This document shows positions 1 to 64,000 of a stretch of DNA of 64,000 bases, in pieces. The position numbers and the translations under genes are program-made. The stretch lies in the NCBI GenBank assembly GCA_004794655.1, contig SMMW01000003.1:19548501-19612500 (forward strand). The letters are read 5' to 3'. Positions within the stretch are counted from its first letter, which is position 1; every line of letters begins with the position of its first letter. This stretch comes from Marisa cornuarietis. Taxonomy: Eukaryota > Mollusca > Gastropoda > Architaenioglossa > Ampullariidae. The notes below the pieces were generated by a model, which saw only the letters and a program-made list of their open reading frames with translations, ran no database searches and was not told the origin of the DNA.

Positions 1-329
1 TGAAGAAATTAAAAATATCTTGGCACATTATTTCAGCACTCTGTCAAGTTTAAATGGATCATCTGTTGGGAAATGCCCTTCTTTACTTTCTTCAGTTTGC
101 TTCATTAATAGATCTCATTATACTGCTGTGGATCTGACTCTACTGGTAAATCCAGTTCTTAAGGACATTTAGCCTGTTTTACCATTGTTTCTTTTCTGTA
201 GTGATTTGTGATTATTCCTCGCTTCTGTGGGTACTTTTTAAGGCTTGCAACAAGATTCTAAAAACTTTTGCTACTAAATTTGATTAGTCTTTTACATAAT
301 GCCATGATGTTTTGCCTTCGCTAACCCCC

Positions 330-2120
330 ATGGACCTTGTGCCCATACTGAGCTGGGTCACCCTTTTCTCTGTTTTTTTTTTTTTTATCTCTCACTGGCC
401 CTTTCATCTATATTCTTTTCAAACTCTTCTCTTTTTATCAAGCTTTCCTATATTCTGTCATTACCAGCCTTTCTCCTGTTTTCCATTTACCTTGATGCCT
501 TCCCTTCCATTGCTTTCTCTTCTCTATGGCCTCCTTTCACCCCCCTGCATTTGCCATCTCTGTCTTTAATCGTTTACCTCCCTTGGCAAGAAGGCGATGT
601 ATGTGGATGAGTGATGTTGATCTTTGCCTTCTCTATCCCATCATCCCCTGCCTTTTCCCTCTCCCTCAGTGGGATGCTCTAGGTGTTTCACTAATAGAGA
701 AAACATCTTCAATCCTCATTGAAACTGTCAAGGGATCCGAGCTGACTTTGATCCGCTAACATCTCGTTTCTCTCCTTGTGTCATAGCTTTACAGGAGACT
801 TTCCTCCTACCTTCCACCCCCATGGGCCTGGTTTCTTGTGCATCTCTGTTGCTGGATGATTGAGCTGGCCCACTCCTTTCTCATCTACTGTTCTTTCTCT
901 TACCTGTCCTTTCACCTATACTCTTTTCTAACAAACCCTCCCCTTGTTACCCTACAGTTTCATCTTTCCTAACTTCTGTCTATACTGGTCTTTTTCCTGT
1001 CTTCTTTTTCGATCATGCTTTCTTTCCCATTGGTCTTTGTTCTCTGTGACCTCCTTCAAGCTCCATACGTTTGCCATGCTTAGAGACCCATGTCGGAGAA
1101 GGATGGGATCCTGGAGGCAGAGTTTCCTGATGGGTTGTGGCCCACCATACTAACACATTTCTTTGGCTTGGACTTTTCCTAGATAGGAGGTTGGTGTGGC
1201 CCACACCAAACAATTGGCTTGTCATGCATTGCCTTTATTTTTACTAGAGGGCTGCATTCTGGGTAGGTCTGGTCTCCATCTCTGAAGACCAGAATATAAT
1301 CCTGTATATATATTGTATCCCTGATGCAACCTTGCTGGAAGTAGCCTAAGTGGTTCCTCTTGGTCATGTTCCCTTGTTGGACTCGGTGGTGGGTGGGGAG
1401 CAGAAGGAACAAAATTTAAATCCTAAAACTATGGCTAAAAAAAATAAAACCTGGGAAAACGCAATAGAGAGCTTGAAATGTCTTTGGACAGTAAAGATGA
1501 AGTGAGAGTGCGTATATGTAAGTTTGTCAAGGAGGCCTGGCTCATTTTCTTCTTGTATAGGGCACAGAGTTGGTCCAGCTGCTCTCATCCCTCTCCCCTT
1601 TCACTGTAGCCAAAAGGTTTAAAAATAATTAATCTGGGTTTTTGTCAGTCAAATGCCTTTGCACTTGGCATTAAGTCAGAACTGGCATCCCAGGGGGGTA
1701 TAGCTGTTCAAAGGGTCCATCTCAAGAGAGATGGGTAGTCTGTTCCCACATATACTCTTTTCCTTACCTTCTGCTTACCGTCTACTTCACAGTCCAAATT
1801 GTCTCTTTTCATTCCTTCTCCATTGCATTTCTTTAACGGTCAGTGTTATAGCACGGGCTAGCTTCTGCAAGTCCCAAGCCTGCTTTTTAGCTGCGGTGGA
1901 ACTGGACATGCTACAGGTCATTGATCCTCAAGTGCCCACTATGCCATCTGGGGCATTTCTTACGTTGCATCTTCCAAACACTGTCCAGTGCGGAAGGAAG
2001 AGGCAGCTATTCAATGCTTATGTGCAGAATTTGGTGTCTCCTACACCGATATTCACCGACATTTAGTAGGCGGCTCCTCAGTAGCAACATCTTACACCAG
2101 GCTGTTCCTCCTGCTTGATA
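330..2120 (+). repeat. Interspersed repeat copies upstream of ZFAND1
   Basis: The pyrimidine-rich stretch 330-740 and the stretch 835-1835 resemble each other. The second also matches 10490-11245 beyond ZFAND1, in the same orientation: both contain a block reading tgttggagaaggatgggatc or close variants, and later a block around gttggactctgtggtgggtg. The short ORFs here look incidental. It is probably part of a non-LTR element (a reverse-transcriptase scrap follows at 2563), but I cannot name a family. Confidence 0.6.
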
Positions 2121-2219
2121 GTCAAATCAAAACTGTTTTCTTATCCATCCGGACAGACATGATGTGGGTTTCCTTTGAGTGGCCCATCTCAGTCTCTCAC
2201 ACTATGCCACATCCCTCTT

Positions 2220-2400
2220 CTAAAGTGTACCCACTCCTCACAACCAACACAACCATCACAATCCACACAACCCACACCACTCAAAAACAAATATGCCCAC
2301 AAGCGCATAATACGAAATCTCCACAAAGCAAACATAACACAACCCAGACAGAATATAAAGACACAGCCAAAACCAAAAACATCACCATCAAAATACATTA
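2220..2400. repeat. A/C-rich low-complexity stretch
   Basis: Runs of acaaccacaaccatcac-type sequence with almost no G on the plus strand. No gene signal was seen. Confidence 0.5.
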
Positions 2401-2562
2401 CTCAGCACTGAACATCTGGGGCTGCCACAGTTGATACCTCTCTATCTCTAATAGTGTTGCCTTGCTTGGCAAGCAGGGGATGGATATGGACAAACGACAT
2501 TTATCTTCGCCTTCTCCCTCCTATTCACCCCCTGCCTTCTCCCTCTACCTCCGTGAGGTGCT

Positions 2563-2730
2563 TTGAACTCTGAACAGTACAATCTACCTTTTTCTCTTAA
2601 TGAACTGCACCAGGCCCTTCAGAAGTGTAAGGAATCTGCACCTAGCCTAGACAACATTCCCTTTCAGCTTCTAACCCATCTTCCACAGGTCTCTCTCTTG
2701 CTCCTTCTAGACATCTTTATGTTCATTTTG
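2563..2730 (+). mobile_element. LINE fragment: start of a reverse-transcriptase domain (I/Jockey-like)
   Basis: The frame from 2563 reads FSLNELHQALQKCKESAPSL followed by DNIPFQLLTHLP. This is the conserved segment just before the RT fingers in I/Jockey-superfamily LINEs (usual form: KSAPGPDxIPxxLLxHLP). It then degrades. Only about 55 residues remain, so it is a non-functional remnant, possibly continuous with the repeat before it. Confidence 0.65.
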
Positions 2731-3054
2731 TTGTTTGCAACAGAAGGAGATAGTATACTTCTAGAAGAGTGTCGAAAGACCTCGGCCAACATCAAGCAAA
2801 ATGGGTAGCATAAATATTAAATCAGTCATGCTCAGAAGAAAGTATGGAACCAAAATATATTATCTTCCCAAAGATGAAAGGAGTAGTCTTACAAAATTAA
2901 ATTAAGATCAGACAGTGGGGACAGGTCTTAATTCTGCCCCTGCACACACAAATCGTATACAGTCACTACGGCAGTTTTTCTAACTTGTACAGATCATTTG
3001 TTCATTTATATTTTTGGGTTTATTGTCATTAATTTGTCTCGTTCTGTATTCCAG

Positions 3055-6000
3055 AGCTTGCTGGTAAGTTCATCAGGGCAGTACACAGGATGCCATGCAT
3101 ATGATTGTAATCTGCCCGGCTGCCCTAAAAGAGAGCTTGTCCCAGTCCGATGTGAATACTGTCATCTTAACTTCTGCTTGAGGTATTAAAGGAGCATTTT
3201 TAATAAATCATTTGTTGTGCTGTTTGGGGACAGATTATTTTCTATTTTTTATCATTAACTGAAGTCATGTTTTGGATGCATATTAAATATTACATCATTC
3301 AGGATTTATGTTTCTAACTGGATCTTATACAATGACATTTTCATAATTATTCCAGATATTCATACAACATTAAGTTCTGTACGGTGGAATTATTTTAAAT
3401 TGATATAATCCCTGCAACTCTTCACTTTATTTTTAATATCTGTTTTGAATAGAGTTTCCTGACAGTGGCTTTATCTTGTTGCATAAGATCTTCAGTCTTA
3501 AAATGAGGCTGATAGGTAATGTCACCACCTGTTTCTCCTTTTATTTTCAGCCATCGACATCAACAGGATCATATCTGCAGCCAAATTAGAAAGGAATCAG
3601 TTTCTAGAGCTACAGCACCACAGCATGTTTCACAAATATTAGGTCAGCTGCTGTTTTATATACTTTTGATCTGCTTTTATTTACAGTTTTTGTTTGTGGA
3701 ATGATGGGGATTTTTCTCCACAAGATGAGGAGTATATTGTCAATAAGGACATAAAAAAGAATTTTACAACAAAGAAATTAAGTTTGTGAGGTTGTCTGAA
3801 AAGTATGGGACTGGTGTCGCAAACAGTTTATTTCACTTCCAAACAACAAGCTATATGGTTTCCCCTTCAAAGTAATCTTCCTCTAGTCTAATGCACTTTC
3901 CCATCCTTCTCTGCCATGCTTCTATGCACTGCTGGAAGGATTACTTTTTAGACACACTCATATGTGAACAGAATCTGACATAATCTGTTGGAAGTGTTGT
4001 AGGTTAGTTTATATCTTATCAATAATAAAACCGACAAATATTACCAGTTAACTCATTCACCTACAACAACAAATGATCATAAACTGTCCCAACATATATG
4101 CATCATGCAGACAGCATGTGCCAGCACAAGTCCATTCTTTCAAAAATATCACAAAGATCAGCCACCAGGCTTTCCCATTCAAGTTAAATGTCTAAAATGT
4201 CATGATTTGCTTTTTTCCCCTAAAGGACAATATAAAGGACAGAAAAAGTCTTTTAAGACTGCTAGATCAAGAGAAATGGCAGCTAAAGTTGCACTGATGA
4301 AGCTGAAGTCCCAAGCAAATGGTGATAGTGGCATACCTGAGACAGAGCGAGTTTTCTTCTTAGTCTTTATGCCACTGTCACATGGTCATCCCCCAAAAGC
4401 TCTGTTTTTCTCAAAGGTATGCAGCCATTTCACTTGTTTCTGCCACTTCTTTAAAACTGTAATTTTTGTTCATAAGGGTTAATAATGCTGCATTGTACAT
4501 CAGAGATACTTTTTTAAGTAGTTTATCTGTTCACTTTTCAGTTTTTTACCCCAATACATCCACTGCCTTTCAGGCAATGAGAGGTACATTTATTAGTAAG
4601 CACCATTATTTTTGTTTATGTTTAAAAAAGGTGTCAAGAACATAGAATATTAAAATCAAACAAATAGGATAAGCATAAAAGACAATAAGTAGAATAAAAT
4701 GTATGCAAATCAACTAAAAGGGCTATAAAGACTATTCAAAAGTCAAGTATCAGACACTACAGTTTGAATTATACTGACAAAAGAGATGCACTATTAAATG
4801 CATAGGGTTAGTGTAAATACTGTATTTAAAAGAGAAGTGAGTTCCATTGTTTGAATGCACAATAAGTGCCTTGGCCATATGTTTTCATTTTGGTAACAGT
4901 ACTACCTGTCTAAATATGATTATCTGACAAGGAATGAAACATTCTAGCAGGACTCCATAAGATTGAGGAGTTATGAAAAATGCCTCTAAAAATGTAGAAA
5001 ATGTCCATTTGAATCAATAGTGAAGTGCGATATGGGAGATGTCTTCTTATTCCTGTACGCTCCCAGTGGAGCATAGGGCCGCAAACACATCCCGCCAACG
5101 GACCCGGTTCTGGGCACTCCTTTCTAGTTGGGACCATGTCATGCCAGCTGTCTCTGCCTCTCTGTGGACTGATCCCCTCCACGTCTCTCTGGGTCTCCCA
5201 ACCCTGCGCCTCCCCTGTGGGTTCCAGCCCAGAGCTTGTCTTGTTAAGTTGTCGACTGGCTTTCGTAAGGTGTGACCAATCCAGCCCCACTTCCGCTTCC
5301 TGATGTCGTGGCTGGCAGATTTTTGATTGGTTCTCTCCCACAGGTCTGTATTGGAGATCTTCTCGGGCCATGTGATGTTGAGGATGTGGCGCAGACATCT
5401 GTTGACGAATGTCTGTATCTTGTTAGTGATGGCATTTGTCCCCCGCCATGTCTCGGATCCATATAGAAGTATTGCCTTTACATTTGTGTTAAAGATGTGG
5501 ATCTTGGTGTGTAAAGATAGAGCTTTGGAGTTCCAGATAGGTCGTAGGGTGTGGAATGCAAGCCTGGCTTTGTTTGTTCGGCTTCTTACATCCTCATCTG
5601 AACCTCCATCTTTGCTATGTTGCCAAGGTAGGTGAAACGGTCAGACTCTGTAATGCATTCCCCATGCAGTTGTAGTGGGGCTTCTTGCTTGTTGTTGACC
5701 CGCATTACTTCCGTCTTCTTGATGTTGATGGTCAGGCCCGTCATTGCTGCTTCTTCTGCGAGCCGAGTTTTGTGCGTGTTGTTGTTTGTGGGACAGCAGG
5801 CTGATGTCGTCTGCAAAGTCGAGGTCTTCAAGTTGCCTGGCGAAGGTCCACTGAATGCCCGTGTTACTGTTAGAGGTTGTTCTTCTCATGATCCAGTCTA
5901 TGACGATCAGGAAGATTGTCGGTGAGAGCATACAACCTTGCCTCACTCCAGTCCTCACTGCGAAGGGGTCAGTCAGCTTTCCGTTATGGATCACCTGGCA

Positions 6001-9000
6001 TTTCGATTCCTCATACAGCTGCTGGATGATGGCAATGAACTTTGGTGGAAATTCGTAGTGCTGCATCAGTTTCCAGATGGTTTCCCTGTCTACGGAGTCA
6101 AAGGCTTTCTCAAAATCCACAAAGGTTATGTATACTGGTGCCTGCCATTCAATGGACTGTTGAATAATATTTCGTAGTGTAGCGATTTGGTCTATGCATG
6201 ATTTTCCCTGCCGAAAGCCTTCCTGTTCTTGCCTCAGTCTCTTGTCTAGGGCATTTTTTAGTCTCTCCAGTATGATTCTGGTCAGCACCTTGCTAGGTGT
6301 GGACAACAGCATAATCCCACGCTAATTGCTGCATTGTGTAAGGTCGCCTTTTTTGGGTAGCTTTACTAGGTAGCCAAGCTTCCAGTTGGCTGGAACTTGT
6401 TCCTGTTCCCAAATTTTCTTCAGCAGTGGGTGTAACATCTCTGCTGCGGCTGTTGGATCTGCCTTTAGTGCTTCTGCAGGAATGCCATCTGGGCCTGCCG
6501 CCTTGCCAGACTTCAAGGATTTGATGGCTTTGATGATTTCTGCCTTGGTTGGTGGGCTGGTGTTTACTTGAAGCTGTTCGGCGGCTGGGGGAATGTCCAA
6601 GGTGGTTGTTGGTGATGGTCGGTTAAGTATTTCATCAAAAAGTTCCACCCAGCGTGATCTTTGTTCTGCATCTCCGGTGATGGCGCTGCCATTCTTATCC
6701 TTTATTGGTCTGCACGCATTGGTGTTTTTTCTTCCTGCCAGAGTTCTTGTAATTTCGTATAGTCTCTTTGTGTTATTTTGCCCAGCTGCTTGTTCTGCCT
6801 CTTCTGCCATCTTGTGTGTGAACTGTCTCTTGTCATCTCTTGCGCTCTTTTTTACTTCTCTGTTTATCTCCCAGTATTTTGCTCTGAGTTCTTCTTTTTC
6901 CTGCTGGTGTTGACATTGGTTGATCTTCTGCTTCAGTTCTTTCCTTTCCTCTATTTTTTGCCAGGTCTTTATATTCAGCCATTCCTTATGCTGTTTTCCT
7001 TTCTTCCTCAGAACGTGTGTGCAGGAAGTTTTCCAGGTCTCTTGTATTCTTGTCCAGTGGTTGGTCACTGTTTCTTCCAAGAGTCCTTCCAGTGCCGCAA
7101 ACCTGTTTTTTACTTCGCAGTTGAACTCTTCTTGTTTTTTCCGATCTCTGAGGAACTGCACGTTGAATTTGTGGTGCAGTCTGTCTGATGATTCATGGAA
7201 GGACCTCAGCTTTATCTTCATGTTTGCCACAAGTAGATGGTGGTCTGTGGCTGCATCAGCACCTCGCTTTACTCTGACATCCAGCAGACTCCTTCTAAAC
7301 TGTCGATCGATGGTGATGTGATCGATCTGGTTTTCTGTATTTCCATCTGGTGAAGTCCAGGTGGTCTTGTGAATGGTTTTGTGAGGAAAGACTGTGCCTC
7401 CGATTACAAGGTCGTTGAACAAGCAGGTCTGTGAACAGCTCACCATTTTCATTGCAGTTGCCCGCACCACACCCATTATGTGCTCTTTGTCCATGTTATC
7501 ATCTCCAACTTTGGCATTCATGTCGCCCATGATGATCTTCAGGTCTCGTCTTGGAGTACGATCAACCAGCGCTTGTAGGGAGTGGTAAAAGTCCTCCTTA
7601 TCCTCTTCTTTTGCTGCGTTGGTAGGTGCATAGCACTGGATGATGGTGATCTTTCTTCCTTTGGAGTTGAACCGAGCTGACATGAGTCGTGGGGAAACTG
7701 GTTCCCATGTTATTAGTGCCCTTGCAGCCTCCTGTGTCATCAGTACTGCTACTCCTTGTGAGTGGTCATGGTCAGGATCTTCATGTCCAGAGTAGATGAT
7801 AGTCTCCCCTGACGAGAGTTTGGTCTGACCGCTACCATTCCATCTGGTCTCGCACAGGCCAAGGAGCTTGATGCCATAGTTCTTCATCTCCTGTGCTACC
7901 TGAGCTGATTTCCCTCTCTCGTATAGGGTTCTGATGTTCCAGGTCCCTATCCTGGTTTTTGCCTTGGCCATGAGAAGATAGGTCGGCGAGCTGACTTCCC
8001 GAAGGCTTTCGCCAGCACGCGTCATAGGCCCCTCCAAAGAGGGATCTTCCCGTCCAGGCTCTCGTTTTGGTAATGTTTTAGTTGCGGTTTCTGTAGCAAG
8101 GGTTGTGTTACAGGGTGGGATTGCTAACCCCACGCCCAACCCTCCTCCTTCATCCGGGCTTGGGACCGGCAGGTTACCTGGGGGGTTTCCAGGCGGAGTT
8201 GATATGGGAGATGTAAGAAGCTTTTTTGTTGTTCATTGGGAGAAGTGAGCAATAAACTCTTATAGAGGGATTTCGGTTTGTATTATTTATTTTATACTAT
8301 ACAAAGAATATTTGATAGCCACAATTTTACCTGAATTCTTAATAAGCAAAGCTAACTTCAATAACTAAATGTTCTACAAATAAATTGGCATCCTGTGCTG
8401 CAAAACAGTGGAACTTTCTTCCCTTCCAATTCCACCATCTACCTACCATTAAATCCTTTAAATGTGCACTAAAAACACATCTATTCCACAAGCATCACTC
8501 TTTAAACTAATTAACATAGTTGTCAATAGTTGTGATTATAGTCCATTGATGAGTCCGCCTGCTCATCTTCCTTCATATTTATGATACTCTCCATCCTTAC
8601 AGTTTGTTCCCTGATTTCTCTATGTCTTCTATATTTGTCTTTTATTACTTGACTGCATAGTTGTTTTTCCTTCCATTCTTTGTATTCTGTGTCTCCTACT
8701 TAAGTGCTGATAGCGTGCTCCTTTGTGTGATTATGTCTATGTAAAATGATGCTTATTATTATTATTATCCTGATACTCCTTACCTTGACTTCTGTTGACT
8801 TAAGGTTTTACGAGCGCTTATTTTTGTTGAGTAATCACATAATGCTACATTTACATTTCTAGCTGATATCACTTGGGCCTATTCATTCTGTATGGTTTCA
8901 GATGTGACACTACTTTTTTGTTGTTTTTTTTCAACATTTTGAATGGTATGGTGTGTCGCAGTATGAAGATTTAGTGATTTTTCTGACAATGCAGTCCAGT

Positions 9001-10211
9001 AGTTAAAAAAAATGTATACTTATCTTATAAATGTTGTTGTTGACTTTAGACTATAATTTCAGCCCAATGTCAAGTACATAATACTGTTGTTGATGGTGTT
9101 TTCAACCAATATTGACATGTATTCATATTGAGAGATGGTTATCATTAGGCAGAATCAGTGTCATAACCCTGTGAAACCATGAACAATGTTGGCTTAGTGA
9201 ATCTCGCAATGAAATTATAAAAATATAATTTGCTAGTGATGCTTTTTAGTCAACTGATTTTAACAAATCACTGTCACTCCTGGTCCTGCCCATGAAAAAC
9301 GTGTAACCCTGCTATACCAGTCAGTCTGTGTTTTTGCCAGTTTTGTTTAAAGTTTGGGCTTTTTTCATATTTTGTACAGCATAGTACAATGATGCAACGG
9401 AGAAAAATGGAGAGAAATTGGGCAATGGCTTTGTGAGAGTGTAAGAGATTAAATGTGTTGAAGTTTCCACATGGTAAAATTAAAGGTACCTCAGGAGTGA
9501 CTGTAGCAGCATAGGTTTCTGTGCTCCCTTTTCTGCCAGTAATATTTGCACATGTTGACACTTAATTGCAGAGGTGGACTGTTGGTCGTGTAACTGATCT
9601 GATTGCTGACAAAGCTGGCATCACAAATCTAAACAACACTTCCTCCAATATGGTGGGATATTCACAAAGATATATTGATGACTACGATTGCATTTGTTTT
9701 ACATGGTTATGCAGTAAATTGCTATTTAATAAAAGGGGCAAAACTAACTCAAAAGGTTTGTTCTTGAATTTCCCATTAAATCTGTTACTGAGATAAGACA
9801 AGAAGAGGGGAGAGGGAGGCCTTAAAGAACAAAGATTCTTTGAATTTTTGTAATGTATGCTGCGATGACTGAGCAGCTGGGAATATTTTATTGAAGTACA
9901 ACAGATTAAGCTGCATAAACAGCTAGTGTGATGGATAAAATATGCATAAAATCTGAATGGGGAAGAAAAGTGTTTTAAATATATTTCAGTTATTTCCTTC
10001 AAAAAATACATAAATGTATCACATTATGTTTTTTTTTTTTCAGAAATTGCGTCTTTTCATTCAAGACAATGGCAAGGCGTTATCAAGTGACCAAGTTTTG
10101 GCTGATTTGTTAGATGGAGACCAGGGACTGTTTAATGGAGGTTCATTGATAATGGAAAGTGTACCTGCTGATTTACTTGTTCTTCCAGATACACATTTGT
10201 ATAGTTCATGA
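3055..10211 (+). CDS. ZFAND1: AN1-type zinc finger protein 1 (ZFAND1), 3' part, five exons
   Basis: Exons 3055-3182, 3551-3642, 4226-4416, 9572-9652 and 10044-10211 (TGA) join with consistent phases into 220 codons including stop. The human protein has 268 residues, so roughly the first 50 (first AN1 finger) lie before the window. Seen: the second AN1 finger in exons 1-2 (paired Cys, then CEYCHLNFC and a His-rich HRHQQDHIC end); exon 3 carries the AAKVALMKLK segment and an ETERVFFLVF strand start; exons 4-5 give a ubiquitin-like C-terminal region ending with KLRLF and GLFNGGSLI. In vertebrates ZFAND1 recruits p97 and the 26S proteasome to arsenite-induced stress granules; that role is family knowledge. 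All five acceptors end in AG after pyrimidine-rich tracts, and donors are GT. The 5.2-kb intron 4417-9571 holds a LINE. The reading frame looks intact. The repeat-laden stretch 1-3054 shows no recognisable first exon. Confidence 0.9.
3787..3960 (-). mobile_element. mariner-like transposon remnant, 3' end
   Basis: Read on the minus strand this encodes a broken end of a mariner transposase: a CIRLEEDYFEGE-type segment preceded by Met-Glu/Ala-Trp-Gln/Arg residues, then stop codons and a terminal-repeat-like end at about 3790 (gaggttgtctgaaaagtatggg on the plus strand). It lies in the ZFAND1 intron between the exons ending at 3642 and starting at 4226. The family call rests on this C-terminal signature; no second terminal repeat was found. 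Confidence 0.6.
5043..8139 (-). pseudogene. LINE endonuclease-reverse transcriptase, interrupted ORF
   Basis: Coding begins near 8139 (first ATG of the 605-codon block). The block ends at an in-frame TAG at 6322-6324, at a position where related proteins usually have Tyr in the CSNYRG motif. The same frame continues as the RT core (6312-5790). It loses frame near 5775 just after the FADD box, and again near 5600, where the remaining thumb and C-terminal domain continue in another frame. One nonsense change plus two frameshifts make it non-autonomous. Endonuclease and RT catalytic motifs are otherwise recognisable. Confidence 0.85.
5043..8200 (-). mobile_element. Full-length but inactivated RTE-like LINE in a ZFAND1 intron
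   Basis: A 3158-bp minus-strand insertion flanked by perfect 14-bp direct repeats (gatatgggagatgt at 5029-5042 and 8201-8214), taken as the target-site duplication. It has a single-ORF architecture: an APE-type endonuclease (about 8000-7150; IGTWNIRTLYERG, CETRWNGSG, IMGDMNAKVG, ATDHHLLVA), a linker, a reverse transcriptase (about 6500-5600; FVDFEKAFDSVDR, GVRQGCMLSP, FADDI) and a C-terminal domain (GWIGHTLRKP, GRPRETWRG) ending near 5045. The 3' tail is a short A-rich end. The reading frame is broken (see the pseudogene entry). The RTE assignment rests on architecture and is tentative; other APE clades are possible. Confidence 0.9.
8372..8510 (+). mobile_element. L2/CR1-like LINE 3'-end fragment
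   Basis: Plus-strand translation gives AAKQWNFLPFQFHHLPTIKS then FKCALKTHLFHKH and a stop. This is the characteristic C-terminal end of L2/CR1-type LINE proteins, and resembles the fragment at 11560-11790. Downstream to about 8770 the sequence is AT-rich and ends in a (TTA)n run, consistent with a 3' UTR and tail. Confidence 0.7.
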
Positions 10212-10236
10212 CAAAAGTAAAGAAATTCATCTTGGG

Positions 10237-10242
10237 AATAAA
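10237..10242 (+). terminator. polyadenylation signal AATAAA of ZFAND1
   Basis: Canonical AATAAA 26 nt after the ZFAND1 stop codon, which would give a very short 3' UTR. Position and sequence are direct; use as the cleavage signal is inferred. Confidence 0.55.
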
Positions 10243-10489
10243 GTTTATATGTATTCTTGTGAAAACAGATTCTGTAGGTCATGGTTTGTGTGGATGATTT
10301 CTGAGAAGATCTTGTGTTTAAAGCTCACTTGAAGCAGTGAGTCAAAAACTGTTTGTAATATAGTATGTGATTTATCAATACCCACTGCAAAATCGTAGCT
10401 GATCACTGCTACTCAAATGGAACATGATGTCTCCATTGCAAACTTGAGCTGTTTAAGGAACTTAAGTCAGTCGGCTGAGGTCTAATATC

Positions 10490-11245
10490 GGTTTCCTCTG
10501 GCTTAGTGACTGAGCTGGCCTACCACTTTCTCTTCTACTATTCTTTGTTCTTTCTTACTGGCATTTTCATCTGTATTTCTTTTCTGACAAACACGCCCCC
10601 TTGTACCTTGCTGTTTTCTCTTTCTTATCTTTTGTCTACAGTCTACACCAGTCTTTCTTCTGTGTTCTTCTTTTGCATCACACCTTTTCCATTAGTCTCT
10701 CTTCTATCTGGCTACCTTAATGGCACCCTCCCCCATGTTTGCCGTGCAGGGCGACCTGTGTTGGAGAAGGATGGGATCCTGGATGTTGATGTCCCTACCA
10801 ACACACCTTTATGGCCTGGACTTCTCCTAGATGGGAGTTTGGTGTGGCCCAAACCACTCGACTGGTCATGAAATACCCTAGCTTTGCTCGAAGGATGCGC
10901 TCTGGATCAATCTGGTCTCTATCTCTGAAGGCCAAAGTATATTCCTTCTATATTCCCCTTGTGACCCGAAGTGGTACTGCTCGATCGCATTCCCTTGTTG
11001 GACTCTGTGGTGGGTGGGGAGCAGAAGGAATTGTCCTGATCTTGCTGGGACGTCGGAGCTTGACATTAAGTCATAACTAGTATCCCAGCCTCCCAGGTGG
11101 TTACAGTTTTCCAGAGTTCACCTAAGGAGAGAGGAAATTTCTGCCTACAGATATACCTTTTCTTACTTTCTGATTACAGAAAATATCTGACTTCATTGAG
11201 TCGGGTATTTGCGAGTCAGTCTCTCTTCATCCTTTCTCCGTTGCG
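10490..11245 (+). repeat. Second copy of the interspersed repeat, downstream of ZFAND1
   Basis: Direct-orientation homologue of 835-1835: shared blocks include the pyrimidine-rich start after tgagctggcc, the ggagaaggatgggatcctgg block, the cctagatgggag...gtggccca block and the ttggactctgtggtgggtgg block. It contains no convincing gene. ORFs such as that at 10506-10871 are by-products of low-complexity pyrimidine-rich sequence. Confidence 0.6.
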
Positions 11246-11254
11246 CTGCTTCAA

Positions 11255-11335
11255 TTACAAAAATAATAATAATAAATGCGTGATTTATATAGCGCATACT
11301 CACGCTCGTAAGGAGCGTGCTCTTTAGCGCTTATG
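11255..11335 (+). repeat. (AAT)n-anchored short hairpin repeat
   Basis: An aataataata run followed by atttatatagcgcatactca and a terminal gctctttagcgctt, with AGCGC/GCGCT halves in inverted order. Related copies are at 22541-22640, 41175-41250 (reverse) and, more weakly, 44835-44910. It appears to be a small non-autonomous repeat family. Confidence 0.55.
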
Positions 11336-11559
11336 ACAAGAACGAGACATTGACAACATAAGAAGGACGGAAGGATAAACATCAGTACTGATGATTAATG
11401 AAAGATAATTAATATAGAAAACGCAAGGAGGAATCAGGTAACAAGGACTGCGGCCATCTTGATTTTACAGAGGTCCAGTAGGGAAGTAGCCAATAAAGAA
11501 AAAAGGGAGGGGGTTTGAAGATGAACTAGCGTTGTGTGGACTGTTGTTAGGAGTAATAC

Positions 11560-12680
11560 TCAAGGAAGAGGTGTTTTTAATGCACATTTAAAGGATTCAA
11601 TGTTGGTTAGGTGGCGGATATAGAAGGGAATAGATTTCCATTGTTTTGCTGCACGGTAACTAAGAATCTTGTGACCGTTTGTCGTTCTGATGACAGGAAT
11701 AGGAACGGTCATCAGACGAAGAGCGGAGTAATCTGGCTGGGATGCAGGGGAAGAGAAGTTCAGAGAAATAGGCAGGGCAGAAGCCTGCAAGGAAATGAAA
11801 ACACAGCACGGACAGTTTGTACTGAATGTGAAAATGAATGGGTAGCCAGTGCAGTAATGGAGAGGAGTGACATGGTCCCGTTTCCTAGCTCTAAGCGCCA
11901 GACGGAGTTCTGTACTTTCTGGCGTTCATGGATGAAGTATGACGGGCAGAGTGCGAGCAAGAAGTTACAGTAAGCTAGCTAGAACAGTCGCACAGAGTAT
12001 TGGCAGCGTGTGTAGAGAGAAGGTGGCGGATGGCGCTGATCTTAACGTAACTCATAATGACTGACAGACAGCAGTAACTTGTCTATCGACGGTCATGTCT
12101 GCAGAGCGATGAATCACAGATTTCTGACGGATGACGTTAAGGTGATGTTAGTTTCGTTCACTTTGACCCGCTTGGGAGGACTGATGAGCGATGATCGATT
12201 TCTTCTCCTCGAGCATAAGAGAGCTTCCGTTTTATCATCGCTGAGTTTAAGTTGTTTAAGATGTTTGTACCATCCCATCTTTGACGTCGCTTATACAGGC
12301 TTCTATCCTGCTATTAGGAGAGTGGAGTCGGCGGAGTGGAGCAGTACAGTTGCATGTCTTCAGCATATGATTGATGAGAAACATAGTAAGACTTTTTGCA
12401 TAATGAAAGTGGTTTCCTGTACAAAATGGATCCAAGTATTAAGCCTTGGGGGACCCCGCAAGAAAGTGGTCAGGGTTGTGGTCACTGAAAAGTCTGTTCT
12501 GAAAAGAGAGTGAGACATTTGACCGTCGACAAACACAGTCTGGGTTCTATCAGTTAGGAGCTGAACCATGCTAGTGCGGATTCAGAAAGATGCGAAGTCT
12601 ATGAAGGAGCAGAGAGTGGTCGATAGTGTCCAATGAAGCAGACTGGTAAAGCAGAGTTAGGGCAGAAACATCACAAGATC
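11560..12680 (-). mobile_element. L2/CR1-like LINE fragments, minus strand
   Basis: At 11790-11560 the minus strand reads a C-terminal LINE segment (ILSYRAAKQWKSIPFYIRHL, then FKCALKTPLP). Near 12569-12440 it reads an RT segment (LLTDRTQTVFVDGQ) like the SYLxxRxQxVxVxG box that precedes GVPQGSxLGP. The order fits one degraded element whose 3' end is at about 11540. Many stops and shifts are present. Confidence 0.65.
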
Positions 12681-12884
12681 AAAACCATACTGAAAAAGTG
12701 TTTGCATAACATAATAAAACCAGGTTATTTTGCTGTTATTGTGAAGATTTTCCAGCATGTTGAAAGTTTTCCTTAGTGAAGGATTCAGGGGTAAATTAAT
12801 ATAAACTTTATCCAGTATGTAATATATTTTACACATTAACAATGGAAAATGACCACATTCACCATATTATGCTACTGGGAAGGG

Positions 12885-13062
12885 CAAATTGGTGCTTTAC
12901 GCCGAGCCAGCAACTAAGGCTATGTCACGGCAAGGCAGCGAGCCCTGTAAATATATGCCACATGCAGAGAAAGAACGTGCCCGAGACGAGAGTTGAACCC
13001 AGGGCAGCCAACCTTCAATGTATTGGTTACAGACGCTAACAGTTGCGCCACCGGGCCGCCCA
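12885..13062 (-). mobile_element. tRNA-derived SINE, minus strand
   Basis: Read on the minus strand the element opens GGCCCGGTGGCGCAACTG with an A-box-like TGGCGCAACTGTTAGCG (13050-13034) and a B-box-like GGTTCAACTC (around 13001-12990), at the spacing of RNA polymerase III internal promoters. A non-tRNA body to about 12885 follows. A 3'-part relative is at 27853-27925. The head resembles a tRNA but cannot fold into an intact one, so it is not called as a tRNA gene. Confidence 0.7.
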
Positions 13063-13099
13063 TGATATTGTGAGTTCTGGATGAGACATTCAAAAAACG

Positions 13100-13860
13100 T
13101 TTCAGGGCAAACAACTGGACTTTTTCAATAATATTAGTATCTGTGCATAAACCCTGTTTACTGAAACAGTCCTGGCACGAGAGTCAACAAGTCCAATAAC
13201 ACACCGTTCGTCGGGTAAAAGCGACTTAGCTACTGAAATTCTGTCAACATCATCGGCCACCGCTCCAATTAGTGTATCCATCGGGATGCTCTGCAGAACC
13301 AGGGCACTGTGCAGAAGTGTTTTATTCACTGAAAATCGCTCACCCGATATAGTCCCTTCGCTTGTGAAGGGATTTTTCTGCGACGTCAGGGTAGGATGTC
13401 TCGCCGTTGTGGGAAACTATCAGTTGAGGTCATCTCGACATCGCAAGGCAACGACGTAACAGGCTTGCGGATGGCGCTTACTGTATTGCGGTCATCTGCT
13501 GTCATCAGATGTACTGACACTAGTGGACCCATCTTGTTGTTCTGCCCTGGTCAGACTCGGGAAACAATTGCGAGAGTGGTGGAAACGGTCCTGCCTCTGG
13601 GACTCCTCGCTTTATGAACCAAGGGTGTTCTACGAGCTGATTGAACATCTACTGGTTTCCAAGCACCTCCTGTCCAGGTGTTTCGTTGTCGTTCCCGATG
13701 ATTCTGCTTATGTTGCTGCTGATACTGTTGTCTGATCTCCTGTTGATACAATTTTTGATGATGCCATGCCCTTATGACATCCTCTTTGCAGACAAACGCA
13801 TCCCTTGTGAAAGCTTTCAAACGGACAAGGTTGTTCAGCGTGCTGTGATTTTGTCTGAAT
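13100..13860 (-). other. Unidentified coding-like stretch, minus strand
   Basis: Two minus-strand open stretches (13820-13551, 89 codons, Gln-rich in the middle; and 13329-13102, 75 codons) have protein-like composition but no motif I recognise. They lie between LINE pieces (endonuclease-like at 13904-14240, RT-like at 12360-12569) in the same orientation, so the simplest reading is the degraded linker of one LINE. A decayed host exon cannot be excluded. Confidence 0.3.
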
Positions 13861-13903
13861 AGGCGTAAACATGTTCATAGGGTGGCCCTGTAGAAGGGGA
13901 TCA

Positions 13904-14240
13904 TTAATAACATGGTAAATTATAACTAAAGCTTGAAAGAAGGTGGGTGTAGCTTAGGGTCTGAAAAGCAGGCCAGTCTGCCTTAGACAGGTTCCACCCG
14001 CCTTCGGGGAAAATATTACTCTGTTCTAGGGTAGTTATAAACGTAAGAAGTATTCGAAAGTGATCACTGCCACATATGTCGTCATGCACAATCCAGTTAA
14101 AAGTAAGCATAACCATAGGGTACTGTCGTACTGACGACCGACAAATCTACCGCTGACACAGTGCTGCTGTATGGTCCACAATGATGACCATGAGCGATCG
14201 CTCAGCACAAATGCAGACACGTCTATCGCATGGGTCAATT
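13904..14240 (-). mobile_element. LINE endonuclease C-terminal fragment (I/Jockey-like)
   Basis: Minus-strand translation includes FNWIVHDDICGSDHFRILLT and, further on, GGWNLSKADWPAFQ. This matches the end of LINE endonucleases, where SDH is the catalytic box and a WNLxKADWxxF segment follows. Earlier endonuclease motifs are scrambled by frameshifts. It may be the 5' portion of the element whose RT and C-terminal pieces lie at 11560-12680. Confidence 0.6.
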
Positions 14241-15600
14241 AATTATTACTGATGTGATATTTAATTATTTTTAAGTATGGACTTGATCAAGGTGTGGATC
14301 TCATTACGACCCGTGTATCAGTTGTAAATTATATGGCAATTGCGCGATTCTTGTTCAAAACCAGTGTTTGAAGAAAGGCTGATTCACAGCTGTGTTCCCA
14401 GCATAGTGTGTTAGCCTGAAGCAGATACTGTAACAGTGAGCGATCGTCACATAGTGAATTGTACACGACGAAATGAAATATTCGACAGAAATTTCTTGGT
14501 CATTACTACATGAATCATGCTCGTCACTCACCAGCACACTTTCATCACTTTTCCAACATCGATTTTTTTTCTTTAATCACTTTCTTAAATCATTTGTTCT
14601 TTAGTTTGGAGGTTTATAGTAAATGTATTTGCAGACATTTGGCTAACATCAAACAGATGTCGGTGCTCGGGCATTCAGTTAGCCTGGGCCGATTCGACTT
14701 TCGGTGTTGGGACGACGTGGTCTTACGTGTGACGATAATCATAGTCATGACGGGGGTCGATTTGACTTAGGCAGGAGATCGATATGGTTTGGGGTCGAAA
14801 TGACTGGCCCATACACAAACAAAGGCGCCACACGCCAAAGCGGCTAATGTTTACTTCGACAAAGATGGAGCGCTAAGAAGAAAGTGGGCTATCATGCTGT
14901 CTTTGATGTAATCATTGTAATGTATAAGTGAAGACGGGTAACAGTTATTATCCTAGTATAAGAAAATCCATAAATGCCACACAACTATTTTACAAAACCA
15001 GCCAACCAACCGACTGAAACAATAACAAAGCCAACTATCAAAAATATGAATCCATCTCTGATCTGTGCAGACATCCTTGATCTCCACATGACCTTTAATT
15101 ATATATATATATATAGATTCACGAGTAAAAAATAACAAAATCTTAAGTACTTAAAACCTCATCAAAAGTGCAAGCTAGTGAGCCGCAAGGCATCCTATTA
15201 AATTCGAGAAAATCTTCTGGGCTAACTACATAAGTGACTATTTTAGGTTTTGTTATTCTTGCCAGTCATTTTTTTCATCAAAGCACACAAGCTATACATA
15301 TAACAATAAAGGCAATCTTTCATTTATACAGACTAATTTGTTTATGCTTAATGAGCACACCTTTTCATATGCTATTTTGTTCAGTCAATGCAAAATGCAT
15401 ATTATACATTAGAAAAAGACAAGCTGCATCAATCAATCTTGAAAGGAGAACTGAGTGCTACACCTTTGAAAATGGGGTAAATAAATCAAAGGGATGTTTA
15501 AAGCTTAGATAAAAGGAAATTAAATATAGGATACTGGTCCTGTGGAGGATGAATTTCCTGTCTCATCTGTCTCTTGAGATCTGCTCACTAATATTCCTTT
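14241..15600. other. Intergenic, no gene seen
   Basis: AT-rich sequence with a short (TA)n run near 15100-15112 and no recognisable exon or element on either strand. Confidence 0.5.
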
Positions 15601-15623
15601 AAGCTGCTAAGTTAGAGTAAGCT

Positions 15624-18600
15624 TCAATTATCTGCTTGCAGCAGCTGCATCACTGAATTGTACACTTCAACTTCTCCAGCATACCCATTGTCCTCAAGAG
15701 ATTCTAGGAAAGCAATGTAAACTGCAGGTAAGCTGTTCTGTCGAGCTCCCCGCACAATGACATCCTTGTAGTGAGGGGATGGTTTGCCTGCTTTGTACCC
15801 CCTTGACAGTTTGTAAGTGCGACATCTTAAAACTTCGTTGGAGATGCTAGAAACAGGTACCTCAATAGGATCATAGAAAGTCTCCTGCCTGCAAAATCCA
15901 AAAAACAATGACTGATAATAAACGCAATGCTAATATTTGTAAAGCATACTCATTATATATTCATGAATATATATTTACTGGGACTGAAGGCAAGAGATGA
16001 GGGGGGGATGCTTCTACCTTTATGCATGAATCTGCCTTTTTCTTTTTTTGGTTGGAAACCTGACCATACTTGAAGTATGTTTGTGGACATAAGCCAAAAT
16101 ATGTCAAAAGTGATCCAATGGTAAATTTGATAGATTTAACTATAAAGACTTAAAAATGCCCATTCATGGGATATAAAAAGCAAAATCACTATTCCTGTGA
16201 CATCTAGGTCAGTTACACATTCTTTTATTAGTTTCAGTATGTGTGTATACTGGTTTAGTTAACTGGTTTAGTTAACTGGTTTGGTAAAGTGGTCACAACT
16301 TCTCAGGAAGTTTCTTCTATCCTGCTTGTATGACCTACTAATCTTTATGATGATAGGCACAAAAAAATGCTTCCTAAAATGAGAAGCTTGCCTAGGTAGC
16401 CTAATTATCTACTTATAATTTTTGTTTATGACAAGCCTGCACATCAGAATGACACAGCATGGCAGTTGTGTTGAGGAACTGCTGGACAGGCTTGTCAGCA
16501 TTTAAACCTGTCTAAATTCTCTATGTCGTCCACATCAACCTCCCAGATCACTCCCCAAACATGGCCATCGTTCTTCTTAGAGATGCTGGCAGCTGCTCCT
16601 CTCCAGCGAGACCACGCACCTTTAAATGTGAGGATGTAACCCTGAAATTAGATACCAATGATCTTGCTGATCCATCTCATAGCAATGTTGACTTAATATG
16701 TGATTATGCTTTCACAGACTTCTTGCATCTTATTACAACACATCTCAACACCATTTTCATCACTGTAATGTTCATTCTATGACAGATATCAGATAACACA
16801 AACTTCAATCTTTTCTCTCTTAAGATAACAGTTAAATTCTGTTGCATTTATTTTCACAGTATCCAATTATGTAAGTTCAATCTCCTAGAAGGTAAACTGC
16901 TGTTATCTCCATACATATTCACAATAAATGTTTGCAAAAACATTCTGGCTGACAAAATGTATGAACACAATTTGTTTGTGTGTGTGTGGATGGGCAGGGA
17001 TATACATTCTGAAAGTCTAAACCAAGCACAAGAAACCAAAATCCTGCAATGTTGATATTTACTAAAGATACTCATTTTAAAATAAAAATATTGATGTGCA
17101 TGCATTAAGCATGGTTTATTTGAAGATTAAGTTTTGGTTCTTTCCTTCTCTCAGTAACCATTCTCTTCCCTTACTGGGCATGCATTTAGAATTTTCCTCA
17201 AAAGTTAATCATTCATTGAAACTCTGATGGTTGACTTCAATCATTTTCATCTTTTGCTTAACCTTTTTAGAGAAATTTTTCTTAGTAAGATATTTGTGTC
17301 ACATGGTCTAAAATCCTTGACATTTAAGACTATGTCCTTTAAGGATAACTAACAAAATTTAGTTTATTACCATCTGAAACTTCTCAAATCTCAGTTTATT
17401 ACACTAGTCTGCTCATGAGATATCAATCTTTCAACATTAGAATTTTCAATGTGTTTTGTAAAAAAAAAACCCATTTCTCACCATCTGCTGAAGACACACT
17501 TAGGCGCACTATTATGGCAATATTCCTGCATTAGTTGTGGCCTTCAATAATATTAGAATTGAGAATTTTGGTCAATCCATGAGTGCTTTTCATTCACATG
17601 CTATTTAGAATTCAGAATTAGGCTACAATGGATTATACAGCACATGGTTTTACACCCTATTTATGTATCATTATACAACACATGGTTTTACACCCTATTA
17701 ATGAAAGGAAGTTTTGAAATGTACATGCACACACACACATATACATAAATAATGTGTGTGCGTGTGCATACATGTGCCTTGTCAACATGGCAAACCTTGA
17801 AGCATGGACAATAACAATACACAAGGTATTAATCTGTCATTGTAAGTGGGGTGCAGCTTTCTTTTACTGACTGGATAAATCTCAGTGCAAGATACTGTAT
17901 CCCTAACTCTGGGTTAATAATAATAACAAAATTTTTATAATGCCTGTCCAATGATTTTCTTGGAGCATTTTACAGAAGTAGCAGACACACCTACCTACAG
18001 AAACAGAATCACTAACACCATGCACCCATATCTGCTAATAACAGACACGCATACTTCTACAACAGACACACCTACTCACACACAAGGTAAATACAGACAC
18101 ACATTATGCATGCTCATGGTCATGACAGGGTCACAGTGAAGCCTCTGTTCTGAAAAGTTTGAACTTAAAGGTGGTAAGAGTGACAAAGGCTGATGGGGTA
18201 ATCTGTTCCACGTTGATGGGCCTTGGTAGAAGAAAGACCTCTGGGCATATGTCTTGGAAATAGTGGGACTTGAAGAAGCATGGTGTCAGAAGGTGAGCTT
18301 GAGATACATATCTGCAAACATCACCATCCACAGAAGGAGATCAAAACCACAGACATCAGGATTGTACATGGATGAATTTATGCTGGCCAGGGTACAGCCA
18401 CCGAGAAAGTTGTTTTGTCATCCAGTCTGTGGACCAGCAAGACTACACAAGTAGGATCTCTTTCTGTCAGGTCAATGCTTTTAGGCATGTATCTTGGTAG
18501 GTATAGGGATCCCTGTCGGCATGGGTTAAAAACCAAAGGGTATTCAACCAGATAATAACCTGTAAAGTGCATTTTCACAAGATTTATCTTGTCATTAGTA

Positions 18601-20295
18601 CAAAAATTCACTTACATAAACCTATAAAAGCCCCTTCTATATACCAGTGTTCAAAGTTTTCCATGTTGAATCATGCAACAGTACAGCTGGGAAAACACAT
18701 GTAACCCTCATTCAAGCGCATGCGTCCATGAGCATACACACACTTTCTATTCTTCGTGCATGTGCAACTCAATACACATACATACATACATACATGTGCA
18801 AATCACACCACCTCCAAATCATCATACATTCAAATATGAATACATAAGTACACACATTAATATATAAAAATGCAATATGTGCCATAAAATTTCATTTTAT
18901 GAGTTGTAAGAATGCTCATCAACGTGCACTGAAGCAACCCCTCTTTACCCACAAACTCACTATGCTTTTGAAATGGCATGTGCATGAATACCATGTATTT
19001 CATGTTTGACTCGCCTTAGCCCTTAACACACTGGCTCTGGCTATCAACTGTGGTCTTCATGCGATCTTTAGTCACAGCCTGTTATCACAGTATGAGTAAA
19101 AATGACATAGTAAATAGCCTGGATCTAGCTTTAGCTAGAGTCCCTAGGGGTCTGCCCAACGAAAACCTTTAGTCTGCCTCTCCCATTATTTATGTGCAGC
19201 TATTCATTCAATCCTTTCATGTCATGACTAAAGAATATGCAGAGTTAATTAGATATTTCTTTAACAGAAAAATTTCACTAAGAGGTGACCCTGTGCAACA
19301 GGATTTTGAAAAGCCTTGGTCGAGAGATAAAGGGTACAAAAGCAGGATTGTCTGGAAAGAACCACTGACAACTGCTTTTGACAGCTACTACATCAACACA
19401 GATGAGCATGAGACCTGATCTCACATCTCTTGATCCTCCCTACAACAAACACGTTACCACCAACTAACTGACTGCCTTAGTTAACAAGGTTACAGAGACC
19501 TATTTGTCATATACCTTAAAAACTCTTTGTCTTCCTCCTTAGTTTTGTGAATTGGTTAGTTTTTCATTGCTTTTCATTAGAAACATTTTTCAACATCACT
19601 GTTTACAAAACACTAATAAATTGTTATTAATGATGCAAGAAACCTGTATCAGCTATTTGTAGTTAAGTATTAATAGTTAAAAAATTACAGACTGTCCCTT
19701 TTTTCAAAATGGCAACAAAAACAGCTGGTTTAGTGCACATAACAAGCTCCTGAACTTCAACAAAATGAAATGAACAAGCCTACAAGGCATCTCTCTCTCT
19801 TGTGCATGGACACACACACACACACACTGGTGTTTTGAACAGCTGGCAATAGCACACGAATAATTTGTATAATTTACACAAGATTTTATGGTGATAATCC
19901 TTTCAATTACTTGTATTTTTCAAGTTGTTGTATTTGAACCTCCCCTTCCCCCCCCCGCAGAAAAGAAAATGCAGCTCAAAATCCTTCAAATCCTTCTCAA
20001 ACTATCAATGAATGTGACTAAAGAATGGAAATTAAACCTGTTATATTCACATAGCTTTCTGAAATCGCTGCCACAACAGAGATTGTTACCGTCTTGATCG
20101 TGATGAAATCCATTATTGACTAAATTAAGTTTCGAGCCATCAGTATCTTTAAACATGCTTGTAACTAAGATCATTAAAAACACTTACCTCTAATTTGCCA
20201 ATGCATTTGAAGGTAGCACTGGGGTTATTTAGTATCACTCGCTCGCGCAGTAAGTTGCTTCCGTAAGCAAAATACAAAAATTTTTTAGATGCCAT
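15624..20295 (-). CDS. GGCT: Gamma-glutamylcyclotransferase-like protein, complete, three exons
   Basis: Minus-strand exons: 20295-20188 (ATG at 20295-20293), 16641-16508 and 15888-15624 (stop at 15626-15624). Phases 0 and 2 match, giving 168 residues (human GGCT has 188). Exon 1 carries the substrate-loop motif YGSNLL at residues 11-16, followed by R-E-R and NPSA. Exon 2 carries a W-R-GAAASI segment and VWGVIW. The exon 2-3 junction makes LDRQE, placing the presumed general-acid/base glutamate at residue 83 (human E98). Exon 3 carries KPSPHYKDVIVRGAR and LPxxY. Family role: cytosolic cleavage of gamma-glutamyl amino acids to 5-oxoproline in the glutathione cycle. The exon 1 donor is a perfect GTAAGT and acceptors follow pyrimidine tracts. 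Intron 1 is 3.5 kb. No frame damage is seen. GGACT or ChaC paralogues are less likely given the motif set. Confidence 0.88.
16642..20187. other. GGCT intron 1: repeats and one unassigned ORF
   Basis: Holds a duplicated phrase ending cacatggttttacaccctat (17640-17700), CA/GT-rich stretches near 17730-17770 and 18730-18800, an AAT-anchored repeat near 17913 and a 74-codon plus-strand ORF at 19194-19418. That ORF has protein-like composition (for example KISLRGDPVQQDFEKPWSRD) but no family I can name. Confidence 0.4.
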
Positions 20296-21501
20296 CATTT
20301 ATTGGTCATAATTACGTGACAACCATTTATACTCGGTTCGCTAATATACTTCTACAAACCGGTGTCAAACTCTTGATGCAGCTAAAATAACTTGTCTCTT
20401 TGAGACAAGGGACAGGTTTGATCAAGGTCACTGTCTTCCAGGGCATGGTTCCGTTTGACTGTACATTGCCTAAGACGTGTCCAAACTACAGCCGAGGAAG
20501 AGGACATGACTTACAGCTGATGTTTAACGGATTTTTTATTTTTTTTTTACACATTTCCAGTAAACTGCATGACTAAATTATGCAAGCAAACTTACAGGTC
20601 ACCGAGCTTATCAGTCTAAAGCTACTGACGCCTTTTGAAAAGAGAGAGAGGGAGAGAGGGGAGAGAGAGAGACCCCAGAAAGAAACTAAAATCCGACTTG
20701 CCCCTGTTTTAATCCTGGCATTGCGATACAGTTAGCTCCCTTGTTCCTGATGCTAGCCTCGCGTCTGCTGCCTTCTCACCGACCTCCCGACCTCTTTCTT
20801 CTTGCTTTCCCGCACCCCTTTAAGAAAAATTGTTTTCGTTGTGTTTCAGGTGGTGGTGGTGGTAATGCAGGAAGTAGATAGTATAAATTAATTCGTATTT
20901 TAGTGGATCAAAAAAAAAGAAAAAAAAAGAAAAGGAAAATAGTACGTGCTGTTAGGTTGTCATGCACTTCGATCGTCAGTTGCTCTGCTTCTCTGTGTGT
21001 TTCGGGTGGTGTGTATCTGTGTGAGAAAGAGAGAGATTTATAAAGATATATTTGTAAATTATTGTACATTTTGTTGTTAGTGTTTTGATCATGGTCGTAG
21101 AGCTGTAAATGACAGGAACGGTTTTTGCAAAGCCAATAGCAAACGCAAAAATATTATACACACACACATATATATATATATACACACTTCTAAAACAGAA
21201 TTACTTTTATTTGATAATAATAATAATCATCAACATCATGAATATGTTTAGTATGCATATACCTCCTACCGAGGGAAGAGTTCATGGCGTTTACAAAGGG
21301 TCCACACACGCAGACACACAAAAATAAATTAATTATTATACCCAAATGCCATATACCTCTGTTCAACCGATCAACCACTGCAGGAGGAGTGGGAGGCCGG
21401 GGGAGTGCCACAATCGGGGCAAGCAGACATAGGGGAAAAAGATAAGTATAAGTCTTTTGCGCGAATATCCATAGTCCCGTTTCTGGTATTATTCACTTGA
21501 T
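20296..21501. other. Region between GGCT and the LINE cluster
   Basis: Presumed GGCT upstream region and promoter (minus strand), with no recognisable TATA box. It includes the (GA)n run at 20640, poly-A-rich stretches near 20910-20940 and TA-rich repeats at 21160-21185. Confidence 0.45.
20640..20672. repeat. (GA)n microsatellite
   Basis: Imperfect gagagagag run, seen directly. Confidence 0.8.
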
Positions 21502-21544
21502 GGCACCCATCTTCGTCTTCAAGTGAAGACGAAAGATGGGCGCC
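21502..21544. repeat. Near-perfect hairpin palindrome
   Basis: Left arm ggcacccatcttcgtcttca pairs with right arm tgaagacgaaagatgggcgcc around a two-base centre, with a one-base bulge and one mismatch. It lies at the 5' edge of the RTE-like fragment that follows. Confidence 0.8.
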
Positions 21545-21690
21545 ACCAATTGTATAAGGCCAGATACGTACAGGACCACGGATATGCGCTACAAAAGAAA
21601 CACCATGCCGGATCGGTCGAGGTCCAGACTAACAACGACCGCGCTCCCTGCTCCAGGGTGGGGATAGCAAAAAATGTGCTACTGGAACCA
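21536..21690 (+). mobile_element. 5' fragment of an RTE-like LINE (family of 60953-64000)
   Basis: The stretch caacgaccgcgctccctgct followed by ccaggg and tgtgctactggaaccaaag matches the reverse complement of the extreme right end of the window, which is the 5' part of the RTE-like element there. It breaks off before the endonuclease; the continuation appears at 23596 after the L2-like insertion. Confidence 0.65.
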
Positions 21691-21759
21691 AAGCAGGCAT
21701 TTGAAATCATTTGTGCTATCTGCAGTCCATGCAGCTGCTCAATCTTAGATGAGCTGTCA

Positions 21760-21842
21760 ATGGTGTGTGTGTGTGTGTGTTGTAGGTGCATACATGATTA
21801 TTCTTGTTGTAAGTTTTTTTTTAAATTTATATATATATATAT
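21760..21842. repeat. (GT)n and (TA)n microsatellites
   Basis: gtgtgtgtgtgtgtgt at about 21763-21780 and an atatatatat run at about 21829-21843. Confidence 0.75.
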
Positions 21843-21889
21843 ATGAATGTTACTTGTCCACTTCTTTTTCTTTCTCGTTGTTTTCACTG

Positions 21890-22537
21890 TTGAACTAGAG
21901 CACATTCCTTAACAGCCTTAGTGAAGCCACTGTTAAAAAAGCCTACCCTCGACAACAATGTATTAGACAATTACCGTCCAGTCTCAAACTTACCATTTCT
22001 GTCTAAAATCCTTGAGAAAATAGTTCTCAAGCAACTTCTATCCCATCTGAACTCTGAAAACTTGATTTCTCCATCACAGTCTGCTTATCGTCCTTTTCAC
22101 AGTACTGAGACTGCTCTGCTGAAAGTGACAAATGACATTTTGTCTGTTCTGGATAGAGGTGACATCTCATTTCTCACCATGTTAGACCTGTCTGCTGCCT
22201 TTGATACCATAGATCACACTCCTCTCATTCACAGACTCAGTACTCTCTATGGCATCTCAGGCTCCCCACTCAGCTGGTTTCAGTCATATCTCTTAGATAG
22301 GACTCAGTCAGTTATAGTGGATGGCTGCGTGTCTTCACCTGTCTCTATTCACTCAGGAGTCCCACAAGGCTCTGTACTTGGTCCCATCCTCTTCATCTTG
22401 TTCATGAAGCCACTTACCACTAATTCAATCTCACTCTACATCCCATCAATCCTTTGCTGACGACACCCAGCTGTATACCAGTTGTTCTCCTTCTCAGGCT
22501 CACACTACTACGCAGAGCATCCAAGATTGTATTTCGG

Positions 22538-22578
<41 letters not shown>

Positions 22579-23595
22579 GTGAAGATTTTTATAGCGCATA
22601 TTCACACTCGTAGAGAGTATGCTCTTAGCGCTTGGGATATTAGGCTATGGATGACCCACAACAAGTTAAAGCTAAATGACGGAAAAACAGAAGCTTTACT
22701 TTTTTCAAAGAGGAGAGCCAGGGTTTACTCTTCACTGTCTGTTTCTGTTAGGGTAGGTGATGCCGATGTTCCTTTTGTAACTTCAGCACGTAATTTAGGT
22801 TACATAATGTCTGCTGACATGTCTCTCACATTTGTCGATCTGCATACTATGAGCTCCGGAAGATCAGCTCCATTCGCCATACTCTGTCCGTCTCAATCAC
22901 CAAAATTCTTATCTGCTCGTTTATTCTGTCTAAATTAGACTACTGCAACTCTCTTCTTGCTGGCTGTCCTCAATACCTCATTGATAAGCTTCAGAAGGTC
23001 CAGAACTCAGCTGCTCGTCTCGTTTTTCGGACTCGTGAACATGATCATGTCTCACCACTTCTTCGCTCTCTTCATTGGCTACCAGTTAAAGCTAGAATAG
23101 ACTACAAGCTTTCAACCCTCTGCTATGGTTTCTTCGAAGGTCACTCCCCCAGCTACTTTAATGAAATCTTGTCTGTCAAAACTCCTGCCCGAAACCTTCG
23201 CTCCTCATCAGACTCCCGCATTTTATCCCTCCCTCTCACAAAGATAGTCACATACGGACAACGGATGTTCTCCCTCAGTGCTGCTCAGCAGTGGAACTCT
23301 CTACCACACCACATTCGCCACTCAGCCTCCAAGGCTGCATTCAAATGCTCTCTTAAAACATATCTTTTTACAAAGTACTATTCCTGACTTGTACCTCATC
23401 TTTATGTTGTTCAGTGTCCCTATGTGTACCTCACTGTCTATTGGTTGTTATGTTTCTTTCTATCAAATTGTACTGCGCAGAGAGTGCGATCTATCTTATT
23501 CGTGATTCTGCGCATTATAAGTTCGCATTATTATTATTATTCACATATTCAAATTGCCCACTGGGACAAATAAAGTTTGTCATTGTCATTGTCAT
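21890..23595 (+). mobile_element. L2/CR1-like LINE, 5'-truncated, with an internal repeat insertion
   Basis: RT coding from about 21921: DNYRPVSNLPFLSKILEKIV, SAYRPFHSTETALLK, LDLSAAFDTIDH, HSGVPQGSVLGPILF, then a frameshift at about 22415 before the FADDTQLY box. After a (TAA)n-anchored hairpin repeat (22541-22640) the thumb and C-terminal region continue: LDYCNSLLAG, KVQNSAARLVF, LHWLPVKARIDYKL, and a C-terminal AAQQWNSLPHHIR ending in a stop at 23385-23387. The 3' end is a tandem tail of ttgtcattgtcattgtcatt at 23577-23595, typical of L2/CR1. It splits an older RTE-like fragment. Confidence 0.88.
22541..22640 (+). repeat. (TAA)n-anchored hairpin repeat inside the L2-like LINE
   Basis: About 36 bp of taataa repeats, then tttttatagcgcatattcac, a short spacer and gctcttagcgctt. 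The inverted AGCGC/GCGCT halves are shared with copies at 11255 and 41175. It interrupts the LINE coding region just after FADDTQLY, so it arrived later. Confidence 0.7.
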
Positions 23596-23705
23596 TAAGA
23601 GAAGGAACCTCCCATTGTACGTGGAACATCCGCACATGACACCAGTGCGGCAAAGTGAAACAACTTGATCCCCCATGAACTAGAACGGAAACAAAATAGA
23701 ATGCC
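23596..23705 (+). mobile_element. RTE-like LINE fragment, continuation after the L2-like insertion
   Basis: attaagagaaggaacctccc and the following cgtggaacatccgcacatga match, with changes, the start of the endonuclease of the right-edge element (LREGTTIGTWNVRTLY, then QCGKV and HELKR). Together with 21536-21690 it forms one older element split by the L2-like LINE. Confidence 0.65.
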
Positions 23706-23865
23706 CATTGCAAAGTATTATATCTCGCTCAAAGTAGAAACATTGACGCAGCACCTTGAACTGTGCTTCAAGGACAGAGAGAACAGAGCGAGGTATACCC
23801 TACTGAGCCTACTCCCTCTCAATCATGAGCGCTTGGACGCGGAAGTAGGATCTAGTCATACGCCA

Positions 23866-23943
23866 GGGTTTTCCTAGCGGTTAACGCGTAATGAAAACCG
23901 CACACAAGGAGGATTGAAGTCAGCACGCACAGACGCTTATAAA
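23866..23943 (+). promoter_or_regulatory. Proximal promoter of LBP/BPI gene 1: TATA box and kappaB-like site
   Basis: A TATAAA at 23938-23943 inside GACGCTTATAAAC is shared by all three LBP/BPI genes 38-42 nt before the start codon, implying a very short 5' UTR. Further up, GGGTTTTCC at 23866-23874 resembles a Rel/NF-kappaB half-consensus; genes 2 and 3 carry changed versions at the same place. TATA conservation is direct; the kappaB reading is inference. Confidence 0.55.
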
Positions 23944-23979
23944 CACCATCTTGCAGTACATGTAATAATTATGCTCACC

Positions 23980-26900
23980 ATGTTACAGCAGAAGTATCTA
24001 TTTTTCTTAAGCTGTTACCTGCTGTCCTTCGTTCAAACGGCACCTGAGCCTGGATTTCAAGCAAGAATTACCAAACGCGGCCTGGATTACGGTAAGTGAC
24101 TGCTAATCAAGCTCACCCCCCCCCCCACCATGTTCCATACATGCGGTAAAGTGAGGAATCTCTGGTCACTGGTCATAAATGAAGCGCGTTTTTCTCATTG
24201 TTACGTTTTTATCGCGGAACAAGTTTATGTAATGAGTAGATCAGTTTATAATACATGCTGAGCGGAGCATGGCTATTATACAAGTTGAGCTGTGCATGTC
24301 TATGATATACAGGGTGAACCACTTAAAAGTAGCCCGCCTCGTTCGAACATGTTACAGGAGGAGAGCTACTTTTAAGTGGCGGCCTCTCCTTGCAATGATG
24401 ACAACAGACAAGCGAGTGTTTTAACCACTACACTGTCCGACAACGTCCACTAAATTTCGCCCACTAGTTCAGGGGCGGCTCAAGGCTGATAGCAGCCCTG
24501 GGCAGAGATTTAAAGAATCGGTGGCCCCTTCGCCCGCCAATGAGCTTAATTAATGCTCCGACTCTAGCAACATTAGTAAATACAGCGTGCTAATTAACAA
24601 GAAACGCGATATTTTTCGGCCACATTGCTGTCAGCTGCGTCGTTATTTTCTCTTTCTGTTTTATATTCAATATATATATATATATTGGCAGCCCAGTACA
24701 GGTGCAGTACAGGCCTCAGGCCGCCCCTGATTAGTTATACCGCAAGTTGGGCGCTGAGTCATCCGCTCGCGTGGACGGAGGTTGAGGAGGGTAGTGGGAA
24801 GAATAAAGGGAAGCAAAGTACGTGCTGCCAACAATACACGCTCTCAAACAAGCGCTCCCACTATACCATGCAATGAACAAACCGGAAAAAACGACGCACA
24901 CAGAGAGGCCTAACAATGCTTCAACACTTGATAAAAGTCCAAGTAGAATGAACAGGTGCTGCTTGTGTCATTGTATGTATTTGTTTCCCCCCTGACTCTG
25001 TACTGAGGTTACTAGTGCGCATGGCTTATTGACTTTTGAGACCCAACTTTTTATAACAGGAAAATTCTTTTAGCTTCTTGTCGAAGACTGAACTGTAATC
25101 CAAATAAGTATGCTATCACGCAAAATGCAAACAGCATTCGTGCTGTCTTGCCATTATTCTTGTAATTGTATTACATTTTTCTTTAAAACTGTACTTTAGT
25201 ACGGAAATTTTTTTTATTTACAGCAAACGAAAATGCTTTGAAGACCCTGGTGGCAGAGCTTCCATCGACAAACATCCCTGATCAGTCTGGCAGTTCTGGT
25301 GATATTGAATATTCTCTTTATCAGTAAGAAACAATTACAGTAATCACATGATCAACTTCTATATAGGTATAGGTCTCCATATGATAACGACCAGTCAGTC
25401 CTGACAAACATGTTAAATGCATACTTTCACATTACTTAGGATCAATGAATTCTGTATTTGGACAGCAATTTAGCATTTGTAAAATCGTTTGGCCAACAAC
25501 CAAATCGACTTCTTCCTATTGCCAAGGCGCTTCAAATCCAGCATCAACAAGGCCAAGCACGTATCCAGGCGCCACACAGGCAGCAATCATAAACTTGTCT
25601 TCACCAGCCTGAACGTGAAGATGAAGGCGAAGTGCCACTCAACCAACCCCCAAATTCACTTACATGGAGAAGCTACAAGACACAAAAGTTGCAGAAATCG
25701 TCAAGACCTAAGGTGGAGGTATATACGCCGCCCTAAACACTGTGACTGAGACCTAGACACACTCGCTGGAAATATCAAGGAGGTTCTACTTTCAACAGCC
25801 CGAGAAATGCTTGGAAGGCAGAGGAAGAAGAAATAACCTTGGGTCAAGAATGACAACCTAGATCTCTATGATCGAAGGAGGGCCCTGAGGAAAGAAAAAA
25901 AAACAACATCAAAACATCTTCCAAATACAAAGCAATGAAATGCGACATCAGAAAGAGGATGAAGGCAGCAAACCACCTCAGAGAGCGACGACTGCTCACC
26001 CGGCGACATGGATACTGAGCACTTTTCCAGTCCAGGGATGGCACGTGGCTTCTTCAACCATTGCGTGCTCACCCGAGTATAGTGTTAAACAGCACACAGG
26101 CACGCAAAAGGATAAACAATGCCACCATGGGCGAGTATAATTCAAGTCCGCGATGCCGAGTACAGCCGCCATACGAAAACCACCTTGGTGCGACATAATC
26201 TTCCCGACTCCGGTGTTTTGGAGCGCGGGTGAATACACAGATACGTTCTCTTTTCTCTTGAGAACGATGATTTCTTCTGCCGGCCTTGTCATCGAATTTC
26301 TCACAGGTAGCCCAAGTTATAGTCGCGGGATACTTAGAGTTCCCTGATTACAGCTGGCAGTCCTGACAGTCCGTTGTTACTGATTGACCCCTTGCGTCAA
26401 GGTTCTATAACACGGCGTTCCAACTTTCCCCCGAGTCTTTGCCCTCCTGACTTAAAGACCAATTAGAGTGTCACGAATGTACATAACGTATATCCTTACC
26501 TACAACAGTACTGGTGCAGTTAACTCAAGCGAGTGATTAAATACTCAAAGAAAACAACCATTGAAGTCAATTTGATATGGTAAAAGAAATTATACAGGCA
26601 GATATCACTGATAAAATAGTTACAAAAGTAGATGTAGAAAAATATAAATATATAGCTATAATGGTAAAATGTGCCGAATGTGAAAAGCACAGTTACAAGG
26701 ACAAATATCAGTTCATTCAATTCTATAGCGAGAGATTTTTCACACAGACAAGAAGTATAATTATCGTAAGATGTATTCTGGTGGTTTTTAAAAAGTTTAA
26801 GCATTATCAATCAAATCACGTCAAATTTCGTGTTTCAATTTTCAGGATCCGAATATTGCCGGGCATACAGGCACCTAGCAGCACAATCACTCTTGGTCCT

Positions 26901-29271
26901 GGCAATGGCTTGACGTGGTCAGCTTTAAATGCTGGCCTCGGACTACATGCTGGCTGGAGAGTCAAGTACAAGAAAGGATGGTTTGTAAATAATGCATAAA
27001 ACTGTTCAGTATGAATTTGGTGCTTGACCTTGTGAAACTCCGTGAAATGAAAAAATTTAATTAACTGAGGAGCAATGTTTCTTTCCTAGGGTTAAGATTT
27101 CCACATCTGGGACTGTGGATGTGACGTTATCTGGCATCAATTTTGTCATCACCATTAACGTTGGTACGTTATCTTCATTATCGAGTGTTAGAGTTTGCAT
27201 TGTACCATCTCATTAGACTAAGTATCACCACCAGCGTCTATATTTGCGCAGAACTGGTGTCATTACTGATGTTGGTACAAAGTGTCATTGTCATTATCTC
27301 ATCAATGTTGGCATATAGATGTGATGAATTATTTTATATGACGCGTAAAATGGTAGTAAGTTACAATGCAATAGAGTATCTGCTGAGACCAAAGGCACTG
27401 ATCATTTTCTTTTTATACCAGGCCAAGATGCAAATGGCAGGCCCTCTATAAGTGCTGGAGGATGTCAGAGCAGTATCGGCAGTGTTTCCATCAACATTCA
27501 CGGAGACCTTTCTTTTATTCTCAATTTGTTTAAGGGAATCGTAGAGGATAAAGTCAGAGAAATCATTCCTGGAAAGTTGTGCAATTCAGTCACAAACGTG
27601 GTCAATATCAATGCAGAAAGTGAGATGCAGAAGCTGAAAGGTTGGTGAAAAAGGTTTCATAGAAGTCTTTAGCAGAGTTTAGCAGAATATATATTACACA
27701 AGCCTATGTTAAAGCGTGCTTCTTGAAAATGGATGACACTTAGATAAAAAAAAGCAAAGTGCATATTTCCTTTACTGCAGGTGAACCTTTAAGGCTAAGA
27801 CGAGTAATACATGTTACATTAATGCAGCAACATATCTCAAAGACTGCACCTCACCGGCAACTAAGGCGGTAGTCGTGCTATATCCTGGCAAAGCAGCCGG
27901 CCATGTAAACAGGTGTCACGCGCTTTCTGACATAGTAATATCATTTCATTCTATTTTTGAGAGAGAGATGGGGGAGATGGGGCAGGGGGCAGGGTACGCG
28001 AAAATTGTCCTACACTGATGTCAGCGACGGCGGCAGCAACAGCAATTTACTCATTGTGTTTAAAATGCATCGCCGTAAAAGGACGCATACGTCTTTGTTT
28101 CCTAAGTTTTGATCATCTGATGCTTAAAATATTGTATCTCCCAAACAGAATAGTTATTCGACCAGATTTAAGGAATTGGAATTTTGTAATGAATTAGACT
28201 CAGTTATCTGAAAATAGTTTTACTTTTAAAAACCTAGCGTTTATTGGGTAATAGAAAAATGTTTTCACAAGATATATTACACACACGGACCATTTATTAC
28301 CTACAGTATTAAAAACATCAGGAATACAGAATATGTTTATTCTGAATTAAACTTTTTTTTTAAAATTGAGCTTATTAAAGACTGGACCCGCTAAATAAGT
28401 TTATAGCAAACACATTAGCCTGAAAAACAGAAAGGCAACAGCGACGATTTACGTCGAAGGTTGATGTCACCCACAGCACAAGTATATTGTTGAACAGTCT
28501 GCCGTCCAGTTACCCTGCACGTCATGCAAGCCGACCGCCATCAACTGGACTGAACTGTTGAAAGTGAGGGGAGTTCACCGAACAGGGCCTATCCCTCACA
28601 ACAGCCACGTACACGTTATCTATATATAGAATTCTTGCAGGACGGTCTTCGATGTTATGGTAGTTTTGTTTGCATCCGCAACGAAATGGTCAAAGCAATC
28701 AGGCAAAGTGCTTACAGACGCAGAGGAGATCATAAAGTCATCTCTAGTCATGCAATAATTATCTTCAGCAAAAACATCTTAAACTTATGTTTTGGTCGTG
28801 AATACCGCCCCTGTACCACCCCTCATCTGACCCATACTCCACTGGTGACGGAAAGCATGTTTGAGCATTGGCTCACAAGATTTCTACGAAACGTACAAGC
28901 ACATAAGTCATACAATGGTACAATATTGGAAATGCCTGATATAAATATATGCATATTTAAAACATAATTACTTGATTTAACGCATATTGATATATTATAA
29001 TAGCAACAATAATCCACCTGCTTTGAGAAATAATTCAAAGGCGTTCTCACCCATGATATTTTGACTATATGGAAAAAAGTTATGCTGAAGAGAAATTGGT
29101 ATCAAATATATATTAATATAGGGATTCTGAGATGCTGGTTATTGTGTTGCAGTGGTCACACCCCTGTTGGGGAATCAGTTTCTCCTGGACTATCGCCTGA
29201 TCTTACCCCCATCCTTCACTTCACTTTATCTGCAGACGTACCACAAGGTCAGCCGGGGTGCAGCTGCATAG

Positions 29272-29345
<74 letters not shown>

Positions 29346-32300
29346 GGAGGGGGGAGGATCACACAGTTTTTTGTGTGCATGAAGACAATAATATTTTACA
29401 CTTTCCAGGGAGAGATTACATGGGCAGCTAACCCAAGCCCACCACCCTTCTCCCCACAGCCGATCCCATCTTCAGGGGACACCAGCAAAATGGCATATTT
29501 GTGGATTTCTGAGTATCTGCCTCAGTCTTTTGCATATGCTGCACACAACAATGGATTTCTCCGCTACAATCTTACAGGCCAAGATGTGAGTTGCAGCTGG
29601 AAGATGAGTAAAACATCTCGATGAGATTTTAAATAAGAATTATGTAGCTAAAATAAAGAACAAGAGGTACACATAATGTTATGTGTCAGTACTTTGTAAT
29701 GTGGTACAAATTGTAAATCAGTTACCAGTGATGGAGTACACAGTATATGCAAACTGCAAGTGATGTGGTGGACAATTTTGTAAGCTAAAATTAGGTGTTT
29801 GTTTGCTTATTTAGCTTCCCGGGAATGAGACTTTCTTGAATACCACCTGCACTGGATGGAGCATCTGTGTGGGCAAATTGTTTCCAGCTGTAAGTGTTTT
29901 CTCACTGCTTGTACTTGAAAAGCTGTTTCCAGCTGTATATTTCAAACGTTGAATATTGCTAGAAAGATGGGTTTCATGCTGTCCTGTCCAAAATCCTTTG
30001 TCCAGGAAACTAATATATCATGATCTGGACAGTCAAAAAGGCTATTCTTTTATTGAAAGAATGTGTGTACGTTTTAAACAATGTAGTTTAGTGCACTTGT
30101 CTGTGACACTCATTATATCTGAACTGTCTATGAGGGTAGAAATTTATAATGATGGATTTAGCTTAATAACTTCAGACCAGAAACATAATAGTTTGAATTT
30201 CCAGTCAGTGACTAGAAATTCCATCTGTCCACCATGTAGTCAATAGGTGCCAGATATATCAGGAAAGGTGAAAGGCAGCAGAAGAGAGCTGGGTGTCTTC
30301 CGTATGTTATGTACCTAAATTAAAAATGGTCAGCATTGGTAGCTCACTACCCTCAGGTTACAAAGCCTTTAACACCACCACTCCTCCTGTGTAGCATCAG
30401 TAGTTTCTGATTATTTGGGTTTGCTGATTTGCTTTGATTTAATGCATTTGTGTGCAATGTATGAATTATTAACTGTTTCTGGCAATAACTGAAGTCTTAA
30501 ATTTCATACTGACATGTTTGTTTGGGTTTGTTTTTTTTCATTTTTGAGGATAAACTGACTTAGGAATTTCAAACAGGCTGGAAATGCAATATTATTTTAA
30601 TTATAATTAAAATGATATAAAAAGTAGAAATAATGGGGTAATTAGCTGACAGTATTCAGTATTCATTTATGCTGCTTTCAGGAATGGATAGGTTTACTAG
30701 TACTAGTACTAGTACTTGTAGTCTAACCATATGTCTAACCATATAATATTTCAGCCATACAGTTTTACTGAACCACTTAGTGTGCCTTAAACACTTAAGT
30801 ATTTGTAAAGCATGTATGTGGCTTTATTTGTACTGTTACATTAAACTGCAGATTGGTGAGAAGTACCCCAACAGCCAAGTGGAACTGCGCATGAGCTCAT
30901 CTCAGATGCCAGTTGTCAAGATGATACCAGGTTCACTGGGTGCTAGCTTTACGGGGAACATTGATTTCTATGCCCATACACCGTGTGGACAAGTAGCCTA
31001 TTTACTCACCCTCAATGTGGTAAGTAATGCTTTAATTTAATTGCATTAAAGCATTGAGAGTAAAGCAAAAGACTTTATTGATTTTCAATGTGTACATGCA
31101 GAGAGTACATTTCCACCCTAACACAACACTGTTCTTTCACCCTAGCCAAATTACAGCTTGTTGCAAAATCTAAGAGTTGAATTTTCTTGTATTAAAAATA
31201 ATTTATCTTCCATGATACCATTTTCTGCAGAAGATTATTGCAGTGTTTTGACATTTTGTAAATCACCAGAATAAAATAATATATGTAACCAAATGGATCT
31301 GCAATGCATGAAGGATGGTGATCAGTTGAAGTTGTGTCAAAAGATGGATTTGCACTGCTTCCATTCCTATGGTTTGTGAACTCATTATTGTATTTTTCAA
31401 AGAGACATTCAGCAGACTATCCTATGAGCAGCAAAATATGATTCCCACCTATGTGATCTGTTTTATGACTGTATCAGTGGTGCGACAAGGAGCAGCCTGG
31501 ATTACAGTTTTTTCATTATTTGTAAAGTGCCATGAGCTTACCTACTAGGCTGGGATATGCAGCTATTTGTGTACTGTATTGTTATTATTAAGTCCAAAAC
31601 ATGATGTTGAATTACTTTTTCCCTCTGTCAACAGTCTGCCAGCATGAACTTCAGCGCTTCATTAAGCAACGAAATGTTAATGGGAAAAGTCTTGGGCACA
31701 AGGTATACTCCGTTTCCAAATGACTGAGATATGATGAATGACTTTTTAAGGCCTTCTGATCACTTCAAATAATTGAACAGTTTCTCTAGGCTTGTTATGC
31801 TGCCAAGAGGATAAATACAAGTTTTCTATTATATATCTTGTTCTGACAGGTTTAGTTCTGGTTATGACATTCCCCCCATCCCCAGAAAACAAGATATTTG
31901 TTATTTTTCTGTGTAGTTAATAGTTTGTCCTGAAAAGAGTTTTTTCAGGGAATTATTTTGACTCTATGACTGTATCTTAGAGAAACAATTTAATCATTTT
32001 GTAATATGCAAATCATGTTTTGCAGTACTGTTGTTGGTGTCCAGGCATCTGCTATTGGGCCTCTGAATGTAAGATGCTCCTCTCCCCTCTAAAGTATTCA
32101 TTTCATTTAAAATGAGTTAATTCTTTATTTTCCTCATATTTTCTTTAATGTAGTGACACATTTTTATACCTCTATATTCTCTAGTGCTGAAATCTGAGTC
32201 AACACTTCAGTATTTAAATAGTTTCACTATTCCATTATTATGCATACACTACAGTCATCTGCTTTCAGTGAAATCCAAGGACACTTCATAAAAACCTTGA

Positions 32301-33524
32301 CAGTATTTATTTTTGTGTTTGTGTGCAATAGGAAAAGGTGATCAGCACCATGGTGGATATGGCAATGATGCTGTTCATTGTGCCAAAGTTAGATGGTGAG
32401 TACATGAAACTCCAGGATTTCATGAGTTCTACTCATTACTTTGATTAATACTAAGCCCACAATCTGTAGAACATATACATATATACTCTCCTAATACTTG
32501 TTTGATATTGAAAACTACTGAAAACTCCTGACATTAATTTTAAACTGTAAGATCACTTTGACCTCAAGGACTGCAAAAGTTATAGTGTGTGGATAGCCAG
32601 AGGACCATCCAAATTGTTTTATGATCAACATGCTTAAAGGTGGAGTGAACTGAAAATGTCAACAGCAGACTCTTGCTGTAGAAGCTATAAGCCTTTCGGA
32701 AGCCATGATTTTTAGTGTACAGTTTTATGTCAGTAGAGAGATGATGATAATGATGATGATTATTATTGTTTATTTCATTATAGGTGACAGGTAAAATCTG
32801 CATACTGATGTGTGCTTTCATGCCACCAGCTTTTTCCTGTCGATATACAAATGTATCTATTTTTGTAAAACTTTATGGGTTACTTTTAAGAAAATTTGCA
32901 CTCATACACCCAGGGCAAGAAAATAAAACATGGTTTGCTAATTATTCAAACATTTTTTGTTTGGTGTTTTTTTTCAGAAGTGGGCAGAAGAGGTTTCCCC
33001 CTCCCTACAGTTGACAGTCTCAAGTTTGTCAGTTCTGAGCTTGAAATCATACAAGTAGGTATCATTGATGCTGAACGATAAGGCTGCATTGTTCTGAGCT
33101 GCAAATACACATATTAATAGTAGCATTGGCATCACTATTTACACTCATACTCATAGCTCAGATATGAAAATTATAACACCACAAATTAACACAATATTAT
33201 TTTTGAACCATTGACGGAAGAGAGCCACATCTGTCAATTCTGAGCTTAGTAGTCTTTACTGTATTAAGTGATCTGTAAATGCTCAAGGCAGGTAGACACA
33301 ATCTCACATCTAGTGAAACTGGGTGGAACAGCAAAACAGTCTTTTGAAAACAAAATAAAATAACATAGAAATTACCGTGTAACAAAATTACTTTCTATTG
33401 ATGAGGAAGGGATGTAGGAAATAAATATTTTGAGCTCCAGTTGGGCAGACTGGTTAACAAGAACTATTTGTTGCAGGGTGCATTTTTGGTTGCAACTGAT
33501 GTGCAGTACACTTCCAGAAGATGA
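23980..33524 (+). CDS. LBP/BPI-family protein, gene 1 of the cluster (14 exons, 484 aa)
   Basis: Exons: 23980-24091, 25224-25323, 26846-26980, 27090-27163, 27422-27640, 29153-29247, 29409-29585, 29815-29889, 30852-31019, 31635-31702, 32026-32068, 32332-32395, 32978-33054, 33477-33524 (TGA 33522-33524). Every junction keeps frame, giving 484 residues; human BPI and LBP have 487 and 481. A hydrophobic signal peptide (about 1-20) precedes APEPGFQARIT. The N-terminal BPI domain contains the conserved cysteine pair at about 155 and 194 (39 apart, as in the human BPI disulfide). A proline-rich linker follows at about 253-265 (PSPPPFSPQPIPS), then the C-terminal BPI domain with Cys at about 316, 322 and 374. 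Family role: secreted binding of LPS and other lipids, antibacterial or opsonic. I start at the ATG at 23980 because it aligns with genes 2 and 3; an in-frame ATG at 23971 would add three residues. The frame is intact. Confidence 0.92.
24319..24379. repeat. 15-bp perfect inverted repeat in intron 1 of LBP/BPI gene 1
   Basis: ccacttaaaagtagc (24319-24333) and its exact reverse complement gctacttttaagtgg (24365-24379), separated by 31 bp. Possibly the terminal repeats of a tiny MITE or a transposon end; no target duplication was identified. Confidence 0.7.
25483..26050 (+). mobile_element. RTE-like LINE fragment in intron 2 of LBP/BPI gene 1
   Basis: The first 30 codons from 25489 (NNQIDFFLLPRRFKSSINKA) align with NQIDYILLPRRFKSSINRAK of the intact element at the right edge. 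Later similarity continues through the linker (ALRKEKK-type, KAANHLRER) to about 26050. It is multiply frameshifted and stands apart from the 23596 fragment because exons 1 and 2 of the gene intervene. Confidence 0.7.
27853..27925 (-). mobile_element. Truncated SINE (3' part), intron 5 of gene 1
   Basis: accggcaactaaggcggtag and the following catatcctggcaaagcagcc resemble gccagcaactaaggctatgtcacggcaaggcagc of the SINE at 12885-13062. The tRNA-like head is absent. Confidence 0.5.
29275..29342. repeat. (GT)n microsatellite, intron 6 of LBP/BPI gene 1
   Basis: About 34 uninterrupted GT units starting 28 bp after the exon 6 donor. Seen directly; likely polymorphic. Confidence 0.95.
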
Positions 33525-34809
33525 AACATTTAGAAAATTTGCAGAAGCTTGTTTTGCTTGAAATATGTTGTAACTGTGGTATTTTCTATAACTTTGTTTA
33601 ATGTTGACAGACTGTGTTAATGATAATGAGTAAATTGACATCCTGCAAAATAATGGCCTAATAATTTACTGTAATGATAGTTTCAAGATTTTTTTTCTTG
33701 GGTGCGTGCATGCATGAGTCTGTGTGTGCGTGCCTGTGTTTGTGAATGTTGAAGTATGCTGAAGTTTTCTGAAGCTTGGTGAAGTGAATTGTATTCCATG
33801 AACACTCTGCGTAATTGTAAGCAGACAGTGATCATACAGGGAAAAGGCTTCATGAAGTATAAAAATTTAATTAGCCTGGTCCACATGACAAATGTTTGTT
33901 GTGGAATGAAAGAATTTGTAATGTTTACACATGTAATGATTGCAACTAATACTTGTATTTTTATTGAGTACACCTCCTCCAATGCAGGAGGCTGAATGCT
34001 CTTACTAAACAGCTATAAGTACAGAGATCTACATGTACAATCAAATAGTGTGTATAGTCAGGCTGATGGGACTCACATGCTTCACTTGTTATTACTTATC
34101 CACAGAGAAGGTTCTCAAAGATTTATGAGGAGTGAACAGTTCCAGTATACTGATTATACATCATCTTTACATGCTTTTTTATTAGGACACAATAAGCCTC
34201 ATAGCCTATTAGTAGAAAGAACAGAATTATATATATATATAGTGTAAACTAGATATATACATGGACAATTTCTTTTTAATTGAAGGTTTGTACGATTTTC
34301 TGTGTTCATTTTATTTTTCTTATTTGGTACAAATAAACACAGTAGACCCTGACCTGGACTGTCCTGCCATTGGCCACTAGTGGTGCTCACTGATTTGCTT
34401 TCTTTCCATTATTCCTATATTCTGACTTTGTCTTACTTTAGGTTTAACTTGTACACGGCTGATAAGTTTGCACCATCATTATAGTAACGTCGTCTTATAA
34501 ACTCTTATTCACACTGTCTGTCTGAAACAATGAAGGGTGATCGACGTGCGCAGGACAAAAAAATGACGATAAAATGGATGACATAAAAAGTCATTTATTT
34601 CGCGGTCGAATCATCGCTTGGATGATGATGATGTGGTGAAATCGATCGTTGGCGGTGGTGGAATCGTTAAATAGTCGACGACAAACCCCAGCCCCGTCCA
34701 GATCAACTTTGGAGATACAGAACAGCTAGGTCGTCGACACTAAGCCCGTCCTCCAAGAACAAATCCAAAGCTAAAACAGTACAGTCCATGAAAACAAATG
34801 AATATGTCG

Positions 34810-34972
34810 ACCCAAAGACTGTGAGTATGGAATAGGAACATGGTACAACAACATCGATTCTGAACCTTTACATAAGCTCTACCTCATATTAGATGTTGTG
34901 CGACGTTTGTCGCCAGTGGCATCAGATCAAGTCCGATTGTATCTCACCCTTTGGAGAGACAAAGACTAAACG
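34810..34972 (+). other. Unidentified coding-like stretch
   Basis: One frame stays open for about 54 codons and ends in TAA at 34970-34972, reading ...GIGTWYNNIDSEPLHKLYLI and then a Leu/Arg-rich end. The composition is protein-like but it has no start codon and no motif I recognise. It could be a decayed exon or an element remnant. Confidence 0.25.
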
Positions 34973-35099
34973 CGTAGTTTGCTAGCTATATATCCTGTAT
35001 TTCTATAGTAAACGTGCAAGCATTTATTGTTGTTGTTTTTGACAGTACAATTAGGGCTCAAACGCTTCAGGGTTCATCTTTGGAAATAAACAGTATAGA

Positions 35100-35211
35100 C
35101 TATTTTTTCGCGATGATAGCGTCATAGAAGAATTCCTTATTCCACTGCTGACAGGACTGGCTGTAGTGATCAGAATTAACTTTCTTTTCTATATCAGATC
35201 CACAAACACCC
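35100..35211 (-). other. Possible 3'-terminal coding exon, minus strand, unidentified gene
   Basis: On the minus strand a long T-rich tract (35250-35216) ends in ACTAG, the pattern of a strong splice acceptor. An open frame of 37 codons follows, including KKVNSDHYSQSCQQWNKEFF, and closes with TAG at 35102-35100. No matching upstream exon with the required phase was found nearby, and the family is not recognised. Confidence 0.3.
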
Positions 35212-36229
35212 CTAGTTAAAAAGAAACAAAAAAACAAACAAAGAAAAAACATGAGCATGGGCTCGTTCAACCATCAAAACTTGCACTGCCAGTCTCCAGA
35301 AACAGATCCCAAAAGATTAATTGTAGTAGCAGCGCTGGTGTCAGTAGGTAATGGGAACACCGAGGAGTCAGCGACATGAGGGTCTTTTGTTTACATCGGT
35401 GTCCAATCAGCATTTAGCAGTTCTCTTAGTGCCGTGCGCAAATCAGAAAAAAGGGGGTGGAGCCACAGACTTTTGTGGGTGGAGCATAATGGGTGCGTGG
35501 CTTTGGTGGTCTGTGAGCGTCTTCTACGAGCCGCAACATTTCAGCTTCATTGACATGAGTTAAAAGAGATTTGAAGCAAAGAGAAGTTCTGAGTCTGACA
35601 ACGTCGCGTTTACAGCTGTCTGCTCTTACCCGAGTAATAGCTTTTTTTAAAAAATTTTTTAAATGGGAATCAGAAACAAAGTGAAGCGAAGACAGCCTTT
35701 TAATGCGTGACAGAGTCCAACACGGTCTTTCTGTGTCTAGCTCTTCCACCTTTATGCGCTGGGCGAGAGAAGATTTATCGGCTGCTACTATCGTCACCAC
35801 CTTTCCTCCCGAGTGAGGGTGGTGGTGGAGAACTTTGAAAGAATAAGGCCGTTGCCACTCATTTGAATCTTAGATGTAAAGTAACTTAATGATGCACGAA
35901 CAACATATTAAAATGCACAACAATACGCCTAATGTAATAAATGTAACTAGGTTAAAATAATAATCATCTGACTTATTTCTTCGGTTTTGCACAAGATATT
36001 TTATGTACTTAAGTATACTTACATGATACACTGAAAGAATCCTCTAAATGCTAGGAAAATTATTTTTCCCTCTTTGAGTGTGTGTGTGTGTGTGTGTGGA
36101 AGGGTGATTAGCAGTGCTGGTTATAAAAACTGTAATAAAAGTATTATTTCTTATTTGTTGTTATATATATATATAACATCGCTGTGTTATATATATATAT
36201 ATATATAACATCGCTCTAAACATTTCTCT

Positions 36230-36680
36230 GTCTCCGAAAGGATTCGTTTCTGTAATTAAAATATTTGAGTGACAAATACCATCAACAACAAGCTCCAGAC
36301 CTTTACCAACCGATGTCTTCGCCATAATTTGGGAATAAGATGGCCTGAAAAGATCTCCAATAGCAACCTGTGGGAAAGAACTAACCAGAATGCCACTAGT
36401 TAAGACATCAAAAAGCGCAAGTGGGGCTGGATAGGACACACCCTGTGCAAACCAGATGACACCATTGCCAGGCAGGCACTTGACTGGAACTCTCAGGGGA
36501 AGAGGAGAGTTGGGAGGCCAAAACAGACTTGAAAAAGATCAGTAGAGAGCGAGGCAAAAGATGGCGGAACCACATGGGCCCAACTGAGGGGAGGCTGCCC
36601 AAAACCGGGTCCGCTGGCGATGTGTTGTTGCGGCCCTATGCTCCTCGAGGAGTAGCGAGGAATGATGATGAATTAAAATA
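36230..36680 (+). mobile_element. 5'-truncated RTE-like LINE, 3' end
   Basis: Plus-strand fragment homologous to the 3' end of the element at 5043-8200. Across frameshifts it reads the thumb (ISNxxLWERTNQ), KRKWGWIGHTLCKPDD, GRPKQT and the end block gcggccctatgctcctcgag before a short A/T-rich tail at about 36665-36680. About 450 bp remain and it is coding-dead. Confidence 0.8.
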
Positions 36681-36689
36681 TTTATATCG

Positions 36690-37239
36690 CGACAGCTTTG
36701 TGGATGTCTGTTAACGTACATTTTGCAACATTGCTCACTTCCACATTTATAAGGCTCTTTTCACCAACTGTAATTTCGGAATCACGCATCTTTTACCTAC
36801 TTTTTTTTCCAAGCCTGGAAAAGAAGTTCGAGCTTACACTGTTAGCAGTTGTTTGGCTCATCGCGGTGAGTCTTCTGTGCTCTCACTGACTTTCATACCC
36901 TCGATGTAATATTAGGCTCGAGCTGATTAAACACTGGTCATTTATCTGAAATCCCGATACGAAATGTCTACTGCATACCAATGAGTTTGCTTTTAGCACG
37001 AAGTTCTCTCTTCCTATGTCTTACAGCCACAATTTTCCTCTTTCGAGCTTTTAGTCATTTATTATCGGAAAAGCAGATAATACAAAATTTTTCTCCTGCC
37101 TTTTTCTAAATTTACAGTTGTGGCAGTTTATAACACAACAGTGATCTTTTCCACCCTGTTCTCTACGTTCGTATGTCTCGATAAAGACAACTAAATAGGC
37201 AAATAGCTAACAAACTGATCCCCGCTTCCATTATAACCA
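36690..37239. other. Intergenic, no gene seen
   Basis: Short ORF at 36698-36889 only, with no recognised motif; it precedes the tandem duplication unit. Confidence 0.45.
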
Positions 37240-39708
37240 CCGACGAGTGTGTAGTGTGGGTGCGATGAATAATTGATAAAATGATCTCATCATGTCTAAA
37301 GTCTAAATGAATCTCTATCATCGATTCAGAATCGTTCGCTTTGCTTACGCACCCTTAATTTGTTCAGACTTTGCCTTTCAGTGAATTTGTGACCTTATAA
37401 ATTAAACATCCAGAAGTCTCCATGCGTCAAAAAAAAAATGGCGAACAACAAATATCTGGACATTTCCCGGATGTACTCTCGTTTGGATCCGACAACCCAG
37501 GAATGAATATAACTTTTTGTTTACTCTTTACTTTGCGTTGAAATTTGACACAGTTTTTAAAATGTTCTCTTTTAACTCACCTGACTAGACGTTCATTCAG
37601 CCGTGTACGGATGTTTATCCAAAGCAAATTTAAAGGCTAGCGTTTAGGTTTTTCTCAGAGGCCTGTTTTCTGTGGAAAAAGCACGGGGTATATTTTTTGC
37701 GTGATGTGGTGTATTTGGGGTAGATTAAGAGAAAGTAGCATGTCTTACACACGGTGACCCTCACACTCAAGGTTTACATCAGGTTTTCAGTAAGCACCAG
37801 AGACTTATGGTGTTTGAAGTTTTAATCGCTCTTCTCAAGGCAAAAACTATTTATCCCAGTGCACCTGGGATATTAATTATTAATTATATTAATTATATTA
37901 ATGTACTGCACTGGACAGTTATAAGACTAGAATTGCTATAGGCAAGACGGCACATCTGATCTTTTAATTATTATTAATAATAATAAGATGATAATGACGA
38001 CGACGATTACGACAAATTGTGTCTTTTAGATCGAGGAAGAGTGTCCGACGTAAAAAAAAGAAAAGAATTCCAAAGATGATGTTGAACGATAACCATGAAA
38101 TTTGAGTTTGAATTGCTTTTTCTGAAGAAGCCTCGTATAAGACAAGAATCGGAGAGATCGAAAGGGGATATAGACTGAAATGAGCTAAGACAAGTAGGCG
38201 ATAACAAACCTGTGACCTTTTTATATCAGATGCATACCGCTTTATATTTAATTCTGTCTGACACAGAAACTAAATGAAGCTACTTCAAGCCATACATACA
38301 CAACTGACTGGTAGGAATTGCAGAGCGGTTATGCTAGTCTGTTAGTACTCGTCGGGGTGAACAACTATAGACAGCTCCTTGTGAAACTGATGGATAGAAT
38401 CCTAAAGTATTTAGCTTTATTTTACTTGGTAAATTGACGCACGTAACAGCTTCGCTCTTCTTGACAGAAACCAAACTTTTACCGTCCATAGGGGGGTGGT
38501 CACAAGCGATGCTCGAGGCGTCTTTCTCGCCCGACATGGACTTAAAGTAGAGTTGAGAACATAACCAAGGGAAGAGAATGCTGTGGAGAAATGGCTTCTG
38601 TCAGGGTTAGGGCTGCCTGTGTTCTCCCTTTAATAATAATAATAATAACAACAACAACAGCAATAATTAAAAAATAAAAAGAGAAAACGAGAAAGAAGAA
38701 GAGAAGGATACACAGCGCAAATGAAACAAAGACAGCTGAATTTTTAACTTCAGTTTTCTTGTTCTCGTTTCCCGTTATTATTCGTTCCTTATTTTTAAAG
38801 CGGGGATAATCATATTTAACATTTTCAGTTTCTTTCCACTGGTGACTGACATACGATACTCTCCCTGGGTTTGGGTACAATGGTCTTACTTTACGAACAA
38901 CGCAAATGGGTATCAATTTACACCCGTGACAGTGCCCATTCACCATCTGCAAAAGCCTCTTCTTGCTCCAGGTTAATAGCAGACTCATTTTGCATACAAT
39001 ACGTCAGGAATGATTTCCGTCCAATATAAGAAATTGTCTAAATTTGCCAATATGGGACTTGTATCCGATCAAGTTTTGAGAAAGCGGCTGCCACGGTTTT
39101 CTGCAGTCGTCAACTTCTTGGTATGAGAAGTTGTATCTTCTCATACACCACCGAGTCCACAACGAATTCTTTTTGCAGTTAATCATAAGACTTTATTATT
39201 CAGTTTACTTTACACACGAACCTACATCTCTAATGTGTCTGGTTGCGTAATGCAGCAAGTTCATGTTTGTTTGTGCGATCGCTATGGTTAATCTACTAGA
39301 TGGTTGAATGCTAGCTGTAAATTGACTCATTTCTGACAATGTAAATTACTTTCTCTAATTTCTGATTGATAATAAATTGTTCATTTAATTTTAAACTCGG
39401 TCTTTGTTGGGAAGACTCACTGTTGTGCATGTTCACAACATAAACAAACATGTTTGTGGCCTCGCATCGATTACTTGACTTCCTGGTGTTTAGGCTTCTG
39501 ACGGTCACGCAGTTTGTCCTGTTCTTCAAGGACAGCGTACGTTGTTAAGACTAGGATGCGGCTAGACCCCACCCAGAACATTTGCACACGGATGTGGGAA
39601 GCAGTCACGTACGAGGGTTTTACTATCCTGAAAAAGGATGTTTACAATGCACTATGCACAGGCAGACGCTTATAAACCCCAGCTCGCAGTACAAGTAATC
39701 TGTTCACC
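37240..39708 (+). repeat. Upstream part of tandem duplication unit, copy 1
   Basis: Matches 55365-59848 in order. Shared blocks include the agtgtgtagtg...atgaataattg start, the catttaaacatcc...gtctccatg block, gtactgcactggacagt, cttgtgaaactgatggatagaatcct, the gcggctgccacggttttctgcagtcgt block and the whole last 550 bp before the ATG. Copy 2 is longer because of insertions. No gene was seen inside. Confidence 0.8.
39615..39676 (+). promoter_or_regulatory. Proximal promoter of LBP/BPI gene 2
   Basis: TATAAA at 39671-39676 in the shared GACGCTTATAAACCCC context, 38 nt before the ATG. The site equivalent to the gene 1 kappaB-like motif reads GGGTTTTAC (39615-39623), weakening the resemblance. 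Upstream, cagtcacgtacga...atcctgaaaaaggatgtt is shared with gene 3. Confidence 0.55.
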
Positions 39709-40520
39709 ATGTCACAGCCGAAGTTTCTCCTTTTTGTAAGCTGTTACCTGCTGTCGTCTGATCAGGCGGCAACCAATCCTGGATTTCAAGTAAGAATTAC
39801 CAAGCGAGGCCTGGATTACGGTAAGTGACTGGGTGATTAAGCACAGCTTTTATGTAAGTTTGCAAATATGAACTGGGGAGTATAGCGTCGGTCTTGTTTT
39901 CCCCGCCGTCCCATTTCTACAGTAAGTAACATCCATATAAAGGCGTTATAATTTATAATAAATATAATATTTAACGGAAATGGTTAAAGGTTAGGTCGTC
40001 AACATTCAGCAACAACACAGCAATTTTCAAAAACGCTTGCGCTTTCAACTGCTAACATTTGCTGTACCACCTTTACCATTCACGCTTTGTTTAGCATGAT
40101 GAAGCGTAAAGTGCAGGTGATTAGTTGCTCACTTAATTGATGAGATGTTCTTCGGCCGCGTCAGGTTCTGAACAGGTGAGCCATGGTGGCTTCATTTTTC
40201 AAAAACTATTATTTCTTTTTTTTACGATTTTGAGTTTGAGGTGTAATGGAGTGCTACAAATGGAATCTTTAGTGCGCGACGTGCTGATACTGTCCATATG
40301 GTCTTTAAAGACCTGCAATAGTCAGTTTTGGGTACAAAAAGCTTTAACAAGAAATAAACAATGCAGAAAATTTTACCACATTTCTGTAAGAAACTAATTG
40401 AAGCTTAATCTTATTTTCGACTCCGGCTAGCCTTTGAGAAGAAGGAAACTTAAAATTATCGAAACTGGATGCAACTGTAGAAGTAGGAAAACACAACACA
40501 TAGTCCTCTTTCTCTTTCTC

Positions 40521-40590
<70 letters not shown>

Positions 40591-43500
40591 TCACGCGCAC
40601 GCACGCACACAGAGGTAGGGAGCGAGAGAGGGTGAATGAGAAGAGTCTAACGTGGCTACAACACTGAACCGAGTCCAAGGATAATAAGCAGGCTCTCTCT
40701 CATGTGTTGTTTCCTTCCCAGCCGGGAGGTTACCAGGGTACATTGTTTTTAACGTTTGAGACCCAATCTTTACATCAGTACTATAAATCTGTTCAGCTTC
40801 TTGTCAGTGAACAGAACTTTGAACTATGTTCTGGGGGCAGACTAGCACAAAGATGGGAAGAATATCGACATAAATGTTGGCATAAAAATTCATGCAGTAC
40901 TTATGCTACGTTGTTATTATCATTGGATGTTAGCATATATTTTTAATAAGGGTTCCTTTTTATATACAGTTAGTAGTTGACTTAAGACCTATGCGACTTT
41001 TGACTTTACGACCACCACTATGAATGACATGTCTCACCTGTTGCAGAATCACTATACAGTATTTCTCTGTTCCTGTTACTTGATGCCTTTTGTTTTCTGT
41101 TTCGTCCTCAGTACTGTCGTTTTCTTTCGTCCCCTTTGTTCTGTGTCTACTTAGTCCACGTCTCTTCCTCGTTTTAAGCGCTAAGAGCATGCTCTCTATG
41201 AGTGTGAATATGCGCTATAAAAATCTTCACTATTATTATTATTATTATTATTTCTGACCATGAATGGAAAATTGTGATAAAATAGGACAAATCTGATAAT
41301 AAAAATGAGCCAATAAAATGAAATAAGGAACAAAGAAATTGTTTCTAAAATACCATATGGCTTAAAGATGATTACAATATGATTCCCCAGCATAATATAC
41401 TGATGGCAATTTAATATGCCCGACTTACGACCAGATCAAGTTACGACCGGTTTGTCGTAACCTAACGCGGTCGTAGGTCGACGACTACCTGTATTACAGG
41501 CTGACTCAAAACTGAGCCATTTTGAGCTACACTTTCTGACGTTTATTACATGTTATATTACAGCAAACGTTCTGACGTTTATTATATGTCATGTTACAGC
41601 AAACGAGAATGCTTTGAGAACCCTGGTGGCCGAGCTTCCGTCGAGAAACATCCCTGATCAGTCTGGCAGTTCTGGTATTCTTGGATATTCTCTTTCTCAG
41701 TAAGAGACAATAACAACGATTACAAATATCAGCTTCGATAAGTATGCGTCACGATAAACGAAAATTAATATTGAACATACAGTAAAATAAATATTGAACA
41801 TACGATACAATTAAAATTGAACATACAATACAATTAATATTGAAATACAATAATGCCTTTATGAATGATATTCATCAGTTATAAAGAAAACCCCGTTGTT
41901 ATATAAATTACATCAATGCATTACAACATTTACAAGAGTAATCTTTCTATACTCTAAAAAAGTTTGTCGTTATAGTATGCAAATACTCGTGTTTCGTTTT
42001 TTAAAGGATTCGAATACCAAGCGTGCAGGCACCTAGCAGCACAATCACCCTCGGTACTGGCAATGGCTTGACGTGGTCAGCTTCAAATGTTGGCCTCACT
42101 GTACAAGCTAGCTGGAGAGTCAGGACCACGGGATGGTTAGTAAATATTAATTAACAGTAACATTAGAACTCTTTGGTATGCTGTTGGCTCTAGACCTTTG
42201 GCCAAAATGGTATTTCCTTATTAATGGCCGAACAATGTTTCTTGCGTAGGATTAAGGTTTCCACATCTGGGACTGTAGAGGCGACGTTATCTGGCATCGA
42301 TTTTGGTATCACAGTCAACGTTGGTAAGTTGTCATCAATGTATAGTGTTAAAATGCTGTCATTAATAAAGTGTAATCGGTGTTAGCATTGAGTCATCTCA
42401 ACAGAGCTAATACTACCATCCGTTCCTGTGTTTCTGCAGGACCGATGTCATTATTAATGTTATTATAGTGCGAGTTTTCATTATTGGTAATGCCACTTTC
42501 AGTAATATTGATCATATTGAATATACTGTCATCAGCCATGACTAACGTTATACTGACAAAATGCGATAAGCTAGGCAGAATTAAAAACAATATTTAATCA
42601 ACAGTGTGACAGAGCGTATGGTGATATATATATATATATATTGTTACACATCAACAGGCCCAAGTTACTTTTCTTTTTATCATCAACAGTAACTTTTTAA
42701 AAATTGAAATTATCATTACATTTTGCTTTGTATCATCAGGCCAAGACGCAAATGGCAGACCATCCATAAGCTCTGCAGGATGTCGAAGCAGCATCCGCAG
42801 TGTTTCCTTGCGCATACGTGGAACCCTAGCTTTTGTCCTCAATTTGTTTAAGAGACTGATAGAGAGAAAAGTCAGAGACATAATTCCTGGACTGCTGTGC
42901 AATGAAGTCACAAAACTGGTCAATGTAAATGCACAAACAGAGATACAGAAACTAAAAGGTTTGTTATAAACGCTTCATAAAACAAGGATTCAGTAGATTT
43001 AGTAGATTTAGAAGTTTACCAGGATACATTATTACAAGAATCTGACAAAACATGTCTCTTGGAAGTGAGAGATCTGAGATGAAAATGAAAGTACAAGTGC
43101 AACTTTAATGATTACAAGCGCAAAAATCTCCTCCAAGATGATGACACATTCATACGATAATTTGGGGAGGATCGTGGTTAGTGCGCTCAATGTATGAAGC
43201 GTACGTTTCGTTGTTTCAAGAACACCTCCGGCCTTTGGCTGAAAACATCTCCCTACTACACACCCAGTAGAAATGGGTAGCTGACATAGCAGAGAAGGTA
43301 AAGGCAGCAGGAGGAGATACTTGGAGATATTGTGCCCCTATGCTATTTGACTCAATCTTCTCTGATGCCATTTTATCTTCTTTTTGAGAAGTGAGGGGAG
43401 GGAATGAAGAAAGGTACACGTGGCTTGAACTAAATTATAGAACGGGTGACACATGCGAGTCTGTGAAGGTGGTAGCCACAGCTAGAACAATGTTCTGTTA

Positions 43501-46500
43501 AATGATGCGTTGCCGAAACATGCAGCTTACTTAAGGGACTTCACAAAGCACACCAGTTACTTCCAGGGACTGTATTTATGGACACCGGTAATTTACTCAT
43601 ACGTAAAATTGCGCTAATGTGGATAGGTAACCAGCTGATTAAGCTACCCCGACACGCAAACTCCCGATTCACGAACCACCGAAGAGGGAAATTACCTAAT
43701 CTGTCAGTACAGAGTAAATTCCCGGAAAACGGGAGGCATTACTCTGGTGTTTTTGGATCAGAGAGTGAGGTGTAAAACAACAAAAACAAGGAACATTAAA
43801 GTCTAAAAAGAAAGCAAGAAGCTAGGGAAAGTTATTATTAAGACCAAATGATGTTCCTCGAGCACGAATTAGATAAAAAAAATTCATTCGGAAACAAATG
43901 ACCAGCAGAGAAAACCGAACGGCTCCAAGTTGAATGCAACGCTGCTTCATTTTTATGGCGTCTGCTTTTCTCAGATTAAAAGTCAAATGTAAAAGATATT
44001 TACCGAAGAGTTAAGTACCATAGGTCCAGTTTATTTATTAGGTCTTGAAAGATTTCAGTGGTCGTCTCGGTTGAACTACGTCAATCACGATCTCTGCAAT
44101 ATTCACCCTAGATGGGAAAATATCGAAAGGAACTCCTCTGATGAAATATCGGCTGGTAAAACGATTTGGGTAGCCTATCCTGAAGCCATGACTACGGGGT
44201 CTGAGCCAGTCTCCGGTTAGGCGATCTACACGGCTCGTATAGGGTAGCAGGGTTCATATTCATAAAGCTCGACAGGGCTCATGTTCACGAAGCACGTTAG
44301 GCGCCATTTTTTTTACTACGGGAGTGGGGTCGGATAGGGATAATTAAACACTTTTTTTGTCATCTGGACAACACACAATCAAAGGTCCATATATTTTATT
44401 CCGATGCCGGCAAGGAACTCTCCAACTCTCAGGCACTGAGCAAACACATTGCCTCTCTTCAATAAAACTCATCTTTGCTTTCAGAGTGGGACGTTCGTCC
44501 CGTCTCTGCCCTCTCTCCAACTCGTTCCCTCTTCCCGCCTGCTGACCCTCGATCTGATCATCATCTCTAACTTCTATCCACTGTTACTATGCGGTTTCCT
44601 CCCATCTCTCCATGCACACGCCCTCGGCCACCGCTACGGTGAGTCCTCTTACCGCATCCCACTGACATGCTCATCTACCCCGGCTTCCTCCGTAATCATT
44701 CAGCCGGTCAAGGAACGGCAATAATGTCCTGGACTGCCAAGGTCTGTCTGTGTGCATGTATGGGCGTATTTGCTTGTATTTGTATGTGTGCATCGTCTCA
44801 TCCTACCTTACTAACATCTTTATGAAATACATGCTAATAATACATTGAATTTGCATAGCGCCATATCCCGGTCCCATGAACAGAGTTATGGCGCTTTACA
44901 ATATATATATATATATATATTAGGCTAAGGAGAAGACTGCATCAGATATAGTAATACTTAGATTTTGAGATGCTGATTATTGTGTTGCAGTCACCACACC
45001 CCTGTTGGGGGATCGTTTTCTCCTGGACTACCGCCTGATCTCTCCCCCATCCTTCACTTCACTTTATCTGCAGACATACCACAAGGTCAGTTTTTAATGA
45101 TATATAAAATCTGGACAAAAACAAAAACTGCAGATGGTTTTATGTAGAGTGTATACAAGCAATCCGTGAAGCACGAAGGTGTTCGAGGAAATTTAGATAA
45201 ACAGACAATGTTGGTGACAGTGGAAAATACGTAGTAAACACATCGGTGTCTAAACAGTACGAAATAAAGAAAATCAGTATAAAGGAGATTTGTTGAGAAG
45301 GCTCTCAACACTAGCAACCCACAAGTTTTGGAAGGAAGCAAAACCAGTCTGCAAACAGTTTAACCCTTTAAATATTACAGACAACATATGTTTTTCAAGG
45401 AAGCTTAGAGGAGGGTGAATGGGATAATGAGACCTTGGTAGATGTAATATGTCTACCAGGGATTGTAGATTATCCAGTTACCTCATCTATAGCAATTAGA
45501 GTTATAAAGTACTTAAAACGAAATAAGGCTCCTGTACCTGATGGAATACATGCAGAAATGTTAAAAGCCTTTTAGGCTATATACTAGTGTTTCTATGGAA
45601 GTTATTTTGACAATATAGAGAGTACCCAAAAGCTTGGAGGGATGCAACAATGATCCGAATTTTTAAAACAGGGAACAGAGATAGCCCAGACAATTATAGC
45701 AGGTTTTAACTAATTAGTATTGAAAGTAAAATGTTTGCACATATTCTAAACTTGAGATAAAGTGGGCAGAGGAAATCCAGAAGTGACTGACAATGACATT
45801 CATAGCATCTAACTTATTCTAAATGTATAATACATGTCCTTTTACTGTTGTTCGCGGATGATATATTTGCATCATACTCTATTGCTGGCGTCTGAAAACA
45901 GACTATTTAAAATGAATATTTTGATGACCGTGAACTTTTGTCACCAGCAAATCCTTAGGAAGGCATCCCGTATCCTCTCTATTTCTGATCATGTGTTGAC
46001 ATGTGAGTTCTCACTTTTGCGGTCTTGGCTGTAGGTACGCGATGCTTGTATGCAAAACCAATTGTCACCGCAATTCATTCATTCCACGTGCCATTCACCT
46101 GATTAACTCTACTGGCCGTGATCTTGTACTAACCTGAGGTGACCTCAGGTCACCAACTGTATCTACTGTTGCTGGAAATGTGTGTGTGTGTGTGTGTGCG
46201 TGCGCGCGCGCTCGCTCGCGAGAAATTAATTCATTATGTATATGTATTATCTCTTTTGGAACAGCTTTCTTATAGGTAGTTTTGCGACGTCATAACAAAA
46301 ATGGCTTACCTGTAGGCGGAGCTATGCAAATTAGTGACGTCACTATTACGTCACTCATCTTCTGCTCTCTCTCCTTGCTAAACTCCCCTGATATCGTCTC
46401 CTTCATCTTCTTCGAATCCTTCCTCCAATTATTCCGAGAAATAATATCCAGAAATGAACAAAATTTTTCCTGAAGTCGCCTTCCCTATCTTCTTCGAATC

Positions 46501-49500
46501 CTTCCTCCACTTTTTCCGAGAAATAATATCCAAAAATATACAGAAGTCTTCGACTAAACTCAACACAAACAACCTTAATTGTCACTTCTGCATCCATCCT
46601 AAACTTCTTTCTGCTATATTTTCCAGACTCTGCACCTCTAAACCTTTCCTTGAATTCCACAATTGCACCACAAATTTTCGCAAAATTTCCACGCACACTC
46701 GCCATCTTCAATCCTCTCGAATTTCTATCGTCCGCTCACATCAAATCAAAACTTTTCCCGCGCCAAATATCACATGACTAAAACCAGCCAGTAATTTAAC
46801 GACTAAAACCAGCCAATAATTTAACACAACTCCATGTCAATCACCATCACGTCACTCGACTAGTCCTCAACATTTGTCCTCTACAATAAAACCTACCCCA
46901 CACCCATAACCCTAACCCAAACCCTAACCCCACTTCATAAATCACACACAACACCAACCAATGCCCAACCTCACACCCCTCTCAAATATCGATCCTACCC
47001 GGTCTCCCCTCCCACAAAATAGCACAGGCCGCCGTGACCTAGTAAAACCACCTATATGAAAGTTCTGCCTCTCTTTTATATCCTGTATATGTATGAGCAC
47101 TATCTGGCATTGTTCTTGAGGATGAATTAAGTTGTATTGTATAACCAGTCAGAGTCATGGTATAACAGCCAAGAAAGGATAGATGTTGTTAACATCCAAA
47201 AGTATGTCTCAGCTTTTACACCCAAACTCCCACTCTTTCAAACTGTGGAGGATCTCACAGACAAAGCCAAACTTAGATCCTGTTGGCGAATGCCTGTGAA
47301 AATTCCTGTCTTCTGGAACCATTTTAGTCGGTCTACTGTCAACACGACTCGAATGAGACTGCTCTGGTCAAGGGTGGTGAACAACTTGCTGTTTGCTTTT
47401 GACAACGGTCAAATATCAGTCCTGTGACCATCAATATCGACAAGTGGAAATGTTTAGATGTGAAATATATTAATGTTTGAAAAATTGTTGATGGTCTTCA
47501 GCAGACTGGCATACACCAAGTGCTAAGAATTTTGCCATCAGGTGCACCCCACCAGAAAAGACTCCTCATAAAAAGCTATCACTTTTAGACACCCTTGGAA
47601 GCTTCTTGATAGCTCCCTGATAATTTCTTTGCTCAGAATATAAATGACAGACATATTTTCAAATAAAGAGCGTTTGAAGAAAATAATATTTTACATTTTC
47701 CAGGGGGAGATTACATGGGCAGCCAGCCCAAGCCCACCACCCTTCTCCCCACAGCCAATCCCATCATCAGAAGACAGCAGCAAAATGGCATACTTGTGGA
47801 TTGCTGAGTATCTGCCTCAGTCTTTAGCATACGCTGCACAGAGAAATGGATTTTTGCGCTACAATCTTACTGGCCAAAATGTGAGTTGCAGCTGGAAAAT
47901 GAAGGCATGTCAGTAAAAACACCCAAATGAGCGTTTAACTAAGAATGATGTAGCCAAAAGATATGGAAATGAGAAGTTAAGCATAGAATTATTTAACTGA
48001 TGTAAAAAGGTAGGAACATACTGTGTGATAGGCTGGTCTCCACTGAAGTGGTGCAGATCATGGCATGTGCCAGTAACTTGTCATGTGGTACAAATTGCAA
48101 ACCAGTGACCAGCGCTGTGATACACAACACAGTTTATGCAAATTACAAGTATTGTAGTAGATGTCTTTTTAACTAAAGTGTGTGTTAATGTATTTATTTA
48201 GCTTCAACCTGGGAACAAGACTTTCTTGGATGCCACATGCAGTGGCTTGAGGTTCTGTATCGGCGAGCTGTTTCCAGCTGTAAGTGATTTCTCGATGCTT
48301 GTAGATGCAGCCTTCTAATGTTCTCTGAATGATGCTGACACAATCATGTGCTTATATCAACCATTTCAGCTATGAGTATATCTATACCATGTACTGGTAC
48401 CCCCTTAAATATGAAACTTTTGTTTAGAAAATCTGTAAGAAAGAAAAATTCTTGAAAGTAAAGTGAATACTTTGTTGATATTAACATAGTATCTGGATGG
48501 GTTTAGAGTTGTAGTTGTGGCAATAGTGTGCTAACTGCAGATGAGAACTTTATGGATTTGACACTGACTTGAGTTGGTAACTGGAGGCTTCCTCTCTTTA
48601 ATCAGGAAAGGTAAGATAACACCGAAAAGGTAGTGCTCTGCCTTGCACATCATACATAAGACAGTGGCTGCTTGGTTTGTTTGCTATGATATTTGTGGAA
48701 ACTGATTTACGGTTTTTAGATATGCTGGCGGGTTTTAATTAAAAACAAGCAGATATAATGAAGAATTGAGTTTCAGTATTTGGAGTTTACGATGCGTTCA
48801 GTAATGGATCTATTTTAAATACCACTTAACAATGGAGTGAAGCCAAGTTGTGTTTCAGTTATATAGCATGCTTCACCCACATAGTGTGTCTCAGTGTTTA
48901 GTACTTGTATTCATGTGAAGTGTCAAAATTCATATGCATCTCTCTAAAAATAATCACAATCTGAATAACATGGTTGACATTGTACTATAGCATTTAACTG
49001 CCCACAGATTGGTGAGAAGTACCCCAACAGCAAGGTGGAGCTGCGCATGAGTTCATCTCAGATGCCTGTTGTCAAGATGACATCAGGTTCACTGGGTGCT
49101 AGCTTTACAGGGAACATTGATTTCTATGCCCACACACCTAGTGGACAAGTCGCCTTTTTATTCAATCTTAATGTTGTAAGTAAAACGTTTAATGCACTAC
49201 AAATAAAAGTTTGCACTTTGTTTGTTACATATAGATAATAACTAAAACATGTATCACCTTCAGCAAGATTTTAACATGTTTGAAGGGAATAGGGGTTTGT
49301 TTTTGAGTTAAAACCCATGAAAACAAGTACACCGCATGTTCTGACTTATTCAGCATGAAATGAAAGTGTATGATCATCACATTTTCAGCTATTGTGCATT
49401 GAAACAAACTACCTTCCATTTTACATTTGTAGCTTAAATTCAAATTATACTAGCTTAAAAAATTCAAATGTGCACAAAAGGACTATTATATCCCATTGTA

Positions 49501-52390
49501 ACATAAAAATGAGAATGTCATTGACTTATTATGATGAAATAGCACACTTATTTTATTTAATAGACATTTGCTATTTCAATAACTTGATTATCATCCTTGT
49601 AAGTATCAATATAGTTAACAATGATTTCCTTTATGCCATGCATGTTATTTTAATTCACAAGATTTTGAAAAGCAGAAGTCATTGTCACAAATTGTTTTCA
49701 CAAAAGAAACATGTTTAAACAGATTTTTTCTGAAAATAAAATTTGCGCTTGTTATTTAAGTTATCCCAAGAAACATATTGCTGAATTGACATTTCATTCA
49801 ATCAACAGTCTGCCAGCATGGATTTCAGTGCTTCACTAAGCAATGATTTGGTAATGGGGAAAATCTTAAGCACAAGGTAAAGGTTCCCAGTCACTTAATC
49901 CCCGACACTTAATTCCCTAGACTTTCAATCTGTAAGCACTTAATCCCCAGACACTTAATCCTAAAAATGAAATTTCAACTATAAAAATTATGAAGTCAGT
50001 GAAAAATTTAATTCAAATAATTATTTTTATATAAACATCACAATAAGTTTGACAATTAAAAATAAGTTTGACAATTAAAATAAATATTGAAAAACATTAA
50101 TATTTAAATCATGCCATTAACTTCAACGTTATTTCAACATCTATGACATCAGTTAAAGTTCATGTGAGCTATTAAATTCAATGTTCTTCAACAATATGAT
50201 ATGAAAATTGTTCTTAAGTGTTTGTGAGGTAATTGTTGTTAATCAATATGACAGGTAAGCTAATGATCGGAGGTACAGAAGACAATCCATTGCCTCACAT
50301 CACTGTACAATGTGCTAATTCTCCTGGCCAATACAGCGTATTTCCTCTGTGGACGTTTTTCTGTGCTTGCGCATGACTGTAGAACAGATGCTTTGTGTAG
50401 CTGACAATAATCCTTACGTAGACCATCAAGGAATGTCCACATTGTTGGATGGTGACAGGAGAAGAGAGATTAGAGGCCTCATACATTTCTCTATACAGGT
50501 TTAAGTGTGTGGGGATGACGTACTCTAAGTCAATGGTTTGACAGAAGCATTACACAATGGTTTATAAAGGATTAAGTGTCTGTGGATTAAGTGCCTAGGG
50601 ATTAAGTGTCTGGGGATTAAGTGACCAGACACCCAAGGTAAATCTTCTGGGCAAGCTGTTGAGATGTGAAAATAATTTTTGTAAGGTCTCCTATCACTCT
50701 TTGAATGAATAATAACAATTGTTGTATCATATACTTTGCATACTGACAGGCTGACATGTATGACTTGTCCCTCTTGAACAATATGCCGCCTGCTGCTTAT
50801 TTCAGTTGTCTAAGTATATTGTTGAATAGCACCTACCACTATTGACATTGACCAGTTTTTAATTGTAAGACCACTTTGACCTCAATGTAACTATAACTCT
50901 TCAAGGATAAAGCATCATCATAATAAACTTAAATGCAAATCTTCTTCTACAGGATCAATGTTGGTGTCCAAACATCTGCTATCGGGCCTTTGGACGTAAG
51001 ATGATTCTGTCTAGTTTTGTTTAAAATGAGTTACACATGCCAAGTCTCACACGTTTTGCAGATTTCTTACAGATGCTTCTCCTTTCTCATCTTATGGCAT
51101 AGTGCAAATTTCTTATGCAATTTTTGAATTTTTCAAATATGAGTAATAATTCAAACATCTTTTTTAACCAATCAGCTGTTTACATACATGAGTATTCAAT
51201 CTTCTTGCTGATTCTTTCTTTGATCTTTGAAGTTTCTGTGACTAACAGGTTGCTAATTGGAATAAATATATGATGAGAGATTTGAAAGTTTTCTGGCAGT
51301 TAAAAAAAATGCAAAGGCTGAATTTGATTTATGTAATATTTGTTTCTGACATTTTTATCTCAAATCCTGATCTTTGTGTTCATAGGCGAGTAACATCAAC
51401 ACTGTGGTACAGTTAGCAATGGAGATGTTTGTTGTGCCACAGTTAAATGGTAAGCATGTTTGTGAAACTTCTCGCTTTTCTTAGGTATGCTCATCTGTAG
51501 ATTATGTTTATTTATTCAATAAATCTTTAATAATGCTAACTCTTACATAATGCACAAAATCAACATGCAAAGCCACTGCATACCTTTGTGCTTTGTGGGT
51601 CACCCAAATGGCTGTGGGACCATGGCTTGACATTTTTTTCACCATATATTTTCACCAATGTGCTTAAAGTGGGGTGGACTAAGAACATCAACAGCATATT
51701 CTTATGGTAGGAACTTTTGAGAATCATGGTTGCAGCATAAAATGTTACATAAAATGTATTTTTCAGAAGTGGGCAGTAGAGGTTTCCCCCTTCCTAAAGT
51801 TGACAACCTGAAGTTTGTCAACTCTCGGCTTGAAATCTTGCAGGTAGGTATCACTGATGCTAAGGAATAAGATTGATTTGTTTTGAGCTGCAAATACACG
51901 ATCGAGTTATTGGTAAGTCATTTCATTAGCTGATACTGAGAGATCAGACATGACAATTCTAAAATTGCAAATTTATGCAATACTTTTTTTTCCTATCCAG
52001 TGATAACACAGTGGCATTTGTCCATTCTGAGCTTATTACTATTTAACAGTCATTGTTGATAGTGATGAGGCTCAAAGTTGTCAATGCTCAAGACAAGAAT
52101 ACACACTCTTAAGTCCAGTAAAACTGTGGGTGAGATTATTACAGAGTGTCATTTGAGTTTTCTCTCATTGACCAATTGGTGTTCACCATGCAGCAATAAT
52201 GACAGAAGAGGATAATAGATATTTTTAAAATCTTACTCAGAATAGTGTACTTCTATATATTTGTAAGTATATAGTACATTTTATAATACTTGTATGTCAT
52301 GAAATTCAAGTTTTTTTTGGATAAACTGGTGTTCATCTTGTGTTCCAGGGAGCGATTATGGTTGCAACTGATGTACAGTATGCTGTCTGA
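39709..52390 (+). CDS. LBP/BPI-family protein, gene 2 of the cluster (14 exons, 481 aa)
   Basis: Exons: 39709-39820, 41600-41699, 42007-42135, 42250-42323, 42740-42958, 44991-45085, 47704-47880, 48202-48279, 49008-49175, 49809-49876, 50953-50995, 51386-51449, 51767-51843, 52349-52390 (TGA). Phases are identical to gene 1 throughout; exon 3 is two codons shorter, exon 8 one longer, exon 14 two shorter. The product has 481 residues, the length of human LBP. The signal peptide region MSQPKFLLFVSCYLL is followed by an unusual Asp (SSDQA) where gene 3 has Val. The BPI disulfide cysteines in exon 5 (AGCRS, LLCNE), the proline-rich linker in exon 7 and the paired cysteines in exon 8 are kept; the extra gene 1 cysteine in exon 9 is Ser here. 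A MULE-like element interrupts the start of intron 10, and the exon 2 acceptor is tandemly duplicated. The coding frame is intact. Confidence 0.92.
40523..40584. repeat. (CA)n microsatellite, intron 1 of LBP/BPI gene 2
   Basis: About 31 CA units followed by imperfect cacgca units to about 40608. The equivalent place in gene 3 has a (CT)n run with cacgcacgcacg. Confidence 0.95.
41175..41250 (-). repeat. (TAA)n-anchored hairpin repeat, reverse orientation
   Basis: aagcgctaagagcatgctct followed by tgtgaatatgcgctataaaaatcttcac and (tat)n. This is the reverse complement of the repeat inside the L2-like LINE at 22541-22640, nearly identical over about 60 bp. It lies in intron 1 of LBP/BPI gene 2. 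Confidence 0.75.
41535..41606 (+). repeat. 36-bp tandem duplication covering the exon 2 splice acceptor of gene 2
   Basis: Two adjacent 36-bp units starting tctgacgtttatta (41535-41570 and 41571-41606) each contain an acceptor ending TTACAG|CAAACG. The downstream one matches the exon start in gene 1. Using the upstream one would add exactly 12 codons without a stop. Confidence 0.85.
44835..44920 (+). repeat. Short hairpin repeat plus (AT)n
   Basis: taataatacattgaatttgc then atagcgccat, a spacer, atggcgctttacaatatata and an AT run. Inverted GGCGC/GCGCC halves suggest a relative of the (TAA)n-anchored family. It lies in intron 5 of LBP/BPI gene 2. Confidence 0.5.
45390..45760 (+). mobile_element. 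Degraded LINE RT fragment, intron 6 of gene 2
   Basis: Across frames the plus strand reads YLKRNKAPVPDGIHAEMLKA, then YPKAWRDATMIRIFKTGNRD and SPDNYS. This corresponds to the KAPGPDGI and W..A.I..I.K.G..D.P.NYR boxes of LINE reverse transcriptases. It is interrupted by stops; the clade is not resolved. Confidence 0.65.
46385..46530. repeat. Two-copy tandem repeat (about 75 bp unit)
   Basis: atcttcttcgaatccttcct...ttccgagaaataatatcca occurs at about 46404-46451 and again at about 46488-46532 with few changes. It lies in intron 6 of LBP/BPI gene 2. Confidence 0.7.
47137..47427 (+). other. Unidentified 96-codon ORF in intron 6 of gene 2
   Basis: ATG to TGA open frame with protein-like composition (for example KLRSCWRMPVKIPVFW and LLWSRVVNNLLFAFDN). 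It has no recognised domain. It is on the sense strand of LBP/BPI gene 2 but absent from gene 1. A transposon or retrocopy remnant is more likely than a host gene. Confidence 0.3.
49882..50633. mobile_element. MULE-like transposon (752 bp) at the exon 10 donor of LBP/BPI gene 2
   Basis: Flanked by perfect 9-bp direct repeats caaggtaaa (49873-49881 and 50634-50642), the duplication size typical of Mutator-like elements. The ends are inverted repeats starting GGT and built of CACTTAATCCCC-type subunits: about four copies at the left end (49890-49965), mirrored as GGATTAAGTG units at the right end (50570-50625). Inside, the minus strand near 50442-50260 reads HHPTMWTFLDGLRKDY, similar to the HPNIWxFIDxLKxEQ box near the C terminus of MULE transposases. 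Too short to be autonomous. Confidence 0.75.
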
Positions 52391-55364
52391 ACATGCAGGA
52401 TGAAATTTGTTGTAGTCATTGTAGTTTAAATTTCGCTTCATATTCTTACCAAACAACCTTGAAAAAGTATTTTGAATTATACAAGATTATTTTGAAAAAA
52501 AGGTACAGCATTTTTTTCCCTAACGTAAAGTTTTCAAAAGTTAGTGGAGGAGAATCATGCTTGGTGAAGACTGAGTGACTGTAAACTAGTGATAATCATT
52601 CAAGGAATAGGTTTCACAAAGCTTAGATCCAATTGACTATGTAGTGGGTGAGCACTGTGAATCAGTCAGCTGCCTACCCATGACAACATACAGTAATTAT
52701 TTCTTTGGTTACAAAACTTGAAATTAATTGCCACACATAATCCATGCCAATTTATATCTATATATATATATATATTATAGATGCTGATCTTTTAGAGTCT
52801 TTGGATAGATTCTGCACCATTCATTAATGTACATAAACTCTAGTTAAGCAAATATTTTAATATCATGGCTGGACTTAAAAATTTGAGAAAAAATATTAAT
52901 TACTGGGTATGTAATATTTGCAAGAACTTTTAATATTAGAAATAGAAAGACAAGTATATATTGTAGTTCCAATTAACGCACTTTGTGTAAGCCATAAAGC
53001 AGCCTACCTAAATGTCAGCATGTCGCTGCTAGTCTTGAAGGAGGATTTTTTTTCTGAAGGAGCAGAGGATTTTTTTTTGCTTTTGAACCCTGTTCCTTTG
53101 GTTGCTTTCCCATGCTTTTTCAGTCAGCACCTCTTAAATGCATGGCTTATGTCTGAGTTGTTCTTCTGTTAATAGGCAATAGACTGAACAAAAACAGACA
53201 TAAATAGGGACACAACATTAATAATATATTGAGACATATTAACAGCCTTGTATACAAACAGAAAAGAATCATGAAAAGATACAGAGTGCTTGTAACGAAA
53301 AGTGCACAGTTCAAGCATGTTAATTCATGTTCTAACTGCAACTGTGAAAGTAAAGATTATCTCACAAGCATCTATGTATCCTATGCTCTAGTAACATAAC
53401 TGGGTGCACATGAAAAGCATAATTCTGTCTTTTAATATTCAAAGAGGGACGCCTGTGCCCCATCCAGTGTATAGGTAATGAAGTGGACAAGAGTTGTTCA
53501 GATACTATCTCCCCATTTTAAAGACTATTATCAGAATTGCTGACTGAATTATGCACTGAATCTGACTTCTTTGTTGAAAATAAAAATATCTTGAGTATCC
53601 ATGACTTTTGTTGAAATATCTTAATCTTTCATGACTTTTAGGGCTGTTGTGCTTTCAGCAAAGCTAGAAAAACGTTATGTGAATTCTTCTGATTTTCCTG
53701 TGAAACAGAAGCTTCCATGTTTAGTTGTTTAGGTCCTTATATGTGATAAAACTGATTAAAGTTATACTACCACAACCCCGCTACGTGTGACTCTCACTCT
53801 CTATCTTCAAATCACACGCACGGGCCAGACAATTAAATACGTGTTCTTTCACACAAAAAGAATAAAATGACTTGCCTGAGCAGATCTGCCTACTTTTACT
53901 AAGCAACACAAAATAACATAAAAAAGCCTGACTACGATCTATAACCTTCCTTGAAACAGATATTCCAGTATGCACATCCTCTGTTCACTAACAATAGTCA
54001 CAATTCGATACGTTTCAATCTTCTTCCAAGAAAAATAATTGTTCCAATTGCTCTCCACACATGGAATCCAAAGCAAAACTGGGATTTAGAGTATCCTCAA
54101 CTGAAATGTTCCGGTAATAATCCAATGCTCCCCCACATATAATCCAATGCGAAACTAGGATTTAGAATATCTTCAACTTAAATGTTCCTCACGGCTTTAC
54201 AACGATCACAGGCTTAATGGCTAGGCGTTGATGCGTCGCTCCTAAATTAACTTGACCCCCAAAAGCAAAGCGTTCCTCTACGTAAACACACAGGTGCAAC
54301 GACTCGATCGTCATTGACTCTCGAATACACAACAATATTTCGATATAAACGACTTGGCGCTTAACATCCAGGTTCGAACCAAAAAATCATCCCTGCTCAG
54401 TTCAACGTCTCACTCTCTCGCCTTTTCTTATTCTTCTTCTCAACGATTCTCTTTTTCGCGTCACACGTCTTTCGACATCATCCATACGCATTCAGACAAA
54501 CTGACGTCATTCACGCTCTTTCGTTCTTCCACGTGAGCGGAGGCCTACGACCATAGCTAGATCTGTGACGTCTGTGATTCTCTTATGACTCTACAGTCAT
54601 TTATATGGAGAGATTCATGCAGGAAAGGTTGAGGTTTGCTCTATAATCATATTAAGGTGTTTTGGTTTTTATTTTGGCTACACTGTTACAATTTTTTCAA
54701 AGTGATCAAAGTTCATGTGCATCAGGGGAGCAACATCATTTTTAAAGAGTTAAAGACTTGTCAATAAAGATGTTTCTCTAAGATTTATTAGGAATAATTT
54801 CATGCTACAGAGGTGAAATGCTGCTTCATAAATGAGATGCACACTAATTATATTGGAATAGCACACATATATAAAAGGAGAAATTAAGTTGACTGAAATT
54901 ATTATAGCCAATACACATCTCAGATAAGTGCCTAGACCATTTTTTCAAAATTTTGACGATAAAGGTGACTACAGACTAATGAGCTCGATCTGGACAATTT
55001 CAGTTTTAATTTTTTAAGCTTTCTTACACTAACTCACTTGACTCAAGTCTGAATAGTACTTCCCACTCAGTTTTCTCAGTTTTGCATAGAAAAACACTGC
55101 CGTTTTCATTCTCCAGCTCTGACAAATTCCTATCCAATATTCATCTAACATAATGGCAAATAATTTTGCATTAGGGCCACAAAAATTGGACACGTAATTG
55201 CTTGAAAGCTGCTCAGAATACATTAACATGATCCCTTCATTTAAACATTCCAAAGAATTGTGCCCAAACTGCTTATACCAAGTAAAATGATTTTTTTACA
55301 GCATTGAAATTTATGAATGATAATTATGAATGATAATTCGTAAATGATCATAAAAATACCACAG
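52391..55364. other. Intergenic downstream of LBP/BPI gene 2
   Basis: AT-rich; holds a 77-bp-spaced duplication around gggatttagagtatcctcaa (54085) and its variant (54160), and a pyrimidine-rich block at 54380-54540. No gene was recognised on either strand. Confidence 0.5.
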
Positions 55365-56097
55365 ACTAGTGTGTAGTGCGGGTGCGCTGAATAATTGCTG
55401 AAATGTTCTCATCATGTATAAAGTCTAAATGAATCTCTATCACCGATTCAGAATTGTTTGCTTCACTTACAGACCGTTGTTCAGACTTTGCCTCTCAGTT
55501 GAATTAGTGACCTTATAAATTAAACATCCGGAAGTCTCCATGTTTCACAAAAAACAGGTGAATAAGAAAACATTTGGACATCACCCAGATGTACTCTTTC
55601 GTTTGGATCCAACAACCCAGGAATGAATACAACTTTTCGTTTACTCTTGATTTTGCGTAGAAATTTGACAAAGATTTTAAAATGTTCTCTCTAGACATTC
55701 ATTAAGCCGTTAACGGATGTTTATCCAGAGCAAGTTGAAAGGCTAGCGTTTCCTTTAGGTTTTTCTCATAGACAGTAACTTTTAAAAGGGCACTGTTTTC
55801 TGCGGGAAAAAGTTTTTGCACGATGTGGTGTATTTGGGGTAGATTCAGAGAAAGTAGCATGTCTTTCACACAGTGACCCTCACCTGCTCGCACTCAAGGT
55901 TTACATCAGGTTTGCAGTAAGCATCAGAGCCTTATGGTGTTTAACCGTTAATTTTGTCAATGTTTGAAATTTTAATAGCTTTTCTTAAGGCAACAACTAT
56001 TTATCCCAGGTGCAAATGTACTGCACTGGACAGCTGCGAGACTAGAATTGTTATAGGCAAGACGACACGTCATGGTCTTTTAATTCAATAATTTGGA

Positions 56098-56101
56098 TGA
56101 A

Positions 56102-56154
<53 letters not shown>

Positions 56155-56158
56155 CGAT
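56098..56158. repeat. (GAT)n microsatellite
   Basis: About 20 gat/atg units, present only in the second duplication copy. Confidence 0.95.
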
Positions 56159-57669
56159 GAAACATACGTTACAACGAAAACTTTATTTTCGTGGCAAAGC
56201 GGATAATAAAATACAGTACAGGTATATATGTATGATAGGAGAGAAAAATTAAGGCACAAATAACACCGTAGACACCTCCCAGTCTAAAACCACACAAAAG
56301 CAACATCCTACAATGCGCGCGAGAGATAAATGATGACAGGTTATACACATTCTTTTACATCACTTGAATTATTTATTCAAGGCACGAAACACTTTCTTAT
56401 TCAGTATTCGCGCTATGTGTCGTATGCGGTCAGGAGACGGGGATACAAAAGAATGCAAATGCAGGCTCCTTTCGGCAAGAGGTGCACGAATTTATTGTCT
56501 AAAGGGCAGTATCTGGAAACAAATCCCTTGTGAAACTGATGGATAGAATCCTGGAGTAGTTTGCATTACTTTACTTGCTAATCTGAGTGTGACGCACGTA
56601 ACAGCTTCGCTCTTCTTTACAGGTGTCGAACTTTTAGCGTCCGTACGCGGGGTGGTCACAAGTGTTACTCATTCTCCCCCGACCAGGACTTGCGGTAGAG
56701 TTGAGAACATCGCCGGGCAAAGAGACTGAAGTCAGAGTTAGAACTGCCTGTGTTCTCCATTGAATAATAATAAGAAGAAAGAGAAAAAGAGAATAAGAAA
56801 GAAGAGAAGGATGAATAGTGCAAAGGAAACAACAAAAAGGCAGCTGAACTTTTAACTGTAATTTAACTGTTCTCGTTTCCCTTTATTGTTCGTTCTTTAT
56901 TTTTAAAGCAGGGATGATAATATTAAACATTTTTAATTCATTCCCACTGGTGACTGACATACGATACTCCATCTGGGTTTGGGTACAATGTTTTTACTTT
57001 ACGCAAATGGGTATAAGTTTACACCCGTGACTGTACGAGAGAGGCTAGATTATCTGGTCTCTCTGACTGTACCCATTCACCATCTGCATCAATTTTTGAG
57101 CAAGCGGCTGCCACGGTTTTCTGCAGTCGTGGACTTCTTGAAGCACCAGTCTGTTGCAGCTGCACCTAAAGCAGAAGTGTTCCCTGAATTAGTGGATAAG
57201 CTATAACGCCTGGTTACTTTTCTTATACAGACTGTCAGGAGGATTGCTACAACTGTTCCTTATGTCTAGTGATATACCAAGCTACTATTAAAAGCTATAC
57301 TTGTTTAAAAACTTCAACTTCATTTTTATCTTGGCTGATCTCAGCAGGGATTTGTTTTGTATCCTGCCCTTCCCGAAACATAACTGTTTTCTGGGGCCAG
57401 TTGCACAACACATTTCTAATTTTAAACACTTTTAGACCTTAAATCATTTTAGATAATCAGCTAAGTGGACACCACAATTTTAGAATTTTAAAAACTAAAA
57501 CTGCTTTAAGTAAGATAAAGTTGTTTAAGTCTGACTTTCCGTCCTGTCAGTACAATTTTTTGTATGTTTTTGTGCAATGCATCTAAATGGGCATATAAAA
57601 GATTTTGCTTCTTTAGAACAGTTTTAAGGTTTAGAAACATGCTGTGCAACTGGACACTGAGCTCTTAGT

Positions 57670-58965
57670 ACTGCTTTAGAAGAGGAAAGTGGAGAAGAGG
57701 ATATTAATGTCTTTACATAAGAGGAGGTGCGCCGCCAACTTCTCGAAGTGCACATTCAAAAGGCAGCCGGTCCTGACAAAGACCTACTATCCTAAGGAAC
57801 TGTGCTGACCATCTTCCAAAATCTTACGTGTTATCTTTAACTTGGCTCTTTCAAACAGTTTTGTTCCATCATGTTGGAAAACTTCCTGCATAGTGCCAGT
57901 GCCGAAGAAAAGTCTGGTGTTAGAATTACACGATTTAAGCCCCGTTGCATTAGCCTCTGCTGTAATTAAAGTTTTTGAAAAGCTTGTACTCAGACACTTA
58001 CTTGTCCTGGTTCAAGACTCATTAGACCCTCTACAGTTCGCCTATAGAAATAAACGTAGTATAGAAGATGCTGTTTTATAAGTCTTAAATAGAATTTACG
58101 CACATCTGGAGAACCCCAACACCTGTATGTTTTTTTTATTTCTCCAGTGCTTTCAATACAATGCAATGTCATTTGCTTGTTCAAAGACTAATTCGGATGA
58201 ATGTTGATACCAAAACTTCTTTATGGATCTTAGGCTATCTGACCAAAAAACTTCAGTTTATAAGAATTTCTAGTAATGTCATTTTTGATACTCTGTACAC
58301 CAGTAATAGTGCTCACATGGAACGGTACTCTCTCCTTTATTGTTTGCCCTGTACATGGCGGACTGTAGAGACAGTAACAAAAACTGCCCTATAGTTACAT
58401 TTGCAGACGACACCAGACGTACAGGACTGATTTCTAACGATGATGGCTTCTACTACAGACAGGGGATTGCAGTAAGATGCAGCCCCCTGACTTTTGGCCT
58501 GGTGTGCTGGGGTGAGAGTATAGCAAAACAGGAGAGGGACAAGCTAAACAAAAACATTAAAAAAGCAGGTGTGATTGGGACGGTGCAGAATGACTTTGAG
58601 ACACTACATCACAAGCTTCTGTACAACAAACTGACTACACGCTTAGCCGATGACTCTCATCTGCTCCGACAGGAATTTGACACCAGACGCATAGACAGAA
58701 GTGGTAGGTTTAGAGTTCCCTGAGCCAGAACCGCACGATATCTGCACTCTTTTATTCCGGCGGCAATTTGCATATACACCCAAATCATGGATAGGAAACG
58801 ATTTTAAGTGAAGGTTATCATGCAGCTGTCACCCGTACCCGTTTTTTTTGTTTTTGTTTTTGTTTTTCTTACTTAAGGTATCATGTAATGTCTGATGTTA
58901 TATTCGCATGGCAGATAAATAATAATTTCCCGAGAGGGATTAATAAAGATGTTTTGTATTGTATT
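57670..58965 (+). mobile_element. CR1/Rex-like LINE, 5'-truncated, upstream of gene 3
   Basis: Plus-strand pieces in order: EEVRRQLLEVHIQKAAGPDK; CWKTSCIVPVPKK; LxPVALASAVIKVFEKLVLR; LDPLQFAYRNKRSIEDAV; SSAFNT; FADDT followed by GLISNDD; and a C-terminal tail ending at 58723. An approximately 200-bp 3' UTR follows, ending taataaagatgttttgtatt. Several frameshifts and stops are present. It is absent from the corresponding place upstream of gene 2. Confidence 0.85.
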
Positions 58966-59745
58966 TGTAAAGCTCGAGTCAAACGTTGAGGTAAGGTTGT
59001 CAAAGAGCATAAAATATGCCACTGCCCATGCTCATTTAAAGACATGCTTCCAAAGCACGTCGTCTCCATCTTTTCTCAGGATAACGCGGGAAGTAGTCCA
59101 GCCACCCGGTTAATGATATGAGAAGTTGTATCTACTTATACGAGTCCACAACGAATTATTTTTGCAGTTAATCGTGAGACTTTATTATTCAATAAACTGT
59201 ACACACGAACGTACGTAAGTTTTCTGGTTGCATAATGCAGCCCGTTCATGCTTGTTTGTGCGTGCGCTATGGTTAATCTACTAGCTGGTTAAATGCTAGC
59301 TTTAAATTGACTCATTTCTGACAACGTATGATTTCTGGTTGAAAATAAATTCTTTATTTAATTTTAAACTGGGTCTTTGTTGGGAAGATTCACTCTTCTG
59401 CAGGTTCACACCATAAACTACAAAGAAGAAAAACACTTGTCCTCATACTTCCTCGATTCCAGAATTGACGACTGTATGCTGCCAGCATTTATCATGCATG
59501 TGTGTTCTTTGTGTAAAGTACTTTGAGTTCACATTAATGGTGGAGAAAGGTGATATAGAAATAGTTATCATTATTATTATAAATAAACGTGTTTGTGGCC
59601 TCGCACCAGTCACTTGACCTTCAGGTGTTTGGGCGTCTGACGGCCGCGCAATTTCTTCAAGAACAGAGCGTAGGTTGTTTAGACTAAGAAGATGCTAAAA
59701 CCCACCTCGAACATTGGCACACGGATGTGGGTAGTAGTCACGTAC

Positions 59746-59815
59746 GAAGGTTTTCCTATCCTGAAAAAGGATGTTGACAATGTACACAAGGGTATTATCC
59801 TCAGACGCTTATAAA
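59746..59815 (+). promoter_or_regulatory. Proximal promoter of LBP/BPI gene 3
   Basis: TATAAA at 59810-59815 in the shared GACGCTTATAAAC context, 39 nt before the ATG. The kappaB-like position reads AAGGTTTTCC (59747-59756). The sequence is nearly identical to the gene 2 promoter. Confidence 0.5.
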
Positions 59816-59848
59816 CCCCCAGGTCGGAGTACAAGTAATCTGTTCACC

Positions 59849-59960
59849 ATGTCACAGCCGAAGTTTCTCCTTTTTGTAAGCTGTTACCTGCTGTCGTCTG
59901 TTCAGGCTGCAACCGAGCCTGGATTTCAAGTAAGAATTACCAAGCGAGGCCTGGATTACG
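59849..59960 (+). CDS. LBP/BPI-family protein, gene 3, exon 1 only
   Basis: 112-bp first coding exon, with the same length and phase as in genes 1 and 2, ending at a perfect GTAAGT donor. It encodes a clean signal peptide (MSQPKFLLFVSCYLL, then SSVQA) and the start of the mature protein (ATEPGFQVRIT, KRGLDY). It is nearly identical to gene 2 exon 1 except for the Val/Asp and Glu/Asn changes. Intron 1 resembles that of gene 2 to about 60890 and then holds a LINE up to the window end. Exons 2-14 are not in the window, so whether the gene is complete cannot be told. Confidence 0.8.
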
Positions 59961-60893
59961 GTAAGTGACGGGTGATTAAGCACAGCTTCTATGTAAACTT
60001 GCAAATATGAACTGGGGAGTATAGCGTCAGTCTTGTTTTCCCCGTCGTCCCATTTCTACAGTAAGTAACATCCATATAAAGGTGTTATAATATATATATA
60101 TATATATACATAATATAATGGAAATGGTTAAAACTAAAGTCGTCAATATTCAGCAGCAACACAACAATATCCATACGCTTGCGCTTTCGACTGCTAATAT
60201 TTTCTGTAGCACCTTCACCAGTCTCGCTTTCTTTAGCATGCTGAAACGTAAAGTGCAGGTGATTAGCTGCTCACTAAATTGATGAGGTGTTCGGCCGCGA
60301 CAGGTTCTGAAACAGATGAGTCGTGGAGTTTTTATTTCTCGAATACTGTTTTTTTTTTCCTCTTTTTTTGCGATTTTGAGTTTGAAACGTAATGGAGTGC
60401 TACGAATGGAATCTTTAGAGCGCTACATTCTGATACTGTCCATATGGTGTTTAAAGACCTGCAATAGTCAGTCTTCTGTGCAAAAAGTTTCAACAAGAAA
60501 TAAAAAATGTAGTAAATTGTCTTTCCAGCCTTAAAGGCCAAGCTGAATTCTAAATTATTATGACCGTTTTTAAAGCCTGAGTAAAAAAAACCAAACTCTT
60601 TCCTGTTCGCGAGGCAGAAATTCCTGAGTTTAGAACTTACAAGGACAAGACCAAGTGAAGTTAAAAAGTATACTGATTTCTCCTCATTGGGGTCCAAGCT
60701 ACGGTAGTCCTTAGTTAAAACTTAGTCCGTGTGCATTTCTCAAAAAAAAATTAAATTTCGCCACATTTTTGAAAGAAACTAATGGAAGCTGTATGTTCTG
60801 AGATTAAATTCATTTTTGACTTGGGCCAGCCTTAGAGGAGAAGAAAGAAACAATTATCGAAACTGGATCCAACTGTGGAAGTATGAAAACATT

Positions 60894-60896
<3 letters not shown>

Positions 60897-60925
<29 letters not shown>

Positions 60926-60940
60926 ACGCACGCACGCGCG
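60897..60940. repeat. (CT)n microsatellite with CACG repeats
   Basis: ctctctct run to about 60925 and then cacgcacgcacgcgcg, just before the LINE 3' end. Confidence 0.9.
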
Positions 60941-60952
60941 ATTTTCTTCTCA

Positions 60953-63900
60953 GGTTCAGTCAGTCAGTCGTCCCTTGCCTGGCACCTGGCGTTGGGGGGA
61001 GCACATGGATAGACGCGGCAGCTGATAGGGCCCGCCACTCTTGCCTGTTTTGGGCAATAGTCAGCAGGTCCTGTACAGGACGACCAGTCCAGTCTTTGAC
61101 GTTCGTAAGCCAGTTCTTTCTCTGACCACCGCGGCGTCGGCTACCCTCCAAGGTGCCTTGAAGGATAGTCTTCGACAAGGTGTCGTGCCGGGTTACATGG
61201 CCAAAGAAGACCAGCTTACGTCGCTTGACTGTTGATAGTAGAGGTTCCTGGTGTCCTACCAGTGTGGCAATCTTGTTTCTTACAAAGTCGTTGGTTTTGT
61301 GTTCTTTGTATGAGATCCGGAGCAGCCTCCTCAGACACTTGTGCTCGAATGCCTGGATTCTCCTTTCTGTTTCGGCGAGTAGAGTCCACGTGTCGCATCC
61401 GTAGAGCAGGATTGGCACTACCAGGGATTTGTATAGCCTGTACTTGGTAGTGAACCTTATCTTGTGGCTATGCCAGATCCTATCTAGCCTAGCCATTGCT
61501 GCTGTTGCTGTTGCGATCCTGATGCGGATATCTTGCGTGGAGCTGCCGTCCTTGGAGAGAGTGGCTCCCAAGTACTTGAAGCTGCTTACCTCTTCGAGCT
61601 GTACCCCGTTCATATAGATCTCTGCTTTGCCGTTGCCATTGATCATAACTTTGCTCTTTTCTGTGCTTGTCTCCATTCCATATGCGTTTGAGCTGTCTGT
61701 CAGTCTGTTGGTGAGGTCTTGCAGTTCCTTGTTTGTACCTGCTAACAGATCTATGTCATCTGCAAAGCGTAGGTTGCAGATTGGTCTTCCACCGATTGAA
61801 ATGGAGGTATGGTGGTCATGAAGAGCTTCAAGCATGATGTTCTCCAAGAATATATTAAACAACACGGGTGATAGGGGACATCCTTGACGTACCCCTACTG
61901 TGGTACGAAAGTAAGCTCCTATTTGGTTGTTAAGCAAAACTGTACTCGTTGAGCTGTTGTACAACGCTTCAACGACTTGGACAAGCCCTTCTTCAATGTT
62001 GAATTTCCGCATCACATGCCATAGCCCCTCGTGCCAGACTCTGTCAAATGCCTTCTTAAAGTCAATGAAGTTGTGGTAAAGGTCCCGCTGATGCTGCAGA
62101 TGCTTTTCTATAAGAAGACGACAGTTGAAGATCTGCTCAACTGTGTTTCTACGTGGTCTGAAGCCAGCCTGTTCTTCTGCTAGCAGCTCTTCTGCGGTGG
62201 TTCTGATGCGGTTCTGTATGACCTTCAGCATGACTTTACTTGGGTGACTGATAAGGCTTATTGTTCTGTAGTTCTGACACTGTTTGCTGTTTCCTTTCTT
62301 TGGGAGGGGAATGATTAGTGACTGCGTCCATTCTCTGGGCCATTCCTTGCACTCCCAGACTCTTTGGCACAGAACAGTTAGGGCTTTTGTAGTTGCTTCC
62401 CCACCCTGCTTGAGCAGCTCAGCTGGTACATTATCAACGCCTGGTGACTTTCCTCCCTTCAGACTATGTACAGCTTTTTCGACCTCTTCCCGTAGGACTG
62501 GTATGTCTGCAGGTTCACTGTCTCTAGTCTGGTTGTTTTGGAGAATGTTGGCGTCGGTCTTCAGCTGGTAATTGTACAGGTCCTTGCAGTATTCTGTCCA
62601 TCGGTTGAGTACAGCATTGCCTTCTGTGAGAAGGTGACCATTGCTGTCTTCGATGACTGAGATCTTTTGCTGGTCTGTCTTAGTGAGGGTCTTTAAAAGT
62701 TGGTAGGCCTTTTTGCTGTCACCTCGTGCCATTCCAACCTCTATGTCCTGGCACTGCTTCTCGATCCAGCTCTCTCTAGCTGCCTTCATCTCTTTCTTAA
62801 TGGCACAATTCACTTCTTTGTATTTGGTTGCTGCTTCTGGTTTGCTTTTCTTTTCTCTCTTCAAGGCCCTCCTTTGGTCACAGAGGTCTAGTATGTCGTT
62901 CGTGACCCATGGCTGTTTCTTGTTTCTATGTCGCCCTAGAACCTCTTGGGCTGTCGACAGTAGCACCTCTTTGATGTTTCCAGAGAGGGTGTCTACATCA
63001 CAGTCCACCAGGTTCAGTGCGCCAAATTTTCCGCCAACCGTGGCCTTGAAGACTTCTGCAACCTTTGGGTCTTGCAGCTTCTCCAAATCAAAGCGAATTC
63101 GGGGAGTGTTTGAGAGTCGCTTCGCTTTCAGCCTCAGCTTCAGGTTTGTTAGAACAAGGTCATGGTCGCTGCCTATGTCAGCGCCTGGGTACGTCCTTGT
63201 CTTGGCCCTGTTGATGCTGGATTTGAAGCGTCTCGGCAGTAGGATGTAGTCGATCTGATTATGGACCAGTCCGTCTGGTGAGTGCCAGGTGGCCGTCCTT
63301 GATTTCTTGTGGGGATACAAGGTGTTGGCTAAGGTGAGTCTCTGGCTCTGTGCGAACTCTAGGAGTCTGATGCCCCTGTCGTTGGTTTCACCAAGGCCAA
63401 ATTTCCCCACCGTTCCTGCCCATTGCTGGTAGGCGTCTGGTCCGACCTTGGCGTTCCAGTCTCCGAGCACAACCAGGATGTCCTTTTTTGGAACTGCCTT
63501 CATAATCTTGTCCAGTTGTTGGTAGAATTCTTCCACTTCGTCGTCTCCATGTGTGGAAGTTGGAGCGTATACTTGGACAATGGTGACATTATGAGGCTTG
63601 GCTGAGACACGAATGGAGATCAGCCGGCTGGATACGGGTGTACAGCTGATGACGGCCGCGGCCACCTTCCTGTGCACAAGGAAGCCCACGCCGTACTCAT
63701 GCCTGGTGTCCTCCCCACTGTACCACAGTCTGTGGCCGTCTTCCGTCACTGTTTTCCCAAATCCTGTCCATCTGACCTCCGCCAGTCCCACAATGTCCCA
63801 CTGATACCGTTTCAGCTCGTGTGTGAGTTGGTGCACTTTTCCGCACTGGTATAACGTGCGTACGTTCCACGTGCCAATGGTTGTTCCTTCTCTTAGTTTG

Positions 63901-64000
63901 ATTTCTGTTTTGGTTTCAGTCTTGGTCTTGGTCTTGGCTCCAGTAGCACACTTTTCGCTGACCCCACGCTGGAGCCTCCCGATAGGGTGCGCGGTCGTTG
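60953..64000 (-). mobile_element. RTE-like LINE with intact ORF, 5' end beyond the window
   Basis: Minus-strand element in intron 1 of LBP/BPI gene 3. Its 3' terminus is a short tandem tail (ctgactgactgaac read on the minus strand), typical of RTE elements, with essentially no 3' UTR. The 5' part runs off the right edge of the window. Fragments of the same family are at 21536-21690, 23596-23705 and 25483-26050. Confidence 0.88.
60960..64000 (-). CDS. LINE endonuclease-reverse transcriptase, uninterrupted, 5' partial
   Basis: The minus-strand frame is open from the window edge to the TGA at 60962-60960, more than 1,000 codons with no stop or shift. Order: Lys/Thr-rich N-terminal stretch, IGTWNVRTLY (about 63880), AEVRWTGFG, VVLGDWNAKVG, NQIDYILLPRRFKSS, GSDHDLVLTN (end of APE endonuclease, about 63140), linker, then the RT with GKSPGVDNVPAELL, NYRTISLISHPSKV, EEQAGFRPRRNTVEQI, FIDFKKAFDRVWH, GVRQGCPLSPVLFN and LRFADDIDLLAG (catalytic Asp pair). 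A Cys/His-poor C-terminal domain follows with LYGCDTWTL and FFGHVTRHD. An ATG start is not in the window; the first possible internal start (GTG at 63836) lies within the endonuclease and is not the true start. All catalytic boxes look intact. Confidence 0.9.
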   Translation of the reverse strand, partial: TTAHPIGRLQRGVSEKCATGAKTKTKTETKTEIKLREGTTIGTWNVRTLYQCGKVHQLTHELKRYQWDIVGLAEVRWTGFGKTVTEDGHRLWYSGEDTRHEYGVGFLVHRKVAAAVISCTPVSSRLISIRVSAKPHNVTIVQVYAPTSTHGDDEVEEFYQQLDKIMKAVPKKDILVVLGDWNAKVGPDAYQQWAGTVGKFGLGETNDRGIRLLEFAQSQRLTLANTLYPHKKSRTATWHSPDGLVHNQIDYILLPRRFKSSINRAKTRTYPGADIGSDHDLVLTNLKLRLKAKRLSNTPRIRFDLEKLQDPKVAEVFKATVGGKFGALNLVDCDVDTLSGNIKEVLLSTAQEVLGRHRNKKQPWVTNDILDLCDQRRALKREKKSKPEAATKYKEVNCAIKKEMKAARESWIEKQCQDIEVGMARGDSKKAYQLLKTLTKTDQQKISVIEDSNGHLLTEGNAVLNRWTEYCKDLYNYQLKTDANILQNNQTRDSEPADIPVLREEVEKAVHSLKGGKSPGVDNVPAELLKQGGEATTKALTVLCQRVWECKEWPREWTQSLIIPLPKKGNSKQCQNYRTISLISHPSKVMLKVIQNRIRTTAEELLAEEQAGFRPRRNTVEQIFNCRLLIEKHLQHQRDLYHNFIDFKKAFDRVWHEGLWHVMRKFNIEEGLVQVVEALYNSSTSTVLLNNQIGAYFRTTVGVRQGCPLSPVLFNIFLENIMLEALHDHHTSISIGGRPICNLRFADDIDLLAGTNKELQDLTNRLTDSSNAYGMETSTEKSKVMINGNGKAEIYMNGVQLEEVSSFKYLGATLSKDGSSTQDIRIRIATATAAMARLDRIWHSHKIRFTTKYRLYKSLVVPILLYGCDTWTLLAETERRIQAFEHKCLRRLLRISYKEHKTNDFVRNKIATLVGHQEPLLSTVKRRKLVFFGHVTRHDTLSKTILQGTLEGSRRRGGQRKNWLTNVKDWTGRPVQDLLTIAQNRQEWRALSAAASIHVLPPTPGARQGTTD

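Follow-up and report, generated by a model that had tools for sequence, protein, structure and literature searches.

Our analysis confirmed that a transposon is inserted exactly on the splice donor of exon 10 of a BPI/LBP-like gene in Marisa cornuarietis, and that an earlier note on the same 64,000-nucleotide stretch of DNA (the window) described this insertion correctly. Direct observations cover the transposon and its family, the kinship of its transposase, the target duplication, the empty site and an unbroken reading frame. We consider it very probable that, after this insertion of a MULE on the exon 10 donor, the upstream of the two donor copies is the one mainly used and the protein is unchanged.

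The nine bases CAAGGTAAA were found at both 49873-49881 and 50634-50642, with 752 bp (49882-50633) between the two copies. Since the bases adjoining the copies are unlike (A and C before them, G and T after them), the duplication is exactly 9 bp long, and the inserted sequence totals 761 bases (the 752-bp element and one 9-bp copy). The duplication had been claimed to span the exon 10 donor on both sides, and this was borne out: both copies are present, with donor 1 starting at 49877 and donor 2 at 50638. To control for chance, every pair of identical 9-mers in the window with a spacing of 120-3000 bp (1717 pairs) was ranked by the inverted match of the 25 bases inside it. The 49873/50634 pair ranked first of the 1717 pairs (18/25 bases), followed by a pair at a TAA microsatellite (15/25). 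The features of the insertion are as follows, a slash marking the exon end.
49873 to 49881, plus strand: left target-site duplication CAAGGTAAA with donor 1, AAG/GTAAAG (sequence, donor scoring).
50634 to 50642, plus strand: right target-site duplication CAAGGTAAA with donor 2, ancestral AAG/GTAAAT (same sequence in copy C).
49882 to 50633, minus strand: 752-bp non-autonomous MULE, its transposase remnant reading on the minus strand (sequence, 9-mer control, family ends, tblastn).

The host gene, copy B of a tandem array, was modelled from its splice sites and open frame.
39709 to 52390, plus strand: BPI/LBP-like gene copy B, 14 exons, 481 amino acids, start to stop codon (splice-site gene model, open frame, Pfam, homologues).
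49809 to 49876, plus strand: exon 10 of copy B, 68 bp (gene model, Pomacea homologue; counterparts in copies A and C aligned).
50953 to 50995, plus strand: exon 11 of copy B (gene model).

Both LBP/BPI/CETP domains cover the full length of the copy B protein (PF01273 at residues 34-199, 3.1e-25; PF02886 at 242-479, 9.4e-41), and the protein resembles the solved chain 1ewf, named BPI (4.7e-50). A BPI-like protein of Pomacea canaliculata shares 84% identity with copy B over the full length, matching at 338 of 406 residues in exons 1-10 and at 65 of 75 residues in exons 11-14. By these likenesses the gene is BPI/LBP-like and its product resembles an antibacterial defence protein. The frame is open in all 14 exons and, with splicing from 49876 to 50953, the 481-residue frame runs unbroken across the element, which agrees with the claim that two donors flank the element and that the coding sequence is intact if donor 1 is used.

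The window contains other mobile sequences. A stretch of about 786 bp in intron 6 of copy B (about 46271-47056) has short inverted ends, TATAGGTAGTTTTGC and, as reverse complement, TATAGGTGGTTTTAC, and is perhaps another non-autonomous DNA transposon. Non-LTR retrotransposon remnants with endonuclease-like and reverse transcriptase domains (PF03372, PF00078) were seen at 5644-8229 (minus strand) and 21894-22457 (plus strand).

At least four BPI/LBP-like gene copies form the tandem array: A (23930-33258), B (39709-52390), C and D. Copy C starts at 59849 in the window and runs on into the adjoining contig stretches L059-L061; D begins beyond copy C, and the sequence covered ends before its exon 10. 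Around exon 1 of copies B and C, 39603-40372 and 59736-60518 are 86% identical.

The earlier note had proposed a search for the empty site in orthologues, and the site was found in paralogues. In copy C, whose exon 10 lies 23.6 kb downstream of that of copy B on the same contig, the exon 10/intron 10 region aligns with copy B when the two flanks of the element are joined; it reads GGCACAAG/GTAAATCTTTTGGCC, the boundary holding a single CAAGGTAAA and no element. Intron 10 of copy A, upstream of copy B, is likewise empty; it is 323 bp long, and intron 10 of copy B minus the 761 inserted bases is 315 bp long.
31703 to 32025, plus strand: intron 10 of paralogue A, without the element; exon 10 ends CACAAG/GTATAC (sequence comparison).

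All 14 exons of copy B were matched gaplessly in copy C, four of the matches being a few bases short at an edge. Comparison of B and C over 471 codons gave a dS of 0.118, a dN of 0.039 and a dN/dS of 0.33, and copy C has no stop. Judged by this comparison, B and C are close sister copies, and the simplest reading is that the insertion into copy B came after the two split.

Analysis of the element itself revealed terminal inverted repeats, with 18 of 25 outer bases matching, a perfect inner inverted repeat of 25 bp and 49-bp arms at 84% identity. The inner ends are inverted, GGTTCCCAGTCACTTAATCCCC on the left facing GGTGTCTGGTCACTTAATCCCC, the reverse complement of the right. The ends are also of the FoldBack type: Tandem Repeats Finder identified mutually inverted 15-bp tandem units, with 5.1 copies on the left and 3.7 on the right. 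The arms fold into a long hairpin, and the RNA fold of the region has a z-score of -7.4 (20 shuffles).
49882 to 49966, plus strand: left end, type B2 GGTTCCCAGTCACTTAATCC, an array of about five 15-bp units (family ends, tandem repeat analysis).
50567 to 50633, minus strand: right end, type A GGTGTCTGGTCACTTAATCC (as reverse complement), an array of about four 15-bp units (family ends, tandem repeat analysis).

A perfect 19-bp tandem duplication lies inside the transposon at 50042-50079, with AATAAA beside it at 50079; the AATAAA belongs to a stretch that 18 of 34 aligned relatives lack. Over 49700-50800 the sole Rfam match was SNORD110 at 49778-49843, outside the element and at chance level (E 0.8). 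The end repeat as an exact pattern had no match in IMG/VR or in the prokaryote genome collection, and a literature search with its letters returned no transposon paper, judged by title or abstract start, among the matches listed.

A genome search for relatives gave 1517 first-look candidates, 40 of which were scored; of the 39 places other than the element itself, 38 were fetched with flanks, the place at a contig end (C145:586) being left out. Three end types were derived from a first reading of these 38 relatives. An end pair with a 9-bp duplication (at most one mismatch) was present in 20 of them, 14 exactly, although the ends of one of them (L043) are poor; a further 15 relatives have an end pair without a good duplication and three have no end pair. 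An exact pattern search gave 12 matches: the window copy, two places already among the relatives and nine new ones, four of which have a 9-bp duplication (two exact) and five do not. Together, 24 of 47 relatives combine family ends with a 9-bp duplication that has at most one mismatch, and in 16 of these the duplication is exact. Because the end types had been taken from the same relatives, a control was run in which the compared 9-mers were moved outward by 100 combinations of 10-57 bp; on average 0.04 of the 47 places then had a duplication, and at most two did. The copy in the window is of the B2...A type and its duplication is exact, which places the family ends at 49882 and 50633. The earlier note had suggested a search for full-length MULE relatives; relatives with ends corresponding to these positions and a 9-bp duplication were found at 24 of 47 places.

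The description of the element as MULE-like was upheld by transposase sequence in the family and in the window copy. Pfam was searched with ten open pieces from relatives at a threshold of 0.01. The MULE domain PF10551 was found in L025 at 3.5e-11, above the gathering score, this relative lying between exact duplications, and in L012 at 5.7e-6, just under the gathering score; the other eight pieces gave nothing at that threshold. A protein search with the L025 piece returned 16 relatives, 14 with PF10551, one with a FLYWCH finger and one without a domain, while a PDB search with the same piece gave chance matches only (E above 0.1). One of these 16 proteins, P0025, has matches in 21 of the 38 fetched relatives, and all transposase pieces seen in the relatives are broken. 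The window copy retains a remnant.
50410 to 50478, minus strand: 23-residue remnant of the C-terminal part of a MULE transposase (tblastn, P0025 residues 175-197, 82.6% identity, E 2.3e-10).

MULE target duplications are 8-11 bp, mostly 9 bp, long, and the one here is an exact 9 bp. From the MULE domain in L025 and the 23-residue remnant, we infer that the element is an internally deleted, non-autonomous MULE derivative, oriented opposite to the gene.

Its end structure closely resembles that of Tm1, a Mutator/FoldBack family of root-knot nematodes. According to the available part of the Tm1 report (PMC3169594), shared characters are 9-bp duplications, unlike short motifs at the outer ends, tandem-unit ends (units of about 14 bp in Tm1), short non-autonomous members beside rare carriers of a MULE transposase and the lack of a target consensus. 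The two differ, on the same part of that report, in their unit and end sequences and in the host, a snail here; furthermore, the snail element has no histone hairpin (none by Rfam over 49700-50800), and about half of the snail relatives keep transposase pieces (21 of 38 fetched). The part seen of Dupeyron et al. 2019 (PMC6446971) describes Phantom, with 8-10-bp duplications and a FLYWCH finger in some members, and lists mollusc MULE groups. The snail family shares with these a MULE transposase domain and a duplication length within the 8-10-bp range, and it may belong to Phantom or to a mollusc MULE group (same part of PMC6446971). The FLYWCH domain occurs at 4.5e-13 in P0040, a related database protein with a 58% match to L025 over 53 residues; the domain had no Pfam match, even at E 10, in the L014 and L023 pieces, the two family fragments scanned for it. 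Rehavkus, which the same part of PMC6446971 lists from arthropods and annelids and describes as carrying a PHD finger, shares the 9-bp duplications and a repeated sequence near an end, whereas the snail relatives match PF10551 and the scanned pieces, which are fragments, contain no PHD finger.

We propose that an internally deleted, non-autonomous MULE landed where exon 10 meets intron 10 in one of the tandem BPI/LBP-like genes. A MULE transposase would have made a 9-bp staggered cut across CAAG/GTAAA, and gap filling would have left a whole donor with the last exon bases on both sides. The upstream donor, after 49876, would now be the working one, leaving the length of exon 10 unchanged, and the ancestral donor (donor 2) would be stranded inside the intron. 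Splicing from 49876 to 50953 would remove the element within intron 10, grown from 315 to 1076 bp, with the protein unchanged. Donor 1 is thus probably the one mainly used, and the insertion is probably about neutral.

Donors were scored with a consensus matrix, and the U1 pairing energy was calculated beside it. Donor 1 (AAG/GTAAAG) scores 3.46 and donor 2 (AAG/GTAAAT, as in copy C) 4.66, both with a pairing energy of -6.8 kcal/mol; donor 1 is slightly lower because its +6 base is the G of the element and not T. Across the 13 modelled donors of copy B, among them donor 1, the matrix scores run from -0.16 to 6.26. Within the element lies a stronger site, which the earlier note does not mention.
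50252 to 50260, plus strand: element-borne strong 5' splice site CAG/GTAAGC, last exon-like base 50254 (donor scoring, family conservation).

This donor (7.35, -12.3 kcal/mol) exceeds donors 1 and 2 and, by the matrix, all 13 modelled donors, and only six sites in both strands of the window score as high. Of all the results, it weighs most against a harmless insertion. The near-consensus 5' splice site CAGGTAAGCTA (50252-50262) is unchanged in 26 of the 37 relatives covering it. An acceptor-like site before 50499 would, with donor 2, frame a cassette at 50499-50637. The element-borne donor, this acceptor-like site, the AATAAA and the hairpin could cause some mis-splicing.

An unlikely alternative, though the most serious one, is that the insertion damages copy B: the 50254 donor or donor 2 (50637) would often win, the protein would stop after residue 407 and the copy would decay, sheltered by the others. 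The strength of the 50254 donor relative to donor 1 (3.46 and -6.8 kcal/mol) is in keeping with this, as are the AATAAA at 50079 in the element and the existence of sister genes. Read-through past donor 1 (49876) gives AGG TAA, an immediate stop that ends the protein after residue 407, and both alternative donors keep this TAA. However, all 14 exons are in open frame, and neither B nor C showed a disabling change in the codons compared. Furthermore, use of the 50254 donor would make exon 10 446 bp long, and exon definition favours the short old exon, hence donor 1. Selection since the insertion is not demonstrable from the changes between B and C in exons 11-14, which are too few (three synonymous and five non-synonymous in 71 codons). 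The immediate stop also bears on the suggestion that the duplication could create an alternative exon end: a second donor is indeed present, but a harmless isoform is not to be expected from it.

A quite improbable variant is a two-way splice switch, in which the hairpin would bring the two identical donors close to each other and, with the 50254 donor and the cassette at 50499-50637, the gene yields both the full protein and a regulated form stopping at the exon 10 boundary. A further idea, that the right copy (AAG/GTAAAT) serves recursive splicing as a zero-length exon, was judged unlikely: 7 of the 16 bases upstream of its AG are pyrimidines and the junction reads AAG, compared with 8-13 of 16 at the 13 modelled acceptors of the gene.

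Among the duplicated bases of the 24 relatives with clear duplications, none (0/24, both strands) reached the score of donor 1, so the landing on a donor looks like chance. A preference of the transposon for splice donors or AG/GT sites, which would make the position a family property, is very improbable: only the window copy agrees with it, whereas the best donor score among the 24 virtual empty sites is 1.9 (4.7 for the site in the window) and the base composition counted over 20 duplications is mixed, with much A and T. In addition, about 0.7% of 9-bp placements in the gene would keep a donor on both sides (a hand estimate: 13 donors x 7 placements / 12,682 bp), so that a large family should yield a few donor-keeping insertions by chance. 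Such insertions would be the exon-edge insertions most likely to survive.

The available part of PMC9860276 describes introners, inserted DNA transposons that leave the RNA because the target duplication supplies a splice site. The snail insertion resembles them in that the duplicated target bases hold a splice site usable for removing the transposon from RNA; it differs from that account in that the intron pre-existed, that the acceptor is the old one and that the family is not recurrent at splice sites (24 clear-duplication relatives). That the element created intron 10 on insertion, with splice sites from the duplication, is an extremely remote prospect: the duplicated bases do include a donor, a feature of some introners (same part of PMC9860276), but the empty sites in copies A and C refute this reading, the intron predating the element, and about 310 bp of old intron lie downstream of the element. 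An assembly artefact or chance repeats can practically be dismissed, even in a draft genome of 572 contigs (534 Mb), against a family whose other copies in the genome show matching ends and duplications, and an empty site in sister copies.

Literature searches returned no prior case of an existing donor duplicated and kept by a target duplication, judged by titles and abstract starts among the matches listed. In their available parts, PMC9860276, PMC5802833, PMC7789003 and PMC6593561 describe exonised MITEs and introners using duplicated bases, and those parts contain no existing donor duplicated and kept. This result leaves room for a published case. That a target duplication can supply a splice site is already known from introners (PMC9860276, available part); here the principle preserves an old intron. 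The insertion exemplifies a known kind well and its position is instructive, but its mechanism is not new.

The insertion is a clean natural illustration of how a splice site can survive the arrival of a DNA transposon when the target duplication is long. Copies B and C, on the same contig, constitute a matched pair for asking which of two near-identical donors wins and what effect a resident strong donor has. The analysis adds a description of a MULE family whose ends are of the FoldBack type, from an apple-snail-like genome, and the family-borne donor CAGGTAAGCTA could redirect splicing where relatives sit in genes in the same orientation.
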